Positions 1-64,000 of a stretch of DNA of 64,000 nt are shown one piece after another. The stretch's first letter is position 1. Every line of letters begins with the position of its first letter. The DNA is taken from the IMG/VR virus record IMGVR_UViG_3300022514_000030, positions 1-64,000 of that record; one strand, given 5' to 3'. The notes beneath the pieces were generated by a model. It was not told where the DNA came from and searched no databases. It saw nothing but the letters and a program-made list of their open reading frames with translations. This DNA is from a virus. The position numbers and the translations under genes are program-made.

Positions 1-963
1 ATGTCAAGGGGAAGAAAGCCCAAAGATCCGGGGCGCACTTTTGCTTCTCTGTATGAGACGTTCATCAACTTCAAGCAGGCAGAGGGTTGTCGTGAGCGTA
101 CCATCGCGGACTATCGTTCTACGTTCAAGGACTTTGCCAAGTTCTTCGATGTCAACCTGCTCATCACTAATCCTAAGCTGTATGATGCTTTGATCGAGTA
201 CTTCAAGTCTAAAGCGGACAAGCAGCCGGCTACTTATAACAGGCCGTACTCTAACCTGCATGCGTTCTTTGAGTACTGTGTAGCGCGTTCATACCTGAAG
301 TCAAATCCGCTCAAGGATCTCGGCCTGAAGAAGCGCAGGGATGACGATGAGACCATCCGCCACGTGGATGAGTCAGCTATCGATAAGTTGCTGAATGCTA
401 TCGACAAAAGGACGTATACGGGCCTGCGCGACTATGCTCTTATCCTTCTTACTCTGGACACCGGGATACGTCCCAAAGAAGCATTCGCCCTAACACTCAA
501 TGATGTTGACCTGGAGAAGCTGACGGTGCGCGTTCGCAAAGAAGTCTCCAAGGTGAAAAAAGAGCGGATCCTGCCTATAACTCCCATCACAGCTGCTGCG
601 CTCAGTGAACTGATTAACAACACCCCGGAGGAGTGGGGCGACCTCATATTCTATTCCACTACCGGCCTTCCTATGACGACGCATATGTGGACAAAGAGGA
701 TGGAGAAGTACAGTGAGAAGATAGGCGCCAAGATAACGCCGTATTCTCTGCGCCACACATTTGCCATCATGTATCTCCGGAATGGCGGCAACCAGTTTGC
801 CCTGAAGTACGAGATGGGGCACAGTACAATGACTATGACGTCGCGCTATGTAAAGCTCGTGCAAACGGATGTTGAGACTCAGCACAGGATCGCTTCGCCG
901 GTTTATAAGCTGGTGCGGCGCCGGAGTCGCGGCATAAAAAGAGGCCCAGCCGAGACTCAATAA
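1..963 (+). CDS. Tyrosine recombinase / phage integrase
   Basis: A 320-residue site-specific recombinase of the lambda-integrase family, which joins DNA by a covalent 3'-phosphotyrosine intermediate. Residues about 10-105 form the SAM-like core-binding domain and 120-300 the catalytic domain. Visible catalytic residues are R157 (in GIRPKE), a Lys near 187, R251 (SLRHTFA), H274 (MGHST) and the nucleophile Y283 (SRYVKL). The position usually occupied by the first His of HxxR is Tyr (Y248), which some active relatives also tolerate. It is the only gene on the + strand and runs tail to tail into the phage genes. The ATG is the first base of the window, so the promoter and any upstream extension cannot be seen. 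It suggests a temperate phage or prophage. Confidence 0.93.
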   Translation: MSRGRKPKDPGRTFASLYETFINFKQAEGCRERTIADYRSTFKDFAKFFDVNLLITNPKLYDALIEYFKSKADKQPATYNRPYSNLHAFFEYCVARSYLKSNPLKDLGLKKRRDDDETIRHVDESAIDKLLNAIDKRTYTGLRDYALILLTLDTGIRPKEAFALTLNDVDLEKLTVRVRKEVSKVKKERILPITPITAAALSELINNTPEEWGDLIFYSTTGLPMTTHMWTKRMEKYSEKIGAKITPYSLRHTFAIMYLRNGGNQFALKYEMGHSTMTMTSRYVKLVQTDVETQHRIASPVYKLVRRRSRGIKRGPAETQ

Positions 964-1239
964 CTAAATCTCCAGCTGGACCTCCTTACTCCTTAGCGAC
1001 CTATTGCCTTTTCTATCAAAGCTGGTCATTACAAAATAGTGCCTACCAGTATCCATGTTAGGAACGGTGTACTGGTAGGCTTTTTTGTCGCGTACTATAT
1101 CGAGTCTGTAGTATGGTCCACCGGCCAGGCGACTGTGCCATATCTCATAGCCGCTTGTATCAACCGCCCTTGCAGGGCGCCATGTGATCGTAATGTTGTA
1201 TGTGTTCAGGAGGTACCACTGCGCTGCGTTTTCAAACAT
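964..1239 (-). CDS. Small fibronectin type III domain protein
   Basis: About 91 residues, essentially one fibronectin type III fold: the pattern ITITWRPA...SGYEIWHS...YQYTVPN...YFVMTSFDRKGNRS...VQL matches strands A to G of an FN3 domain. Such domains are common in phage fibre and adhesion proteins, and this product resembles the FN3 units in the genes at 18974 and 23884. I prefer the ATG at 1239: a GAGGTG box lies about 10 nt upstream and the start overlaps the stop of the preceding gene by 8 nt. An in-frame ATG at 1257 is less well placed. It is the last gene of the leftward unit, and its stop abuts the integrase stop. It may be a displaced fibre module; function otherwise unknown. Confidence 0.75.
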   Translation of the reverse strand: MFENAAQWYLLNTYNITITWRPARAVDTSGYEIWHSRLAGGPYYRLDIVRDKKAYQYTVPNMDTGRHYFVMTSFDRKGNRSLRSKEVQLEI

Positions 1240-1462
1240 ACCGTACCTGCACCTCATCCCCGGTTTTCGTCATGAAGTTGAAGAACAGGTACCCGTCTTC
1301 TATTGTGTAGTCAGTGTTTGGCGTCAAGAGCATGCCGTTTACCGATACCAGAGGTATGGAACCGTGAAGCGGTCCTGAAAGCTTAAAGCCGTTCTCACCG
1401 TCCACGATAACGACAAACGTCTCATACAGCGGTTCACGCCAGAGTATGCTTACCTGTTCCAT
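1232..1462 (-). CDS. Small beta-sandwich (FVNG-type) structural module
   Basis: A 76-residue protein with the motif VSVNGMLLTPNTDYTIEDGYLFF followed by GDEVQVRYV. The same arrangement (a 'V-NG' turn, a pair of strands, then 'GDEV') occurs in the tail-fibre gene at 32128 and the FN3 protein at 18974, where it forms part of larger virion proteins. A ribosome binding site AAGGGGGAG lies about 8 nt before the ATG. It sits at the end of the replication unit together with the FN3 gene, which suggests a small two-gene virion cassette. Assignment as structural is by internal resemblance only. Confidence 0.65.
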   Translation of the reverse strand: MEQVSILWREPLYETFVVIVDGENGFKLSGPLHGSIPLVSVNGMLLTPNTDYTIEDGYLFFNFMTKTGDEVQVRYV

Positions 1463-1477
1463 CGCTTGATCTCCCCC

Positions 1478-3325
1478 TTAGGATGCATATGCTGCATATA
1501 TGCAGGATGTGTTGAGATCTTTCTTCCCTTCTACCGGCACTATGATCGGCCTCCCATCTTCTGTAGCTATCACACCCAGTTCTAACAGAGCCTGAATAGC
1601 GGGGTATTTGGCCCAGCCCAGCTCGCTGTCTATTCCCTCATAGTCCCCCGCAGCGACAGCTGTATACACCAGCTCAAGGCTCTGCCTGGTCAGGGTCACA
1701 CTGGGTGCCGCTGCTTTGACTATACCCTGGACATCGCGCCTGCCGTTGTACTCGTTTATGCTGAGCTCAAGCGCTATGTCCAAAGGCTGCTGGATATTGT
1801 CATAGTACCGTGCTCCGTCAAACCATACCGTCCACAGGTTTCCCACTTTCATCCTGATATGCTTTCCGTCTGCTGTCCGGGTGCTACAGGCGGGGTTTAC
1901 GCCGCGCATCAAAAAGACGGGGACGGGATTGCCGCACCCGAACGGCTCAAGCATGGCAAGCTCGGCTATATCCTCGGGCGTGATCACTTCATCCGCATTC
2001 AGGATAGCGTCGATATCGCACACCGCCGGCGCGGGCGGCGGCACCACCTTGGTTAAGGCGTCTACAAAGTCGTGCAACTTGTCCTTCTGAATCGTTATAC
2101 CAATCGCTGTCTTGTGCCCGCCGTAGACGGTGATGTGTTCCTTTACCTTACCAAGCATGCCAACAAGGTCGTACCCCTCCGGTGCGCGCCCGGAGCCTTT
2201 AAGCGTCTCCCCTTCGTCGGAAAACACTATGGTGGGCAGGCCGAACCGCCGCGATATCTTTCCAGCAACGATCCCCGCAACACCGTGCTCCAGGTTTTCG
2301 TCCGCTACGATTATGATTCTGGTATCGTCATCCACCTTTACTTTGGCTAGCGCAACTGCTTCGGCACTGTCGGTTGCTTCCTGTCTGTCCTGATTGAACC
2401 TGTTGATGGCCGCTGCAAACTCTGCTGCTTCGTCCTCGCTCTCCGCTATAAGGAGCCTGAACGCGTCATGCGGGGTGCTGAGTCTGCCAGGGGCGTTAAG
2501 CCGCGGGCCTATTGCAAAACCAAACAGGGTAGCGGTCGCGCGGCTCACTCCAGCGCTCTTCTTAAGCGCCTTTATCCATGGTACTTCAGAGGCATTCCAT
2601 AACTCTATTCCCCTTGATACTATGTACCTGTTCTCGCCTATCAGGTCACACACATCGGCTACAGTGGCCACAGCCGCCAGAACGTATAGATCGTGCTCTA
2701 TATCCTTGCCCGTGCTCAAGGCGAGGCCTTCTACGAACTTCAGCGCAAGCCCGGCTGCACAGTAGTAGTTATCCCTATCGCCGTAGTATTTGGGGTTGAC
2801 GAGTGCTGCAGCGGGCGGCCTTCCACTCAGCGGCTCGTGATGGTCTATCACTATGACGTCAATTCCGGCGCCTTTTGCCTTTTCGCATACCTCTATATCG
2901 TTTGTCCCGCAGTCAAGAGCTATTATGAGCCTTCTGTCTTCCGCCAGAGCCTTATCTATAGCCTTCTCCTTAAAGCCATAGCCGTCTTTTCGAACAGAGA
3001 GAAGAAAGTCCACATCGCTCCCCAGCGACCTGAGGTATTTGTATACCACCGCCGCCGAACACACGCCGTCCGCGTCATAGTCGCCGTACACCAGAACCCT
3101 GCTGCCGTTCTTCAAGTGCTTCATCGTGAGCTGTACGGCTTCCCTCATGCCGGATATGGAATAGGGTGCGACATGTGTGTAGCTGGTCATAAAGCTTATG
3201 GCAGCGTCACACGTCTCAAACCGTCCCGCCGCCACGGTACCAAGCAGTCTGCCGCACCCTATCTCGCGTACAAGGTCGGCCGGGTCAAAGTTAAGCCGCC
3301 TTGCTCTCCAGATTGGATACCTCAA
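1478..3325 (-). CDS. recJ: RecJ-like single-stranded DNA exonuclease (DHH family)
   Basis: About 615 residues, near bacterial RecJ length. DHH-family motifs are clear: YGDYDADG (about residues 81-87), ALDCGTND (about 136), VIDHHE (about 160-164), then GPRLNAPGRLS, and in the DHHA1 part GSGRAPEGYDL and YGGHKTAIGI. RecJ degrades ssDNA 5' to 3' using Mn2+/Mg2+ and acts in recombination and repair. A C-terminal OB-like stretch is present. I place the start at TTG 3325: a GGGGGG box precedes it by about 6 nt, it lies 2 nt after the upstream stop, and the protein then begins RYPIW, as RecJ proteins often do. The longer ATG reading (3373) lacks a binding site and overlaps the previous gene. In the phage it probably serves recombination-dependent replication with the RuvC-like enzyme. 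Confidence 0.93.
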   Translation of the reverse strand: MRYPIWRARRLNFDPADLVREIGCGRLLGTVAAGRFETCDAAISFMTSYTHVAPYSISGMREAVQLTMKHLKNGSRVLVYGDYDADGVCSAAVVYKYLRSLGSDVDFLLSVRKDGYGFKEKAIDKALAEDRRLIIALDCGTNDIEVCEKAKGAGIDVIVIDHHEPLSGRPPAAALVNPKYYGDRDNYYCAAGLALKFVEGLALSTGKDIEHDLYVLAAVATVADVCDLIGENRYIVSRGIELWNASEVPWIKALKKSAGVSRATATLFGFAIGPRLNAPGRLSTPHDAFRLLIAESEDEAAEFAAAINRFNQDRQEATDSAEAVALAKVKVDDDTRIIIVADENLEHGVAGIVAGKISRRFGLPTIVFSDEGETLKGSGRAPEGYDLVGMLGKVKEHITVYGGHKTAIGITIQKDKLHDFVDALTKVVPPPAPAVCDIDAILNADEVITPEDIAELAMLEPFGCGNPVPVFLMRGVNPACSTRTADGKHIRMKVGNLWTVWFDGARYYDNIQQPLDIALELSINEYNGRRDVQGIVKAAAPSVTLTRQSLELVYTAVAAGDYEGIDSELGWAKYPAIQALLELGVIATEDGRPIIVPVEGKKDLNTSCIYAAYAS

Positions 3326-3327
3326 TT

Positions 3328-3636
3328 TTATCCCCCCAGTATTGTTCCTTTGAAGTGATGCGTGCCAGGGCATTCGTGATACACACGCAGGGATACGACC
3401 GTGGTTTCAGGCAGCCGGGTTCCCCTATCAGCGACGTATGCTGTTCGAGAGTACGGCGATGTTTGAGCGACGTACCATGGCTCAGGATCGTTGCCCACGT
3501 ACAGCCTGAACTCAGCGGAGCAAGTGCCAGTAGCTGTAAAGCCAACCATATACCTCAACCCATCGGATACCCATCTGCATATTTCGGTCTCGGTCCCTGG
3601 TTCAGCGGGTATCCCGATGTTGTTCCGTGCAAGCAT
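3328..3636 (-). CDS. Hypothetical protein, predicted beta-rich
   Basis: About 102 residues. I do not recognise the family. The sequence has alternating strands (RYMVGFTATG, AEFRLYVGN, TVVSLRVYHE) that look like a small beta-sandwich. The ATG at 3636 has AAGGAG about 8 nt upstream and lies 35 nt inside the sigma-factor gene. A GTG at 3672 is also open but its AAGGAG is only 2 nt away. The end lies 2 nt before the RecJ start, so the two are probably translationally coupled. It differs from the surrounding enzymes in being strand-rich and acidic/polar. Confidence 0.6.
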   Translation of the reverse strand: MLARNNIGIPAEPGTETEICRWVSDGLRYMVGFTATGTCSAEFRLYVGNDPEPWYVAQTSPYSRTAYVADRGTRLPETTVVSLRVYHECPGTHHFKGTILGG

Positions 3637-4447
3637 CGGCCACTCTCCTTGACCATAGCTTCTTTCTGGCACTACTCCTTATCCTTACCACCCTGTTCTT
3701 AGGCACGCCGAGCATTGCGCTTATCTCATCATCGTTATACCCATTCTCATAGTACAACACGAGCACGCGCCTTTCAAGGGGGGTTAAGCTGCAAAACATC
3801 TCCGAGCATGTGAAACCCATAATCCAGTTCTCACCCAATTCCTTGTCGATTTCGTCCTCGGTTATGATGATCCTGTCCACTTCCGCCTCAATCTCGCTCA
3901 CGGCATCCGGCTGTATGTACAGGTCGCTGTTTTCCTCGCTGTCCAGACAGGCGGCGCTGCGCATTGCAAGCGCAGCCGGATCGTTAATGAGCCGTATGAC
4001 TCTTTTGTATGCCCTGTAGTGGAAGGCTTTACTGACGTACGTGTGGAAGAAGCAGCCGCGGTCGTTGCGGTACCGCTTGGCCATGGCGAGCAGCTCGCTT
4101 ACAAGCTCGCTCCACAGGTCCTCCTCGTCAACCATGGCAAACTTACGTGCGACGTTTGCTGCGTGATAGTACATCACCTGCAGTCCTTTACCGCTCTTTC
4201 TGCTGCGTATCCGCATTATTCTCTGTCTGTCCTCATACTCTTTCACGAACAGACAAAGGAATTTCCTCATGTTCTTGTTGTAGTAGTCTATGTGCCCGCT
4301 CTTGAGCAGCTGTATGTAGTTCTTTAGGTAGCCCTTAAACGCGTCTATCAGCCCCAGGGCGGCATTGTTATCACCTGCTTGGTATGCTTTAACAAAAGCA
4401 TCAACCTCTTCATAGGTGTACCTTTTGGTCTTATCCCTGTGCGGCAT
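3602..4447 (-). CDS. Phage RNA polymerase sigma factor (sigma-70 family)
   Basis: About 281 residues. A region-2-like segment (about 105-155: DEEDLWSELVSELL ... GCFFHTYVSKAFHYRA) resembles the helices that bind the core clamp and the -10 element. Region 4 (about 220-265: LTPLERRVLVLYYENGYNDD then EISAMLGVPKNRVVRIRSSA) has the ECF/sporulation-sigma helix-turn-helix pattern. The ATG at 4447 lies 9 nt after GAGGAG; the TTG two codons earlier is too close. The start overlaps the RuvC-like gene by 17 nt. It sits in the early unit, so it is the obvious candidate to direct host RNA polymerase to the late promoters proposed at 48040, 39979 and 31491. That pairing is inference. Confidence 0.85.
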   Translation of the reverse strand: MPHRDKTKRYTYEEVDAFVKAYQAGDNNAALGLIDAFKGYLKNYIQLLKSGHIDYYNKNMRKFLCLFVKEYEDRQRIMRIRSRKSGKGLQVMYYHAANVARKFAMVDEEDLWSELVSELLAMAKRYRNDRGCFFHTYVSKAFHYRAYKRVIRLINDPAALAMRSAACLDSEENSDLYIQPDAVSEIEAEVDRIIITEDEIDKELGENWIMGFTCSEMFCSLTPLERRVLVLYYENGYNDDEISAMLGVPKNRVVRIRSSARKKLWSRRVADACTEQHRDTR

Positions 4448-4934
4448 GTTCAACGGCTCCTCTCCCGTACAGAACTAGGTATGTATGACCCAAAGCAACT
4501 GCGTCTGTGATATCGTCTATGTACCTGCCTGCTGCGCCTGCTGTGATGTTGCCGTACATTGCAAGTACGGCTGCAGCGACTTGTTGCTTTGTTGCATTGC
4601 CTACCCCGCAGCACACCTTCTTTACTATGCTGGGAGGTAGGGTGACTGTTTTCACCCCTTCAAGTCCTGCAGCCGTCAGGATTGCCCCGTGAACCGCACT
4701 CAAGTAGTATGCCGTTTTCGCATTCCGTGCCGTATAGCACCCCTCTAGCACCACCACGTGTATAGCCTGGTTCCTTATCACATCAGTCACTTTGCTGAAT
4801 ATAGCGGAGAGCTTTTGTGGAAGATCGAGCTTGGACGGGACGGTGTAGACACCGACATCGCACACCGTCCCGTCCTTGAAAATACAGTAGCCAGTGTGGT
4901 TAAGTGCGGCGTCCAGCGCAAGGATGTTCTCCAT
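4431..4934 (-). CDS. RuvC-like Holliday junction resolvase
   Basis: A 167-residue RNase-H-fold protein of the RuvC size class. Catalytic acids are visible: D8 (ALDAALNHTGY), E64 (VVVLEGCYT), and D141/D144 near the end (YIDDITDAVALGH), matching the RuvC D-E-D-D scheme with the C-terminal DAxALA helix. RuvC cuts four-way junctions symmetrically. In phages it resolves replication and recombination intermediates before packaging. Its start codon overlaps the stop of the preceding small membrane protein (TGATG) and it overlaps the sigma gene, so all three are probably coupled. Confidence 0.85.
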   Translation of the reverse strand: MENILALDAALNHTGYCIFKDGTVCDVGVYTVPSKLDLPQKLSAIFSKVTDVIRNQAIHVVVLEGCYTARNAKTAYYLSAVHGAILTAAGLEGVKTVTLPPSIVKKVCCGVGNATKQQVAAAVLAMYGNITAGAAGRYIDDITDAVALGHTYLVLYGRGAVEHAAQG

Positions 4935-5101
4935 CAGCTCACCTTCTTCTTACCCCTGCTCTTGCTCTTTGCCGCAGCTTTCTTACCCACCTCAATGATT
5001 ACCCCAACCAGGTTGAATGCAGCGATGAGCACAGCTGCAGCCGCGAGCAAGGCGTTTACCACACCAGTGGTTATCCAAAACGCTGTCCAGTATGGGTGCA
5101 C
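4934..5101 (-). CDS. Small single-span membrane protein with basic tail
   Basis: A 55-residue protein beginning at GTG 5101. A GGAGG box lies 7 nt upstream, right after the stop of the gene at 5117. The stop overlaps the ATG of the RuvC-like gene (TGATG). Residues about 8-38 are a continuous hydrophobic helix (WITTGVVNALLAAAAVLIAA then FNLVGVII), followed by a tail of Lys/Arg/Ser (KKAAAKSKSRGKKKVS). Topology would place the basic tail in the cytoplasm. No family is recognised. Possible roles are membrane anchoring of replication or a lysis accessory. The ribosome binding site and tight coupling on both sides support it as a real gene. Confidence 0.72.
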   Translation of the reverse strand: MHPYWTAFWITTGVVNALLAAAAVLIAAFNLVGVIIEVGKKAAAKSKSRGKKKVS

Positions 5102-5116
5102 TGCACTGCCTCCTCT

Positions 5117-5758
5117 CTATACAACCATAGCAATGAGCTGGCGCCAGTCCTCGCCGAAGTGCATGACCATCTCCTCGTCCGTATAAGCCTCGTTCTTCAG
5201 CTTGGGCGGCTCCATGTCCATAGCTCTGTAATGCTTTGCCATGTGATCATATGCAGCCTCAACACCGGATGGTCTTACCTTCAGCAAGAATGCCATTGCA
5301 GCTATTGTCCCCTTTTTGTGCACGCAGAGTTCATTGTTCCTCACGTCATGATGCGGATACTTGTACGACCCGAAGTTCTCAGGATCTCCGTCAATTATCA
5401 GGAACCCCTGTGAGAACTTACCCCAGTTCATCTTCTCTTTCTTGCCCGAGCCGTCACTGCTCGCCCATTTGGCCATTCTCTTTCTTGCAGCACTGGCATC
5501 CCATATATCGCTGTCTATGACGGGGCCGCCTTTGTATGGAACCACCTTCTCAACAGCGAGCTCCTCTACCAATTCGCCTTCCTCTATTTTCCGTACCAGC
5601 TCCTCAAGCTCTTCCTTTGTCGGTATCCTGCCCGAGTCGCCGCTTACCGATTCAAGCAGCTTCTTCATTTCATTGGACAGCACCTTTATCGTACCGTCCT
5701 GGTACTCCTCCATGATAACCTCGCCAGTGTTGGGGTTTACTATCCTGATATAGCTCAT
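5117..5758 (-). CDS. Protein with C-terminal domain like that ending phage head proteases
   Basis: 213 residues. The N-terminal part (1-75) is charged and helical (KEELEELVRKIEEGELVEEL). The second half carries W..GKFSQGFLIIDG, YKYPHHDV and AAYDHMAKHYRAMDMEPP, the pattern often found at the end of HK97-type head maturation proteases and related phage proteins ('YKLPHHD ... A..HLA.HYRE.G.EPP'). No protease catalytic part is visible here. It lies in the replication unit, not with head genes, so a role in DNA metabolism is possible. The start overlaps the upstream stop (ATGA) and has AAAGG 3 nt and GGGGG about 12 nt upstream. Function unknown. Confidence 0.7.
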   Translation of the reverse strand: MSYIRIVNPNTGEVIMEEYQDGTIKVLSNEMKKLLESVSGDSGRIPTKEELEELVRKIEEGELVEELAVEKVVPYKGGPVIDSDIWDASAARKRMAKWASSDGSGKKEKMNWGKFSQGFLIIDGDPENFGSYKYPHHDVRNNELCVHKKGTIAAMAFLLKVRPSGVEAAYDHMAKHYRAMDMEPPKLKNEAYTDEEMVMHFGEDWRQLIAMVV

Positions 5759-6630
5759 GACCTTTCATCCCCCTTCTCAGATGGTAGTTTTGGTACATAC
5801 TCCAGCAGCCAGTGACCGCTGGTGCACAGCGCCCTGTACGGGCATCCTCTCTGGCATCCGCCTATGGACGGATAGAATATGCTTTCTGATATGGCCCTGG
5901 CGATGGACCTTACTATGTGCTCCATAGCTTTGTAGTCCCGGCTCTGTATTGCCGCCTCGCTGCTTGTTCCCGTGCTAAGGTAAAACACCGTAGCTCTTGT
6001 GACCGGTCTTGACACTACGCTCCTGCACGCCGTCCATGCTGCTATTACTTCAATATCACTTGACAGCGGCAGGTCGGGGTTGGCCGGGTTTTCGTCGGAG
6101 AACATCAGCAGCTCCAGCTCGCCGGTGGCATTCCTGCATATCGCATCCACCCTGCCGCTTATCTTCACCCCTTCAACCTGTATGCTGTACTTCTGCCCAA
6201 CAACTAAGGGATACAGCGTTGTCTGTTTGAGAAACTCGTGGATTGCAAGGCTCTGCTCAAGCCCTCTTGCAATTGACTTTGGGGAGAAGCTCCTAAGTCT
6301 CTTCTTCCCGACCACCGACTTCAGTACGGTATTGTATGCATATCGCACATCAGCCCTTGTCGGGAACCTGTCCTGTGCTGCATACAGGATGAAGTCTCCG
6401 ACCTTGCGGATGCACAGCCTGAGCAGCTCATCCGCGCCCGGACTGGCATCTATGTTCTCTATATGTTTGAACCTGTAAAACAGCGGGCATGTGCAGTAGT
6501 CCTTCAGCTGCTTGATGTCCAGCACCAGCTGTTGGCTATTTCCTTGGTTCAACGCCGGGCGTGCTTCTGTCGAGTATGTCTTCGATTGTGTTGCGGACGC
6601 ACTCCCAGTGGACGCTCCATTTCTTCTCAT
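5755..6630 (-). CDS. Cas4/AddB-like PD-(D/E)XK family protein with Fe-S-type cysteines
   Basis: Up to 291 residues. The pattern of a RecB-type nuclease with an Fe-S cluster is visible: an N-terminal CTCPLFYRF (C46/C48) and a C-terminal GCQRGCPYRALC (C259, C263, C269), with SGRVDAI (D162) between them. The next motif, normally (D/E)xK, reads ELELLMFSDE, so the acid and the Lys seem replaced (M176, S178). The protein may therefore bind DNA without cutting, or use shifted residues. The ATG at 6630 overlaps the preceding gene by 95 nt. A GTG at 6525, 11 nt after that gene's stop, is an alternative that keeps all Cys residues. Related phage proteins process DNA ends. Confidence 0.75.
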   Translation of the reverse strand: MRRNGASTGSASATQSKTYSTEARPALNQGNSQQLVLDIKQLKDYCTCPLFYRFKHIENIDASPGADELLRLCIRKVGDFILYAAQDRFPTRADVRYAYNTVLKSVVGKKRLRSFSPKSIARGLEQSLAIHEFLKQTTLYPLVVGQKYSIQVEGVKISGRVDAICRNATGELELLMFSDENPANPDLPLSSDIEVIAAWTACRSVVSRPVTRATVFYLSTGTSSEAAIQSRDYKAMEHIVRSIARAISESIFYPSIGGCQRGCPYRALCTSGHWLLEYVPKLPSEKGDERS

Positions 6631-6703
6631 AGGCTGCTATCCTCGGGTTACTGTTGTACGTGAGTATTTCCTTGTTGCATACGATGCAGATTTGCTTGTT
6701 CAA
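6536..6703 (-). CDS. Small zinc-ribbon/treble-clef type protein
   Basis: About 55 residues from a TTG at 6703. A purine-rich AAAGGGGGG lies about 8 nt upstream; an upstream in-frame ATG at 6742 lacks a comparable site. A CxxC knuckle (CIVC, C6/C9) and a later HxxC (VHWEC, H32/C35) form a plausible single zinc site of treble-clef type. It overlaps both neighbours and is probably co-translated with them. Zinc proteins of this size in phages often bind nucleic acid or host polymerase. The partner here is unknown. Confidence 0.6.
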   Translation of the reverse strand: MNKQICIVCNKEILTYNSNPRIAAYEKKWSVHWECVRNTIEDILDRSTPGVEPRK

Positions 6704-6866
6704 ACCGCAGTCCCCCCTTTCTGCTTGCCAGCGTGAGCTCAATATAGTCCCTGCAGTTGTTCATAAGCCAGCGTATTATCCTGTGCTCAGACATGGGCCT
6801 TTCACCATAAACATCACACACCTTTATACCAGGCGTGCTCAGGTAAAGCTCTATGTCGTCAAGCAC
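6648..6866 (-). CDS. Small hypothetical protein in the replication unit
   Basis: About 72 residues starting at GTG 6866. GGAGGTG is placed 8 nt upstream, inside the end of the preceding gene (16-nt overlap). The sequence is helical and charged (DDIELYLSTPGIKVCDVYGE, RIIRWLMNNCRDYIELTLAS) and has no recognised family. An upstream in-frame start at 6902 lacks a good site and would deepen the overlap. The 3' part overlaps the next zinc protein, so one of the two could be annotated differently. Evidence for this frame is mainly the strong ribosome binding site. Confidence 0.55.
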   Translation of the reverse strand: MLDDIELYLSTPGIKVCDVYGERPMSEHRIIRWLMNNCRDYIELTLASRKGGLRFEQANLHRMQQGNTHVQQ

Positions 6867-7507
6867 GACTGCCCCACCTCCAGCAGGTCCCACCACTGCC
6901 ACCGCGGCATTATGGCCAGCAGCTCAGCCCTGGGCTTTCGTCTTACCACCATGCATTTGATATCATCACTCTCAAGGCCGGATGTTACAGTTATGCCGTA
7001 CGGATAGCTGATGCTGCTTATAATCCCGCGGTGGAATGTAAACAGAGTGCTCTTGCTGTGTGATGACGTTATCAGGTATACATCCTCAAGCGGCTCAATA
7101 ACCGTACTCGTATCCGGGTGGTATAGACTGTACGCTTCAGGATAGTTAATCTCATCGGCCAGCCTGATCAGCGCAAGCGCGTAGCCGTCCACCACTTTGT
7201 CACCTATACACTCTATGGTGCCCGGAACGCTGTGGACGTGGGTAAGCAGGCCTTCACCGCTCGGCTCGTACCGCACCATCCACAGGTTAACGCGCTCGTC
7301 GCGTATATCATCCGGTTCCACTTCGCACAATGCGTAGGTGGTGTAGCCAACCTGTCCGGGGCTCTGTCTTGAGCTTATCACAGCGCCCTTCCACTTCATG
7401 TCAACCATTACGGCGGGGTATATGAATCTCTTGTATGCTGCGTCCTGCAGCTGTACTGTGTTGTCCACTACAAGCTTTGGCCTTCTGCCACTACCTGGTC
7501 CGCCCAA
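6851..7507 (-). CDS. Hypothetical protein with MGGPGSGRRP N-terminus
   Basis: 218 residues starting at TTG 7507, with GGAGG about 12 nt upstream. The first residues MGGPGSGRRPK form the basic, Gly-rich leader seen in several phage proteins that bind nucleic acid, such as small terminase subunits and HTH proteins. No helix-turn-helix is evident in the rest, which is mixed alpha/beta (VNLWMVRYEPSGEG, SLYHPDTSTVIEPLEDVYL). I do not recognise its family. It lies between two small zinc-protein genes in the early unit. Confidence 0.6.
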   Translation of the reverse strand: MGGPGSGRRPKLVVDNTVQLQDAAYKRFIYPAVMVDMKWKGAVISSRQSPGQVGYTTYALCEVEPDDIRDERVNLWMVRYEPSGEGLLTHVHSVPGTIECIGDKVVDGYALALIRLADEINYPEAYSLYHPDTSTVIEPLEDVYLITSSHSKSTLFTFHRGIISSISYPYGITVTSGLESDDIKCMVVRRKPRAELLAIMPRWQWWDLLEVGQSCLTT

Positions 7508-7526
7508 TTACTCATCACTCCTCCTA

Positions 7527-7769
7527 TTACTGTGTACTCAGCGGAAACTTGGGTGAGAAGTTTTCGCGCCTTATCATTAGCTCACGGTCACGCTCCGAGT
7601 GCTGGCATAGCGGTATCGGACAGTCCTGACACTTTACAAACAGGTGTGAGGCCTTCACCATGCACTTATAGCATATTGGGCATGGATGATAGCGCGGACA
7701 GTTGCGCTTTCTAGCCTCCTCAGGCCACACGTTCCTGTATGACACTATGGTGAACTCCTCACTGCTCAT
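7527..7769 (-). CDS. Cysteine-rich metal-binding protein
   Basis: 80 residues with seven cysteines in paired spacing: C24, C30, C33, C36 (CPICYKC), C47, C50 (CQDC), C55, plus His residues. This is enough for two zinc sites or an Fe-S cluster. The ATG at 7769 is preceded by GGAGG, but the linear spacing is about 15 nt. A small perfect hairpin (stem TGCGT/ACGCA, 7772-7784) lies exactly between the two and could bring them together. The gene directly follows the helicase stop. Function is unknown; the setting suggests a nucleic-acid-linked role. Confidence 0.65.
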   Translation of the reverse strand: MSSEEFTIVSYRNVWPEEARKRNCPRYHPCPICYKCMVKASHLFVKCQDCPIPLCQHSERDRELMIRRENFSPKFPLSTQ

Positions 7770-7790
7770 AATGCGTGTTACGCACCTCCT

Positions 7791-8768
7791 CTACTTGATA
7801 TCGTGATGCACGATGTCGAGGTACTTCCTGTGCGTTGCGTCATCCGGCTCCTTCATGAGCGACAGCTCGGGTATAAACTCGAAACAGAGCCGCCCCTTGA
7901 AGGAGTTGTACTTGTTCTTTGCGACGTGTACCTCGAATACAGGATAGCGTGCAAAGTCGTTCGGTGGATACCAGTAAAGGTTGCTCTGCTCACCCCGTGC
8001 ACCAAGGTCGTTGTAGCAGAGCATTATCGACTTTGCCTCGTACCTTATCTTGATTGATTCCCTTATGTCATCAAGCTGCGGGCGCCTTTGGCCGTTCAGC
8101 TTCCGCAGCTCGGCTGTGCACACAATCGGTATATCAAGCTCGTTAGCAAGGTCGGACAGCGCCTGGGCTATGTACTCGTATCTTCCGTTCTCGCTGTTTA
8201 TCCTCACATCCGGCAGTACGTCATGGAAGCTGTCCACAAACACGACCAGCTGCCATTCTTCACCCAGCGTCCCTAAGTCCACCTTTCTCTGCCTCACTAT
8301 TTCACACAGAGAGCTGATCATGCCTGCAGCAGCACCGTCCAGTATCTCGTACTTCAAAGCGCTGTTCTTGATCGTGTCTATAGCCTCAACCACCTTTTTG
8401 TACACGCCGGGGTTCTTTTCCCAGTTCACACCCGCCTGTTTGACTGTGTTTATCGGCAGCCCGGATATGTGTGCTGCAAGACGGCATACCTTTTCAAACT
8501 TGGTATCGTCCAGCGTTATGTCGATCACGTGCACATACTCGTTGTTCTTCACTATCTGCCACGCGAGCTGGCTTGCGAAGGCCGTCTTACCCATGTTGGC
8601 CTCCCCGGCTATGATGTGCAGTCCGGGCTGCAGGCCATGCAGCGCAGCGTCCAATCGCTTAAAACCCGTAGTAAGCCCTTTTCTGCCGCGCTCGATTATC
8701 GCCATTATCGCGTCCAGTTCCGCTATTGTTTGCTCTATCCATGGAAACTGCATTTCGGTAGTGTTCAA
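7791..8768 (-). CDS. DnaB-like replicative helicase (RecA-fold core)
   Basis: About 325 residues, lacking the N-terminal DnaB domain. Motifs: a linker GLTTGFKRLDAAL, Walker A GEANMGKT (about residues 55-62), H1a-type VIDITLD, Walker B VVFVDSFHD, and a C-terminal KNKYNSFKGRLCFEF with the arginine-finger/H4 type loop. It would unwind DNA at the fork as a hexamer together with the primase. The TTG at 8768 lies 9 nt after GGAGG; the GTG seven codons upstream would place that box inside the gene. The N-terminus overlaps the primase gene by about 110 nt, an unusually long overlap in which both readings must be conserved. Confidence 0.9.
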   Translation of the reverse strand: MNTTEMQFPWIEQTIAELDAIMAIIERGRKGLTTGFKRLDAALHGLQPGLHIIAGEANMGKTAFASQLAWQIVKNNEYVHVIDITLDDTKFEKVCRLAAHISGLPINTVKQAGVNWEKNPGVYKKVVEAIDTIKNSALKYEILDGAAAGMISSLCEIVRQRKVDLGTLGEEWQLVVFVDSFHDVLPDVRINSENGRYEYIAQALSDLANELDIPIVCTAELRKLNGQRRPQLDDIRESIKIRYEAKSIMLCYNDLGARGEQSNLYWYPPNDFARYPVFEVHVAKNKYNSFKGRLCFEFIPELSLMKEPDDATHRKYLDIVHHDIK

Positions 8769-9768
8769 TTTCGCATCCCTCCGGTTCACACAGGTCTAGG
8801 CTCTTAAACGTCCTACACCCGTACGCGTACTGGTTTCTGTATGCTGATCTGACGGTGGCTTCAATCTCATCGCCGTTCATCGGCGGGCTGCACTTGTTTC
8901 TACCCCAGTCAAGCAGTATCTGCAGCGCTTCTCCATACTCCATACCACACTGGTAAAAGTAGCTTGCCAGCGCTATTGCCGTGTTGTTTCGCCTGCCGAG
9001 CACCGCGCCTTCAGCAAGCGCCTTCTTAACGCACGGCGCTTCGTACTTAAACTCCTTCCTTCTGTCCCGCTGCTCTATTGTCATGCTCGACACCTTTGCT
9101 TTTGCCTTTGGTGATACAGGCACACGGTCCGGCAGCGGGTTCGGCCGCGGCTGTCCAGCCAGCTCGATTATCTCTCTGTACGAAAGGTTTCTGATCTCGT
9201 CATAGTACAGCCGCACCTTGTACAGTCCCGTTGCTTCATGCATAGTGTTTGGCAGCCTGAGCAGCCGTGACCTGTCGTATATCGCCGTGTCGATACTGAC
9301 TATCTTCCTGCTTTGTGCCGTTGACGCTATCTCCTTAGCCAGCAGGCGAAACACCTCGTTTATGTTCTCAGAGGGCTCCAGTCCAAAAATGCGGGTGGGC
9401 ACCAGGATGGTGAGCCCTTTTTTGCCGGAAAAGTAGCTCAGTACGTAGTCCTTCCTGATGCCGTAGAACGCATCCAGGATGTTGCATACAAACAGGTAGT
9501 CCCTCCTGATTTCCACCCATGCAGCCTCGGTAACATCCGGATCGCTTGACGTCAGGTTGCTGTTGTCAAGATCGATGTAGAAGTACGGCGCGTACATTGC
9601 ACCAGACTTGTCCTTGCTCTTGTATATGTACGCCGTTGCAAACATGGCCTTTGGTCCGTACTTCCTTATAAACCATGCGGCTTCTTTTCTGCTGCCTGCC
9701 GTGAAGCGTATGAACTTGCCGTCATCTGTCTTGTGTGCAAGCTCGATGTACCTGAACTCTTCATTCAT
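8659..9768 (-). CDS. Archaeo-eukaryotic-type primase (AEP)
   Basis: 369 residues. AEP motifs: YFYIDLDNSN (D66/D68, metal site), SGKKGLTILVP (about 114-124, the 'sxH'-type strand), IDTAIYDRSRLLRLPNTMHE (D160, R171, H177) with GLYKV after it. The C-terminal third (RRNNTAIALASYFYQCGMEY ... GDEIEATVRSAY) fits a PriCT-type accessory domain. AEP primases make primers, and some also extend them. This is the first gene behind the promoter at 9811-9839, with AGGGGG about 8 nt before the ATG. Primase followed by a short DnaB-like helicase is a common phage replication pair. Confidence 0.87.
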   Translation of the reverse strand: MNEEFRYIELAHKTDDGKFIRFTAGSRKEAAWFIRKYGPKAMFATAYIYKSKDKSGAMYAPYFYIDLDNSNLTSSDPDVTEAAWVEIRRDYLFVCNILDAFYGIRKDYVLSYFSGKKGLTILVPTRIFGLEPSENINEVFRLLAKEIASTAQSRKIVSIDTAIYDRSRLLRLPNTMHEATGLYKVRLYYDEIRNLSYREIIELAGQPRPNPLPDRVPVSPKAKAKVSSMTIEQRDRRKEFKYEAPCVKKALAEGAVLGRRNNTAIALASYFYQCGMEYGEALQILLDWGRNKCSPPMNGDEIEATVRSAYRNQYAYGCRTFKSLDLCEPEGCEIEHYRNAVSMDRANNSGTGRDNGDNRARQKRAYYGF

Positions 9769-9810
9769 GCCCGAGCCCCCTGTATGGCCCAGCGATTTCC
9801 TTCTATCTCA

Positions 9811-9839
9811 ATTGTATCACAAATGAGACACGGTGTCAA
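9811..9839 (-). promoter_or_regulatory. Host-type (sigma-A) promoter of the early unit
   Basis: On the - strand, TTGACA (9834-9839) and TACAAT (9811-9816) are separated by 17 nt. This is a full -35 match and a five-of-six -10 match at ideal spacing. It lies about 40 nt before the primase start and drives the replication unit leftward. It is the only promoter of this class I see in the window. Confidence 0.85.
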
Positions 9840-9842
9840 GCA

Positions 9843-9881
9843 ATAGAAAAACCAGCCCCTGCTTACTCCTGGGCTGGTTTT
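9843..9881 (-). terminator. Rho-independent terminator ending the large tail unit
   Basis: A perfect 11-bp stem, AAAACCAGCCC (9848-9858) with GGGCTGGTTTT (9871-9881), and a 12-nt loop. It is followed in the - direction by a T-rich run. It lies 6 nt after the stop of the holin-like gene and just upstream of the early promoter, insulating the two units. Its A/T flanks could also stop + strand transcription. Confidence 0.85.
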
Positions 9882-9887
9882 ACTTGT

Positions 9888-10196
9888 CTAGCTTCTTTTC
9901 ACTGCTATGTCCCATAACACGTCCAGCTTTTCCAGCATGCGCTGTGTGAACCGTGACTGGTCCTCTATAAGCCTTTCTAGTCTGTTGAGCATGTTTGTTT
10001 GGCTATCAATGACTGCTGACAGTGCATCAAGCTTTTCAGCGAACTGTTGAATGGTGTGCTCTATGGCATTGTTGCTTTTAACCAGGGCAATGAGTATCTT
10101 TGCCAGTATGACCATTACGTATATCAGTACGGCCAGTGCTATGTAGGCGATGCCGTACTGCCCCAGCATATCGAGCGGAATGTTTGGGAACTCCAC
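9888..10196 (-). CDS. Holin-like protein: one TM segment plus coiled coil
   Basis: About 102 residues. One hydrophobic span at about residues 14-36 (YGIAYIALAVLIYVMVILAK) is followed by a long amphipathic/coiled-coil tail (IEHTIQQFAEKLDALSAVID ... MLNRLERLIEDQSRF). This is the layout of BhlA/UviB-type holins and of some spanin-like or tail-anchoring proteins. The GTG at 10196 lies about 7 nt after AGGGGG; the GTG at 10205 lies inside that box. It is the last gene of the tail unit, a usual place for lysis genes in Bacillota phages, though no endolysin is adjacent. The lysis role is inference. Confidence 0.6.
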   Translation of the reverse strand: MEFPNIPLDMLGQYGIAYIALAVLIYVMVILAKILIALVKSNNAIEHTIQQFAEKLDALSAVIDSQTNMLNRLERLIEDQSRFTQRMLEKLDVLWDIAVKRS

Positions 10197-10221
10197 CCCA
10201 TGCACCCCCTGTATGCTACAT

Positions 10222-11295
10222 TTAAGCTCCGGAACTGTCTTGGTACTGCAGTGTTATTCCCGACACGACGGGTCGCAGCAGCTCATCCTCCGCTTCTACC
10301 TCCAGTATGACCTTTATCTTGCCGGACTGGACTGTAGCCGGGAGTGCGCTGCTTGGCAGCGTCTGTGTCCCGTCGCTTATGCTCACTGCAGCCTTCCCGC
10401 CGTTTTTCACGTCCACTGCTGTGGACAGTATCCTCCACGGCCCGTTCCCCTGCAGCTCAACTTCAGCGGTGAACACCGCCGGTTCAGTTGCAACCACTGC
10501 TCTTTCCACGGCCAGCACCGCCAGCCCGAGATGAAACTCCGGCTTGCCGTCCAGCCATACGGGGTTCTTTTGTATAAGCTCGACACGCACGGCATCCGCC
10601 GCTGTGGGCCTGGTGGTTATAAACACTGCACCATCTGTTGGAAGAAGGTCCGTATGGATGGGTATCCACTTGGACTTGTGCCTGTATTCAACTGTGTTTA
10701 TGGTAACGCCATAAAGCGGGAACGGCACTATCCTGAGCTGATTAAACTCCGGCTTTTCCAGGATGTTTACCGGCAGCTCTACGGTGTACACCGCCCTGGT
10801 ACCGCTGTCGGAGCTGTACGGCACGGTCCTCCACCATGGTCTGTAGCCGTAAAGCGCCCCTTCGGGCGGCGTCTCCCTTATCGTCTTTCCATCGGCAGCG
10901 GGCTCCACGCTTACCTTAACACTGGCAGGCAGTATCTCGCGTCCGTCTTCCGCCTCTATCGTGATGCATGGCAGTGTCTTCTTCGCCATCACGCTTCCCA
11001 TGTTAAAGCGCGGCATGATTATTCCGCTCCCCGCTGCAGTGAACCTGTCAATGCTTATGCGCTGCTCCCAGGTGCCGTCAGCTTTTCTCTTGGGCGCATT
11101 GAGCAGGCTCATCAGCTCTGCTATCTTACCGGTTATGGCTATCTCCTGCAGCCTTGAAGCGGTAATCAGCATGTCCGTATCCGCACTTATACTGTTGTAC
11201 ATCTTGTAGAGCTGCTCTATATCACTAGCCGTACTCTTGATGAAGTCGTTCAAGTCCTGGCTGTTACTGCGATACGGTATCAGTCTTTCGTGCAT
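10222..11295 (-). CDS. Baseplate/fibre-type structural protein
   Basis: 357 residues, unrecognised family. The N-terminal 60 residues are helical (SQDLNDFIKSTASDIEQLYK), and the rest is a series of beta-rich segments with repeated ITIEAED, VSVEPAADG and AEVELQGN strands. This looks like two or more Ig- or jelly-roll-like domains. The ATG has GGGGG about 10 nt upstream. It belongs to a run of large, similarly organised proteins (10222-23868), each with a helical N-terminus and beta-sandwich body, which I read as peripheral tail or fibre proteins. Confidence 0.6.
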   Translation of the reverse strand: MHERLIPYRSNSQDLNDFIKSTASDIEQLYKMYNSISADTDMLITASRLQEIAITGKIAELMSLLNAPKRKADGTWEQRISIDRFTAAGSGIIMPRFNMGSVMAKKTLPCITIEAEDGREILPASVKVSVEPAADGKTIRETPPEGALYGYRPWWRTVPYSSDSGTRAVYTVELPVNILEKPEFNQLRIVPFPLYGVTINTVEYRHKSKWIPIHTDLLPTDGAVFITTRPTAADAVRVELIQKNPVWLDGKPEFHLGLAVLAVERAVVATEPAVFTAEVELQGNGPWRILSTAVDVKNGGKAAVSISDGTQTLPSSALPATVQSGKIKVILEVEAEDELLRPVVSGITLQYQDSSGA

Positions 11296-11476
11296 TTATG
11301 AATTCCCCCATGACTATAGACTTCGCAAGCGTGTCGATCATCAGGGCCAGCTCGCTGGCGAAACTCTCTAGCCTCTCAATATCACAGCGTATGTCGTTCA
11401 TCATCTGGTTAACCTTGCGGCTTTCCATTGGTCCCCTGTACCTATGATTGACAAGTCTCATGACCGGTACTGCCAT
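11264..11476 (-). CDS. Small helical protein within the fibre run
   Basis: About 70 residues from ATG 11476, preceded by GGAGGT at 7 nt; an earlier in-frame ATG at 11491 contains that box. After a basic N-terminus (MRLVNHRYRGPMESRKVNQM) comes an amphipathic helix (RLESFASELALMIDTLAKS). The end overlaps the start of the next gene by 32 nt. The sequence resembles the helical N-termini of its large neighbours, so it may oligomerise with them or be a detached N-terminal module. Function unknown. Confidence 0.55.
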   Translation of the reverse strand: MAVPVMRLVNHRYRGPMESRKVNQMMNDIRCDIERLESFASELALMIDTLAKSIVMGEFINARKTDTVSQ

Positions 11477-11481
11477 GGTTT

Positions 11482-13269
11482 TTACCTCCATAACAATGAA
11501 CAGCCGTAGAGAATCGGGCTTGCTTCGCCTGTCACGCTCTTCATCTCAATCATGGCCCTGACCATGAAATCATTTCCTCTATTCGTATAATACCTGCACA
11601 GAAACCTTAAGGGACCATCGGCTGTTCTGTCCTGTTTGATGTAGAGAGAACTGCCGTCAAATCCTATGCTTTGCTCAGCGGAAACATCACCGTGGATCAG
11701 TGTGCGCATGTCTACAACATTGAGGGGACCGCGGAAGCCGCATACCATTCCGTCAACAATGTCGACGGGAAAGAGCAGGCCAAACACGCCATCCGCCGCA
11801 GGCTTTACAATAACCTCAAGCAGGTTCCAACCTTTCTTTAACCGTAGTGTATAGACTCCGTCCTGCGGCACCTGCTCTATTAAGTTCAGGTAGACTGAGG
11901 CTGGCACACCGGCCGGCTGTGGCGCCCATGACTCAATGACGCAGCCGGTATCGCTGGTGACGAAGATGTGCGTTGAAAGCCTGTAGATTCGCCCTGCCCG
12001 GATTTGAAGTACTGCATCCGCATCGATGTAAGCGCGGTCCGCAGTACCCGCCGTCTCGTACCAATCCCTGAGCGTGCAGCCATCATGCTCTGCCTGTTTG
12101 GATTCGACAACAAACATCCGGTATGCGCTGTATACCCTTATACTGTTTCTTATTGGCAGTTCACTGAACTCGTATATCCTGTGGATGCCTTCCTGGTCTG
12201 TCGCGGTAAACAGCACTTCTTCCTGCAGCTCCTCGTCCAGCTTATGGAGCTTCATCCACGCTCCGCTCTCCGCTTTGTACCACTCTACCCTTTTCCCGCT
12301 TTGATAGCCGATGTACATATCCGCACTGCAACCAGGGGGTAGGGCGATATCGGGTTTGATGCACACCTCCGCGCCCTTGGGCGGAACTGCTGGCGTCACA
12401 TATATCCCGCTGCGTGAATACCTGTTCAGATAAGCGGCGATGCTGCGTATGAACAGATAGTTAGCCATTGAGTTTTCATCGTCGTAACCGGTCTTCCTGA
12501 ACACCACCTGCAGTTTCTTGACGGCTTTCTGCGGGAACACGAACAGAGATGAGTGCTTATCAGTGGCGCTTACCTTACTGTCATCGACATATAGCGCCAC
12601 ATCGTCTACTTTGCCGCTGTACTCCACCGCGATAGCGTTGCACTCTACGGCAGTCTTAAACTCCACGTCGACCGTCAGTGTTATATCGCTCGACCCGGCA
12701 ATTGTCACAGCCCAGCCGTCCGAGTCTTCCTTTACTATGCTGCTGAAGTCGCCCGTTTGCTTTACTGTGCAGGTTCTGGGGTTCACCTGCCAGTAGACCG
12801 ATGCGCTGCTTATGTCAAGCCTGGCGCACCAGCCGTTCTCCTGCTTCACCGTTGCGCACTGCTTGAGGTAGTCTATCTCACATGTCGTCTCGGGTAGATT
12901 TTCTATGTCACGCTCGAATAAAAGCGGCTCGTAACTGAATGTGAATACATCAGCATCCACTGACGCGCTTGCCAACCTGGCCACGGCCTCCCTTGACTGC
13001 AGCTTCAGCTCGGCTTTCTTCAGCACACTGTTGCCCAGCAGCTCTTTTACATCCGTCACGCTCTTTTGTACTGCCTCTATCCAGAGGTTAAGGGCGTCTA
13101 TTGCCTCCTGCCATTCAGCGGGGGATGCAACTTCGCCCGGTGTTATAGCCGGCGGATGGAACGCAGCTGGAGCGGGGGCTGTCTCTTTTCCCGGCGGCAG
13201 CCCTCGCCTAACAGCCTCTACCCTTTTCCGGGCATCACTGATCACTCTTGCTGTATGCCTGACGCTCAT
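11482..13269 (-). CDS. Large structural (fibre/baseplate) protein
   Basis: 595 residues. A basic helical start (ARVISDARKRVEAVRRGLPP) is followed by a Pro/Ala-rich linker and a helical segment (EWQEAIDALNLWIEAVQKSV). About 480 residues of beta-rich sequence follow, including a discoidin/carbohydrate-binding-like stretch (WAVTIAGSSDITLTVDVEF ... AVEYSGKVDDVALYV) and repeated VYLNLIEQVP and GWNLLEVIVK strands. The same GWN(L/T)-V motif occurs in the 459-residue protein at 16475, so the two share a domain. No enzyme motif is seen. Likely a virion adhesin; exact place unknown. Confidence 0.6.
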   Translation of the reverse strand: MSVRHTARVISDARKRVEAVRRGLPPGKETAPAPAAFHPPAITPGEVASPAEWQEAIDALNLWIEAVQKSVTDVKELLGNSVLKKAELKLQSREAVARLASASVDADVFTFSYEPLLFERDIENLPETTCEIDYLKQCATVKQENGWCARLDISSASVYWQVNPRTCTVKQTGDFSSIVKEDSDGWAVTIAGSSDITLTVDVEFKTAVECNAIAVEYSGKVDDVALYVDDSKVSATDKHSSLFVFPQKAVKKLQVVFRKTGYDDENSMANYLFIRSIAAYLNRYSRSGIYVTPAVPPKGAEVCIKPDIALPPGCSADMYIGYQSGKRVEWYKAESGAWMKLHKLDEELQEEVLFTATDQEGIHRIYEFSELPIRNSIRVYSAYRMFVVESKQAEHDGCTLRDWYETAGTADRAYIDADAVLQIRAGRIYRLSTHIFVTSDTGCVIESWAPQPAGVPASVYLNLIEQVPQDGVYTLRLKKGWNLLEVIVKPAADGVFGLLFPVDIVDGMVCGFRGPLNVVDMRTLIHGDVSAEQSIGFDGSSLYIKQDRTADGPLRFLCRYYTNRGNDFMVRAMIEMKSVTGEASPILYGCSLLWR

Positions 13270-14726
13270 AGCAGCGCATCCCTACCTTCCGCATCCCTCG
13301 CCTCTTCAACAACGACTGTGTACCCCGTAACTATGGGCGAGACGTATTCGCCGTGTTCAATGTCCGGCCGGCGCAGCTTTATCCTTACCCTGAACGAGTC
13401 AGCGGTCTTTGGTATGTATATAGCGCTTTTATCCATCAGAAAGTCCGGTGTATACCCTGACAGGACAATCTTGCGCGCAAGCCCGAATACCGCCGCTTCT
13501 TCGTCGTTTCCGGCTATACGGTGCCATGTGGCGCCATCGTCAAAGCTTATCCCCACTTCGGCCAGTCCGTCCCTCTTCAGCGCCTCGGGGATGATATACT
13601 CAACATCTACGCTCAAAGACTTGATGCCGCCGTCAATGTGGTACGGCTTTGACACGTATTCAGATTCCTCAGCGTATGTGTTTGCAAACAGGGAGATGTC
13701 TCTGATTCCTATGCTGTACCTTAGGGCGGGCAGTATCTCGGCGGCGGGCTGAAGAAACAGCTCGTCTATAACTGCCTGCTCGTCGAGCGATTCCTCACCT
13801 TTTATGTACTCCGGTGGTCTTATGTCGCCAGTGGCGGGGTCGTACCTCATGCCGAGCTTGCTTACGGAGTACACCTTATCGGGAAGCCCTATGGCTACGC
13901 TGTAGGGATAGGCTTGCTTTATCCGCATCCTTACCTTTTTGGCGTACTGCGGCAGGCACGGCACCATGATTTTGTCGCTTAGTCTACCTCCTTGCAGGCT
14001 CTGCCGTAGACCTTTGCAGTCGTCCAGTGTGGCTGATACAAGGTACGGCGGCCTGTACCACGGTGCCGCCGGTATAAACGGGTTGACTATCATACCGCTC
14101 ACAATCTCCGGCGCTTCAAGCTCCATCTCGATATCGAGCACCAGCGGCTCCTGGTCAAATGATAGCCAGTACAGCCATTCCGAAAAGCTGGTGTTCCTGT
14201 ACTTGTACCCCTGCAGGCCAAACAGCCGTTCATACTCGAACCATGTATCGCTTTTCCCATCAACCATGTATTTCGGATCAGCGTGTAGACCGTCTTTGGC
14301 ATGGTACAGCCCGCTTTCTTCATATACAACATGCGAGTTTCCGGGCAGGCCGTTACCTGCTATTCTAACAGAGGATATTGACAGCTCGGTGCTGGATAGC
14401 CTGCGCAGCGAGAGCGCGCCGATGTGCGACACAATCTCCGCCGGCTCACCCGCTATGGCGTCATAGTCCATGCTGCTGGTATCTACAAAAGGCTCCCTGA
14501 TTACCGTTAGAAAGCCGCTCCTTAAGCCATCATAGTCCACGGAGCTGCTCCTTAAACTGCTTATACGGGCATACATCTCCTTCAGCTTTACTGCCACCTC
14601 GGCGTTCCTTACAGCGATAAGCTCTTTGATGCCGTCTATTTCGTCTATAATGCTGTCCATCCTTTGCTTTACTTCTGCTAGAAAGGCTTCGAATTCGCTG
14701 GCAAGCGGATAGTCGTAAAGACGCAT
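13266..14726 (-). CDS. Large structural (fibre/baseplate) protein
   Basis: About 486 residues. The preferred ATG at 14726 overlaps the preceding stop (TAATG) and has AGGAGG about 11 nt upstream. The N-terminal 90 residues are coiled-coil-like (FEAFLAEVKQRMDSIIDEID ... MYARISSLRSS). Several beta domains with YIPEALKRDG, VGISFDDGATWHRIAG and FRVRIKLRRPD segments follow. The phrase 'SFDDGATW' is shared in type with the next gene ('SFDGRTWLPI') and marks an exposed beta-sandwich common in phage and secreted proteins. Part of a run of paralogous-looking peripheral tail proteins. Confidence 0.6.
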   Translation of the reverse strand: MRLYDYPLASEFEAFLAEVKQRMDSIIDEIDGIKELIAVRNAEVAVKLKEMYARISSLRSSSVDYDGLRSGFLTVIREPFVDTSSMDYDAIAGEPAEIVSHIGALSLRRLSSTELSISSVRIAGNGLPGNSHVVYEESGLYHAKDGLHADPKYMVDGKSDTWFEYERLFGLQGYKYRNTSFSEWLYWLSFDQEPLVLDIEMELEAPEIVSGMIVNPFIPAAPWYRPPYLVSATLDDCKGLRQSLQGGRLSDKIMVPCLPQYAKKVRMRIKQAYPYSVAIGLPDKVYSVSKLGMRYDPATGDIRPPEYIKGEESLDEQAVIDELFLQPAAEILPALRYSIGIRDISLFANTYAEESEYVSKPYHIDGGIKSLSVDVEYIIPEALKRDGLAEVGISFDDGATWHRIAGNDEEAAVFGLARKIVLSGYTPDFLMDKSAIYIPKTADSFRVRIKLRRPDIEHGEYVSPIVTGYTVVVEEARDAEGRDALL

Positions 14727-16471
14727 TAAAACGTCAGCCTCCTGTTGGCTAAAATGCATATCTTATTCACAATGGGCGTCATGGATGCTGCGCGGGCCGT
14801 GCCCGTTCCGTACAGGACAGCCCTTACCCTGACAACTTCCGGTAGGGCGCGGTACGTGACTGATATCTTGTTAAACTCGTTGAGGACGGTATCAAACTTG
14901 AGCACTTTGCCGCTGACTGTGTAGTTTATACTGCCGCTCCCGCTCTGATGCCCCTCTCTGTACGGGGTTTGATTGTAAATACCGGGCTCCCCGGGGTACC
15001 GCGGCTGTGTCAGAAGTTTCCCGTCAGCAGTGTGGATTGACACCCTGATGGGAACATAGCCTGAACTTAAAACCGATGGATCCCAGTCCGGAGGCATGCT
15101 CTTCACGGTATTGCGGTCAACATACGGCATTCGACTGAGGTACACAGCCCCGCTTTCGTCGGTACCGCTGAACTCCTCCGTAACCTCTGTTATAAACCCA
15201 AGTGCGGGCGCTTCGTATGCGGTCTTTTCCGGGACGTATACGGCAATAATTGGACCTTTGGGCGTGCGCTTGAACGTTATTCTCCTGTTTGACGACAGTA
15301 CATAATCCGTACCGTACTGAAGGATGCTGCCCTCTGCATACAGCACCAGGCCGTGCTCAACGTTAAACCTTAAATCAGCGACAGGGCTGCCGCTCTCGAT
15401 ACGCATTTTCACGCGCTCGCGCACACTGGCATTGCCGTCGGGCACTATCGGCAGCCACGTCCTGCCATCAAATGAAACGTCGTATTCCACCACGTCAGAC
15501 GCACCGGAGAGGACCTCTTCTGTGCGGAGCTGTACAGCAATGGTATCATGGGGAAGTTCTATCGGAGCGGATATCCACTCTGCCGATGTGGCATATCTGT
15601 TTAAACCCACAAACATCCTTCCTATAGCATACTCGTACTCGTACCATACCTTCCTCAGTTTAGCGCTCTCCACGCGTCTGTAGTGTCTCTGGTTTATGAC
15701 AAACTTGAGCTTTCTGGCATATACTAGCGGAAAATGTAGCGTCGTCCTGCCTGATACGAGCATGCTGCCACCGGCAAGGCCCGTGCCGTCGGGGGAGACC
15801 ACGGCTATCACTTCGCCTGCCGTGTTCAGGCACTCCACGACGACAAGATCCATTGGCAGCGCTGAATATGACTCAAGGCTGATGGTATTGACCGGCTGCG
15901 GCACCTTAAAGCTTATCGTGAAGATACAGGGCACGCCTGATGTGATATAACCGAGCTCTTTCCGTGGCTCTAGCCTGGTTATGTCGTCAGTCTTGACGAC
16001 CATTCTCCATATACCGCCATCCTCGATGTTCTGTATTCCATTGTCGGAACAGTTTCGTCCGTGAACATACTCCAAGGCTACATCCGCACTGTCGAGTGCA
16101 TTCAATGATTCTGAAACGGGCAGGGCTATAGAATCGCTGCCGAGACCGGTGCTGAATACCGGCAGTTTCGAATAAAACGCCGGTGAAAACTCTGTATTGA
16201 TAGCCGGTATAACCTCTATCACGTTACCCGACTGTACGTTGAATACCCCGGTACTGTCCATTACCTGTATAACCTTACTTGCCTCGGCAGCCGAAGAATA
16301 GTTAAAGCGCAGCACAGCCGCCTCCAGCTCGTCAACAGCCTTTATGCAGTCATTGAGCGTTGCTTCTATGCTTGCCCAGGTAGATGCCACTTCATCTACG
16401 TCTATAAGCCCGGAAAGGCGCTTTGGTGTTATCCTGTTGACAGGTGTATCTGGAAGCTGAAAATCAAGCAT
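14726..16471 (-). CDS. Large structural (fibre/baseplate) protein
   Basis: 581 residues with the same plan as its neighbour: a helical N-terminus (EVASTWASIEATLNDCIKAV) and a beta-rich body with VEYDVSFDGRTWLPIVPDGN, VLYAEGSILQYGTDYVLSS and FNKISVTYRALPEVVRVRA. The motif YGTDYVL...RRITF...PIIAVYV is the 'V-NG/TDY' type strand pair also seen at 1232 and 32128. ATG with GGGGG 8 nt upstream. Neighbouring genes overlap or lie within a few nucleotides, indicating one coupled message. No catalytic motifs are visible. Confidence 0.6.
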   Translation of the reverse strand: MLDFQLPDTPVNRITPKRLSGLIDVDEVASTWASIEATLNDCIKAVDELEAAVLRFNYSSAAEASKVIQVMDSTGVFNVQSGNVIEVIPAINTEFSPAFYSKLPVFSTGLGSDSIALPVSESLNALDSADVALEYVHGRNCSDNGIQNIEDGGIWRMVVKTDDITRLEPRKELGYITSGVPCIFTISFKVPQPVNTISLESYSALPMDLVVVECLNTAGEVIAVVSPDGTGLAGGSMLVSGRTTLHFPLVYARKLKFVINQRHYRRVESAKLRKVWYEYEYAIGRMFVGLNRYATSAEWISAPIELPHDTIAVQLRTEEVLSGASDVVEYDVSFDGRTWLPIVPDGNASVRERVKMRIESGSPVADLRFNVEHGLVLYAEGSILQYGTDYVLSSNRRITFKRTPKGPIIAVYVPEKTAYEAPALGFITEVTEEFSGTDESGAVYLSRMPYVDRNTVKSMPPDWDPSVLSSGYVPIRVSIHTADGKLLTQPRYPGEPGIYNQTPYREGHQSGSGSINYTVSGKVLKFDTVLNEFNKISVTYRALPEVVRVRAVLYGTGTARAASMTPIVNKICILANRRLTF

Positions 16472-16474
16472 GCT

Positions 16475-17854
16475 CTAAACCCCCATCTGTATGCCTATCG
16501 TGTCAACTACGAAGTCAGCAGCTCCGAGAGGTATCAGCTCGAACTTTATACGCGGCTGGCTGCATGTAAAGTCTGTCTTGTATATCGCATAAGCCGTGGT
16601 ACCCACGTCCGCAGCGGTTATGTTAATCGACTTGATAATGCTGCTGCCCTCTTTGATGTTGAGCATTGCAATACCACCAACTGCCTGCTGCAAGGCCCGC
16701 ATTCTGATGTACAGCCTGTAGTTTCCAGGATGTACGATCTCGCCCGATGGACAGTCTATCATATTGACTGATACATTCCTTGGTATAAACGCAGCAGCGC
16801 CGGTGCATGCGTTTCCGTCCGGTATAACCTGCGCTGGCGGGATGCAGACTTCGCTTGCAAGCCAGAGCATGGACGTGACCGGTCTTCCGATTCCCTGCAT
16901 GTTCTTGTATTCAATTGTGCCGTCAACCTTGAGGTTGCCTTTTATGCTGACTGCACCGCCCGCACCGTCAACCATTACGCCGCCCAGGTTCAGGCTGCTG
17001 GTGCCCAGCATATCAACCACGTTGAGCCTTCTGAACTCAAAGCTGGCACTTGAATCAATGTGCTCTGGCTTGATAGCACCGCGCTTTATCGCCGTACTGT
17101 CAACCTTTATTGCCGTCTGTACAGGAGTGGAAACCTCGTCCACTTCATCTGTAAGGTTTACTCCTATGTCGTAATAGCCGCCATATTCCCTGTTGCATAT
17201 GATGAACTGCACCGTGTTCCATCCGGTATTAAGGTGCAGCACTACCGTCTCGGCTGGTCCGGAAGTGTTGTTGCCCGACATTGCCTTTACAAGGTTGCCG
17301 TTGAGGTAGACCACAAAATAGTCGTCGTGCAGCACGTTGAGGTACACGTCTTTTTCGGAGCTGACAAACAGCTGGATTGTGTACCGCTTGATAACGCCCG
17401 GCCTGCATGTTTGGTCGGGCCACTTCCTCAGTCTCGCGCCCTCAAAGTGCTCATATCCTACAAACACTCTTTTGTTCTGTTCGGATTCAAACAGGAGGTT
17501 GGTGGGCATTGTATATGACGCCTCAACCTCTTCAACGAGGAACGCTGGCAGCAGCTGCTTTACGTAATCGGCGGATACCCCGCTGTCGGTCCCGTTATCA
17601 GCCGGTGACAGGCTGCTTATTTCCCGCTCCAGTGCCTGTATCTGCGTGACAATATCGCTTATAACGGCATTTGCCGCGTTTATTGCCGCTGCAAGCTCGG
17701 CTGCCGTCTTGGCAAGCTTTTGCTGTTGGCCGTACAGCTTGTAGCAGAACTCTATTCGCTCCTTCTCCTCTTTAAGCAGCCTCTCAAACAGCTTGCTTTC
17801 TACCGGCGAAAGCACCTTTACAAACGAGTTCTCGTTAAGCTGCTGTACACGCAT
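16475..17854 (-). CDS. Structural protein with coiled coil and PA14-like beta domain
   Basis: 459 residues. Residues about 15-85 are coiled coil (VESKLFERLLKEEKERIEFC, AAINAANAVISDIVTQIQAL). The middle region (FVGYEHFEGARLRKWPDQT ... LFVSSEKDVYLNVLHDDYFV then VYLNGNLV ... GWNTVQFIICNREYGGYYD) has the strand order of a PA14-like carbohydrate-binding domain. The C-terminal half contains SSLNLGGVMVDGAGGAVSIK, a trimeric fibre-type repeat ('projection' of intramolecular strands), and a final beta-sandwich. Likely a trimeric receptor-contact protein. Domain calls are by eye. Confidence 0.6.
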   Translation of the reverse strand: MRVQQLNENSFVKVLSPVESKLFERLLKEEKERIEFCYKLYGQQQKLAKTAAELAAAINAANAVISDIVTQIQALEREISSLSPADNGTDSGVSADYVKQLLPAFLVEEVEASYTMPTNLLFESEQNKRVFVGYEHFEGARLRKWPDQTCRPGVIKRYTIQLFVSSEKDVYLNVLHDDYFVVYLNGNLVKAMSGNNTSGPAETVVLHLNTGWNTVQFIICNREYGGYYDIGVNLTDEVDEVSTPVQTAIKVDSTAIKRGAIKPEHIDSSASFEFRRLNVVDMLGTSSLNLGGVMVDGAGGAVSIKGNLKVDGTIEYKNMQGIGRPVTSMLWLASEVCIPPAQVIPDGNACTGAAAFIPRNVSVNMIDCPSGEIVHPGNYRLYIRMRALQQAVGGIAMLNIKEGSSIIKSINITAADVGTTAYAIYKTDFTCSQPRIKFELIPLGAADFVVDTIGIQMGV

Positions 17855-17857
17855 ACT

Positions 17858-18949
17858 CTAACGCACCTCTACCCTTTGAATATCTACGCCTGCCACAACA
17901 GTGTCCGTGGTACCGTCTGCGAACGTGTATTCCTGCCAGTCAAGCACTGTTTTTACACTGCTCTGTATTGCACCGTCCGCAAAATGCTGCACGTAGACTT
18001 CCTGTAATCTCTCGCCGCTGTACACCAGGTCTGCTGTGAACCGCTCGCCTTCCACCCTCACTACTCTATCCTCCTGGGCGGAATCGCGGAGGAGTCTGAT
18101 ATATCCCACTCCGGGTAGGAGCTCGACAGGTAGGTGTTCCCACCACAGGACGTTCTTGACTTCTGATACAAGGTCTATCTTGTCGTTTTCACCCGGTTCG
18201 CCGCTGTGGCGGTGTATCTTTGGGTGATGGTCGTCGGGCCCAATCTCCAAAAGCTCGCTGTGCTTAAGCTGCGGCTTTATCTCGGGCGGCTGCGGCGGGG
18301 GCGGCAGCTCGAGGTCTTCATAGTCGATGACCACGTCCGGCTTTCTGTCAAGGTCTACAGCTATCGTCTGGTCAAAGTAGAGGACCGCCCATGCATATAT
18401 CCTCGGCCCTGTACCTTCGGCTGTTCTCGAGAGCCTTGCCCTGAAATAAAGCCAGCTCCCGTCAGTCCTCAGTTCAACCACCTTGCCGCTGTTCGCCTCT
18501 ACTGTCTGAAAATCGAGGCCATTGTTGGATACCTCGAATACCACTTCGTCGCCCTGGTCGGCGAAATAGTCAACGAACAGCAGCACCTTCTTTATGTTGC
18601 AGCCGCTGCTTGGCTTGTACCCTTTTGATGTGACAAAGCCGCGAAAGCTGCCCGGCTTTAGTACCACACTCCGCTCATCTTCGCTGTACTCAATCCCGAG
18701 GCTATTGTTCATGTCAATCTTGCTTCCGTCGGGTAAAAGCTCGAGCCACATAGCGTTCACGTCGGGATGATGCTCGAACGCGTCAATGGCCATCCTGAGA
18801 AAGTCTTCATCCTGCTGGCGGAACGCCTCGCGCTGTAGCTCAAGCGCTATCTCCCGCAGCACGTTTATGTCTTCGGCAGATATTACCTGTCCTATATTGT
18901 CAATTGTGGGGATCAGTTCACGAAACCTTTCAAGTCTCTTTATATCCAA
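17858..18949 (-). CDS. Structural protein with HPKIHRHSG loop, fibre-type
   Basis: 363 residues from TTG 18949 (GGAAGG about 10 nt upstream). The N-terminal 60 residues are helical (ISAEDINVLREIALELQREA). A beta domain follows (VLKPGSFRGFVTSKGYKPSS ... VVFEVSNNGLDFQTVEANSG). A Pro-rich hinge (LELPPPPQPPEIKPQ) leads to DDHHPKIHRHSGEPGEND, a His-rich loop of the kind that binds metal in trimeric tail fibres or tail tips. Metal binding is inference. Part of the same coupled run. Confidence 0.6.
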   Translation of the reverse strand: MDIKRLERFRELIPTIDNIGQVISAEDINVLREIALELQREAFRQQDEDFLRMAIDAFEHHPDVNAMWLELLPDGSKIDMNNSLGIEYSEDERSVVLKPGSFRGFVTSKGYKPSSGCNIKKVLLFVDYFADQGDEVVFEVSNNGLDFQTVEANSGKVVELRTDGSWLYFRARLSRTAEGTGPRIYAWAVLYFDQTIAVDLDRKPDVVIDYEDLELPPPPQPPEIKPQLKHSELLEIGPDDHHPKIHRHSGEPGENDKIDLVSEVKNVLWWEHLPVELLPGVGYIRLLRDSAQEDRVVRVEGERFTADLVYSGERLQEVYVQHFADGAIQSSVKTVLDWQEYTFADGTTDTVVAGVDIQRVEVR

Positions 18950-18973
18950 CTTGGCTGCACCTTCCTTTCGGGA

Positions 18974-20110
18974 TTAGCTGTACTCAACATTGATTATCTC
19001 CGGTGCGTCGGGCGGTACTATATCGTCCGTGTTCACCTCTATTGTTACGGGCTCTGATTCGTTGCCAAGACAGTCGACCGCCGATATGCTGTAAGTGTAT
19101 GTCTGATATGCCTCGACGCTTGAGTCGGTAAATGATGTGCTGGCCGTCTCGCCCAGTACCACCGTGGTACCGTCCGGGTTCGTACGTCTCACTATATACT
19201 TCACCGCAATCCTGGGCACTTCAATCGGGCCGACTGCGTCCGACGGGTCAGAATACGCTCCGAGCGCCGAACGGGTTATAACCCTGTACATACCGCTTAT
19301 GCCAACAGCAGTGTCCGGCCCTTCCAATGATATAAGTACTGCACCGCCATGCTCACCATCTGCGGGGATTATCTCCGCCGCTGCGCTCTTCGGTGGCGGC
19401 ATCGGACCGGCAAATGATGGCGCATCCTCGAAAAACAGCTCCATTGTCTCGCCTATAACTTCCCATGTCGTTCCGCCATCCGTGGACTTTTGTATGATGA
19501 ACGGCACGTCGTCCAGTGCCTGGTCCAGTATTACCGTGCCTATCTCCGACGGCCACGACCTGTTACCATACCTGTCTGCCGCAACGACGTAGTATCTATA
19601 GGTGGTGCCTGCGGTGAACGGCGGCAGGTCATATTCTATCCCGACATAGCCGGTGCTCATGTTCGTTGACAGGCGAATATTTCTAACAGCAAGAGGTGGG
19701 GAGTAGTCTACGGCGGGCGGGGCCATCGGTGTTACCCCGCTCTGCTCTACACTTGAGTCAAGGAACTCCACACCGTCGTAGTAGTATGATGCCACGACCT
19801 CGCTTCCCTCCGGTGGGACCGGGTCGAGTTGTATAACTCCATCGACGTAATTGATACTGACTGGGATAACCTGCTCACCGTTTACGAACACCTTGATATC
19901 CCGCGTTTGTATTATGTTGCCGTGTGTGGTGTAGAACACGTCACCGACCCTGGTTAGGAAATCTCTTTCCACGTATATCGGGTTTTCTTCCGCAGGCTGC
20001 TTGACGATATATGCAAGCACGGGGTCGGCAGAATTCATTGCTCTGTAGACCAGGTAGTGCTCGGTTATGCTGTCCCTGTTTCGGTCAAACGATATCTTTA
20101 CGCGCTGCAC
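18974..20110 (-). CDS. Fibronectin type III multidomain tail protein
   Basis: 378 residues from GTG 20110 with GGAGG 10 nt upstream, overlapping the previous gene by 13 nt. The first 125 residues are a beta module with IKVFVNGEQVIPVSINYVDG, the recurring 'VFVNG' unit. The rest holds at least two FN3-like domains: YRYYVVAADRYGNRSWPSEI and YTYSISAVDCLGNESEPVTI are the typical strand F-G signature (Y.Y.V.A.D..GN.S). FN3 domains in phage tails usually mediate weak binding to cell-surface sugars. The small FN3 gene at 964 resembles these units. Confidence 0.72.
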   Translation of the reverse strand: MQRVKISFDRNRDSITEHYLVYRAMNSADPVLAYIVKQPAEENPIYVERDFLTRVGDVFYTTHGNIIQTRDIKVFVNGEQVIPVSINYVDGVIQLDPVPPEGSEVVASYYYDGVEFLDSSVEQSGVTPMAPPAVDYSPPLAVRNIRLSTNMSTGYVGIEYDLPPFTAGTTYRYYVVAADRYGNRSWPSEIGTVILDQALDDVPFIIQKSTDGGTTWEVIGETMELFFEDAPSFAGPMPPPKSAAAEIIPADGEHGGAVLISLEGPDTAVGISGMYRVITRSALGAYSDPSDAVGPIEVPRIAVKYIVRRTNPDGTTVVLGETASTSFTDSSVEAYQTYTYSISAVDCLGNESEPVTIEVNTDDIVPPDAPEIINVEYS

Positions 20111-22854
20111 TTACTGCTGACCTCCTTTACCAGCACCTTTTCAAGCACAAGGTGCTGCGGCGGATAGAGTTTGTCGCCGTCATCCGTCTCAACAAGGCTC
20201 AGCACCACATGCCTTACCCTGCCGGGGTACACCTCGTCGCCGTCCCAGTATTCGTACAGGAAGTACGTACCGGCGGCTTTGTACCTTTCCGCCTGCTTCT
20301 TTATGAACTCCTCGCTCCAGCCCCTTTCCTTGAGCCGGTTCGGCAGGAACACCCTGACGAGGCCGTTCCTCTGGAAGGGCTCGCCATCCAGATAGCCTAT
20401 GTCCCAGTAGTGCCTGCTCTCGGGCTCTATCTCGAACGCCCTGGCCATCAAGCTCTCTTTTACGCCACCGCCCCTTGACCGTGCGTCCAGGAGCTTTACA
20501 TCGCTGTGCGAGTAGGGGAACCCGATCCGTACCACGGCAAGCGCGAGGTGTGCCGGGTCCTGCGGCATCCTCAAGCTGTGATACACCTTCGACTCCAGCC
20601 TCTGTTCGATAGCAGGAGTTTTGGACATGTAGTAGTAGTCAACAAGGTACCGCTCTTCCAGCCTGCCGAACGGATCTATCTTGGCAGAAGGGTCAACTAT
20701 GAGTATCTCCCTCGTGCTGCCGTATACTTCCGTCCAGTAGGCCTCACTGCCGCCGAGCATCATACCGTCGCGCGCCCTGTATACCGCAATGCCGCGCTCT
20801 TTCAGGTAGTCGTTCTTCAGCCTCATCCTGAACGCCAGCCTGCCGCTTACACGCTCATAGCCCACGAATGCCAGCTCTTCCTGTTCGCTCCGCTTTACGT
20901 AGCTCACCACTGCCGCCGGCGTGATGCATATGTATACGTCCTTGCCAATCAGCGCGGAAGACGGTAGTTCTTCCATCGCATAACCTGGGAACATGCAGCT
21001 GTGCCCTCTGGCAGGATTAAGGTCCAGCCTGTAAAACCTGTCTCCCTCTTCAAACCCGCTGTAGTCAACTGAATCGGGCAGGTAGGAGTACTCGATTACT
21101 GCACCTTCCCCGGGAAACGGATCCCGAAACTTCACGATACCCGTGAACACGTCGACATAGTCTATTGCCAGCTCTCTGTCACCAGCAACCGCCCTTATAC
21201 CGGCTATGCTTCCGTCCGTCTTCACACTTGCGCAAACAGGGCTCTTTGCAAGCTTTACAGTGAAGCCGTCAACTGCAGCAGGGCTCGTTTCTGCCGTCTT
21301 CACAATGTTCGGGCCAGATATCGTGTATGCGTAGTACCGCCCATCATCCGCAGCTTCGATGTTTACCCCGCGCCTTATGCTTATGTGCCACGGCATATGT
21401 GCCGGTTTGTCACTGATGCATACATCAAGCGAGCGCCGTGTAAGCTTCACCGCATAGCTCTTTACAAAACATGAGGGGATGAACGTTTCTTCAATCTCGA
21501 CCACCATACCGCCGTGCGCGATGATCTCCCCGACGGTGCTGGCGATGGTACCGGCCGGCGTTATACATTCCTGTCCTCCTACCGTGCCGCGTATGTTAAC
21601 GTACCTCGTCTGTTCGGCGGGCTCTACTGTCACGGTCGCATCTTCCGGCATCCCGGCAAGGTCAACAGGGCTTATCGTCTTCACAGTTTTGCCGAACCCG
21701 TACCCCTCAGCGGCTTTGATGACGGTCTCGTATATCGTGCTGCCGTCTTTTTCCACCGTGAGCCGCAAGGCAGTAACTCTTCTGGGCGCCCTCAGGCCGA
21801 GCATGGCCAGGTTTTCGTTGGTGTAGGGGATCACCCTCCACTTCTTCCTTGAGTCAACCAGCAGCGGGTTAGGCGCGCCGGTGTCCACGCTTGTGCTGGC
21901 ATATACAGGGCTCTGCCCGTCAGAACGACAGCTGACCGCAACTTTGGGGTTATCCGATTCCGCGCTGTACCGCACCAGCGCATTTGCTGGTATATCCTTA
22001 AACAGGCTTTTGATAATGATCTCGCACTTTTCACCGGTCAGCACTTTCCTGCCGCCTACATACCCTTCCTGTTCGAATGGATAGAGGGACCTGCTGTTGT
22101 ATACATAGTCGCTTTTCCACGTGGTCATGTACGTCTTTACGGTCCCGTCCGGCAGTACCGCTTCGGCCTTTATCCTGTACCTGAAGAGCATGGGCGCCCT
22201 GTCATCAAACACCACACCGTCGTCCACGATTATCCTGCGCAGACCTATCTCGGACGCCTCCGCTATCCGGTACGTAAACCCTGCGATACCGGCCACCTGG
22301 TCATGAAGCATGAGCCCAACGGGATAAGGGCACAGCGTTTCGGTAACACGTTTTGTTTTGCCATCGTCGTCCACAGCATAGTAGGATACCGTGTATTCAT
22401 CATCCATCCTGAAGTTGGTGTATATAAAAGAGCGGTAGTACCGGCCGTCGGGCTCCATCACGATCATGACCCGGTGGTCGGATGGTAGCTGTCTCCCGTC
22501 CGCTGCTGATATGCTCACGCTGTTCGGATCGCGACTTGCGCACCTCTCTTTGCATACGTACACGTAAAACATTGGCTCGTCGCCGGCAAAGACATCGGTT
22601 ACCTCCACTGCTGCGAATTCATGGGCGTCGTTCCAGTTTTCGTCACACAGCACGCCGGCGGGGTTGGGGAACATCACGGTCAGCACGCAGTCCTCACTGT
22701 CGGTTACCGTGACAGGCTCAACTGATACTACGTCCGTTGTCTTAAGCTCCGGCGCTTCAAAGTAGCTTAAAACGACTTCGTCTTCGGCCTGCGCAGAAGT
22801 GCTGGTGATAAGCATCACCTTGGGCTCGGCATCATGGGGTCTTGTCGGCTGCAT
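20098..22854 (-). CDS. Very large multi-domain beta-rich structural protein
   Basis: 918 residues, unrecognised as a family. It appears to be a chain of beta-sandwich domains: segments such as DEYTVSYYAVDDDGKTKRVT, ALVRYSAESDNPKVAVSCRS, GIVKFRDPFPGEGAVIEYSY and RILSL-type edges recur about every 90-120 residues. The C-terminal part has an ordered aromatic-rich stretch (SEEFIKKQAERYKAAGTYFL, YEYWDGDEVYPGRVRHVVLS). ATG with GGGGG about 9 nt upstream. No enzymatic motif seen. Its place between fibre proteins suggests a structural or adhesive role. Confidence 0.6.
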   Translation of the reverse strand: MQPTRPHDAEPKVMLITSTSAQAEDEVVLSYFEAPELKTTDVVSVEPVTVTDSEDCVLTVMFPNPAGVLCDENWNDAHEFAAVEVTDVFAGDEPMFYVYVCKERCASRDPNSVSISAADGRQLPSDHRVMIVMEPDGRYYRSFIYTNFRMDDEYTVSYYAVDDDGKTKRVTETLCPYPVGLMLHDQVAGIAGFTYRIAEASEIGLRRIIVDDGVVFDDRAPMLFRYRIKAEAVLPDGTVKTYMTTWKSDYVYNSRSLYPFEQEGYVGGRKVLTGEKCEIIIKSLFKDIPANALVRYSAESDNPKVAVSCRSDGQSPVYASTSVDTGAPNPLLVDSRKKWRVIPYTNENLAMLGLRAPRRVTALRLTVEKDGSTIYETVIKAAEGYGFGKTVKTISPVDLAGMPEDATVTVEPAEQTRYVNIRGTVGGQECITPAGTIASTVGEIIAHGGMVVEIEETFIPSCFVKSYAVKLTRRSLDVCISDKPAHMPWHISIRRGVNIEAADDGRYYAYTISGPNIVKTAETSPAAVDGFTVKLAKSPVCASVKTDGSIAGIRAVAGDRELAIDYVDVFTGIVKFRDPFPGEGAVIEYSYLPDSVDYSGFEEGDRFYRLDLNPARGHSCMFPGYAMEELPSSALIGKDVYICITPAAVVSYVKRSEQEELAFVGYERVSGRLAFRMRLKNDYLKERGIAVYRARDGMMLGGSEAYWTEVYGSTREILIVDPSAKIDPFGRLEERYLVDYYYMSKTPAIEQRLESKVYHSLRMPQDPAHLALAVVRIGFPYSHSDVKLLDARSRGGGVKESLMARAFEIEPESRHYWDIGYLDGEPFQRNGLVRVFLPNRLKERGWSEEFIKKQAERYKAAGTYFLYEYWDGDEVYPGRVRHVVLSLVETDDGDKLYPPQHLVLEKVLVKEVSSKCSA

Positions 22855-22857
22855 GCT

Positions 22858-23868
22858 TTATACCCCCGCTCTCCAGTGCTTGCTGTACGTGGTTATATCA
22901 AGCAGGTGCAGTACTGTATCACTCATTCCAAGCATGTGCAGTCCGCACCAATGGAACTGCCCAAGCAGCCGTGGCTCTGGAAAGGTTATATCCTTTCTGT
23001 ACAGTACCGATACGCCGTTGCCGTTCTCAGTATCGTATGCAAACCTTATATCCGTTATCGTCTTTACACATACCACCGCCGTGCTTGAACCGTACGTGAC
23101 ATCTACGCAGTAAGCAGGCCCGAACGAAGGGAAGGCATTGGTCATTTCATCCACGGCCGTCCGGATAGTCCTGGCGACGGCAGGGCTCACAACAGCACTG
23201 TCAACTACCTCGCTCGTGCCGCCTACTCTCTCAAGCACTATATTCCCCGCCTGAGGGCTGTACGTTACTTTGTAGCAGTCCACAGCGTCTGATTCGGAGA
23301 ACCTGACCGCTACCTGTGAAGCGCTGCTCAGGCCACTGGTATCGTCAAACGAAAACACGAACACCAGCCTGACCGAATCATCAGTCTCATTCTTGTACAG
23401 CGGTGTGAATGTCATGTTAAGCTCCGATGCCATGACTATCTTAAGTCCGCCGTATATCGTGTCGCCCCTGTCCAGTACCCCGCTCAAGGCGGTGACCATT
23501 CTGTCCGGGCCGGCAAACAGCAGCGCTGCATCGCTCAGCGAAGGTCTGATGGAGTAGACAGACCGCGGTTCCGACCCCTGCCCGGCGGCTATCAGCGCGT
23601 CTACCTCTGCTCTGGTATAGTACCGGTCGTCGTGGTTATGCTCAGCAGCGGCCAGCTGCTCCGCTCTAAGCCCGCCCACCATCTCGGCATTCAGACCAAC
23701 CTGAAGGCTGCCGTCCTTGGCAACGTGAACGGCGCTGCTGCTTACATGCTCTCCGATTGCACTGTCTATCTTGTCCCAGTTTTCGTTGAAGCTGGTGGTA
23801 AGCGTTGCCTTAACAAGGTCTTTCGGCTCGGCCTTGTTAAGGCCGAGCATGTTCGTCTTCGTTGCCAT
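22858..23868 (-). CDS. Tail fibre protein
   Basis: 336 residues. The N-terminal 100 residues have classic fibre features: NKAEPKDLVKATLTTSFNEN then WDKIDSAIGEHV, a later AEMVGGLRAEQLAAAEHNHD and RYYTRAEVDALIAAG. The 'HDDRYYT.AEVDAL' repeat is widespread in trimeric phage tail fibres as a shaft element. The C-terminal 230 residues look like a concanavalin/LamG-type jelly roll (TPLYKNETDDSVRLVFVFSF, DDTSGLSSASQVAVRFSESD), a plausible receptor-binding head. ATG with AAGGAGG about 10 nt upstream. Confidence 0.75.
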   Translation of the reverse strand: MATKTNMLGLNKAEPKDLVKATLTTSFNENWDKIDSAIGEHVSSSAVHVAKDGSLQVGLNAEMVGGLRAEQLAAAEHNHDDRYYTRAEVDALIAAGQGSEPRSVYSIRPSLSDAALLFAGPDRMVTALSGVLDRGDTIYGGLKIVMASELNMTFTPLYKNETDDSVRLVFVFSFDDTSGLSSASQVAVRFSESDAVDCYKVTYSPQAGNIVLERVGGTSEVVDSAVVSPAVARTIRTAVDEMTNAFPSFGPAYCVDVTYGSSTAVVCVKTITDIRFAYDTENGNGVSVLYRKDITFPEPRLLGQFHWCGLHMLGMSDTVLHLLDITTYSKHWRAGV

Positions 23869-23883
23869 CTAAACTAGACCTCC

Positions 23884-26800
23884 TTACAACAGTTCTGGCG
23901 GCGTGGTGGCAAGGGTATCTATCGTGTACCTTGCGCAGTCATCGATGGTAAGACTATCCGATAGGTCCTGTATACGGTTGTTAACAATTCCGCTTATCGG
24001 CGCATCGCCGCCTATGAACACTGCAGCTACCGCCTCTTCAAACAGGTTGTCCGGCGATGTTGCCCTGATAATATCCCTGACATTCTGCGTGTTCGACGCC
24101 GTGTACTTCGTGACAAACTCGCCATAGGGGTTTGTCACGCCAAATGGCTGTTCTATGGTCCCACAGTCTGAGGTTACGACCACCCGTGCTCCGCTCACGG
24201 GCAGGCCGTTTTTCAGCACGCGCACCTTTACATTCGTGCTCCATCCCGGCTCGAGCTTGTCACTGTCCACTTCTGCTATGCATACAGCAGTAGGTGCTGC
24301 ATCGGTTACGGGGATGTTGATATTAACTGTTCCGGTATCGCATGATACGGATATACCGCCTTCTATTTCCCATAACGGCAGATAGAGGCTTGCGTTCCCG
24401 CCAAGGTCGGTGGTTACCGTGCTTACGCCGTTTCGGGTTGTTATGTCTATTGTCGTGCCAGCGGCCGGACTCCCGTCGGCATAGCATGCATGAATGTGGA
24501 TATACGCTTCCCTGTCTCGACCCGGCGTTACTGCACTGGGTGCTATGTTGATCACAAGCCGCTTTGCACCGAGCTCCACATCAGTTCTCTTAATCTTCAG
24601 GAAACCCTTGCTGATGTACAGATCGAGGGGATTGAGGCTTACCTCATCCCAGGCATGCAGTCCGTCATGCGACGTCTCATAATGCACAATTACCGGGTCG
24701 CCGGGCTTTGCCTTTTTGCTGTGCACCTTGATGGTAGCCCCGCCTTCGGGCGCTGTCGGGTCTATTGTGAAGGAGTCCATGACCCTGTACGATACTTCAA
24801 CGATGTCATACTTCAGCACCCTTACAGGGAGTATGAGCATGTTTGCACACAGCCTGAACCTGCTTATCGAGAACCATCTCTCGCTTCTGTCAGGCTTAAA
24901 CCTTATACTGACCGTATCCGGGTCTATATCCGGATACGCGAGGTAGACGTACTGCTCACCAAACCCTCTTATCGTCTCTACGCAGTCAAGGGAGAAGTAG
25001 TCATCACCGTTCTTGAACCTCACATACTTAAGCGGTGTGCCGTCCTGAAGCATGGCAGTAACGGGAGCCAAGCCCTGCGGCGTCGGGTACACCACGGCTG
25101 TCATGTTATCCCCGAGGAATGCAGTGTTCCTGGACACGATACCTCTGACAATGCATGCCTCGATATATCCCGTTCCACCGGAGCTGCATCTTACGAGCGC
25201 TACACCTTCAGGATACACACGTCCGACGGCGAACTCTGATATGCGCTCGGTTTCATCGCTTGATATGAGTCCATACTTGATAAACGCATCCAGGCATATA
25301 TCATCCAAAAGCCTGTGCCATTCTCCATCAGCGGGGACTGTGCCGCAGAATGCCATACTCCTTTCTTCCGCTGCCTCGCCGGTACTGATTACTGCTCTAA
25401 CCTCAGCATACACGGGTATTAATGGTACACCTGATTCGCTGCCGGACACGTCACTTCGACCGTACAGAAAACGCTCTTCACCGTTCACATAGTAGAACCC
25501 GTTCTTGGATGTTGGTATCCATTTGTGCGCTTCCGGAGCGTCTACAACAGCGGTGGCGTCTATTGCCACAAACGGCGTGCCGGGTATGTCAGCCACTCTG
25601 TTCACCCTTATTTCGATTCCAGCACCAAGCGGCAGACATGCGTATGAGTCGGCTTCCCAGTTCGGTTTGAAACCAATCAGCTTTATGGGCTCTTCTGCGG
25701 ATGGAAGCTTTACTTTCTGGACAGCTGGCGGCCCGTACAGCTCCGTATAGCTCTTCACAACCACCGTCTTGTCGTATGACAAAACCAGCACGTCGTCTTT
25801 GTCGGTTGTTGTGCTGCCGCCGCTGTTTTTGAACCTGGCATCAACTGCCGGGTTGTCCACCTCGAAGAAGTACTCGCTCACCTGCGCACTGTCGGGTAGC
25901 ACAAGGTCAACAGGCAGTTCTGCCGTGCCGCATATGTCAATGACTTTGTACGGTCCGCGCCATGTCCGCTTGCGCGGTACGGCATAGCTTTCGGCAAGGA
26001 CGGTTACATACCCGTCAGCTGCTGCAAACTCTGCCATACTGCCGCTCCATATTTCTATCCCTGCCGGCGACAACTCAGCATAGACGTTCGGATCACCGTT
26101 CAGTTCGGCTACTATGACGAACTTACTGTAGCGGTCTATGTCCGGAAAAGCAGCCCTTGCTCCTATGCTCGTCGGATAAGCTCTACTAGCCCAGCCCTGG
26201 AAGCTTTTCACCAGCTCCGCCTCATAGCTTGCTACCACCCTGTCGCCGGTTGAAGCTGTGTCGGATGCGGAATTGAGCCATCTTACGGTTGCACCTTCGG
26301 TAATGCTGTTCACGGTCAGCTTCCACGTCACATCGCTTCCGGTATAGACATTCCCATCGCGACCCAAAGGCTGAAGCTGTGCTGTATCGGCTATCACTTT
26401 CAGGCCGTCGCGCTTGTAGACCGTATCGTCGAAGTGCCATGTGGTGGTTGTGGTAAAAGGCACTAGCGGATAAGCGTAAATGGGCGAGACACCGCAGTTT
26501 ACTGCGTACACCGCGCTTCTTTCGTCTAGCGATACAACCTCTACCTGTTCGAACAGATGATAGGAGTTAGGACTGACAAGCGCTTCGAGCTTTGATACGG
26601 CAGCCGGAGTGACGTTGTTCAGCCCTGCAAAGAAGTCCAGGTGGACGTCCCCGTATACGCTCTCCACCCTTACGGTATGCACCGTCGAGCTTAAGCCCCA
26701 GATCAGAACGAAGTTATCACCGGTATCCTTGGTGTAGAATTCGCCTACCTTCACATCGTCCACGTATATTACAGCAAAACCGTCATTGTGGTCGCTGCCT

Positions 26801-29800
26801 CTGAACTGGACGGCAACACTCGTGGATGGCACTGAAAACGTGGCTTGTGCGTATGATAAAGGTCTCATCCATACCACTTTGCCGTCGGGTGACAGGTAAC
26901 ACCCGGAGCTTTTTTGTACGGTATCCGATTTTGCATCCACCTTTTCGCTTACCGTCCAGTCTATATACCCTTTTACGTGGAACGCATGCGGTGGAGAGAC
27001 CGATACAGATGAGTCGACGCCCTGCGGGTTTGACTGGGAAGCTGTTCTGTCAAGCTCGGCTATGCTGAACTCGCTAGTGGATAGGGGGACGGTCGATACG
27101 GTAACCTGCCCGCTTTTCGCTACGACCATATCGCCGTGTACCTCAGCGTATACATTACTGCCGCTCTTTATCACTACTTCATAGCCCTGTATGGTGTAAT
27201 AATCGGCTGTCAGGAAGTCCTGCGGCAGCTCCGTGCCGCCCTGTGCGATGTAGTCGGCTATTATTTGGTCCACTGTCTTCGCATCTGCGGGCTGGTATTC
27301 AAAGCCACCTTTTGCAGTGCCGATCAGGCTGGGTATCGTACCCGTCTTGATTACGCTCCGCCTTATATCCTCTACAACGGCTATAAGATTGGAGCCCCAA
27401 TCGCTGTTTGTTATGTTAAGCGTTATACCGCCCGTCTCCTGAGCTATCTGGGAATACGGATTACAGTCATTCGGGTTTATTATGCCGGTGAGTATCACAC
27501 CGCTGGCCTTCAGGCTGCTTATCAATGCCGGGATGTCGTAACTGCCCATATCCCGCGCGCCTTCGTCGCTGACCAGCACAAAATACTTGACCGCCCCGTC
27601 CCTGAACTGGTAGTTGGTCAGCGCAAAGTTAATGGCATTAATCCCGTTTTCCTCGCCACTAGTCACCGACACAGTGCTCTGGACCATTGCCTGGAAGCTA
27701 GCGCTGTCGGTTGCCCAGTCCTTGCCATTGTACAGTACTTTCTTTGCATCGGCCAGGTACTTGACGACGCCGAGTCTGTAGTCTATATTCTTCTGGGTTA
27801 GCGTGTCCGTAAATAGCTGGGCATTGCTGGCTATGTTCGCCACGTCGTCGTCCATAGACCCGCTGACATCAATGATCCAGATGATGTCGGCCGGCGCTAT
27901 CACGCTGGAGTCCTGATACGTTACCTTGAGGTCGTACGTGAACTGCTGGTCGACAAACTCGGCATATCTTACAGAGCCATTGACCTTCCATCTGGCCGGT
28001 ATGGGCTCGTACACTTCCGCAGAGACGCTTACATCCACATCGGCACCTGGCTGCAGCTTCAGGTCGAGCGAGTATGCCCCGTAGTCGCGCTCGGCCATCT
28101 CTATCCCTCTGGCGCCAAACCTTACGGCGCATTTGGCACTCCCGGGAACTTCTTTTACCTCTTCGACCCTTTTGACAGCCCTCGTTATTACTACTGCCTC
28201 AGGCTGAGCAGGCTTTATGAAGGTTTCAAGGTCGGTGCCGTCGCCTATACCGCTTGAGAAGCCAGGTATAAACCTCGGGGTATCTTCCGTGTAGACGTTG
28301 CATTCTATCTCGGAGAACTCGTCGCTCAAGGTCACTGACGCCATAACCGGCGCGCTCTTGTATCCGCGCCTGTCTATGGCAACCAGGATGCGCGTATAGG
28401 TCTTGCCTGGCTCAAGGTTGTACTCTATATAGTCCCTGCTGTCAGCCGACAGCCGTGCTATTTCCGTCCCGGCGGTGTCGTACAGAATGAAGCCGCTGAC
28501 CGTACCGTAATGATCCCAGGTCCACCGCACTACTCTTGGCGAGAGTGCCGTTCCTTCAAACAGAACGGGGATCTCGATGTTTACCAGTCCAGCGGCGCCA
28601 AAAGTCTCCGCACTTGCGTATACCACCGGGCTGGCCGTGCCTTTTCGCATCGCTCTGATACCGCGCGTGTAAAGCGTCCCGGGCAGTAAGCCTTCTTCAA
28701 TATAGCTGGTAACACCTTGAGGCAGGATTGCAATGACGTTGCCCTGCTCGTCTATTAGCTCGTAACTGTCAGCCAGCCCGACAGAAGACCATACCCACTT
28801 GATACTGCTTATGTTCAACGCCTGGCCTTCAAATGACGAGGGCGGATAAGGCGTCTGTATAGGCACAAACACACTTGCCTCAACCGGTTGGGACTCGCCC
28901 ACGTTGTTTGCAGCGGTCAGCCTGCGTGTGACCGTTATACCGTCGTCAGTTATGGGCTCGGTGTAGAGTGTCGTGTTTGCAGGCAGTGCGGCTATCCTGA
29001 CGCCGGAGGCGTTATACACGAAATACGAGGTCTCAATCGCGCTTACGTCATTCCAGGTCCACTCTATGTAGCCGTTTTTGACCGTGCCTTTGAAGTTGGT
29101 CGGCACTTCCGGCGGGCGCGGTGTGCTCTTTAAGTATGCCCATACATAGCAGTTACCGGTAGTGGTGTAGACTACCGGTTCGCTCAGCTTAAAGTACGGC
29201 TGTACAAAGATGTCCGCTGCTCTTACGGTGTAAGCGTAGACGATGAATTCATCCTGGGCCGCACCGAGCGCTGCAGCTCTTTGGTCCACGTACGGCTTCA
29301 TCATGTTATAGACAGTGGTTGAGCTCACGGGCTGGCTGTTTGCAAGGCCCGTGGCTGACGTGTCGAGCGTACCGGTAAACGAAGCCTCAACATCCGTCTG
29401 CAGCACGGCTTCTCTGTATACTCCGGCAAACCTTACGCCGCTGCCCTTGATCGTGGCAACACCGTACGAGCCGTTCAGTATAGGCGTGTCAGTATCGGTA
29501 TAGTCAAATACCACACTGCCATTTGCCTCTATCCTTATCCTGTTTGATACAAGCGTGACTTTGATAAGGACGAAATCGCCGCTCCTTACAGGCACGTTGG
29601 TCTCAGCAAGCACCCGCGGAGTGTTGTTCGTCACCTTTATAAGCCTGGTGTTTTGCTGCCAGCCGAGCGCGCCGTCATCCAGCAGGAAACAGTAGTAATT
29701 GGATGCATCAGCCACGCGAAACGCTATACCAACAGCACCTGACTTGAGCTGCGGTATTATAACGGGAACGGTGACTGAATAGTCCATCAGCTCGACAGCA

Positions 29801-29991
29801 GTGGTGTCGTAAAGCCCGCCGAGCGCTTCGGAGCCGTCACTGCAGCTCAACCAGCCGTTGCTGTCGACGATAAAAGACGGCTGGCCCTGTCCAAACCGTC
29901 TCCAGTAAAGCAGGATGCCAGACGGCAGCCCGAGTGCGTCCTTCATCCTATAGCATTTTGCGGTAACGGTATATGTAAACGAATAGCTCAT
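23884..29991 (-). CDS. Giant fibre/adhesin with LamG-like, FN3, von Willebrand A and Ig-like domains
   Basis: 2035 residues. In order: an N-terminal jelly-roll/LamG-like domain (about 1-200); FN3-type domains (about 285-570, e.g. IEWTWNDVSAIETSYFVYNA and IKWVWSSVGLADSYELID); a von Willebrand factor A domain (about 700-885) with MIDAS motif DVSGS at 708-712 and later YFVLVSDEGARD; a long beta-rich central part; and C-terminal invasin-type Ig repeats (about 1840-2000, KVRVLKNGLPVSGARVVVTS). vWA domains bind protein partners through a divalent cation and are rare in tail fibres. The start overlaps the upstream stop (ATGA). Probably the main adhesion fibre. Confidence 0.78.
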   Translation of the reverse strand: MSYSFTYTVTAKCYRMKDALGLPSGILLYWRRFGQGQPSFIVDSNGWLSCSDGSEALGGLYDTTAVELMDYSVTVPVIIPQLKSGAVGIAFRVADASNYYCFLLDDGALGWQQNTRLIKVTNNTPRVLAETNVPVRSGDFVLIKVTLVSNRIRIEANGSVVFDYTDTDTPILNGSYGVATIKGSGVRFAGVYREAVLQTDVEASFTGTLDTSATGLANSQPVSSTTVYNMMKPYVDQRAAALGAAQDEFIVYAYTVRAADIFVQPYFKLSEPVVYTTTGNCYVWAYLKSTPRPPEVPTNFKGTVKNGYIEWTWNDVSAIETSYFVYNASGVRIAALPANTTLYTEPITDDGITVTRRLTAANNVGESQPVEASVFVPIQTPYPPSSFEGQALNISSIKWVWSSVGLADSYELIDEQGNVIAILPQGVTSYIEEGLLPGTLYTRGIRAMRKGTASPVVYASAETFGAAGLVNIEIPVLFEGTALSPRVVRWTWDHYGTVSGFILYDTAGTEIARLSADSRDYIEYNLEPGKTYTRILVAIDRRGYKSAPVMASVTLSDEFSEIECNVYTEDTPRFIPGFSSGIGDGTDLETFIKPAQPEAVVITRAVKRVEEVKEVPGSAKCAVRFGARGIEMAERDYGAYSLDLKLQPGADVDVSVSAEVYEPIPARWKVNGSVRYAEFVDQQFTYDLKVTYQDSSVIAPADIIWIIDVSGSMDDDVANIASNAQLFTDTLTQKNIDYRLGVVKYLADAKKVLYNGKDWATDSASFQAMVQSTVSVTSGEENGINAINFALTNYQFRDGAVKYFVLVSDEGARDMGSYDIPALISSLKASGVILTGIINPNDCNPYSQIAQETGGITLNITNSDWGSNLIAVVEDIRRSVIKTGTIPSLIGTAKGGFEYQPADAKTVDQIIADYIAQGGTELPQDFLTADYYTIQGYEVVIKSGSNVYAEVHGDMVVAKSGQVTVSTVPLSTSEFSIAELDRTASQSNPQGVDSSVSVSPPHAFHVKGYIDWTVSEKVDAKSDTVQKSSGCYLSPDGKVVWMRPLSYAQATFSVPSTSVAVQFRGSDHNDGFAVIYVDDVKVGEFYTKDTGDNFVLIWGLSSTVHTVRVESVYGDVHLDFFAGLNNVTPAAVSKLEALVSPNSYHLFEQVEVVSLDERSAVYAVNCGVSPIYAYPLVPFTTTTTWHFDDTVYKRDGLKVIADTAQLQPLGRDGNVYTGSDVTWKLTVNSITEGATVRWLNSASDTASTGDRVVASYEAELVKSFQGWASRAYPTSIGARAAFPDIDRYSKFVIVAELNGDPNVYAELSPAGIEIWSGSMAEFAAADGYVTVLAESYAVPRKRTWRGPYKVIDICGTAELPVDLVLPDSAQVSEYFFEVDNPAVDARFKNSGGSTTTDKDDVLVLSYDKTVVVKSYTELYGPPAVQKVKLPSAEEPIKLIGFKPNWEADSYACLPLGAGIEIRVNRVADIPGTPFVAIDATAVVDAPEAHKWIPTSKNGFYYVNGEERFLYGRSDVSGSESGVPLIPVYAEVRAVISTGEAAEERSMAFCGTVPADGEWHRLLDDICLDAFIKYGLISSDETERISEFAVGRVYPEGVALVRCSSGGTGYIEACIVRGIVSRNTAFLGDNMTAVVYPTPQGLAPVTAMLQDGTPLKYVRFKNGDDYFSLDCVETIRGFGEQYVYLAYPDIDPDTVSIRFKPDRSERWFSISRFRLCANMLILPVRVLKYDIVEVSYRVMDSFTIDPTAPEGGATIKVHSKKAKPGDPVIVHYETSHDGLHAWDEVSLNPLDLYISKGFLKIKRTDVELGAKRLVINIAPSAVTPGRDREAYIHIHACYADGSPAAGTTIDITTRNGVSTVTTDLGGNASLYLPLWEIEGGISVSCDTGTVNINIPVTDAAPTAVCIAEVDSDKLEPGWSTNVKVRVLKNGLPVSGARVVVTSDCGTIEQPFGVTNPYGEFVTKYTASNTQNVRDIIRATSPDNLFEEAVAAVFIGGDAPISGIVNNRIQDLSDSLTIDDCARYTIDTLATTPPELL

Positions 29992-31058
29992 GCTTCAACA
30001 GACCTCCAGAAGCCATGCGTTGCTGCGTCGTATATGTTCTCGAGCAGGGAATACGCCCCTGCATCCCAGAACGCATCGCCCCATATAAAGTGTCCCCACT
30101 TGACCGGGACGGCGCGGTCTATCTCTTCCTTCAGCCGCACCGCATTTTCGGATGGCGTACCATCCTTCTTGTAAAGCAGTGCGACAACTTCGGGATCGTC
30201 ATTGGTTGATAAGTCCTGCAGTTTAACACCGTAAGCGTATAAAACGTGCCTTTGTTGGCCAGCGTACTCCTCTCTGCCGAGCAGGCATACTTGACCGTTG
30301 TCTCCAACTATGAAGTCGCCTTCCTCAACCGGCTCATAGTCCACCATTATCGTTTCCGGGAGCACGTACCTGTGCGGGATGATAAAGTCAGTCCCGCCAT
30401 CATGCCATGTAGCTTCGGTATACAGTCCCAGTTCCTTCGCAATGCCTCTTAACAGCCCGCGTTTCGAGGCGTCATGACTTAGCCGCGATGCTGCATACAA
30501 CCTCAGTCTGTACGAATGATTGTCTTCACCGGGAAGCCTGGGGGTGGAAAGGAGAATGCCGAGCTCGTCAAGCGTGTTCCACAGCTGCTGCTTGGAAAGC
30601 GTGATGTCTACCGAGGCAATCTGGCGTCCGTCAGCATTGGTTATAAGCACGGTCAGCTTGTTGTCATATGGCGCCATCGTGTAGACCGCCCTGTCTGCGC
30701 GATCCACGTATGCAATATCGTGCGTGTATAGGTGTGGTGTACTAAGCTCCGGTACGCTGGACACGAGGAAGGTCCATATATCGTCCACGACCCTTAAAAC
30801 TCTGCCCTGGCCGTGCAGAGTAAACTTAAAGTCGGGCTCAAAGCACACGGCTGGCAGTCGGCCCATATAACACACGTACGGCTGGTTATCCGGAGCGGTC
30901 TTTAGGTACTTTGACAGCGCAGCGTATTCAGCAGTGGATTCATACTCGTCCAGTATGCTGCCGAACACGTCTATCAACTGCCAGCCGGCACTGTTTTTGT
31001 CATACCTCATCCTAAACCATGACGGAAGCTTGGCGCGTATCTTGTCAGCTGTGGACAT
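29988..31058 (-). CDS. gpI-like tail/baseplate protein
   Basis: 356 residues. The N-terminal segment KLPSWFRMRYDKNSAGWQLI...GSILDEYESTAEYAALS and the central HSYRLRLYAASRLSHDASKR...GLLRGIAKELGL pattern fit tail-protein-I/gpI-type baseplate proteins, which join fibres to the baseplate J wedge. The C-terminal part is mixed alpha/beta, ending with aromatic residues. ATG with AAGGAG about 9 nt upstream. It directly precedes the giant vWA fibre, which it may anchor. Family assignment moderate. Confidence 0.62.
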   Translation of the reverse strand: MSTADKIRAKLPSWFRMRYDKNSAGWQLIDVFGSILDEYESTAEYAALSKYLKTAPDNQPYVCYMGRLPAVCFEPDFKFTLHGQGRVLRVVDDIWTFLVSSVPELSTPHLYTHDIAYVDRADRAVYTMAPYDNKLTVLITNADGRQIASVDITLSKQQLWNTLDELGILLSTPRLPGEDNHSYRLRLYAASRLSHDASKRGLLRGIAKELGLYTEATWHDGGTDFIIPHRYVLPETIMVDYEPVEEGDFIVGDNGQVCLLGREEYAGQQRHVLYAYGVKLQDLSTNDDPEVVALLYKKDGTPSENAVRLKEEIDRAVPVKWGHFIWGDAFWDAGAYSLLENIYDAATHGFWRSVEA

Positions 31059-31091
31059 ACCGGCAATTCTCCTTTCCTGAAGCGTGTTTGA

Positions 31092-31445
31092 TTATGGACG
31101 GAAGACCTGGCCTATTGCTTCATGCACATTGCTTGCGATCTCCCTGCCGTAATCTTTAATTGCCGAACCAATGTTGCGCTTAGCCAGAGCGGCTGCATCG
31201 CTCAACAACATTCGCTTTACCTGTCCTCCAGGTTGCGGTACGTTAATTACTGTAAAGCCATTAACCCTCCTAGGATCCGCAAACTTCCATGCGCCGCCTA
31301 TTGCAGCGCCAGCACCAGCACCCAATACAGCGCCTGTGACAAAACCGCCAAACCTGTGTCCCTCTCCAGCGGTTAAGGCGCCAATGGTACCGCCGGCTAT
31401 GCCGCCTATGATGGCGTTTGCGGCTATCACGTTTAGCCTGGCCAT
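31092..31445 (-). CDS. Glycine-zipper membrane protein (paralogue 1)
   Basis: 117 residues. Starts MARLNVIAAN, then a glycine-zipper hydrophobic region (AIIGGIAGGTIGALTAGEGH, FVTGAVLGAGAGAAIGGAW) of two spans separated by a short polar turn, then a polar C-terminal tail of about 60 residues. It is related to the next two genes: same MA.LN.I..N start, same GALTA.E/PGE.. turn, same second GG-rich span. Glycine zippers form tightly packed membrane oligomers or pores. First gene behind the promoter-like motif at 31491. In a tail region, possible roles are DNA-entry pore, holin or fibre-anchored membrane insertion. Confidence 0.7.
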   Translation of the reverse strand: MARLNVIAANAIIGGIAGGTIGALTAGEGHRFGGFVTGAVLGAGAGAAIGGAWKFADPRRVNGFTVINVPQPGGQVKRMLLSDAAALAKRNIGSAIKDYGREIASNVHEAIGQVFRP

Positions 31446-31490
31446 CTCCTTACCCCCTTTGCTGTGCTAAGGCATAAGCCCCTTCTCTTA

Positions 31491-31503
31491 TCGTATATTA
31501 CCT
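31491..31503 (-). promoter_or_regulatory. Putative late promoter of the 31445-9888 unit
   Basis: On the - strand AGGTAATATACGA lies right behind the terminator hairpin at 31519-31539 and about 45 nt before the gene at 31445. It shares the core GGTA(G/A)TATA(A/C) with motifs at 39979 and 48040 that sit in the same position relative to a terminator. No TTGACA is found at -35. This is the weakest of the three matches. Function is inference from the repeated arrangement. Confidence 0.45.
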
Positions 31504-31540
31504 GTTAAAGCACAAACAGGAGAGCCGTTGCGACTCTCCC
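31504..31540 (-). terminator. Rho-independent terminator behind the glycine-zipper pair
   Basis: Read on the - strand, a 9-bp stem GGAGAGTCG / CGGCTCTCC (31531-31539 with 31519-31527, one G-T pair) closes a 3-nt CAA loop and is followed by TGTTTGTGCTTT. It lies about 95 nt after the gene at 31636. The remaining 31541-31635 has no gene I can support. Confidence 0.75.
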
Positions 31541-31635
31541 GTCTGCGCTGCACCTGTTTAATCCTACCAATGTTGAGTTTATATCATTCCCGCCTGCTTT
31601 GCCTGATTCAACACATTAGGGTTTATGGTTACCTT

Positions 31636-31881
31636 TCAAAGCGGTGTCGTGCCAATAACCTTGTTTGCTGCGCTTCCACGGCCTGCCAGCACGCTCTTGC
31701 CTACACCGTACAGGTATCCACCTATGCCGCCCATGATTGCGCCAGCCATTGCACCGCCTGCAAAGCCGCTGAGCCTTTCGCCGGGCTGTGCCGTCAGCGC
31801 GCCTATCGTGCCAAGCGTCACGCCACCAATCAAAGCACCAAGCACGGTCTTGTTAGCGGCTATCTTGTTGAGTGCTGCCAT
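31636..31881 (-). CDS. Glycine-zipper membrane protein (paralogue 2)
   Basis: 81 residues from ATG 31881, which has GGGAGGG about 7 nt upstream; a longer reading from 31986 lacks a site and runs into the previous gene. Starts MAALNKIAAN, with spans LGALIGGVTLGTIGALTA and FAGGAMAGAIMGGIGGYLYG separated by QPGERLSG. The GxxxG spacing is strong in both. Clearly a paralogue of the gene at 31092 but lacking its long polar tail. Last gene of its unit, followed by the hairpin at 31519-31539. Confidence 0.72.
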   Translation of the reverse strand: MAALNKIAANKTVLGALIGGVTLGTIGALTAQPGERLSGFAGGAMAGAIMGGIGGYLYGVGKSVLAGRGSAANKVIGTTPL

Positions 31882-31907
31882 TAGCGTACCCTCCCGGTGG
31901 GAGCGCC

Positions 31908-32111
31908 TTAAGCCGCGTTGTGGAGGAAAACCAGGAACGGCCCGACCATCGCACCACCAACAGCGCCGTACCCGAAGTACTTCCACCGATTTTCCGGCTC
32001 GTCGCCGATTTCTGCACCAATCAAGCCTATTGTGCCATATATAGCACTGCCTGCTAGCGCGCTTAACAGGTATTTGTATGTGTTGGACGATATACTATTG
32101 AGCGATGCCAC
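31908..32111 (-). CDS. Glycine-zipper membrane protein (paralogue 3)
   Basis: 67 residues from GTG 32111 with GAGG about 8 nt upstream. Starts MASLNSISSN, then LLSALAGSAIYGTIGLIGAE, a polar turn with EPENRW, and FGYGAVGGAMVGPFLVFL. It has the same two-span plan and the same N-terminal signature as the two genes after it, with the weakest zipper. It follows the tail-fibre gene at 32128 by 16 nt. The three copies have different tail lengths (about 5, 20 and 60 residues), suggesting divergence rather than recent duplication. Confidence 0.7.
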   Translation of the reverse strand: MASLNSISSNTYKYLLSALAGSAIYGTIGLIGAEIGDEPENRWKYFGYGAVGGAMVGPFLVFLHNAA

Positions 32112-32127
32112 CCGGCGCTCCTCTCTC

Positions 32128-34188
32128 CTATGCTACGCAGTATGATACAAGTATCACGGAACCCGGCCCCGGCGCCACGTTGAACGTTATGGTCCGGCCG
32201 CTCATTGTGTAGTCATTGTCAGCACCTTTGTTCATGAGCAGGCCGTTCACGAACACTTCCTCGCTGTCCTCAACTATGTCTTCAGGCAGGGTGAATACAT
32301 TGTTTACGCCGTCTATAACCCCGTCCGGTTTCACTCTTACCCTCCTGTTTACACTGCTGCTACCGGTTGCTTTGAGGATTACCCTCTTGTTAGTACTATC
32401 TACCTCTACCTGCATGCCATCACCGATGACTATCTCCAGCACGTCGGTTTTATTGGCCGCCTGTATGACATAGTTTCCTATCTTGACAGCAGAGAACGCG
32501 TTCTGGTTGGGTTCAGCATAGGTTTGGACAGTATCGAGCTTGGCTTTGTCGATGGCAGACATCAGCCCTGCAGTCTGGGATGTTGCAAGTCCTGGGCGAC
32601 CCTGTATTTCTTCCCACTTGACGTTATCCCAGCCTATACTCCCGGGCGTGCTCCCCGCTTTCAATACCTTGCCGCCGTTTGTAGTGCCGGTAGCGGGAAC
32701 GTGCAGATATCCATCACCTGTCGGGTGCTCATACTGATAAGAACATACTTTGTGCGTTGGGTGAACGTACCTGTTTGCGCCAAACTCTATGCTGTCGAGC
32801 TTGGCTTTGTCCTGGGGCGACATAAAGCCCGCCATGCTCTGAGTAGCTGTTGCGTGAGCGTTTCCGTTTGTTCCGATGTGCTCTACAGGCGCAAATCTAC
32901 CCTGCGCCCACTCCCGGGTAGCGAGGGTCTCTAAGCTTTCCCCTATGCCCAGCTTGAACTTGTCGTCGGATTCGTCAAACAAGAGCTTGGCGTCTTCAAG
33001 CTGGCCGCGGTCGACAGCTATCCCCGCAGTGCCTGCCGTTACGCCTTGACCCTGCTCACCTTCGTTTAGTATAATGGTGTTGTCGGATGTTGTTACGGTT
33101 TCCGTGTTAACCTGGAATACGGTACCCTGGAATGTGGCGTCACCGTTGACAACGAGATTGCCTACTGTAGCAGTCCCGGTAATGTTTGCGTTGCCGGTAA
33201 CATTAACACCCGGCGCTGTGATGTTTATCTCTTTCTGTGATGCCAGGTTTATCTTTGCGTTAGGCCCGTCTGTGTGAATATCAATGTTTGCATCTGTATA
33301 CTCCGGGGTGTATATCTCTACATGCGCCTCGGAGCTTATTTTTGTCTCGCCGGCGCCGGTCGTCTTTATGTCTATCGTCTGGTTCGGCTCAGCCTGTACC
33401 TTTACCTTTGCCTCTTCAGTTCCGAGTATCGGCGTGGAGCCTATATACAGCGTGTTTGTGGACAGGTATGCCTCTTCGACGTATATTGCCTTGAACTTGG
33501 CTGATGGACTACCAATGTTCTGTACACCGTTTTGCGCTGGTAGGATGTCTCCGGTGACGGTCAGGTTACCCTGCACGCCCAGATCGCCTTCCATTGTGTC
33601 GCCGGCTTTGTTGAGCGGCGTGAAGTTCATCTGCGTCAGCTCGGCGATCTTGTTCTTCTCCTCGGTCGTCACAAACCTGTGCTGGTCGTCCTCTTCAATC
33701 ATCGATGCAGGATGTGTGGGCGGGTGAACGTATTTGTTAGCCCCGTATTCGACCGACGCAAGCTTTATCTTCTCTTCGTCTGTGAAGGTGTTTGTGTTGG
33801 GGTTTGCTTCGTAGAGCGCCTTGACCTCGGCCGGAGAAAGCAGACTGTCGCCGCTGTTGATGGTCACAAACCCCGCCCCGGCACCTTCAATCCTGAGGAT
33901 TACTTCGTCCCCCTTCTGCAGAGGCTCGTTAAACATGATTGTCGTGCTGTTTAGCTCGATGTAGCCGCCATCCTCGCCCGCTCTCTGCAGGACGCCGTTG
34001 ACGAACACTTTAAGCTGACCAGAGCCAGTGGTGAACGGCTTTTCAACTGTAATCATTCGCTGCCCGTCGACTGCTTTTACTATCTGCTGGAAGGGCTGCG
34101 ACATTCCCGTCAGCTGTTCGCCTAAGTGCTCATAATCAGGGGAACTTGCCTTGATCTGTTTTAGAGGAATCTTGCCTATCTTTGCCAT
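32128..34188 (-). CDS. Long tail fibre protein
   Basis: 686 residues. N-terminal: helical attachment segment, then LKVFVNGVLQRAGEDGGYIE...GDEVILRIE, a 'VFVNG' beta module. Middle: shaft repeats typical of trimeric fibres (QGNLTVTGDILPAQNGVQNI, INITAPGVNVTGNANITG, VVNGDATFQGTVFQVNTET) and twice the shaft element KLDSIEFGANRYVHPTH / KLASVEYGANKYVHPPTH. C-terminal: a second 'VFVNG' unit (FVNGLLMNKGADNDYTMSGR...VILVSYCVA). These are structural hallmarks of long phage fibres. GAGGT precedes the ATG by about 4 nt. Not recognisably enzymatic; lacks an intramolecular chaperone domain. Confidence 0.8.
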   Translation of the reverse strand: MAKIGKIPLKQIKASSPDYEHLGEQLTGMSQPFQQIVKAVDGQRMITVEKPFTTGSGQLKVFVNGVLQRAGEDGGYIELNSTTIMFNEPLQKGDEVILRIEGAGAGFVTINSGDSLLSPAEVKALYEANPNTNTFTDEEKIKLASVEYGANKYVHPPTHPASMIEEDDQHRFVTTEEKNKIAELTQMNFTPLNKAGDTMEGDLGVQGNLTVTGDILPAQNGVQNIGSPSAKFKAIYVEEAYLSTNTLYIGSTPILGTEEAKVKVQAEPNQTIDIKTTGAGETKISSEAHVEIYTPEYTDANIDIHTDGPNAKINLASQKEINITAPGVNVTGNANITGTATVGNLVVNGDATFQGTVFQVNTETVTTSDNTIILNEGEQGQGVTAGTAGIAVDRGQLEDAKLLFDESDDKFKLGIGESLETLATREWAQGRFAPVEHIGTNGNAHATATQSMAGFMSPQDKAKLDSIEFGANRYVHPTHKVCSYQYEHPTGDGYLHVPATGTTNGGKVLKAGSTPGSIGWDNVKWEEIQGRPGLATSQTAGLMSAIDKAKLDTVQTYAEPNQNAFSAVKIGNYVIQAANKTDVLEIVIGDGMQVEVDSTNKRVILKATGSSSVNRRVRVKPDGVIDGVNNVFTLPEDIVEDSEEVFVNGLLMNKGADNDYTMSGRTITFNVAPGPGSVILVSYCVA

Positions 34189-34262
34189 AGACCTCTGCGC
34201 GACGAACGCATGCCCTCCTTCTGTAGGATTTTAGGCAGTGGATAAACAAAGTCCACGTTATC

Positions 34263-34400
34263 TCAATTATTCTCCCCTGCCAGCACTTCTTGGACCACTT
34301 CCTTCAGGTTTAAGAGCTGGGGCACCTGTTCGATGGAATACTTTCCTTCCTTTATATACCTCACCCATAACCTTACAAGAGCGCTTTCTGGTGTGAACAT
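34263..34400 (-). CDS. XkdX-like small protein
   Basis: 45 residues. The sequence ALVRLWVRYIKEGKYSIEQV followed by PQLLNLKEVVQEVL matches the XkdX family found in PBSX and many other Bacillota phages, always next to tail-fibre genes; its precise function is unknown. The ATG overlaps the stop of the preceding gene (TAATG), indicating coupling. It lies between the small protein at 34400 and the long fibre at 32128, the usual XkdX context. Confidence 0.85.
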   Translation of the reverse strand: MFTPESALVRLWVRYIKEGKYSIEQVPQLLNLKEVVQEVLAGENN

Positions 34401-34687
34401 TATTGTACACCTCCAACTGCCATGGAAAGTTCAAGCAGCGCCCGCTCAAGCTGCTGAATCCTCTCTTCCAATGTGAGCGGCCTGTCGGCGTATTCATACC
34501 ACATTTCCTTGGTTGTAGGGTTAATGTATAGCACCGCCATTTTGCCGTCTACTTCTTGCGGTTCTGGTATTTCAGCAACTTCAATTCCCTGTTCGCGCAA
34601 CGCGGCGGGCAGTTGTTCAGGCATATAATGTATTAGAGTTACCCTGCCGCGATTTGTGTTTTCCTGTTCATAGAATACTAAAGGCAT
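34400..34687 (-). CDS. Small fibre-associated protein with C-terminal coiled coil
   Basis: About 95 residues from ATG 34687, with AAGGAGG 10 nt upstream. An earlier ATG at 34696 is too close to that box, and the longest reading enters the propeller gene. The N-terminal part is beta-rich (RVTLIHYMPEQLPAALREQG, KMAVLYINPTTKEMWYEYAD) and the end is a short coiled coil (LTLEERIQQLERALLELSMA). Genes of this size and shape commonly precede xkdX in Bacillota phages and may act in fibre assembly. The role is inference from context. Confidence 0.72.
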   Translation of the reverse strand: MPLVFYEQENTNRGRVTLIHYMPEQLPAALREQGIEVAEIPEPQEVDGKMAVLYINPTTKEMWYEYADRPLTLEERIQQLERALLELSMAVGGVQ

Positions 34688-34710
34688 ATATATCATACCT
34701 CCTTGTTGAG

Positions 34711-36030
34711 TTACCAGCAGTGCGGGAAGGCACCACAGAGTCCTGGATCTACTGCTACGGAGTAGACAGCGGCGCCAAGAGAATACGACCATACTTGGCT
34801 ACCACTAGGAGTGAGTTTGCGGACGAAATTGCCATTGGTACTACCAGCATATACATATCCATCCGGATCTACTGCTACGGAGCTGACAGTGTAGCCAGCA
34901 TTATACCACCATACTTGGCTACCACTAGGAGTGAGTTTGCGGACGATGTTACCGCTACCAGCATATACATATCCATCAGGGTCTACTGCTACGGAGTTGA
35001 CATTGTAGCTAGTATAATGCAGCCATACTTGGCTACCACTAGGAGTGAGTTTGCGGACGTAGTAATCGCTACTACCAGCATATACATATCCATCAGGGTC
35101 TACTGCTACGGAGTAGACAGTGGCGCCAAGAGAATACGACCGTACTTGGCTACCACTAGGAGTGAGTTTGCGGACGTAGCTACCACTACCAGCATATACA
35201 TATCCATCAGGGTCTACTGCTACGGAGTTGACATTGTAGCCAGCATTATACCACCATACTTGGCTACCACTAGGAGTGAGTTTGCGGACGAAAACACCAC
35301 TACCAGCATATACATATCCATCAGGGTCTACTGCTACGGAGTTGACATTGTAGCTAGCATTATACGACCATACTTGGCTACCACTAGGAGTGAGTTTGCG
35401 GACGTAGCTACCACTACCAGCATATACATATCCATCAGGGTCTACTGCTACGGAGTTGACATTGTAGCCAGCATTATACCACCATACTTGGCTACCACTA
35501 GGAGTGAGTTTGCGGACGAAAGTACCACTACCAGCATATACATAGAAATCATTAAACGAATGTACTAACCACTGTGCCCCATTCCACCAATAGCTCTTTA
35601 CCCATTCCCATTCCGTGCCGGTCCGGCGCCGCACAAAGCCAAGAAATACCCAGATATCAAGAGTACTTGGACAAGAGACAGAAGCATCACCAGCAGTAGC
35701 TCCTACGAAACCGTAAAACTTGAGGTTATAAGCGTTGGTATAAGTCTCAGGTGGAGCATTCGGTGCGTCAGTATCCACCCTCTTTGGTATGAACTTGATC
35801 CAGAAGTCGCCTTCGCTTGGATCTGTCGGCTCTTCGGCTTGAAAGTATACCTTATTCGGTTGATTATCTGTACATACCCAAATGTCATACAGAGACGGAT
35901 TGGGCGGTTCGGTGCTTGAGAACGTCATCTTGACAGTCCGCCCGGTAATGCCGCTTGAGGGAGGAGTAGCAGAACGCCCTCCTCCCAGCAAGCCATGAAG
36001 CATCAAATCGGGACGTGTGTGTTTAAGCAT
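34711..36030 (-). CDS. Receptor-binding-type fibre protein with seven-repeat beta-propeller
   Basis: 439 residues. The N-terminal part (1-165) has two 'sTEPPNPSLYDIWV / EEPTDPSEGDFWIK' units, found in phage fibres where they wrap polymer-like strands, and ends with YWWNGAQWLVHSF. Residues about 160-430 are seven tandem repeats of 38-40 residues with the consensus YVYAGSG.FVRKLTPSGSQV followed by WWYNAGYNVNSVAVDPDG, like PQQ/SMP-type propeller blades; seven copies would close one ring. Differences lie almost only at two loops. After the last repeat the frame ends at once in GLCGAFPHCW. GAGG lies 9 nt before the ATG. Codon choice looks poorer in G+C than its neighbours. Confidence 0.82.
   Translation of the reverse strand: MLKHTRPDLMLHGLLGGGRSATPPSSGITGRTVKMTFSSTEPPNPSLYDIWVCTDNQPNKVYFQAEEPTDPSEGDFWIKFIPKRVDTDAPNAPPETYTNAYNLKFYGFVGATAGDASVSCPSTLDIWVFLGFVRRRTGTEWEWVKSYWWNGAQWLVHSFNDFYVYAGSGTFVRKLTPSGSQVWWYNAGYNVNSVAVDPDGYVYAGSGSYVRKLTPSGSQVWSYNASYNVNSVAVDPDGYVYAGSGVFVRKLTPSGSQVWWYNAGYNVNSVAVDPDGYVYAGSGSYVRKLTPSGSQVRSYSLGATVYSVAVDPDGYVYAGSSDYYVRKLTPSGSQVWLHYTSYNVNSVAVDPDGYVYAGSGNIVRKLTPSGSQVWWYNAGYTVSSVAVDPDGYVYAGSTNGNFVRKLTPSGSQVWSYSLGAAVYSVAVDPGLCGAFPHCW
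34745..35551 (-). repeat. Seven tandem 114-120-bp coding repeats (propeller blades)
   Basis: Unit starts on the + strand at 34745, 34865, 34979, 35096, 35210, 35324 and 35438. Unit lengths are 120, 114, 117, 114, 114, 114 and 114 bp, so length changes are whole codons. The units at 35210 and 35438 are almost identical through their shared part. Variation is confined to two short windows per unit, and the alleles of the two windows occur in different combinations among units. Confidence 0.95.
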
Positions 36031-36313
36031 TACGTGCTACCTCACTTTCCAGCTCACCGTCGGCATTATAGACAAGGTCGTATACTATCTCCTTCAGCAG
36101 CTCGCCCTCGGGACTGTAGTATTTGACCCTGCGTTCAGCGTATTGAGGTGGCGTACCGCCAGAAAGCTCTGACGTCTTAAAGAGCGAGCCATCTGGGCGG
36201 CGCCACTCCACCAGGGTATATACCCCATGGCTGTCCTTGTTCTGACAGATTACGCTCATTTCTTCGCCAGCTACTGTTAAATGTGTCATTAGCGATTCAA
36301 ATGTGCGTGGCAT
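36023..36313 (-). CDS. Small fibre-region protein, MPRT family member 1
   Basis: 96 residues. Begins MPRTFESLMTHLTVAG, similar to the N-terminus of the gene at 36529 (MPRTLDLLKAQLAAAG). The rest is beta-rich (YTLVEWRRPDGSLFKTSELS, YAERRVKYYSPEGELLKEIV), resembling a short repeat found in proteins that display 'xx-G-(K/Q/L)-xx' hairpins. The end overlaps the propeller gene start by 8 nt. A shared N-terminus with different bodies suggests a common docking or assembly tag. Function unknown. Confidence 0.65.
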   Translation of the reverse strand: MPRTFESLMTHLTVAGEEMSVICQNKDSHGVYTLVEWRRPDGSLFKTSELSGGTPPQYAERRVKYYSPEGELLKEIVYDLVYNADGELESEVARNA

Positions 36314-36345
36314 TATGAATCAGCTCCCGTTTGAGAGTGCGGATT

Positions 36346-36525
36346 TTACAGTTTCGGCTTCCAGCGCTGGTGTACAAATGGTACCCAGCTGAGGGGGAAC
36401 TTGCGCGCAGGCCCGATATTGCCTTGTGATGGGAGCGCACCATCTTCTTTAGCCATTTCCGAACGCACGCCAAGGAAGTAGTCGCCTACTTTTCTAGTAG
36501 ACGGCCCGGTATTAAAGATATCCAC
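36346..36525 (-). CDS. Small basic protein between the two MPRT genes
   Basis: 59 residues from GTG 36525, three bases after the preceding stop. No clear ribosome binding site exists, so translation would depend on coupling to the upstream gene. Sequence features: TGPSTRKVGDYFLGVRSEMA, then an extended Pro/aromatic tail (ARKFPLSWVPFVHQRWKPKL) with a basic end. The uninterrupted frame fills almost the whole gap between the two MPRT genes. No family recognised; modest evidence. Confidence 0.5.
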   Translation of the reverse strand: MDIFNTGPSTRKVGDYFLGVRSEMAKEDGALPSQGNIGPARKFPLSWVPFVHQRWKPKL

Positions 36526-36528
36526 TAT

Positions 36529-36921
36529 CTACTTGAGCTTTAAAGCCATGATTTCAATTGTAAACGACATAGCAGCAGTGGGCTTGATGCGCAGGTAAAT
36601 GTTATTGCTCTCCGTAGTGCACACATATGGCAAGTCAAGTACGTCATAGAGTTCGCCGGATGCGGGCAGGGAAGCATACTCGACGCGGCCGTCAGTTTCC
36701 GCCGTCAATATCTCCACTTCAAACGTATCAGCTGCGTTGTCTGATGTAACTCTGATTGTCTTGATGAGCACCTTTTGAACGCCAGCCGGTACCGCCACTA
36801 TTGATGCGGTATCAGCAGGGATTTCTTGCGTTGTGGTGTTTAACACAATCAGCTCCATATCCCCACCTCCGATTCCGGCCGCGGCCAGCTGCGCTTTGAG
36901 CAAGTCAAGCGTACGAGGCAT
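36529..36921 (-). CDS. Small fibre-region protein, MPRT family member 2
   Basis: 130 residues. After the shared N-terminus MPRTLDLLKAQLAAAG comes a Gly-rich joint and an all-beta body (VPAGVQKVLIKTIRVTSDNA, AADTFEVEILTAETDGRVEY, NIYLRIKPTAAMSFTIEIMA) with jelly-roll-like alternation. The ATG overlaps the preceding stop (TAATG), with AGGGG about 11 nt upstream. Likely a fibre-linked capping or head domain. Function unknown. Confidence 0.65.
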   Translation of the reverse strand: MPRTLDLLKAQLAAAGIGGGDMELIVLNTTTQEIPADTASIVAVPAGVQKVLIKTIRVTSDNAADTFEVEILTAETDGRVEYASLPASGELYDVLDLPYVCTTESNNIYLRIKPTAAMSFTIEIMALKLK

Positions 36922-37124
36922 TATCCATCAACCCCTGTTTCTTCAACCTCGATCTGTTCGTCGCTTGCCCCCATGACTAACTTCAAGAAATTCATGCACT
37001 CGTCAACGGAAGCAAAGTCTTCCCCTGTAAACGGGTTGAATTGCTGGATGAGGAACGTATTGCCGTTATCGTCAACACCATATACGACATACTTGCCGTT
37101 TTCGGAAGCTATCTGAAAAGACAT
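36921..37124 (-). CDS. Small acidic protein in the fibre region
   Basis: 67 residues, ATG with GGAGGT about 9 nt upstream. Two strands (GKYVVYGVDDNGNTFLIQQF) then a helix with acidic end (VDECMNFLKLVMGASDEQIE). The arrangement resembles small proteins encoded next to fibres that help their assembly. No family match is recognised. Stop overlaps the next start. Confidence 0.62.
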   Translation of the reverse strand: MSFQIASENGKYVVYGVDDNGNTFLIQQFNPFTGEDFASVDECMNFLKLVMGASDEQIEVEETGVDG

Positions 37125-37139
37125 ATCTTAAAACCTCCC

Positions 37140-37670
37140 CTATCTAGGAATGAGACCGGCCGGCATGACTTCAATAGTCAGCGCCAGCTGGCTGCCGTCA
37201 TCGGTGGTAACGGTGAGATAGTGAGTACCTGTAACCAGCGGCGTGCCAGTGATGTAATAGCCGTCGCTGGATATGCTTAAGGAAGTTGGCAGGGCGGGCG
37301 AAATGCTCTGAATGCGCTTTTTGTTGGCAGCACCGAAGGCGATTTGGCACGGCCGCCCCGCAACGACGCGGAAGTAGAGTTCGCCGAGACCGCCTTGTCC
37401 AAGTTTCAGCAGGTCAGTCTTAGTAACACCTGTTACCGGTATCGCTGTTGGTTGTTCTGACACCATTACCGTATCATCTCTTAGAACATATGACGTCAGT
37501 CCCGCGCTTATAGTTACAGGATATTTGACAGGTTCAGCAGCAGGAGCCGCGCACAAAGCAGCCCCTGCTTTGTGTATATATCCATCGCCCGTTTCAAGCA
37601 TCCGTGCAGGTTCGGCATGACTATGACCGAAATTGTATGTGAGACTATCCGTATCGTGAACTATCGGCAT
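37140..37670 (-). CDS. Fibre-associated protein with putative Ig (He_PIG-type) domain
   Basis: 176 residues, ATG with AAGGAGG about 10 nt upstream. The first 70 residues are extended (SLTYNFGHSHAEPARMLETG). A beta segment follows, and residues about 115-170 read SPALPTSLSISSDGYYITGT then GTHYLTVTTDDGSQLALTIE, the cadherin/He_PIG pattern ('LP.GL.i...G.I.GtP...GtY..tvta.d'). He_PIG domains are extracellular adhesion modules. Probably part of the fibre or its cap. Confidence 0.7.
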   Translation of the reverse strand: MPIVHDTDSLTYNFGHSHAEPARMLETGDGYIHKAGAALCAAPAAEPVKYPVTISAGLTSYVLRDDTVMVSEQPTAIPVTGVTKTDLLKLGQGGLGELYFRVVAGRPCQIAFGAANKKRIQSISPALPTSLSISSDGYYITGTPLVTGTHYLTVTTDDGSQLALTIEVMPAGLIPR

Positions 37671-37683
37671 GCGGTACTCCTCC

Positions 37684-39525
37684 TTATACGGCCGGGCTTG
37701 CAGTTACGCTCAGCATGCCGCTTCCCTTAACGATTATCGGGACCTCCAGCGAAGCATCGGCCAACGTCTGCACTACAATCGCCTTTTGCCCGTTCGATGC
37801 AAATACGGCATTGCCATTGAGAACCAGGTGCACATAAGCAGCCACACGGTTGTTGCTGGAATCAAACGTGTCAACATATACGCTGCTTGATATATCCACG
37901 CCATTGTATGAATAGCTCTGGCTGGCAAACCTGGTGGCTATAAACATAGATACAGAGGTGTCGGGTATAAGGTCTACGCGCAGGTCATTGGCATTAGCTG
38001 AGTATACGCACCAGAGACGCTCCAGGTCGTCAATGCCGATACCGTGTACATCATCTACAATGCTCTTTGTAAGCACCAGCTTGTCATTCACGGCATCAAC
38101 CGCAAACATCAAGATTCCCTTCTGGCTTGCCACGATGACTGTCTTATAATTACCAGCCACAAACGCCGCTTCCGGCGCAGTCTTGGCATTTACATCGAAA
38201 GGTATCGAGTAAACATCGGTCAGTGTAAGCTGGCTGCCATCGTCGATGCGGAAGAGGTACATCTTTGTACCCTCTGTGCGGTAGCGGAGCGTGGCCAGTG
38301 TGTCGTTAGTAACACCTGTATAATCCACCACAGAGTTGTAGTTCACGCACGGCACGTAGCAGAGGTACTTCTTGGTGCCGTAGTCAAGGTAGAGGAGTTT
38401 GTTGACGGTGAACATGGCGGCACCGTTGGCACAGAGGTAGTAGGCGCAGGCGTTAACAGTGGCAGCCCCCGCTCCCAACTGAGTGATGCCTACCAGGCTT
38501 GTTGTCAGGCCGTTCAGGTTTACCGCACAGGCCGCGGGCGCGGAGACGGTGTTGTTAGCCAGGTCTACCGTCAGCATGGCGATGCCGAAGGTGCCGTCGT
38601 CGCCGTAGCTGGTGATAAAGTAGACTTTGCTCCCGTCCGGCGAGACCGCTGGCTCGCTGTAGAGACAGAAGGCCGATGCGGTATTAACGACCGTTGTCTG
38701 GCTGGCCGCCACGGTGTAGATGCCGGTGGCAGGATTATAGAGCACAGCGTTGAAGACCGTCGGCGTGTAGGCCTTGCCGTTGTTTGCGCTAGACGTGCGG
38801 GTGCCGTAGGAACTGGTCAGCACCACCAGCCTGCCGTCGGCGGTGGGGCCGAGCACGCCGTGTAGGAAGCAGTAGGAGAACCACGACGGCGCAGAGGGGG
38901 AGAAGGCGCTGTTCAGCACCACGGGGTAGCCGTACTTGGGCGGGTAGAGGGCGTAATAGTTGTAGGCGCCGCTGCTATAGAAAAACCCATCCCCCCTGTA
39001 CCCTACATACGGCGCCGCCGGCCCGGTGATGCTAGTTAAAGTCTCTACCCTCAACTGGTCGCGGCCGAAGGTGACCACATTGCTCCCCACCGGAATAAAC
39101 TTGCTCATGCCGTGCCGGTAGGTACCCCAGGCGGTGCTGCCGGTGTAGGTATAGTTGGTCTTGAAGTTTGCATCCACCGCTACCAGAGAGAGGAGTTCAT
39201 CCGGATACCCGATCCACTTGACACCGCCTACGTCCACAGCAGACCGTAGAGGCGTGACGCTCGGCGGCAGCGGGCAGCGGTAAGCCGGAGCCGTGCCGTC
39301 GCCCAGGTAGCGGCTGTAGTAGCGGGTATTCGTGCAAACAGGAGTAATGTTTGCCCTCGCAGAGTAAAGCGGTATCAGAGCCACGCCTTCCGGCACGGGC
39401 ACCAGCGTTGCTTTGTCATACGGTCTGCCGTTGATAAACATGTAGTCGCCGGCTTCAATAATGAGAGGGATGCCTTGAGTATTTGTGAGAGGTTTATTAG
39501 TCTTGTAGTCGAAGATAATGGCCAT
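37684..39525 (-). CDS. Large fibre/receptor-type protein, possible beta-propeller
   Basis: 613 residues, ATG after GGGGG. The N-terminal 60 residues form a beta cap (LTNTQGIPLIIEAGDYMFIN). The body holds repeated strand sets such as GPTADGRLVVLTSSYGT, PAVSPDGSKVYFITSYGDDG and IVASQKGILMFAVDAVNDKL, the '(D/P)G..v(Y/V)(F/V)(V/I)' signature of propeller-type folds with more divergent blades than the gene at 34711. The C-terminus (QKAIVVQTLADASLEVPIIV...GMLSVTASPAV) is a small beta domain. Unlike its neighbour, the repeats are old and diverged. Confidence 0.65.
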   Translation of the reverse strand: MAIIFDYKTNKPLTNTQGIPLIIEAGDYMFINGRPYDKATLVPVPEGVALIPLYSARANITPVCTNTRYYSRYLGDGTAPAYRCPLPPSVTPLRSAVDVGGVKWIGYPDELLSLVAVDANFKTNYTYTGSTAWGTYRHGMSKFIPVGSNVVTFGRDQLRVETLTSITGPAAPYVGYRGDGFFYSSGAYNYYALYPPKYGYPVVLNSAFSPSAPSWFSYCFLHGVLGPTADGRLVVLTSSYGTRTSSANNGKAYTPTVFNAVLYNPATGIYTVAASQTTVVNTASAFCLYSEPAVSPDGSKVYFITSYGDDGTFGIAMLTVDLANNTVSAPAACAVNLNGLTTSLVGITQLGAGAATVNACAYYLCANGAAMFTVNKLLYLDYGTKKYLCYVPCVNYNSVVDYTGVTNDTLATLRYRTEGTKMYLFRIDDGSQLTLTDVYSIPFDVNAKTAPEAAFVAGNYKTVIVASQKGILMFAVDAVNDKLVLTKSIVDDVHGIGIDDLERLWCVYSANANDLRVDLIPDTSVSMFIATRFASQSYSYNGVDISSSVYVDTFDSSNNRVAAYVHLVLNGNAVFASNGQKAIVVQTLADASLEVPIIVKGSGMLSVTASPAV

Positions 39526-39529
39526 CCTG

Positions 39530-39949
39530 TTAACCCCCTATTGCAATGTAGTTGACTTGATACTTAACCTTACCTTTCCCTGAGGCACGGATAATGATGT
39601 CGTTCCTGATGACTTCAAAAGAGGCTGTGCGCCCGGAAGGGATAGAGCCTGAGTAGAGCATGTCCTGCCCGCTGTAGACTTCAAAGCTTACAGAATCAGG
39701 AGAGGCGTTTGCGATGTCGATGACGCCGTTGATGACCGCCCCCTGGACTATGCTGTACAGGGAAAAGACATCCTCTAACTGCTGGGTGTCGAACTCGACC
39801 TCTGCCGATTCAGATTTGATCTGGGTGGACATGGAGTTGAGCCTATCGGCAAGCGTTGCTTTACCGCCGCGCGCTTCGGCGATCTCATTCCTGAGCGCTT
39901 CTATCTTAAGGCTGTGTATCTGATAGTCCTGTATGCGTGTGGTTGCCAT
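39530..39949 (-). CDS. Fibre-base protein: coiled coil plus beta domain
   Basis: 139 residues, ATG with AAGGAGG about 8 nt upstream. Residues 1-45 are helical/coiled coil (QIHSLKIEALRNEIAEARGG), and residues 50-139 are a beta-sandwich (VSFEVYSGQDMLYSGSIPSG, FEVIRNDIIIRASGKGKVKY). First gene of the fibre unit, immediately behind the putative late promoter at 39979. Its size and layout fit a trimeric connector between baseplate and fibres. That role is inference. Confidence 0.65.
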   Translation of the reverse strand: MATTRIQDYQIHSLKIEALRNEIAEARGGKATLADRLNSMSTQIKSESAEVEFDTQQLEDVFSLYSIVQGAVINGVIDIANASPDSVSFEVYSGQDMLYSGSIPSGRTASFEVIRNDIIIRASGKGKVKYQVNYIAIGG

Positions 39950-39978
39950 GACGATCCTCCTTCGACCGTTCTCTATGC

Positions 39979-39990
39979 ATTATACTACCC
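39979..39990 (-). promoter_or_regulatory. Putative late promoter of the fibre unit
   Basis: GGGTAGTATAAT on the - strand, directly behind the T-tract of the terminator at 39991-40045 and about 30 nt before the ATG at 39949. The TATAAT is a perfect -10 box, but no TTGACA lies 16-18 nt upstream. It shares GGTAGTATA with the motif at 48040 and closely resembles the one at 31491. Confidence 0.6.
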
Positions 39991-40045
39991 AACAAAAAGA
40001 GGGCAGGGACGGCTCATGTGTTGAGGAGAATGTTCAACTGCCCTC
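39991..40045 (-). terminator. Rho-independent terminator ending the baseplate unit
   Basis: Stem GAGGGCAG/CTGCCCTC (40038-40045 with 39999-40006 on the + strand), a long loop of 31 nt, and then TTTTTGTT in the - direction. It begins 4 nt after the baseplate J stop. The stem is perfect, but the loop is long, so efficiency may be partial. Confidence 0.7.
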
Positions 40046-40048
40046 CGC

Positions 40049-40879
40049 TTATCGTGCCGCGCTTACCACCCGAACGCCTACCGCTCCGTCCTCTACAAAC
40101 CTTTCATTCCAACGGCACTGCTGGTCGGCTACGTCAACCTTTCTCCCGTTTCTTGTAAGGGAAAGTATCCTGACTTCCTCTGCTGCCGGGTGTACCGCGT
40201 CTTTGACTACTGCTAACAGATCTGAGATTACCAATGGCGCGCCGGGGTATAGGGAGTTAAGATACTTTGCCGCTGAAAGCTCGGCTGCCGACCTGTAAGC
40301 TGCTTTGTCGTCATCCATCACATCGCCGCTGAACGCCACGAAAAGCTCCAAGCCTATCGGTATCAACCTGGGGAGCAGGACTTCGACACGGGTGCCGCAT
40401 GCCTTAACCTCCTCCACAGCCCACCTTACGCTCTCCACTATGCTGTCAAACTGAGCCGGGTCGTCCGCAACCACGTACACAGCACAGGACCCGGTGCCCA
40501 GGGCATGCTCGTGGATTATGACGTCCTTAACGCCCTCTACAGACAGCGCAGCAAGCCTGATAGCGGTGGTATTAGCCGTAGCATCGGCAAGCGCCTGCTG
40601 GGATATCCTGTACCTGTACTCATCGTCCGGTTCATCGGGCAGTCGCTTGCAGTGGACTATATCGCCTAACAGATCGAGGAATTCGCCCGAGGCTGTTGAG
40701 ACGAAGCTGCTGTAGTGTGCAGTGCTGAGCTGTCTGTACAGGTCCTCCACAGCGGAATTTACAACTGCAAGCAGCAGCCGCACCACGCTGCCCGGGCCGC
40801 TGTCGCCCAACACCGTGCTCTTCAGCAGCTCAAGCGCCCGCGTCTGAAGCTCGTCTAACGTTCTAACAGGAATGAACAC
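40049..40879 (-). CDS. Baseplate J-like protein
   Basis: 276 residues of the Baseplate_J/gp47 (T4 gp6-type) family. N-terminal helix-rich part (GSVVRLLLAVVNSAVEDLYR), then DDEYRYRISQQALADATANT, TTAIRLAALSVEGVKDVIIH with the acidic joint, and the later alpha/beta domain (GTRVEVLLPRLIPIGLELFV). The order 'GS..R.L...(V/I)...IE.LY' plus 'PDE.YR.RI' is the recognised signature. Forms the wedge ring of contractile-tail baseplates. GTG start at 40879 with GAGG 9 nt upstream. Follows the gp25-like gene in the standard W-J order. Confidence 0.87.
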   Translation of the reverse strand: MFIPVRTLDELQTRALELLKSTVLGDSGPGSVVRLLLAVVNSAVEDLYRQLSTAHYSSFVSTASGEFLDLLGDIVHCKRLPDEPDDEYRYRISQQALADATANTTAIRLAALSVEGVKDVIIHEHALGTGSCAVYVVADDPAQFDSIVESVRWAVEEVKACGTRVEVLLPRLIPIGLELFVAFSGDVMDDDKAAYRSAAELSAAKYLNSLYPGAPLVISDLLAVVKDAVHPAAEEVRILSLTRNGRKVDVADQQCRWNERFVEDGAVGVRVVSAAR

Positions 40880-40901
40880 GCTTGACTACCTCCCCTTTTC
40901 T

Positions 40902-41300
40902 TTACACCTGCGTCACCGTAGCGCCGCTGTTCAGGTTTAGGTCAACCTTGAAACCAACGGGATTCCACATATCGGCCGTCTTGACAAACACGAACACGTT
41001 AAGCGTCACACTGTCTATAGGTACTGCCTTGACAAATACATCATTTCGCGATAGCAGGCCGTCCCCCGTCAGAGTCGACACAATCCTTTCGGTTATCGCG
41101 TCAGCCGTCTCCCTGGAGTTGGGATACCCGAGAAAGTCTATGAGGTCGGCGCCGATGTGGTCGTAAAACCAGTCAACGGTCACCGATTTCAGCCTGTTTC
41201 TAACAGACTGGATAACGTATTCCGCACCTTCGGCCAGCATTATGTCGCCCACATCGTCAAGAACAATGTCACCGTCTTCTGAAAGCATGATATCGGCCAC
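40902..41300 (-). CDS. gpW/gp25-like baseplate protein
   Basis: About 132 residues. The GTG at 41300 lies 8 nt after GGGGAGG; the ATG at 41321 precedes that box. MLAEGAEYVIQSVRNRLKSV and RETADAITERIVSTLTGDGL are the helical parts of the gp25/XkdS-like fold, followed by strands (VTLNVFVFVKTADMWNPVGF). gp25 proteins sit in the baseplate wedge and start sheath polymerisation. The gene directly precedes baseplate J. Shorter helices than T4 gp25; moderate to high certainty from order and pattern. Confidence 0.75.
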   Translation of the reverse strand: MADIMLSEDGDIVLDDVGDIMLAEGAEYVIQSVRNRLKSVTVDWFYDHIGADLIDFLGYPNSRETADAITERIVSTLTGDGLLSRNDVFVKAVPIDSVTLNVFVFVKTADMWNPVGFKVDLNLNSGATVTQV

Positions 41301-41317
41301 TGCACACGCCTCCCCTC

Positions 41318-41827
41318 TCATTCAAATACGTACTTGGGCGCCTTAAAGCGTATCGGTTGTGAGGATCTTATCTCAACACCGCCGTCAGAGGTGATGTTTA
41401 CCTTCACCTTGCCGCTTACGGTTACCGTTCTGTCTGAGGTTATCTTCACGTTCTTCCTGCTCCTGACATCAATGTCCGAGTGACACATCACGGTGGTCTT
41501 ACCTTTTATCTCCGCCTTGAGCTCTTTGTTGATATGGCTCAAGACATGGTTCAAATGATGCACCAGCCTGTCTGCGATGAAATGCATGGACTCATCAAGC
41601 GGATCAAGCTTTATGCCGCAGTCGTTTTCGACGAATATGTCAATGGTGCCGTCATCGTGCAGCCGTACGGAGCTTTTATGCAGTGGGTGCGACAGCGCCA
41701 CCTCCTGCGTTTTGGGAAACGGTACGTCCTGAAGCTGCTCTTCAATGCTCTGCAGCGGGTGCTCTATTCTCTTTGTCAGCAGCTCGTTCAATCTTTCCTG
41801 CGGACTAGGTGGAATACCGATGCTCAA
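41318..41827 (-). CDS. Baseplate/spike-associated protein
   Basis: 169 residues from TTG 41827 with GGGGTGG 6 nt upstream. A helical N-terminus (QERLNELLTKRIEHPLQSIE) is followed by a short strand block. From about residue 105 comes a regular run of beta strands with period about 8-10 (AEIKGKTTVMCHSDIDVRSR, VKITSDRTVTVSGKVKVNIT), as in the beta-helical tail spikes and gpV C-termini. It lies next to the gpV-like gene, so it may be the tip or the needle of the spike. No apex-domain metal motif is seen. Confidence 0.65.
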   Translation of the reverse strand: MSIGIPPSPQERLNELLTKRIEHPLQSIEEQLQDVPFPKTQEVALSHPLHKSSVRLHDDGTIDIFVENDCGIKLDPLDESMHFIADRLVHHLNHVLSHINKELKAEIKGKTTVMCHSDIDVRSRKNVKITSDRTVTVSGKVKVNITSDGGVEIRSSQPIRFKAPKYVFE

Positions 41828-41830
41828 CTG

Positions 41831-42217
41831 CTACCACCCCACAAACTGACGCGTGCTTAAAGCCTGTCTTGATATTAGTATCCCATGCTTTTGGTAGTTC
41901 TGTGAATGCCCCCTGGTTGCAGCCATGTACGCGTTATCGACAAGCCCCACAACCATTGGCGTATTGTAGCTGCCGTTTATGAACTCCACAAGCACCTTTT
42001 GGCCGGGCATCGGACCGGCCGTCTTAACACCACCGGATATAACCACCGGCACGCGCTCAAATAAGCTGTCGACACCCGTCCCGGGCTCGCTAATTCTGAC
42101 GGATGCCAGATTGGTCTTTTCATCGTAGCTCTCGATAACACCAATTAACGGCCGTGCCTGCGTTCGCAGCACGGGCAGCACGACCTCGTCAATCAACATC
42201 TGTTTGAATGACGACAA
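41831..42217 (-). CDS. gpV-like OB-fold baseplate protein
   Basis: About 128 residues. I prefer TTG 42217 (AGGGGG about 11 nt upstream); GTG 42229 overlaps the box. Central OB-fold features are present: IGVIESYDEKTNLASVRISE, FERVPVVISGGVKTAGPMPG and KVLVEFINGSYNTPMVVGLV. The 'PGQKVLVEFINGS...P.VVG' stretch is the hallmark of phage baseplate assembly protein V / T4 gp5 N-terminal OB domains. It would bind the hub proteins and carry the spike. Order hub - tail lysin - V - spike - W - J is conventional. Confidence 0.78.
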   Translation of the reverse strand: MSSFKQMLIDEVVLPVLRTQARPLIGVIESYDEKTNLASVRISEPGTGVDSLFERVPVVISGGVKTAGPMPGQKVLVEFINGSYNTPMVVGLVDNAYMAATRGHSQNYQKHGILISRQALSTRQFVGW

Positions 42218-42250
42218 CTTACACAGCACCCCCTAATCCAGCAGCTATGG

Positions 42251-44200
42251 TTACGGCAGCCGCCAGGACGACGGCGGCAGGTATTCAAGCGGATCCACAT
42301 GCTTACCGTTGATCCTGAGCTCAAAATGCAGATGCGGTCCGGTAGAGTTACCAGTACTGCCTTGATAGCCTATTACCTGGCCCTGATATACAGGCTCCCC
42401 TCGAGCTACAGTGACCGTTTTCATGTGCGCATACAGCGTTTCTATACCGTCGCCATGGTCGATTATGACATAGTGTCCGTAACCGTCACGGTCATAAGCT
42501 ACCAGCTTTACCGTCCCGCTCGCCACAGCGAGGATCGGTGCCGGACTGTCTTTTTCGCTGAACGCCAGGTCAACACCCTTGTGCTCTCTGTAACCGCCAG
42601 ATGACTTCTTCCTCTTCTCCCCAAATGCCGACGTTACTGTACCCACCCTGTTCGATGGCGACCCAAACACCAGCACACCGCGGCTGGCTTGTATTGTTTG
42701 CTGTCCGGGTTCACCCTCCGCAATGCTGGGCGGTATGCGGTCGTTGTCATATGCTATGATATGTTTGCCACCAGTTATTCCAGCAACGAAATAGTTGCCC
42801 TTGAGGAACAGTGGGAATATCTTTATCCTGTTGAGGTTCTCAAAGAAGATACAGATCTTCCTCAGCGCTTTGTTGATGAGCTCAGTTACTAGGTATGTTA
42901 TGACGAAGCTGACAATGCCTGCCGTTCCAATAGCTCTAATACCTGCTATTACACCCCGTATACCAGCTGAAATAGCTGCCACGGTTCTAGCAGTTTTAGC
43001 AGTCAGTATAGCGGCGCGTGCCGCTCTGTATGCCCCAACAGCTGCGCTCATTACCTGTACAAGCCGTACCCTGTTCCAGCACACAAACGTACCAACCGCA
43101 AGTCCGTTCGTGATAATACGCGCCAGCGTGTTCGCCTTGCCATCCGTTGTTGTTATAAGATCAGGCTTGATAGAGGTGACAAACCCCGTCTCACCGGAAA
43201 ACATGTACACCACACGCCCAACCTCGCACAGGCCGTACATGTGGTTGACCGTGTCGTTAAGCGATATCATGTCATACGGCTTAATCCCCGGTATACCGCG
43301 CGTCACCAGCTCGCCACGGTACATGTCACGCATCCGTTCGGCCAGATAGTTGCGCCCGTATGCCAGCGCAACGTCCTCGCCCAGCGTAACCCCCAGAAAG
43401 CTGTACACCCCATCAGGGCCGAGTATGTCCTGCACCGTCCCTGAATCCACAATCTCCGTCTTCTGTAAGTCCGACCTTATGGTAAAGTCGGCGCGCACAA
43501 TCGGCGATGTCTTGGGCGAGCTGCCGCGCGTGTATATCACCGAGACGTTTGTGATAATGTCCCTCGAGCTTGCTATTACCTGGTTGTCTATGATATCGCT
43601 ATGCGACGACAAGGCATGGAACTGCTGCATGGTAGTGTATACACACTCGTAGTTTTCGTATCCAGCAAACGGTCCCGATGCCTTATCGGAAACCCCTTCT
43701 ATCCATTCTTTTATGTGCCCAATTGGGTCCTCGAAAAACTCCTCTATCCATTTGTTGGCTTGGGCAGCCGGATTTGAGGGTTTATACACGTAGGCTTTAA
43801 GTTTCTGCCTGCCAAACTTAAGCGCCTCATTGCGGTCAGGAATGAATATGTCCAGTCGATACCCCTTGATAGCACCACCAGTGTCTTCGGCTATAAACCA
43901 ACCCCTATTTGGCCAGTGTTGAAGCGCGGGAATGAATATCCTAGACCCGTAAGGGATAAGCTTTGGGTCAACCGCGATTGTACGGCCGTATGTAACTTTC
44001 GTACCTGTAGCCGTAATACCGCGCCCGTCCATCCCAGGATCATTTGCCGTATATGCCGTAACTATAAACTCAGCCTCTATATCCGCTTCTGCTATAAGCA
44101 GCTCCCAGGAGCCGCTCTTCATCGCAAGCCATACCTTTTCAAGAAAGGTAGCGGCATGTTGTGCAGTCTCTCCAATCCAGGAAGACAGCCCACCAGACAA
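42251..44200 (-). CDS. Tail-associated lysin: 3D domain + hub-like part + M23 peptidase
   Basis: 649 residues from TTG 44200 (GGAGG about 10 nt upstream). A 3D domain (about 41-140: TAYTANDPGMDGRGITATGT, VDPKLIPYGS, AEDTGGAIKGYRLDIFI) with three Asp as in MltA/Rpf-type double-psi barrels that cut glycan strands. The middle (about 180-370) is tail-hub-like, then a membrane-type stretch (about 375-440). C-terminal M23 peptidase: HKGVD (H540, D544) and GPHLHFE (H625), with TLYAH. M23 cuts peptide cross-links with zinc. Together these would open the host wall during DNA injection. Combining both activities in a tail protein is notable. Confidence 0.87.
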   Translation of the reverse strand: MSGGLSSWIGETAQHAATFLEKVWLAMKSGSWELLIAEADIEAEFIVTAYTANDPGMDGRGITATGTKVTYGRTIAVDPKLIPYGSRIFIPALQHWPNRGWFIAEDTGGAIKGYRLDIFIPDRNEALKFGRQKLKAYVYKPSNPAAQANKWIEEFFEDPIGHIKEWIEGVSDKASGPFAGYENYECVYTTMQQFHALSSHSDIIDNQVIASSRDIITNVSVIYTRGSSPKTSPIVRADFTIRSDLQKTEIVDSGTVQDILGPDGVYSFLGVTLGEDVALAYGRNYLAERMRDMYRGELVTRGIPGIKPYDMISLNDTVNHMYGLCEVGRVVYMFSGETGFVTSIKPDLITTTDGKANTLARIITNGLAVGTFVCWNRVRLVQVMSAAVGAYRAARAAILTAKTARTVAAISAGIRGVIAGIRAIGTAGIVSFVITYLVTELINKALRKICIFFENLNRIKIFPLFLKGNYFVAGITGGKHIIAYDNDRIPPSIAEGEPGQQTIQASRGVLVFGSPSNRVGTVTSAFGEKRKKSSGGYREHKGVDLAFSEKDSPAPILAVASGTVKLVAYDRDGYGHYVIIDHGDGIETLYAHMKTVTVARGEPVYQGQVIGYQGSTGNSTGPHLHFELRINGKHVDPLEYLPPSSWRLP

Positions 44201-44240
44201 CTACAGTCATCCTCCCTTTTATCTCAAGCAGGCTCAATGG

Positions 44241-46232
44241 TTACTTGAGCAGTGCGTTTATCTTGCTCCACGTTTGATACCCCACAATACCGTCGACCTT
44301 TAGGCCGTACCGCTTTTGGAACGCCTTGACAGCCGCCTCCGTCTTTGCACCAAAGATTCCGTCCACTTTGCCGCAGTTGAACCCCAGGCTGTTCAGCGCA
44401 GTCTGCAGGCGCGCTACCGCCTCGCCTTGGTCTCCACGGCGCAGTGTCGGATAAGTGGACTGCTGCGTTGCGGTGCCACGACTCGACAGAGCCGCAGAAG
44501 AAGACAGCCCCACTCCGGGCAGCGCCATCCCCTTGCCGTTCTTGCGCCGGTACCTTATACACACAGGCCAGAACGGCATCCCGATAAACAGCGTTGACCT
44601 AAACTGAAATGGCAGAACTGCGGCTACATATCCATCAGCTGTTAGCGTACAAGTCTTGATAACATCCCATGGCGTCTTGTTAGCAAGGAATACGGACACA
44701 TACGGCCCTGTAAAGATGGAAGTATCGCCCATGTACACCTGAAGTGGAGGGCGCTGCGGTCCTGAAGCGTATACAGCCGCACCGCCTCTGCGCTGTGCTA
44801 CACGGTCCGCTACACCCATCAACTTGTCACGCGGGTTGCCCTGCGTGCCGCCGCCCGATGAGGTGCCCATGTTTGCCGCATTGGGCGCGGACTGCGTCGC
44901 TACCTTCTTCCAGTGCTCGTTAAAGTCCGCACCAGCCAGCGTAAATGGATAGACGTTCAACATGACGTCCCATGTCTGTATCGTGCCCATCAACTGCGAC
45001 GCAATCGTAAGAGGTGTCGTATGCTTTCGGACGGTCCCAAAGTGCTCTATGCCGTACGGGCTTGATGCGCCGTACTGATACTGACCCACTACATCGCCAG
45101 CCAGGGCGGAAAGTGTCCCGGGCCAGTTAAAATGAAACCCCCAGCCACGCTTGGTCATTATGTTCCTTATGATACTGTCGGGCGTAAGGCCAAACTTGAA
45201 CAGGCCGGTCTTGTCCTCGTCCGAGAAGCCGGGCATCGTGTTCATGAGTTCGTGCCCATCACCCTGTGCCACAAACGTGACTATTTCGTCAGCGTTTGCC
45301 TCAACTATTGTACCATTGAACAACACGGGCAGGCGCGACGCCACAGCACCGTAACCCATACGTATGTGTACTCGCGTACCGGGATTTATGTTAAGCTCGT
45401 CAAGCAGTCTCTTGCGCGCATCAATGCTCTTTTTGTCTATCACTGTTGGAAGTATGTTCTTCAGCGCCTGGCCAAGCCAACTCTGATTGGTGTCAGATGT
45501 AGGTGTAAGCGGCTGACTATTCAGCGCGCCATACGTATTCGTCACTTCTATGTAAGCAAGGTCAGCCGGATTCTTCCTGTCCTTCACTATGCTTATACCA
45601 ACAAGGGAGTGGTAGAAGTAGAAGTTGTTCCACAGCTTGCGACCGCCTACCCACTCGCCTTCGTCAATGAACAGAATAAGGTACGTTGGGAACGCCTGAA
45701 CCAGCCGGCCGCGTCCGCCATACGCCAGCTCATCGTGATACATCATGTTGGATATCTGCTCCGGCGTGAACTTGGTCGGGTCTATATCGCTGTGCAGGTC
45801 GTATGCTTTCTCCTTTAACGGATGTACAAAATAGCACGAATCCAAAGGCGCAAACCATGACGGTTTTTTGGTAGCATCAACCTGGGCACTGAGGAATGTC
45901 CCCGACGTCGACGCAGATCGTTCTGCAACAGGCTGCCCTGCTGATGTTTTTGATTCAAGTAGTTCGATTATCTTACCCCACGTCTGCGGCCCCACAATCC
46001 CGTCAACCTTCAAATTGTATGCACTTTGGAACGCCTTCACAGCAGCTTCCGTCTTGGGGCCGAATATACCGTCCACTGCTCCACAGTTAAAGCCGAGGGT
46101 ATTCAAGGCCTCCTGTAGTGTCCTTACCGCTTCGCCACGAGAACCTCTCCTCAATAGTGTTTTAGCGCTGTTGCGTAATAAGCCCACGGCACCACTGCTG
46201 CTGCCACCATCACTATGCATTGTAACAGCCAT
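44241..46232 (-). CDS. Tail hub protein flanked by two peptidoglycan-binding domains
   Basis: 663 residues. PG_binding_1 domains at both ends: about 27-92 (LLRRGSRGEAVRTLQEALNT ... VDGIVGPQTWGKIIELL) and about 597-662 (LRRGDQGEAVARLQTALNSL ... SKINALL). The middle resembles a tail-hub protein (NPGTRVHIRMGYGAVASRLP...LFNGTIVEANADEIVTFVAQ, SIIRNIMTKRGWGFHF), in the style of T4 gp27/gpD. The protein would anchor the hub on the cell wall before the neighbouring lysin acts. The ATG at 46232 is the first possible start after an in-frame stop and has no binding site of its own; see the hairpin at 46248. Confidence 0.82.
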   Translation of the reverse strand: MAVTMHSDGGSSSGAVGLLRNSAKTLLRRGSRGEAVRTLQEALNTLGFNCGAVDGIFGPKTEAAVKAFQSAYNLKVDGIVGPQTWGKIIELLESKTSAGQPVAERSASTSGTFLSAQVDATKKPSWFAPLDSCYFVHPLKEKAYDLHSDIDPTKFTPEQISNMMYHDELAYGGRGRLVQAFPTYLILFIDEGEWVGGRKLWNNFYFYHSLVGISIVKDRKNPADLAYIEVTNTYGALNSQPLTPTSDTNQSWLGQALKNILPTVIDKKSIDARKRLLDELNINPGTRVHIRMGYGAVASRLPVLFNGTIVEANADEIVTFVAQGDGHELMNTMPGFSDEDKTGLFKFGLTPDSIIRNIMTKRGWGFHFNWPGTLSALAGDVVGQYQYGASSPYGIEHFGTVRKHTTPLTIASQLMGTIQTWDVMLNVYPFTLAGADFNEHWKKVATQSAPNAANMGTSSGGGTQGNPRDKLMGVADRVAQRRGGAAVYASGPQRPPLQVYMGDTSIFTGPYVSVFLANKTPWDVIKTCTLTADGYVAAVLPFQFRSTLFIGMPFWPVCIRYRRKNGKGMALPGVGLSSSAALSSRGTATQQSTYPTLRRGDQGEAVARLQTALNSLGFNCGKVDGIFGAKTEAAVKAFQKRYGLKVDGIVGYQTWSKINALLK

Positions 46233-46292
46233 GAGAAAACGCCATCTTAAGCCGCCGCTAAGGCGAGCAAAGACGGCTTAGACACCCCCTCT
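46213..46292 (-). promoter_or_regulatory. Hairpin and 10-codon leader before the hub gene
   Basis: A GAGGGGG box (about 46286-46292) is separated from the hub ATG by about 50 nt. Between them lies a hairpin, stem TAAGCCG/CGGCTTA (46274-46280 with 46248-46254). Folding it would place the box about 6 nt before another ATG (46245) opening a 10-codon frame (MAFSHGCYNA) that stops at 46213, a few bases past the hub codon ATG 46220. Translation of the hub gene may depend on this leader. Inference from spacing only. Confidence 0.4.
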
Positions 46293-46308
46293 GTTCGTCT
46301 GATAATTA

Positions 46309-48018
46309 TCACAGCAGTTCATTGCTGTGGTACGAGTAGTCTATGTAAAAGTCAGGGTCGACAACAAGCGCTGGGCTGTCGTTCCACAGCGGATGCTTGT
46401 ACGGCGTAAAGTTGATAGCGTTCAAGCCATAAGCCGCACGCTGCTTGTTGATAAGCTCCATTGCATCAGCTACACGTGCATACGTCGGCAGGTCAAGATC
46501 GGGATAAAGGTCAAATACGTCTAGAATCTCCTCAACTAAGCACGCATGCTCTATCTCGGTCAGGTCTTTTAAATCGACAGTCGCTACCGCCTTGAGCACT
46601 TTGTCAATGTACTGCACGGCATGTATGCGTTCGTACTCACGCTGCATTTTGTCAAAGTCGACCATTGACAGCACTATCCTGTAAAGCCCGGCGCTCTCCG
46701 GTACGGTCTCCACCTCTATAGCATTGACGATTACGTACCTTATCCCGAACAGGGCCGTAAGCTCGTTGTCAAATCCCAGAAAACCGCTCACAAACTTGTT
46801 CCGGTACTTTACCGAATACTCATCCGCAGTATCAATAAGCTGTTTGAGTGCCGCCACCGCATCTTTGTTTGCTGTCTCGAACGTGGCTATAACATGCTTC
46901 TCCATACCGCCTATGTACTGATGCGATGGCGTGGTGAAGGCTTGAATGTGCCCCGACGCAAACCTGTTTCCAATGGCAATAACCAGGTTCGTCAGTACAA
47001 GGTCGTCCGGCAGCGGTACGTCCACCATGTACGGGTCGGGCGACCAGCCGGGCACATCAGCCGCTATATTGCCCTTTGGAACAAGCGTTATCGTTCCCGA
47101 TACCGGTTCGTAATACGTGTCATAGCCAAGGGTACTGGCAGTATCCCGTAGGGTCACAAATACTCTACCGTTGGCCGTTCTGTACGGTTTGAAGCTCCAC
47201 GGGCCTATTACAATGTAGGGCGACTTCCAGTCCGTGGTAAGTCCGAGCTTCTGAGCAAGAATGCGCGCCTCAATGATGGGCTCGTCACGGCCATCTATCT
47301 TCACAATCTGATACTCGCTGCGATTAATCGTCTTCTTCGGCGTAGGACCCCGGTTGTGTGCAATCTCCTCTAAGACTTTGCTGTCAAGTATCCTGAACTT
47401 GTAGCGCGCAGTAAAATGCTCCGTCTCAACCGGTGCAAGATAATAAGCACTTTCGGGCTGCATCACCTGTTGGTAGTACCACCTGAACAGCGGCCATACA
47501 ATCTTGTCAGCAAAACCGTAGTCAGGAATAAGCATGTACGGCTCTATTGTGGTGGCGTACATTGCCAGCTTGGCCTCCAGAGCGCCAGGAAAGTTGGGCA
47601 CGGTTGAGATGGTAAGCGAGTTAAGTGTCACGGTATGTATATCGTACACATCGTTAAGCGTTTCGTTGAATACTGGGACTATCGGTGCGCGCATGAAGTG
47701 CGCAATAAGGCTGCGCAGCCCGTCCATATAGTATGACCGGCCGTCAACACCCTCAACCGCCACACCGTTTATGTCGTCCATGTCATTAAACCATAAGTCG
47801 ACCCCAATCTCGGTCTGTGTGTTACCAGTCTTTGTGATAATAGGCCCTCTCTGCCGTACACCCCATATGGTCTTATTACCGCTCACCTTTTTGACGTTTA
47901 TACTGAGCGGTGGTATGCGCAAAAAACAGTCGCCCACCTGCAGGTGGTCTGGCGAGAGCCCCACCCTGCCGGCCGGAATAAGGTCGTTACCCACCTTGAT
48001 AAGCGGCTCGGAACGCAA
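46309..48018 (-). CDS. Baseplate/tail hub protein with stalk-type insert
   Basis: 569 residues from TTG 48018 (AGGGGG about 7 nt upstream). The first 190 residues (IGVDLWFNDMDDINGV..., TLNSLTISTVPNFPGALEAK) resemble the tail-tube/hub proteins of SPO1-type phages. Residues about 240-325 form a copper-amine-oxidase-N-type stalk module: IIEARILAQKLGLTTDWKSP, YIVIGPWS and VFVTLRDTASTLGYDTYYEP. These modules usually stand in surface proteins of Bacillota. The C-terminal half is mixed alpha/beta (RFASGHIQAFTTPSHQYIGG). First gene behind the putative late promoter at 48040. Confidence 0.68.
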   Translation of the reverse strand: MRSEPLIKVGNDLIPAGRVGLSPDHLQVGDCFLRIPPLSINVKKVSGNKTIWGVRQRGPIITKTGNTQTEIGVDLWFNDMDDINGVAVEGVDGRSYYMDGLRSLIAHFMRAPIVPVFNETLNDVYDIHTVTLNSLTISTVPNFPGALEAKLAMYATTIEPYMLIPDYGFADKIVWPLFRWYYQQVMQPESAYYLAPVETEHFTARYKFRILDSKVLEEIAHNRGPTPKKTINRSEYQIVKIDGRDEPIIEARILAQKLGLTTDWKSPYIVIGPWSFKPYRTANGRVFVTLRDTASTLGYDTYYEPVSGTITLVPKGNIAADVPGWSPDPYMVDVPLPDDLVLTNLVIAIGNRFASGHIQAFTTPSHQYIGGMEKHVIATFETANKDAVAALKQLIDTADEYSVKYRNKFVSGFLGFDNELTALFGIRYVIVNAIEVETVPESAGLYRIVLSMVDFDKMQREYERIHAVQYIDKVLKAVATVDLKDLTEIEHACLVEEILDVFDLYPDLDLPTYARVADAMELINKQRAAYGLNAINFTPYKHPLWNDSPALVVDPDFYIDYSYHSNELL

Positions 48019-48034
48019 GCGTAATTCCCCCTCT

Positions 48035-48072
48035 CAAAAAGTATACTACCCGCTGGTATGTAGCCAGCGGGT
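48035..48072 (-). terminator. Rho-independent terminator behind the second giant tail gene
   Basis: A perfect 9-bp stem ACCCGCTGG/CCAGCGGGT (48064-48072 with 48048-48056), a 7-nt loop, and then AGTATAC and TTTTT in the - direction. It lies 4 nt after the stop of the gene at 48077. The T-run begins 7 nt from the stem. Confidence 0.75.
48040..48051 (-). promoter_or_regulatory. Putative late promoter of the baseplate unit
   Basis: GGGTAGTATACT on the - strand, about 22 nt before the TTG start at 48018. Its GGGT forms the 3' end of the terminator stem at 48048-48072, so terminator and promoter overlap. It matches the motif at 39979 in 11 of 12 positions. No -35 TTGACA. Confidence 0.55.
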
Positions 48073-48076
48073 ACCG

Positions 48077-51000
48077 TTAAACCCTGGCATATCCGTACTT
48101 CAGAAGCTGAGAGAACACTTCTTTGGCATAGTCCTCGTTAAGCTGTGACGTGTCGTTTGAGAAGTTGACGTTGACGTTCACATTGCCGTTAAACGCCTCG
48201 CTTGCTATGGCGTTAATGTCATTAGCAGACAGCCGCCGTTTTGTCCTGCCGCGTATGGTTATACGCGCACCGGTGTTTTCTACCGGGACAGGCCTCTGGT
48301 ATACTTCACCCTGCTCACCTTCCGACATGGCAGGCGCAACAGGGATAGGTTTCTGAGCTCTGGCGTATCTGCCGCCACTGCTCTCCGGTTCTGTGTAGTC
48401 ATCCTTGTCTCGTGGCCGCAGGAGTGCCATTAAGCCCAGACTAGCCAAGCCTATTCCCGCCAGCACCTTCCAGTTGCCTATCGCCGAGCCGAGCAGACCT
48501 CCGGCTCCACCGCCCGCACCAGCGGCACCGGAAGCTGACTTGGCAGCCGCCTTGGCCTTGATGAAGTTGTTTATCTGCTTTATATGCTGTGCACCGGGCC
48601 CCTGTTTACCGCCCGCCGCAGCAGCTTGCGCTTTTATGGCTTGATTTATTCGCCTTACTTCCTCTGCGCCTGGCGCAGCACTGGCCGCTTCTGCAGCACG
48701 CTGTGCTATATCCTCTGCTGCTTGTTGAGTAGCACTACGCGCCGCCTGCTGAGCTGCTGCAGCATTGGCAGCTGCTGTATCAATTACATCAGCCGCTTGT
48801 CGCGCTACTGCCGCAGTAGTGGCTGTATCAACGACGTCAGCTGCTTGTTGTACCGCCGCAGCAGCCGCTTCTGTAACAGCATCAGCTGCGCCCTGCACCT
48901 GCTGTTCAAGTGGTCGGAACAAGCTGTACAGCCGTTCTTCAAAGTCCGCGAATCCCTTGCTACTGCCACTCTGTACCTTCTGCCTCAGTCCGGAATCCTT
49001 AACAAAATCCGCAAGTCCCCTGTCATCCCGTACTCTTAGTGAATAGCTTATCTCCTGCCTGAGTTCTGGATCCTTCAGCATTTCATACAGCTGTGCCTGC
49101 AGTTCGGAAAAGTCCAGTGTCGGCCGTCTAAACACTCGCTTTTGCTCAAACCTCCGTGGCTGTAGCTGGGAGAGATCCTGTATCGGCCGTCCGGGCACTC
49201 TCTTTTCCTTAAACTCTCGCAGCAGGTCAAACAACTGTTCCTGGAACTGCGGTGTTTGCTCCAGCTCAATCAGTTGTTTGAGTCCACCAAGCCTCTCGCC
49301 AAGCTGCTGCCTCAGGTTGCGGAACCGTACCAAAAAGCTCTCCGGATCCTGCGTCTCCACCAGCATCTTATCCGGTGTCGTTAGGTCTTCAAACAGAGTG
49401 TGGATACGGCGCCAGAGCTTTTCCTGCAGCGGCAGCTCCGGCGGCTCGTGCCGCACAACCTGAACAGGGATAGAACTCTGCAGCGGCACATGCGTTCCGG
49501 TAAGAGGATCTATCCCGCTTTTGACAGCAGTACTGACATCCACATCCGGCTTTAGGTGCCGCACAATAGCGTCCCGGACATGCCCTTCTACCGTGTCAGC
49601 GCCCGCTCTGGTATAATACAGAGCAATTTGCTCCAGCTGTTCGGGCGTAAAATCGCCGATACGCTTGAAGAATATGTCGCCAACGCCCGGGACATTGCCG
49701 GTCAGTGGTATGCGCATGTCCGCGCCGCTGCCCAGCATCGCCCACGTTGGCCGCCTGTCTGCCCGCAGCTCTTTCTGCAATCGACTGCGCAGCTGCTCTA
49801 GCGCATCACCCATCTCAAACAATTCCAGGTCGGACTTTGTCAGAGGAACGGCGTTTGCATTGTATGCATCGCGCAACTGCTGAAACTCGTCTATTATCTG
49901 CTGGATGTTCGCCATATCCTCTGCGGGATTGGCCGACAGCGGCGGTATAGAAACATCCTCTGTAGGTACGTTGGTAAGCACGTCAGCCGCTTCGCCGATA
50001 GCCGGCAGTGCTGCGATGTCTATACCGGCATCCTTCAGCTCCTGTATACCCCGCTCTAGCGCGTCCAGTCGGGCGCTAATCACCGGTCTTTGGCGCAGCC
50101 ATTCCATAAACTGCGCACGTCCCTGTACGCCCTGCTTCTTAGCCTCAGCTGGTATGATGAAGCTGTCATATACCCAGTCGATGAAACGTGAAGCGGTTTG
50201 TTCGTCACGTATCGCCGGGATGTGCGCAGCTTCGAGACTGGCTGCAAACTCGTCCAGCGCACCGCGCTGTGCTGCGTTGTATATGCTCTGCGCAAGCCCG
50301 TCCAAAGTGCGTACATTCTCATCCGCAATCCCGCACTGTCTGAAGTAGTCTATGAGGGAATATACCGCTTTTTTCCGGCCCTCCGGTGTTTTAGCGCTGC
50401 GCTCAACGTACTCGCGCAGCCTGCTGTACAACTCTTCAGGCACAACGGTGGGAATATGGATTTCACCTTTACCAACCGGAAGGCCGGTAAACTTGTACAA
50501 GCGATAGGGCGTGTACCGCGATACTTCCAGCCCAAGCTTCTTGCCGGTCTCGCCCTTTATGAAACCTCTCTTAAACTTCTCCCCGATCTGGCTGTAAAGC
50601 TGTCCCGGGTCCCCTTTCAGCACGCCTGCACCGTGGAGCATGACTATGTCTTCAGCAAGCGTCTTAAAAGCCTGGCCTTCCGGGCTGGCGAGCCATTCCT
50701 GCATGTGCGGCAGCATGTGCTTGTACATTGGCGAAACGTCTCGCGTTAAGTAGTAGCGCATCTGGTCTACGGTCTTCTTGCTTATGTCACGCGACCCGGT
50801 ACTACCAAGCATGGATACAAGCAGCTGCTCACCCGGTGTAAGCTGTGCACCACTGTCCAGTTTGTGTGCCGCTTCGAGTGTTTTGTCAATGATCGGCTGA
50901 AAAGCCTCCGGTCCTGCTGCACCCTGTCCGGTATACGCTACCAGCCGGCTCAGCTGCGGCAGCGAGGTCTTAATGCCGCGCACCTCGCGAGCTGTCAAAT

Positions 51001-54000
51001 CAAGCACATCGTCCATAAAGATGTTCTTCGCTTCTTCAGCCGATGGAACGTATGCAAACTGCGAGTGGAAACGTTTGGCCAGGTCGGTAAAGCTCTCCGC
51101 TGCCACCTCGTCTATTATACCGGTGCCACGCCAGCGCCCTGCCTCGTCAAGATCGAGCCGCTCAGCTAGCGCATACAGTACACCGTCCCGCTCTTCTATG
51201 CCGCGAAAACGGTAGATACCCTTGGTTGCCGTATCGCCGGCAATTGGAGTGAGGTTGCCTATAACGCGATCTGGAACGGTATGTCGGTACAACAGATCGC
51301 CTTTGCGCAGCGGTCTTATATCCGCTTCAGCCGGCAGTGCAGTTGAAATACCAGCATCAAGTACTGTAAGCGCGTCACTCTTTGCTGGCAGGTCAAACAC
51401 GCTTCGTACGGTATAAGTGTCTATCTTGGGCTTCCTAAACAGGCTGGTCAAAGTGCGCTCAAACCGCGGCGCCGCTTCCGGTGCACTTGTGCGCACCATA
51501 CCAACAGCCTCAGCATATGTCTTACCAAGGTCTGGACCGGCAACATAGTCAACGCTCTGTTTAATCCTGCGTAGGTTCGCTATGGTATCGTCAAGCACCT
51601 CGTCCGGTGCAGCAGCTGCTTCCGGGACCGCGAGGTTTATAACCTCCGGTGCGCCGACAAGCTCGGAGATAATGCGGCCGTCGTCACCACGGCTGTAGCG
51701 CACCAGTTGTACATTCAGTCCGGTGGTGGCTGCGCCTTCTGCTGCCTGTACCGGCGTGATAACCGCAACTGTGTATGGCCGCCTGCTAACGTTAGCCTTT
51801 AGCCTGGTCAGCGTGCCAAGCGTCTCATCAACGGTCACACCCCCGCTGGGCGGTGTCGCCCGCTCCAGAACAATACCGCCACCCCTGGTAAGGCGCTCAT
51901 ATCCCGGCGGAGTCAGATTGGGAATACCCTGTGTTGGTTTAAAGACTTCAAACTCGTCCAGCAGTCCCGCCGTCAGCTCATCCATACCGCTTACAAGATA
52001 GTGCTCACCGGTAAGCACATCGCTGGCGATTATGTCACCGCCCGTGCCGCGCTCAAGCGTTACGGGATGCCAGACATTGCTCTGTTTGACATACGTCTTA
52101 AGCTTTACCTTGCCGCCGGACTTCTCACTTAAGTCAAACAGAGTACTGATTCGTTCCTGGCGCTCACGCTCAGGTACGCCGGACAGGTCTATCTCGTACC
52201 TAACCGGCTGAGTGATGTCCATTGTTTCCTGAGCTGCTTGTGCCGCACTTTCGCCCGCCTCTTCCGGCAGCTCAAGCTCGTACACCAGCCCGCTGTCCAC
52301 AACCTCGTCTGCTACATCTTCCACAATGCCTTCCACACGGTTTGTGTCAAGAGTGACATCCCTACCTGCCAGCCTGCCGGTTGACGAACCTTCGGCCAGT
52401 GTGACAAGCGACTCCTCCTCAACCGGCCTTTGTTTTAGGTACCTGGCTATCTCGGCCGGCTTCATGTCTGCAATGTACTGCAGATGCTCGATACCGCTAG
52501 TGACATCACTATCGCCGGCCTCGCGAACAAGACTAACAACAGCGTCGTGTATAAGCTTGGCCTTCTCCAGGTCGGTCAGCTCGCGCACCCTACCGCCCTC
52601 TATGACGGTAAGCCCCTTGAGCTTGCTGCCTATAGTCGCTATTGCGCTGTACTCGTCACTTGCTGCACGCAGGTCGGTAGCAAACAGCTCGCCCAACAGC
52701 GCACGACGGTAGGTCTTCCGAAATACCGCGTTCCTGGCTACCCCAGCAGGATTGTATGCATCTATCTTGCCCGCAATCGATGCGCGGCTGATCGCCCTGT
52801 TCAATGCAAGCCAGCTTGACGATACGATGTCAACATCCTCGTACTTGCCTTTGGCCCATGGCGCAACGCTCAGCGCTGTTTTGAGTAGGTACGCGTTTAC
52901 GTCCTCATCCGTTAGCTGTGCAACTGCTTTCTCTGCCTCTGCTGCAGCCAGGCTCCTGATTATCTCTGCCGTGTTGACAACGCTAACTCTTCCCGGTGCT
53001 GTTGCGCCAAATACTTCGCTTACACCGCCGCCCCACTCTATGTTTCGGTATGCGCCTTTGACCTCTTTTGCGAAGAAGCGCGCCATCGCCTCACGCTGCT
53101 CGCGGGTCTGTATTGCCTCCACCGCACCGGGCTCGATCTCAACGACTATGCGCGTCTCTGCAGGCAGTTTTTGTGCCGCCAGAGTAACGACACCCTGTTC
53201 TTCGTCGATACTTGTTATGCGGAACGGCACAGCACTGCCGGCTATCATGACCTTTTGGTCAAGGTCGCGCGCTTCAAGCCATCTCGTGCGGCGCTCGGCC
53301 AGCTTCGCAGCTGGAACTTCACGATACAGGCTCTCCACCTGCTGCCCCTCAGCCAGGTATGCAGCACGTGCGCGCACCAGCTCTGTACCGCCACCACCCA
53401 GCTGGAGCTTTTTACCGAACTTAAGCGCTTCAACAGTCTCATCTGTTTGTGCCTGCACCTGAGCTATCTCCGCTGCTACGGCATCGCGGCCCGGCCCCTG
53501 TGGCGTGCGGTTAGAAGACAGCAGGCCTATCTTCTCAAGATACGCCACTTCTTCTTTGCTGTACGCATTGGTCATACTGAGGAAGTGCGTCTTCATTTCG
53601 TCTTCAAACTCTTGAGCAGCGGTTTTGTACGCCTCCCTCAGCACCGAACTCGTGCTCTTATAGACACCCCGCGCCCTGTTCAGCCGCAGGCGTATGGACT
53701 CGATGATATTGCGGTTTGCAACGTCCGTGCCGACCAGCGCTTCAACATCACTGAACTGCTGCGTGAGCGCCTGGAATCTCCCCTCCAGCTGCTGGAACCG
53801 CGCCAACAGGCCCGTCCTTGTCAGCTCGTCTTCCAGCTTCTTCAGCCTGTTGAAATCCTCTGGCGCAAGCGATCTTGCCGCCTTCAAGCGCTTATATGTG
53901 GCGTAGTCCCAGCTTTTTTGCTGCAGGTCTTTGAAATCGTCCAATAACCTGCGGAGCTGGCTGTCGTATTCCCTGAGCCGCTGTATTGAGACGCCACGCT

Positions 54001-54358
54001 CAATCTCGGCACGACCAATTACATCAATACCGCCTTCTACCAGTTCCTGCAAGAAGCTTTTCGCCCGACCCACATGGATCGGTTCTATCAATATGTCTTC
54101 AAACGATATCTCGCCCGGCTTGTATCCAGCGCGCTCAATCAGCTTCCTTGTTTCCTCCTGTATAGCTTGTATCATGCTAACAGGATGGGGATTGACCTTT
54201 GTGCGGAGCGTCTCGAAGAACTCATCAGCCACTTCATCGCTGTGCACAAAGGATAAGACGCGGACGGCGTCCAGCACGCTGCTAACCAGCGTGCTTGCAT
54301 ACTTCTCAGATACCTGTTCGAGATATTGTGGGTTGAATATGTGCGGGTTCAGGCGCAA
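48077..54358 (-). CDS. Giant tail protein, tape-measure-like
   Basis: 2093 residues from TTG 54358 with TAGGAGG 7 nt upstream. Long helical and coiled-coil stretches (QRLREYDSQLRRLLDDFKDL, GRFQALTQQFSDVEALVGTD), an Ala/Gln-rich helical region near 1840-1920 (AADVVDTATTAAVARQAADV), one hydrophobic segment (VLAGIGLASLGLMALL, about 1960) and a structured C-terminal tail. Size, coiled coils and late hydrophobic span fit a tape measure, which sets tail length and is ejected with the DNA. Two such giants lie in tandem, so which one measures the tail is uncertain. At the usual 0.15 nm per residue either would give a tail of hundreds of nanometres. Confidence 0.72.
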   Translation of the reverse strand: MRLNPHIFNPQYLEQVSEKYASTLVSSVLDAVRVLSFVHSDEVADEFFETLRTKVNPHPVSMIQAIQEETRKLIERAGYKPGEISFEDILIEPIHVGRAKSFLQELVEGGIDVIGRAEIERGVSIQRLREYDSQLRRLLDDFKDLQQKSWDYATYKRLKAARSLAPEDFNRLKKLEDELTRTGLLARFQQLEGRFQALTQQFSDVEALVGTDVANRNIIESIRLRLNRARGVYKSTSSVLREAYKTAAQEFEDEMKTHFLSMTNAYSKEEVAYLEKIGLLSSNRTPQGPGRDAVAAEIAQVQAQTDETVEALKFGKKLQLGGGGTELVRARAAYLAEGQQVESLYREVPAAKLAERRTRWLEARDLDQKVMIAGSAVPFRITSIDEEQGVVTLAAQKLPAETRIVVEIEPGAVEAIQTREQREAMARFFAKEVKGAYRNIEWGGGVSEVFGATAPGRVSVVNTAEIIRSLAAAEAEKAVAQLTDEDVNAYLLKTALSVAPWAKGKYEDVDIVSSSWLALNRAISRASIAGKIDAYNPAGVARNAVFRKTYRRALLGELFATDLRAASDEYSAIATIGSKLKGLTVIEGGRVRELTDLEKAKLIHDAVVSLVREAGDSDVTSGIEHLQYIADMKPAEIARYLKQRPVEEESLVTLAEGSSTGRLAGRDVTLDTNRVEGIVEDVADEVVDSGLVYELELPEEAGESAAQAAQETMDITQPVRYEIDLSGVPERERQERISTLFDLSEKSGGKVKLKTYVKQSNVWHPVTLERGTGGDIIASDVLTGEHYLVSGMDELTAGLLDEFEVFKPTQGIPNLTPPGYERLTRGGGIVLERATPPSGGVTVDETLGTLTRLKANVSRRPYTVAVITPVQAAEGAATTGLNVQLVRYSRGDDGRIISELVGAPEVINLAVPEAAAAPDEVLDDTIANLRRIKQSVDYVAGPDLGKTYAEAVGMVRTSAPEAAPRFERTLTSLFRKPKIDTYTVRSVFDLPAKSDALTVLDAGISTALPAEADIRPLRKGDLLYRHTVPDRVIGNLTPIAGDTATKGIYRFRGIEERDGVLYALAERLDLDEAGRWRGTGIIDEVAAESFTDLAKRFHSQFAYVPSAEEAKNIFMDDVLDLTAREVRGIKTSLPQLSRLVAYTGQGAAGPEAFQPIIDKTLEAAHKLDSGAQLTPGEQLLVSMLGSTGSRDISKKTVDQMRYYLTRDVSPMYKHMLPHMQEWLASPEGQAFKTLAEDIVMLHGAGVLKGDPGQLYSQIGEKFKRGFIKGETGKKLGLEVSRYTPYRLYKFTGLPVGKGEIHIPTVVPEELYSRLREYVERSAKTPEGRKKAVYSLIDYFRQCGIADENVRTLDGLAQSIYNAAQRGALDEFAASLEAAHIPAIRDEQTASRFIDWVYDSFIIPAEAKKQGVQGRAQFMEWLRQRPVISARLDALERGIQELKDAGIDIAALPAIGEAADVLTNVPTEDVSIPPLSANPAEDMANIQQIIDEFQQLRDAYNANAVPLTKSDLELFEMGDALEQLRSRLQKELRADRRPTWAMLGSGADMRIPLTGNVPGVGDIFFKRIGDFTPEQLEQIALYYTRAGADTVEGHVRDAIVRHLKPDVDVSTAVKSGIDPLTGTHVPLQSSIPVQVVRHEPPELPLQEKLWRRIHTLFEDLTTPDKMLVETQDPESFLVRFRNLRQQLGERLGGLKQLIELEQTPQFQEQLFDLLREFKEKRVPGRPIQDLSQLQPRRFEQKRVFRRPTLDFSELQAQLYEMLKDPELRQEISYSLRVRDDRGLADFVKDSGLRQKVQSGSSKGFADFEERLYSLFRPLEQQVQGAADAVTEAAAAAVQQAADVVDTATTAAVARQAADVIDTAAANAAAAQQAARSATQQAAEDIAQRAAEAASAAPGAEEVRRINQAIKAQAAAAGGKQGPGAQHIKQINNFIKAKAAAKSASGAAGAGGGAGGLLGSAIGNWKVLAGIGLASLGLMALLRPRDKDDYTEPESSGGRYARAQKPIPVAPAMSEGEQGEVYQRPVPVENTGARITIRGRTKRRLSANDINAIASEAFNGNVNVNVNFSNDTSQLNEDYAKEVFSQLLKYGYARV

Positions 54359-54369
54359 TACTATCCCTC

Positions 54370-57300
54370 CTAATCAGCAAGCAGCATTGCGGGATCTCTG
54401 TTGATGTATTCAACCAGGTCACGCGACATGTCATAGCCCATATGCATGTTGACTTCTATGCCGGCCTTGTCGCTCGGCTCAACATTCACGTCTATGTCTT
54501 CTACACCAGCAGCGGAGAGCAGCCTGCGCAGCCGCTCGGCAATCTCACCAGCATTACCGGGCGTGCGCATATTCATCTTGGGCACGCGTACCGGTACCTG
54601 CTGCGCTCTCAGCTTGTCTTCCTCCCAAATGTCAAACTCGCCTGGGTCAAGATGCATTTTGTCCACCAGCTTGACGCGCACCGCTTCAAGGTCTACATCC
54701 GGACGCCAGCCTTCCCAGGACTCGTCCGGTAGATAGTGCGTCTTAAAGTATTCCTCAAGCTTGGGCTTCTTTGGTGCTTTATCACCGTGCGCAGGCGCAA
54801 GGCCGTAGAACAGCCATTCCGGTGCAACCTTCTTGAGCTTTTTGTACTCCCACTTGGGCATCTTGAGGAAGTAGCGGAAGTAGCGCCGCTCCTTCTTGGG
54901 CAGCGCGACGATAAAGTCACCCAGCGGTTCGCCAGGCTCGTAACCATACATCGTCTGCTTCATCTGCCTGTAGTAGGCAATCGCCCTTCGCGCCCGCGGT
55001 GGTAAGTCCTCTTCAGACACCTCTGGAGACGTCTTCAGACTGGCAAGCTCGGCATTAATGCTCTTTATGGCGAGCTTCTTCAGCTCGTCCAGCGACCGCT
55101 GCACTCTCTTTGCCTTTTCCTTTTCGTCAGCTTCTTCAGCCTGCGCTCTTGCAAGCTCGTTGGCCTGTTTTATTTCCAGTGCTGCGGTTTCTTGTTCTGT
55201 CCTCTTAACAGCTTTGCGTGCCTTTTTCTTGTCATCCTCTACAGCAAGACGTATGTTATACTTCCTGAGTATCTCAAACAGTTCATCTGTTTGATTGCCC
55301 TTCAGCTTCTGTATGGCGCGCTTTGCCTCCATGAGCGCCCTTTTACGCGCCTTCACGAGCTCCTTGTGCTTGTCCCGCGCTTCAAAGTACTTCTGTACAT
55401 CAAAGCCCTCTTCTTCAAGCGCACGCTTGCGTTCATGCTCATACAGACGTCTGTACTTTACGTACTTGAGAATATCAACGTATTGCTCCAGCTCCCACTC
55501 GCGCCGCCTCCTGGCCGGAATCCACTTCTTGCCCGTTACAACTTGATATGCGGTAGTATACAAGGCCCCGGCACCAACAGTGGCAGCGCCAATCGCCGCA
55601 CCTATTACCCTGGTCGCCGGTCTTCTCCCGAATAGAGCACCTATACCCGCACCTAAAAGCATCGCAATAGGCAGGGGCTTAGAGATGAACGACTGGTATG
55701 TCGGTATGAGAAAGTCCCTTATGGGGTGCTCCCAGCTCTGAAAGTTCTTGCCGTATACCTCACGCCTTACCCAGTCCTCATATGCACTGCGCACCTGGAG
55801 AAACTTGGTATGAATGGGCGTGTCAAGGTGGGAATTATGGACAGCGCATACAAGAGTTGTATAGCTATGATTATCCTCTACTGTGAAGTCGTACACCAGT
55901 TTACCTTCGTATTTGACTTCTTCTACTTCTTTAATCCTGGCGAAGAGAACTCCATCCTGAATAAATGCCCAGCCATTAGTCTCTCGTTTTGATGAAGGTA
56001 TCTCTTTGCCAAGCAGTTTGGCTAGTTCTCTACCCTGTTTCCCACCAATGTGCAACATATACCGTTTCTTATGGATGGTGCCGCTTACATCCTTACGAGC
56101 CTCCGCTATATGCAGACCCGGTATGAATCCTAAATTCAGCAACACCATCCTCATAGGAATGATTATGTTAGGCTGGACAGAAACACAGGATACAGTTTCA
56201 CCTATATGGCCATCGCCGCGGAAATAGCCAACCACCAACCCCTTTAGAGCCTCTAAGTCATCAGTAAGTGCTTCCGTGCTAAGCCGTTTATCGACAGTAC
56301 GCCCCAAAAGTGCATTAAAGAACTCGGTTACTATAGAATTCCCAAGGTGCACTATCTGCACATTACAACTGGGCTGATAATGAACAGTGCAACTTACCCC
56401 AAACACCTTGCGTGCGCACTCAATAACCTCATTGGCGTATTCAGTTTCGTTAATGTGAAAAGCAAACTGAACAGCTACAGGTTTGCCTCGCTGAAGCTTA
56501 ATATGTCCCTCGCTTAGATAGTAACCGAAAAGTGTATACAGCTCACGGGAAACCGGAATGTAGCGATCGACTGGGACACTACTCTTTCTAATAGCGTTTG
56601 GATTAAATCCTCCTACTTTAAGGTAGATTTTGTCGTCGATCACAACCTTGTTGCTTAGGTCAATATAGTCAACAAGGTCAAAAACACGCCTCTTTGGAAG
56701 CTTCGCAATAGGCATACACACCCAGTCGTCCTTGCGTAACTCCTCGGCCTTTATCCATGTTGGTTTATAGGCCGCAGGACAGCCATCACGACATATACTT
56801 CGACCAGGAGCACATACGCCGGGCCGGCACCCATTGGAACCCTTCACAAAAGGACATGACTGCGCTTTGGCGGCATACACCTCATGATTGCCGGTTAGTA
56901 CTAATGCGTCACTAGTCATCCATGTCCGAATGCGGTAAACTTTCTCTGATTCGGCTAGCGGACGCTTATGAACACAGACTACCTTATGCCAATTGCCATC
57001 CGTAGTGAGCACCAAATCGCCCAGTTTCACTTCCTTAGCCTGTTTTAGATCATCGTGAGTTACAATTAGCTGGTTTTCGCTGACGCAGAACCGCTCCCAT
57101 GCCTTACCGAAGGCCCTCTCAAGCCGGCTGAAGCGCGCCATCACGGCAGCAGGTGAGTAGTCCTTCTCTTTTTCCTTGGCAACCTTCTCCTTAAGCAGGA
57201 GCCTGTTGATGTTCTCGCCCTTCACGTATACAACCGCTTTGATGGGGCTGTAGTCCTTCCTGGCTTTTCTTTCATCATCCGGTTCGTAGTAGATCACTAT

Positions 57301-60300
57301 CTTGGTACCGGGCTTCAGCTTGCTCTGCAGGAGCTCCGCTGCACGCTGCGCAGCTTTGTCATCCTTCGCACCGGCAACGTGTATGCCAGCAAACTTTATG
57401 GGGATATTAGGCAGTTCCTTGACAAAGATGGTATTGTTGTCAGCCAGGGACTCTACTGTTACAACACGCTTTTTCAGCTCACGCTCGGCACCAACAAACC
57501 TGTAGGGATATATCCTGAGTGGCTCCTTCATCTTGCGGACCATTTCGCGGATCCGCTTTACCTCTTCCTTCTGCTCGGGCGTGAGCTTTATCTTGCTCAT
57601 CAGCTTGCTGTACTCTTTGTACTCTTTGCTGTATGGCGCAACATGTGCTAAGATACGGAACCTGTCCAGAGGGCCGTACAGTTCATAGCGGTTTATGACG
57701 CCTTTCTTGTGGAGCTCAATAATCTCAGGATGCTCCTTGAGGAACCTGGTAAAGTCCTTGTTGTACAACGCCTCATAACCGCCACCGGGAAGCAGCATCT
57801 CGCCGTGAGGTAAATACGAATCGCCAGTATGGAAGTCTATATAATAGTCACGCGGCAGCCACGATGGCATGCGATTGGGAACCGGATTAAACATCTCGCC
57901 CCATTTCTCTCTTCTGCCGATAAAGCGCCGCACAATCTCGTTTACGTTACCGCCAAGCCCGCCCAGGTTTTCCTCCCAGAACCGCCGCCTAATGGAGTAT
58001 ATACCGCGCGCCTCTGCAATGCGTACTTCCTTGTCCTTGGGCACGTCCTGCGATATACCTGTCGCAGTTTCGGCAAGGAAACCGTAGAAGCCCGCAACCT
58101 CGGTAACACTCGACCAAAAGGCCCGCGCTACATCCCTCGCACTCCCGGGAGCTGTATACTTGCGTCCGTACTCGTCAACTATGTCGCCCTCGGGTGTGAT
58201 CTCTACACGTACACCACCGGACGTGATGTAGCCACCTTCAGTGGTCTCTTCTTCGGGCTCTCCAGCCGTTTCGTGTCTTTCAGCTGTCCCTTCCGGCTGT
58301 CCAGCTGCACCCTCTAGCCCTCCAACTGCTCCGTATCCTCCCGATGGCCCGGCTGCTGCCCCGCCACTGGCAGGCGGCTCCACAACTAGGTACTCTCCCT
58401 CAGGCAGTTCTCCCTCTGGCCGCCCCTCAAGCTGCGCCCAAACCTCGGGATGCATCTTCTTCCTCGGCTTTATAAGCCTGCTCACGGCTGTGAGGAGAGG
58501 GCCTATAATCGGCAGCTCAACCAGTTCGGGATAATCACCAGTGTAGAGGTATGGCCTCTCGTAATAGTGTTTTTCTTCCAGCCAGTACCTGTCCGTCACA
58601 TATCGCTTAATTGGCGCGGTAGGATAGCGCGGCGTGGGGATAGGAGCATGAGCAAAGTATTCATCCTCGCTGCCGTACAGGACATCCGTGTACTTCCACT
58701 TGGACTTCAGCCGTCGGTACCAGTTGGGTCGCCACGCCTGGATGCGCCCACCAGTAAAGGGAGTATTTCCCAGCGGCCAATAGCGCCCTTTCCTGACGGG
58801 TTCCTCGCCGCTCTCAAACCATTCCTCCATCTCCTCAGGCGTCTTGGTCATCCAGATGGTGGCATCCTTGACAATCGGCAGCTCGAGGATCTGGTCAGAA
58901 CCGGGCGTGAGCTGTTGCAGCCTGTCCATAAATCCGGTCAGGCCGATAGCACTGCTGAGCCGTGACAGTGCAGTCATGGTATACCGATAGGCGTCTGCCA
59001 GCAGGAATTCCGGCCTTACACCGGTCAGCTTCTCCATCTCGTAATTCAGATAGTGCCATCCGAAAGCAAGGCCGCCAAGCACGAGTGCGCGGCGCAGGAA
59101 CAGATTGGTGAAGAGGCTGAGCGTGTCACCGGTATGCTTGGACGATAACCCTAGCCGCGCTTTACCAAGTGAAAGATCCATCCGACCCACGCCTATGTAC
59201 GGTATGAGCGTTAGCGTGGACACATCCTGAAGTCTGTGCCGCCCCGCAGTCAGCTGCTTCCAGATCGAACCTAACGAGCTGAAGTCGGCAGCATTAACAT
59301 AGACCCATGGTTGTTCAATAAAACGCTTTGTGGCCGGTGGTATGTGGCTCGCACGCTCGGGCCCCAGTGCGTCTATAATCTTACCTATACCGGCCTCCAT
59401 TGCCTCGAACAGCGGGTTTTCCGCCTCTTTTCTACCAAGAAACCCTAGCCTTGGATCGTCCCACAGGAATGTGTCCTGGTAGCCTATGTCGAGGGCTCTA
59501 AACAGCGGGTCCAGTAAACCTCTCACACCACCGCGCTTTGTATACTCGTTCATCTCCAGACCCGCCATAGTGCGGATATACTGCAACTTTACGTTACCCA
59601 AGCCGTGTATCAAATAGCCCAGCCCTTTGTTTACCTTTACAAGATCGTCCAGCTTCTGCGGGATGTTCCCTACATCAAACACTTCGCCGCCGATGAACAA
59701 CAGCTGTCGCCCCAGCTCGTCTATATTACCGGTAAGCAGCGGCTGACGCTCTGTCACATCAAACAGATAGGTGAATGGACTCCTGTTGATGCCAAGCACG
59801 TCGCTCAGGTGCAAAAGTCCAAGGGGATTAAAGTTGACTATCGGGATCTGGATATCTTTCTCCAGCCGCTGTATGAACTTTGTAAGCTGTTCGCTCATGC
59901 CGCGCATGTCAATCAGTTCGCCGGCCTCATTTATGAACAGCGCCGGGTCGACAATAATATTCCCACCGGACAGGCCATAGATCTTTGCAAGCTGTTTCAG
60001 CCTGGCAAACTCGGGGACATTAAGCTGCATGATATCGTCCAGTACTGCATACCTAACCCCGGCAACCTTCTGCATCATGCTCTGCAGCTTGGCATTCGGA
60101 GTGAGACGCTTTTGGATCTGCTCCACAATCTTGGCTTTAACAACGTCCACACCTTGATCGATTGCAGTCTGTGTAACCCCATGCTGCGCGCCCCACGAAC
60201 TCTTCAGATCGTCAAGCACATCCCGTGATTGTCTCAATATCTCTTCCAGATAGAAGTGCGGTTTTTGAGTGCCGTGCTTGTTTTTCACAGCGCTTACAAC

Positions 60301-60597
60301 ATACCTTTTTAGTTCTGATGCCTTTCCAAGTGCGGAAAGATTCTGCCCCTGCCCCTTGGTGACGTAGTGCTCCCACTGGTATACTCCTTCTATAGCACGC
60401 GCAACAGGGCCGGGCTTGTATTTGCTGCTCAGCACCATCGTCTTTTGAACGGATGCCTTTAAAAGACCGGTGCGCCAAAACAGGTATCCCCCGGCCAGCA
60501 GCCCGCCAACAAGCAGGGCCGTGTTGACCGCCGAACCTTTTTCCTGCTCCTTTTCGCTGTAGTAGTATGCGTCCTCCCGTTTCCTGTACTTTGCCAT
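54370..60597 (-). CDS. Giant tail protein with nuclease-like fold, split by an intein
   Basis: 2075 residues from ATG 60597 (AAGGTG 12 nt upstream); 1657 after removal of a 418-residue intein. Hydrophobic segments near 20-40, 500-520 and just behind the intein (AMLLGAGIGALFGRR, GAAIGAATVGAGALYTTAY) suggest membrane contact during ejection. About 1040-1168 is an SNase-like OB fold (TIFVKELPNIPIKFAGIHVA, VVYVKGENINRLLLKEKVAK), but the catalytic Arg positions are not conserved. The intein follows WERF. Behind it lies a Lys/Glu-rich coiled coil (KAVKRTEQETAALEIKQANE). Probably a tape-measure or injected internal tail protein; exact role unknown. Confidence 0.78.
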   Translation of the reverse strand: MAKYRKREDAYYYSEKEQEKGSAVNTALLVGGLLAGGYLFWRTGLLKASVQKTMVLSSKYKPGPVARAIEGVYQWEHYVTKGQGQNLSALGKASELKRYVVSAVKNKHGTQKPHFYLEEILRQSRDVLDDLKSSWGAQHGVTQTAIDQGVDVVKAKIVEQIQKRLTPNAKLQSMMQKVAGVRYAVLDDIMQLNVPEFARLKQLAKIYGLSGGNIIVDPALFINEAGELIDMRGMSEQLTKFIQRLEKDIQIPIVNFNPLGLLHLSDVLGINRSPFTYLFDVTERQPLLTGNIDELGRQLLFIGGEVFDVGNIPQKLDDLVKVNKGLGYLIHGLGNVKLQYIRTMAGLEMNEYTKRGGVRGLLDPLFRALDIGYQDTFLWDDPRLGFLGRKEAENPLFEAMEAGIGKIIDALGPERASHIPPATKRFIEQPWVYVNAADFSSLGSIWKQLTAGRHRLQDVSTLTLIPYIGVGRMDLSLGKARLGLSSKHTGDTLSLFTNLFLRRALVLGGLAFGWHYLNYEMEKLTGVRPEFLLADAYRYTMTALSRLSSAIGLTGFMDRLQQLTPGSDQILELPIVKDATIWMTKTPEEMEEWFESGEEPVRKGRYWPLGNTPFTGGRIQAWRPNWYRRLKSKWKYTDVLYGSEDEYFAHAPIPTPRYPTAPIKRYVTDRYWLEEKHYYERPYLYTGDYPELVELPIIGPLLTAVSRLIKPRKKMHPEVWAQLEGRPEGELPEGEYLVVEPPASGGAAAGPSGGYGAVGGLEGAAGQPEGTAERHETAGEPEEETTEGGYITSGGVRVEITPEGDIVDEYGRKYTAPGSARDVARAFWSSVTEVAGFYGFLAETATGISQDVPKDKEVRIAEARGIYSIRRRFWEENLGGLGGNVNEIVRRFIGRREKWGEMFNPVPNRMPSWLPRDYYIDFHTGDSYLPHGEMLLPGGGYEALYNKDFTRFLKEHPEIIELHKKGVINRYELYGPLDRFRILAHVAPYSKEYKEYSKLMSKIKLTPEQKEEVKRIREMVRKMKEPLRIYPYRFVGAERELKKRVVTVESLADNNTIFVKELPNIPIKFAGIHVAGAKDDKAAQRAAELLQSKLKPGTKIVIYYEPDDERKARKDYSPIKAVVYVKGENINRLLLKEKVAKEKEKDYSPAAVMARFSRLERAFGKAWERFCVSENQLIVTHDDLKQAKEVKLGDLVLTTDGNWHKVVCVHKRPLAESEKVYRIRTWMTSDALVLTGNHEVYAAKAQSCPFVKGSNGCRPGVCAPGRSICRDGCPAAYKPTWIKAEELRKDDWVCMPIAKLPKRRVFDLVDYIDLSNKVVIDDKIYLKVGGFNPNAIRKSSVPVDRYIPVSRELYTLFGYYLSEGHIKLQRGKPVAVQFAFHINETEYANEVIECARKVFGVSCTVHYQPSCNVQIVHLGNSIVTEFFNALLGRTVDKRLSTEALTDDLEALKGLVVGYFRGDGHIGETVSCVSVQPNIIIPMRMVLLNLGFIPGLHIAEARKDVSGTIHKKRYMLHIGGKQGRELAKLLGKEIPSSKRETNGWAFIQDGVLFARIKEVEEVKYEGKLVYDFTVEDNHSYTTLVCAVHNSHLDTPIHTKFLQVRSAYEDWVRREVYGKNFQSWEHPIRDFLIPTYQSFISKPLPIAMLLGAGIGALFGRRPATRVIGAAIGAATVGAGALYTTAYQVVTGKKWIPARRRREWELEQYVDILKYVKYRRLYEHERKRALEEEGFDVQKYFEARDKHKELVKARKRALMEAKRAIQKLKGNQTDELFEILRKYNIRLAVEDDKKKARKAVKRTEQETAALEIKQANELARAQAEEADEKEKAKRVQRSLDELKKLAIKSINAELASLKTSPEVSEEDLPPRARRAIAYYRQMKQTMYGYEPGEPLGDFIVALPKKERRYFRYFLKMPKWEYKKLKKVAPEWLFYGLAPAHGDKAPKKPKLEEYFKTHYLPDESWEGWRPDVDLEAVRVKLVDKMHLDPGEFDIWEEDKLRAQQVPVRVPKMNMRTPGNAGEIAERLRRLLSAAGVEDIDVNVEPSDKAGIEVNMHMGYDMSRDLVEYINRDPAMLLAD
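55834..57087 (-). other. Intein with LAGLIDADG homing endonuclease
   Basis: 418 residues (1171-1588 of the host protein). Starts with Cys (CVSENQLIVTHDDL, block A), has TGNHEVYA (block B, with the conserved His), the two dodecapeptides LFGYYLSEGHI (about intein residue 185) and LVVGYFRGDGHI (about 282), VYDFTVEDNHSYTTL (block F) and the C-terminal VHN followed by Ser (block G). All residues needed for self-splicing are present. Between B and the endonuclease is a Cys-rich insert with CRPGVC and CRDGC that could bind zinc. The intein is visibly richer in A+T than the flanking host gene, consistent with separate acquisition. Confidence 0.94.
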
Positions 60598-60641
60598 ATA
60601 AAAAGACCGCACCTTAAATCTGTTCAGGATTCAGGTGCGGT
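60598..60641 (-). promoter_or_regulatory. Hairpin over the gene junction: attenuator or translational coupler
   Basis: A perfect 9-bp inverted repeat, ACCGCACCT/AGGTGCGGT (60633-60641 with 60606-60614), encloses the stop of the gene at 60614 and is followed by CTTTTTAT. The 3' arm contains AAGGTG, the binding site of the giant gene's ATG (60597). The 5' arm is coding sequence of the previous gene, so ribosomes finishing it would open the hairpin. The T-run makes it terminator-like as well. Confidence 0.65.
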
Positions 60642-61486
60642 TCTCTCCCCTCCTTTGCCGCATCAACACTGCTCATCTGTTCTGTTTGCTCTTGCTGTTT
60701 TGCAGCGTTAGTACTGGAATACACGCGCCAGCTGCCCGGACCGGTTATAAGCATATCGGGCATCATCTTGGGACGTAGGTCTGCAGGATCAAGCAGTAGC
60801 ATCGGGTCAATGCCCTGCTCTCTAAGCGCATTCGGGTCTATCTTCTTGCTGTCCGTATCAGCCGTGTCGTTCAGCAGGTCGAATCTTACCGGCAGCCCGT
60901 ACAGCACATTGGCCAGCCACTCCGCCCTGACCGCATAATCAAGAAGTTTGGCTATCGGCCAGTTGCGCATCTCCTCTATCCGGATGGCGGGAAACATGTG
61001 TGCGATGAGCGTTTCAGCCTGGCGCTCAAAACCCTCCATCAGCGACCTGAAGCTCTCAAGCTCCTCTGTTAGACGCTTCGGATTCGGCAGGGCGGACATG
61101 CGCCATATATCGTCAGCCAGCCGCGTCACCACGCCAGCAGGAAACGTAGTATAGTCAAAACCGCGGGGATATACCACCGCAGTCTTGCAAATATCGTATA
61201 CTACATCCTCGCCATTCTGCTTCCTGAGAACAAACTTGTAGTACTCACTCCTGGCGAGCGGCCGCCATATGAAGAGAATACCATTCAGGTACGAAGTGTA
61301 TATGTACTCATGCTGCTCCGCCAGGCGCTCTATAAGCCTGTCGAGAGCATTTACAGCATTATCGGCGGCTCGTAGTTTTCTACGAATCCGCTTGCTTCCA
61401 TTATTTGTTGTGCCAGAAGCGCTGGAACTCCCGCTTTGTCCTTTGCCATCTTCTCGTAATTGTATCCCATCGGCCATAATACGCAT
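60614..61486 (-). CDS. Tail assembly chaperone-like protein (long copy)
   Basis: 290 residues. A Ser/Gly-rich basic start overlaps the preceding gene by 136 nt. A domain at about 55-135 (YIYTSYLNGILFIWRPLARS, EDVVYDICKTAVVYPRGFDY, GVVTRLADDIWRMSA) is clearly related to the preceding 130-residue protein, and a longer helical C-terminal part follows (MEGFERQAETLIAHMFPAIR). Two related proteins right before the tape-measure genes is the standard tail-assembly-chaperone position; in many phages the longer form arises by frameshift. Here the ATG at 61486 has GAGGAG 14 nt upstream, so independent initiation is plausible. Confidence 0.62.
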   Translation of the reverse strand: MRIMADGIQLREDGKGQSGSSSASGTTNNGSKRIRRKLRAADNAVNALDRLIERLAEQHEYIYTSYLNGILFIWRPLARSEYYKFVLRKQNGEDVVYDICKTAVVYPRGFDYTTFPAGVVTRLADDIWRMSALPNPKRLTEELESFRSLMEGFERQAETLIAHMFPAIRIEEMRNWPIAKLLDYAVRAEWLANVLYGLPVRFDLLNDTADTDSKKIDPNALREQGIDPMLLLDPADLRPKMMPDMLITGPGSWRVYSSTNAAKQQEQTEQMSSVDAAKEGREPHLNPEQI

Positions 61487-61743
61487 GTCTCACATATTAT
61501 CTCCTCTCTCTGGAGTGGATCGGTATTAGGCAGGTTCACTATCTGTTTGTACTCATAACGGTTAAGCGTGCGCCACACGTAGTAATCATTGCCTATCCTG
61601 GATACGTATATCTCGCCTTCCTTGATGATGTTACCTTCTTCATCAGTGATGGCAAACTGCTTCTTCCAGCTGTCAATCTGACTCTTTAGCGGCCCGCCTG
61701 GGAAAATGGGGCCATCGTTACGTTCAATCTTTTCCTTGGACAT
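61351..61743 (-). CDS. Tail assembly chaperone-like protein (short copy)
   Basis: 130 residues, ATG with GGAGG about 7 nt upstream. Its core EIYVSRIGNDYYVWRTLNRY, REEIICETCVLWPMGYNYEK and LAQQIMEASGF aligns with the same-order domain of the next gene, giving tandem paralogues. The next gene lies in the -1 frame over the last 45 codons. A ribosome slipping back by one would fuse the two, but I see no X-XXY-YYZ heptamer in the overlap. Chaperones of this kind coat the tape measure during tail assembly. The role is inferred from order, size and duplication. Confidence 0.62.
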   Translation of the reverse strand: MSKEKIERNDGPIFPGGPLKSQIDSWKKQFAITDEEGNIIKEGEIYVSRIGNDYYVWRTLNRYEYKQIVNLPNTDPLQREEIICETCVLWPMGYNYEKMAKDKAGVPALLAQQIMEASGFVENYEPPIML

Positions 61744-61757
61744 ACATCAACCTCCGT

Positions 61758-63818
61758 TTAGTCAATGTCTCTGGCTATAAATTCGTATACCTCTTCAATC
61801 GGCTTCCCCGTGGGATCCAGCACCTGCGTACAGCCCGTAAGCTGTACGCCTCTTATAGCCTTGACCGTGGTATTGTAGCTTACCATACCGGGGAGCGTAT
61901 TGCCCCTCTTCTCTACATCGTAAGGCAGCGGTCCGTAAACTATGTATATATCAAACCCAGTCTCCTGCAGCGCCTTTGAATATTCGCCGCTGTAGAAGAA
62001 AGGCTTATAGTGCCGGCTTTGTGCGCGTTCCGGAACGAACGGATCGCCCCATATCTCGTTCTCATAGTCACTCATGGCTTTATGAGCTCCAGAACTGCCC
62101 GATGTTCCGCCTGTTGTACCAGAACCAGTGCTGGAGCTGCTGCGCGAATTGAGCAGTTCGTTGATCTTTGCCCACGTCTGCGGCCCGACAATGCCGTCTA
62201 CCACTAGGCCGTACTTTTTCTGGAATGCCTTGACCGCGGCTTCGGTCTTGGGACCAAATATTCCATCTATGGGCCCCGGATCAAAACCAAGCCGTTTCAG
62301 AGCCTCCTGCAGCCTTCTTACATCCTCACCACGAGAACCTCGCTTGAGCAGCGGCATTCGTGTGGATTGCCCTGCAGGCGCCGATGAGCTGAGTAGCTCG
62401 TTTATCTTACCCCACGTCTTAGGTCCCACAATACCGTCGACCACCAGGCCGTACCTCTTCTGAAACTCCTTAACTGCAGCCTGAGTCTTGGGGCCGAAAA
62501 TGCCGTCTACGGCGCCACAGTTAAACCCCAGCTTGTTCAATGCAGTCTGCAGCCGCTTTACATCCTCGCCGCGGGAACCAAGCTTGAGCAGCGGTGTCGA
62601 GGTTGAAGCCGACTGTCCCGCCGAAGACGGCGCCGTCGGCGCTCTTGAACCCAGCAGCTCGTTTATCTTACCCCACGTCTGGGGACCGACAATGCCATCA
62701 ACCTTCAATCCATACTTCTTCTGAAAGGCCTTAACAGCAGCCTGAGTCTTGGGACCAAAGATACCGTCGGCCGCACCACAGCTGAAGCCCAACTGGTTTA
62801 AAGCGTTTTGCAACCGCTTTACATCTTCACCGCGGGAGCCAAGCTTGAGCAGTGTGGCTTGGATCTGCATCGCCCCGCGACCGCTCATTGATGCTCTGTT
62901 CAGCAGTTCACTTAACTTTCCCCACGTCTGAGGACCTACAATGCCGTCGACTTTTAAGCCGTACTGCCGTTGAAATGCTTTAACAGCAGCTTCCGTCCTG
63001 GGCCCAAAGATACCATCGATAGGGCCAGGATCGTGGCCCAGCTGTTTCAAAGCTGTCTGCAACCGCTTGACATCTTCGCCGCGGGAACCACGCTTCAAAA
63101 GCGGGCCAGTACTGGATATCGTTGAGACCGTCTTTGTACCCAGCAGTTCGTTTATCTTACCCCATGTCTGAGGGCCTACAATACCGTCAACTTTCAAGTT
63201 GTGCGCCTTTTGGAACGCTTTCACAGCAGCCTCTGTTTTAGGTCCAAATATACCGTCTATAGGCCCCGGATCGAAACCAAGCTGCTTTAAAGCCGTCTGC
63301 AGTCTTTTAACGTCCTCACCACGGGAGCCCCTTTTCAACAGCACGGTTTTTGAAGGCTGTACTGCTGAAGACTGCACAACCGTCGAAGAAGATTGCACTG
63401 CTGGCTGGCTGCCGGAATTAAGCACGTCCTCTATCGTTCGCAGCGCATCCCTGTGCCATTCCGGTACCGGCTGGTCGCTTAACATATAAGACAATGCAGG
63501 GGCATCGCGATTGCCCCCAAGCTCACCTATATGCTCGAGTACGTTGTAGAGATACCCCGCCTTCCTGAAGGCTATACTAAAGCGGCCCTGTACTAAGCGG
63601 GAACCACGCTTGACAGCGTCGTACGTGTACGAAGCGTAACCATATATGGGCCGCACTTGCTCAACAAGCGTAAACTGGAGGCTGGTGATATCCGCAAGCC
63701 ACACGTCGCCGAAGTATATGACCACATCGGCCCCGCTGAAGAACTCCTCCGGAAAGTGCTGATATTCAATTTGCTGTCTTGTATATGCCACACCGGCCGG
63801 CGTTTCGTGCGAAGCCAT
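61758..63818 (-). CDS. Virion protein with five inserted peptidoglycan-binding domains
   Basis: About 686 residues from ATG 63818 (AGGAG about 11 nt upstream); a TTG three codons earlier is too close to that site. The N-terminal domain (about 20-100: VVIYFGDVWLADITSLQFTL, RPIYGYASYTYDAVKRGSRL) and C-terminal domain (about 590-686: FDIYIVYGPLPYDVEKRGNT, AIRGVQLTGCTQVLDPTGKP) belong together as a structural protein type seen in SPO1-like phages. Five PG_binding_1 repeats (about 159-556) separated by Ser/Thr-rich linkers split it. The protein may expose wall-binding arms on the tail surface. Confidence 0.78.
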   Translation of the reverse strand: MASHETPAGVAYTRQQIEYQHFPEEFFSGADVVIYFGDVWLADITSLQFTLVEQVRPIYGYASYTYDAVKRGSRLVQGRFSIAFRKAGYLYNVLEHIGELGGNRDAPALSYMLSDQPVPEWHRDALRTIEDVLNSGSQPAVQSSSTVVQSSAVQPSKTVLLKRGSRGEDVKRLQTALKQLGFDPGPIDGIFGPKTEAAVKAFQKAHNLKVDGIVGPQTWGKINELLGTKTVSTISSTGPLLKRGSRGEDVKRLQTALKQLGHDPGPIDGIFGPRTEAAVKAFQRQYGLKVDGIVGPQTWGKLSELLNRASMSGRGAMQIQATLLKLGSRGEDVKRLQNALNQLGFSCGAADGIFGPKTQAAVKAFQKKYGLKVDGIVGPQTWGKINELLGSRAPTAPSSAGQSASTSTPLLKLGSRGEDVKRLQTALNKLGFNCGAVDGIFGPKTQAAVKEFQKRYGLVVDGIVGPKTWGKINELLSSSAPAGQSTRMPLLKRGSRGEDVRRLQEALKRLGFDPGPIDGIFGPKTEAAVKAFQKKYGLVVDGIVGPQTWAKINELLNSRSSSSTGSGTTGGTSGSSGAHKAMSDYENEIWGDPFVPERAQSRHYKPFFYSGEYSKALQETGFDIYIVYGPLPYDVEKRGNTLPGMVSYNTTVKAIRGVQLTGCTQVLDPTGKPIEEVYEFIARDID
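62151..63344 (-). repeat. Array of five PG_binding_1 coding repeats
   Basis: Units at about 63141-63344, 62901-63101, 62652-62852, 62391-62594 and 62151-62354, each about 67 residues with LLK(R/L)GSRGEDVKRLQ ... DGIFGPKT(E/Q)AAVKAFQ ... VDGIVGPQTWGKI. Linkers differ in length and sequence. Two further copies lie in the gene at 44241. Two sequence classes are visible: GFDPGPIDG (units 1, 2, 5) and GF(S/N)CGAxDG (units 3, 4 and the hub copies). Confidence 0.93.
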
Positions 63819-63832
63819 ACAGCGCAACGCTC

Positions 63833-64000
63833 CTATCGCGAATATTTGTCCTTAAGCTCAGAGATACTGAACTTGAGAAGCTGGGTGGGATTGAGAAATG
63901 TCGTGCTGTTGGTAACCGGAAACATCGGCTCCAACATATAGTCGTTGTACTCGAGCAGGATTATGTCGCGAGCCATGTAGCTCCACACATTCTCCGTGAT
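63833..64000 (-). CDS. Virion protein, 3' end only (truncated by window edge)
   Basis: The last 55 residues of a gene that continues beyond 64000. Visible sequence: WSYMARDIILLEYNDYMLEP, then TTFLNPTQLLKFSISELKDK. The stop at 63833 overlaps the AGGAG site of the next gene, indicating a coupled unit. Too little remains for a family call. Its position suggests a tail tube, sheath or completion protein. Confidence 0.65.
   Translation of the reverse strand: MTENVWSYMARDIILLEYNDYMLEPMFPVTNSTTFLNPTQLLKFSISELKDKYSR

Follow-up and report, generated by a model that had tools for sequence, protein, structure and literature searches.

A probable LAGLIDADG intein of a large contractile-tailed phage lies in a repeatedly invaded tail gene

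Introduction

Phage inteins usually sit at the active sites of terminases, polymerases, helicases and ribonucleotide reductases, and the usual view is that intein hosts are enzymes of DNA metabolism. A 64,000-nt stretch of viral DNA (positions 1 to 64,000 of IMG/VR record IMGVR_UViG_3300022514_000030; hereafter the window) raises the question of what an intein-like insert is doing in a gene for a tail protein: is it an intein, how did it arrive there, and how exceptional is its location?

In mycobacteriophages, Kelley et al. 2016 described five intein sites in TerL1, and the portal, a virion protein, as a further host (PMC5050341). The hosts in that survey include terminase, RecB-like, methylase, portal and other proteins in 13 host groups; the survey found nucleic-acid binding to be common to every phage intein host, and the portal is the sole virion structural protein named (PMC5050341). 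A tail protein is absent from the 13 groups, and the word "tail" was not found in the text of that paper. Among RNA elements, an intron interrupts the tape measure gene of vibriophage ICP1 (PMC10448857), and cluster J mycobacteriophages have introns in capsid and tail genes (PMC3706429). Tail genes are likewise targets of splicing mobile elements in these cases, but the elements are RNA introns and the tail gene is a different one.

Results

The insert carries the landmarks of a class 1 intein

The host reading frame runs without a stop across 2080 aa. Its parts are as follows (window coordinates).

54370..60612, minus strand: host gene, precursor of a probable gp145-type virion protein; the start is more likely ATG 60597 (2075 aa) than GTG 60612 (2080 aa)
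57088..60597, minus strand: N-extein, 1170 aa, C-terminal end ...GKAWERF, aligned with homologues
55834..57087, minus strand: very probable LAGLIDADG intein at site S8, 418 aa, residues 1176-1593 of the 2080-aa frame
57085..57087, minus strand: Cys1 of block A, the nucleophile that opens splicing; invariant in 13 full-length inteins aligned from the host gene family
56884..56895, minus strand: block B, T-G-N-H; His68 invariant in the same 13 inteins
56779..56856, minus strand: Cys-rich stretch C78-C103, five Cys, a low-confidence region of the AlphaFold2 model
56500..56532, minus strand: LAGLIDADG motif 1, LFGYYLSEGHI
56203..56238, minus strand: LAGLIDADG motif 2, LVVGYFRGDGHI; LAGLIDADG_3 match E = 0.001, residues 283-359
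55834..55896, minus strand: blocks F and G, VYDFTVEDNHSYTTLVCAVHN; penultimate His417 and terminal Asn418, both invariant in the 13 inteins
54373..55833, minus strand: C-extein, 487 aa, its first residue the +1 nucleophile Ser: SHLDTPIHTKFLQVRS

The insert starts with CVSENQL and ends with CAVHN, and the next residue is Ser. Block F reads VYDFTVEDNHSY and block G reads VHN/S (here and below, a slash marks a junction or insertion point). Cys1, TxxH, HN and a +1 Ser, which define a class 1 intein, are all in place, as are two dodecapeptide motifs with acidic residues, the mark of a LAGLIDADG endonuclease. The initial annotation had described a complete LAGLIDADG intein at 55834-57087, with its splicing blocks and both dodecapeptides, and a spliced length of 1657 residues. 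Every landmark could be located, and both coordinates and length were exact: the predicted spliced product is 1657 aa from ATG 60597 and 1662 aa from the upstream GTG.

Profile searches agreed with the motifs. TIGR01443, the NCBIfam model for the C-terminal part of inteins, scored 20.2 bits, above its cut-off of 15.6. Pfam Intein_splicing matched with E = 2.3e-6 in the whole protein and 1.1e-7 with the insert alone; the score for the insert (32.2 bits) lies under the curated cut-off of 35.8, as does that for the whole protein, although this cut-off is not biologically defining because the endonuclease interrupts the Pfam model. The same model was matched by 13/13 full-length inteins of the host gene family. 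An AlphaFold2 model of the window intein (pLDDT 86.7, pTM 0.85) matched solved inteins in Foldseek with E down to 9e-21, the best being TliVMA and PI-SceI, and thereby displays the Hint fold; the I-DmoI fold was also matched. A profile built from the 13 full-length family inteins retrieved PI-PkoII from the PDB with E = 1.1e-24. The likeness of the insert to inteins is far beyond chance.

As in TliVMA (7qsu), PI-SceI (1vde) and PI-PkoII (2cw7), the Hint domain is split by a two-motif LAGLIDADG endonuclease, and the resemblance extends to Cys1, TxxH, HN and the +1 nucleophile as well as to the structure and profile matches. The window intein differs from VMA/PI-SceI-type inteins in sequence (identity about 15%), in its host, a phage tail-module protein rather than an ATPase or polymerase, and in its Cys-rich insert. 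This stretch is possibly a zinc or redox site; similar Cys-rich stretches occur in the inteins of two relatives, L054 and L065. Within the phage collection, the best intein match was in Enterococcus phage vB_Efa29212_3e (OP559178), with E = 3e-27 and 25.5% identity along the whole length; the host there differs, belonging to a gene cluster annotated as ribonucleotide reductase.

Homologues have an empty site with joined flanks

A tblastn search gave two relatives with annotation, gp26 of Moorella phage MTATph1 and gp031+gp033 of Bacillus phage KLEB27-3; further homologues are in Acinetobacter phage ME3 and more than 100 viral contigs. Neither the host protein of the window nor the intein, used singly, retrieved anything from the viral contigs, where relatives needed alignment queries. 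Alignments of the C-extein and the conserved core gave more than 300 viral relatives, 80 of which were kept in the widest scan, and 16 relatives came from bacterial assemblies, among them Paenibacillus, Alicyclobacillus and Oceanobacillus.

MTATph1 has an empty site with contiguous flanks, FFERL/AHLDTPFNSKF; at S8 the alignment reads FFERL/AHLDTPFNSKFL in MTATph1 and AWERF/intein/SHLDTPIHTKFL in the window. All 40 readable homologues (MTATph1 and 39 among 104 dereplicated homologues) were free of the insert, with joined flanks (WEKF/AHLDTPFHTKF). This is the comparison with intein-free homologues that the initial annotation had proposed, and its outcome is the opposite of what would have told against an intein, namely the 418 residues recurring as a conserved domain. 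Since the insert is absent and the flanks are joined, it is not such a domain. The idea of a conserved, non-splicing, intein-like domain of the tail protein draws on the insert being in frame within a structural gene, and on nothing more; it is refuted by the contiguous flanks, and the composition of the insert is also unlike that of the host gene, so that we give this reading practically no weight.

The GC content of the intein is 45.8%, against 53.4 and 53.9% in the exteins, and its third-position GC is 0.44 against 0.62. Nowhere else in the window did a sampled stretch of this length show a GC content as low. This fits recent acquisition. An abrupt change of composition at both ends, in a metagenomic viral contig, could also be the trace of a misassembly that joined an intein to the host gene. 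Yet both joints are in frame, fall exactly at Cys1 and at Asn/Ser, and are residue-exact with respect to the empty site, which makes a chimera very improbable.

The +1 residue at the empty site is Ala in 27/39 homologues (a count that excludes MTATph1), and Ser was therefore gained with the intein or before it. Ala as the usual residue at this position, together with the sub-threshold Pfam score, would be compatible with a decayed intein that has lost splicing or only cleaves, leaving a protein that functions in two parts or with the insert still in place. Against such decay, no catalytic residue is missing, Ser occupies the +1 position and the 2080-aa frame is unbroken; moreover, the insert would interrupt a conserved protein, falling between a staphylococcal-nuclease-like (SNase-like) fold and a KFLQVRS segment. 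We therefore regard a decayed intein as unlikely. A search for a second phage with an intein at S8, across the host gene family, found none.

The host is probably a gp145-type virion protein

One family member (L060) links the host protein to ME3 gp035, whose record describes a virion structural protein similar to YP_001429636 of phage 0305phi8-36; the record of ME3 gp037 gives similarity to the baseplate hub YP_001429638. YP_001429636 stands two genes ahead of the hub, orf147 of 0305phi8-36, and the tape measure gene, orf146, separates the two. Counting back from hub orf147, the window host protein is therefore of the orf145 type. The gene order is kept in the window: two small genes, the host gene, then a gene of 2093 aa.

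48077..54358, minus strand: next gene, in the tape measure position (orf146 of 0305phi8-36) by gene order alone; 2093 aa

No sequence match was found for the product of this gene. On the strength of the ME3 gp035 annotation, reached through L060, and of gene counting from the hub, the intein host is probably a gp145-type virion protein whose gene stands between those for the tail chaperonins and the tape measure. The intein had been placed in a virion protein at the outset, which the annotation of the ME3 homologue upholds; the host had also been called tape-measure-type, an identity that we rejected on ME3 homology and gene order, the tape measure position of ME3 and 0305phi8-36 being taken in the window by the next gene, 48077..54358. 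The phage is large and contractile-tailed. Another tail-module protein of the window, at 61758-63827, has five peptidoglycan-binding repeats.

Two regions of the host protein stand out.

57643..57960, minus strand: most conserved family core, NPxxNxMPxWLP...LPGxGY...ILADVAPYS; in homologues, inteins S4-S7 and two group I introns lie here
57163..57468 (approximate), minus strand: SNase-like fold directly before the intein, from profile and Foldseek

The family profile matched thermonuclease with E = 0.003, and Foldseek matched SNase structures with E about 1e-3 and a TM of about 0.6 on the target; both values are borderline and they agree. The intein thus lies directly behind a nuclease-like fold, as had been noted from the sequence, and this fold is SNase-like. 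In a profile-guided comparison by eye, the SNase catalytic residues Asp21, Arg35, Asp40, Glu43 and Arg87 correspond to N, K, H, G and P in the window; an active nuclease was rejected because the catalytic residues are missing.

Inserts of about 180 aa in five relatives (L006, L007, L008, L011 and L014) have no splicing motifs and were rejected as inteins for this reason. They look like a PD-(D/E)XK nuclease domain, judging from motifs read by eye and a Pfam match of E = 0.33. What looks like an intact PD-(D/E)XK (RecB-like) domain lies between the core and the SNase-like fold in these five and in L050; it is missing from the host protein of the window.

The host gene family has been invaded at 11 sites

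The family holds 18 inteins at 11 sites in 12 phages, the window included, and most of the 104 dereplicated members are intein-free. There are three inteins in L065, two in L054 and one each in L056, L057, L059, L063, L064, L066, L131 and L190. L050 (IMGVR_UViG_3300014911_000022, 4182-8045) has four mini-inteins of 246, 144, 156 and 145 aa in a single open frame, the first two only five extein residues (SPYQG) apart. The sites, numbered on the mature window protein, are as follows.

S1 611/612, S2 616/617, S3 831/832, S4 about 883
S5 911/912, S6 941/942, S7 983/984, S8 1170/1171 (window)
S9 about 1201, S10 1546/1547, S11 1564/1565

The map is based on a fast alignment of 70 sequences, from S1 onward, and the positions of S4, S9 and the L190 intein are uncertain by one to three residues.

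Recognisable LAGLIDADG motifs are kept in all full-length family inteins and absent from the mini-inteins of 144-246 aa (four in L050, one in L066). S1 holds both full-length (377-399 aa) and mini (151 aa) forms, as the homing cycle predicts. Alleles of the same site cluster together, those at S1 (L056, L059, L066) with support 0.97 and those at S2 (L064, L131) with support 1.00, and inteins at different sites are about 20-30% identical. The sites have a mean conservation of 0.48, against 0.31 at random positions (permutation p about 1e-4); S8 itself is moderately conserved, at the 67th percentile. Repeated invasion by homing elements, endonuclease loss and retention in a conserved gene are indicated by the same-site clustering, the mini forms and the conserved sites. 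A rough reading of frames in 50 virus records gave 14 inteins in the host gene family against about 10 in terminase genes; these records were picked for having the host gene, so that the terminase figure is a lower bound and not a rate.

Several distinct sites in one phage gene are also seen in mycobacteriophage TerL1, with 5 against 11 here. Haloarchaeal MCM has four intein sites with non-allelic LAGLIDADG inteins, often with more than one occupied (PMC10643990); MCM is a helicase with four sites, whereas the host here is a phage structural protein with 11.

Group I introns interrupt the same gene in relatives

In KLEB27-3 (L001, 14979-16039), a group I intron of 1061 nt that contains an HNH gene lies at the position of window residue 913, only two residues away from S5. 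When the exons are joined, MPDW-MPGVEYFTDF is restored exactly; a P1 pairing is present, the 5' exon ends in U and the intron in G, and the Rfam match is weak on its own (E = 0.04). A split intein was rejected as the cause of this split gene on the grounds of P1, the U/G ends and the exact exon joining. KLEB27-3 gp031/gp032/gp033 are thus one intron-split gene, the exons of which the record lists as separate structural proteins. A second group I intron (L208, 8306-9471; E = 8e-7), with a LAGLIDADG reading frame, lies between S6 and S7 of another homologue. Near S1/S2 of a further one, a gene-free break of about 300 nt (L188, about 6520-6810) gave no Rfam match at E < 0.1 and is perhaps a small intron. 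Inteins and group I introns thus both occur in one gene family, in different phages.

Discussion

We consider it very probable that the feature is a class 1 LAGLIDADG intein, a selfish homing element in a recurrently invaded tail gene. The precursor would be translated whole, intein included; the Hint domain would transfer the N-extein from Cys1 to Ser+1, and cyclisation of Asn418 would release the 1657-aa mature protein. The freed intein would act as a homing endonuclease that cuts empty alleles in co-infecting phages and is copied into them by repair. It would persist because the host gene is conserved and only an exact deletion restores it. Ten further sites of the gene have been colonised independently by other inteins, with group I introns near two of them, which makes it a recurrent target of homing. 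Splicing, cleavage and homing are what we infer from the sequence of the window intein, homing at S8 being suggested by the intact endonuclease motifs and the foreign composition. The proposal that splicing is a condition for a functional tail is plausible, since the insert splits a conserved protein.

Beyond this, splicing might be conditional, the intein being domesticated as a timer or sensor (redox, temperature, late stage) that gates the assembly competence of the tail protein. The repeated invasion of an assembly protein family and the Cys-rich C78-C103, which could sense redox or bind metal, would suit such a switch, and a bacterial DnaB intein offers a precedent for conditional splicing (PMC6195587). 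A selected switch is, however, expected to stay at one site, and the pattern is sporadic: 12 carriers over 11 sites, most of the 104 members without an intein, and degenerate mini-inteins among the alleles. Conservation of the target sequence accounts for the recurrence, and conditional splicing appears unlikely, marginally less so than decay of the intein. Equally doubtful is a general assembly checkpoint of large contractile tails, in which splicing, at whichever site is occupied, would delay or gate assembly or DNA ejection.

On the reading as a selfish homing element, the window intein is a further allele of a known kind of element, and the heavy, independent invasion of the gene family is the interesting part. 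The insertion had been called unusual at first sight. This stands for phage inteins as a whole, among which a tail-module host is unusual in the literature searched, a library with few subscription journals; no description of inteins in a gp145-type gene was found there. It does not stand for the gene family, which has been invaded again and again. The invaded tail-module protein belongs to phages of Firmicutes and Acinetobacter and to many metagenomic phages, with up to four inteins per molecule. This suggests that colonisation is governed by sequence conservation and indispensability rather than by enzyme active sites. The gene family is a new source of mini-inteins, and for annotators such elements are a possible reason for broken or oversized tail genes.

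Other mobile elements were noticed in these genomes. The large terminase gene of the window's phage, outside the window, is split into frames at 94729-95673 and 93746-94447, with a group I intron match (E = 6e-8) between them at about 94499-94854 on the minus strand (L266 14499-14854). A 1455-aa frame, probably a terminase, in L271 (G042) has two intein C-terminal signatures. In Eggerthella phage LE2-3 (L005, 3007-4200), the annotated portal protein contains a distant intein relative and is thus a further virion structural host. Finally, outside the window in the same record (G000), inspection by eye revealed a free-standing LAGLIDADG-like gene among tail genes and an RRXRR/IscB-like frame (65652-66632 and 79997-80533).
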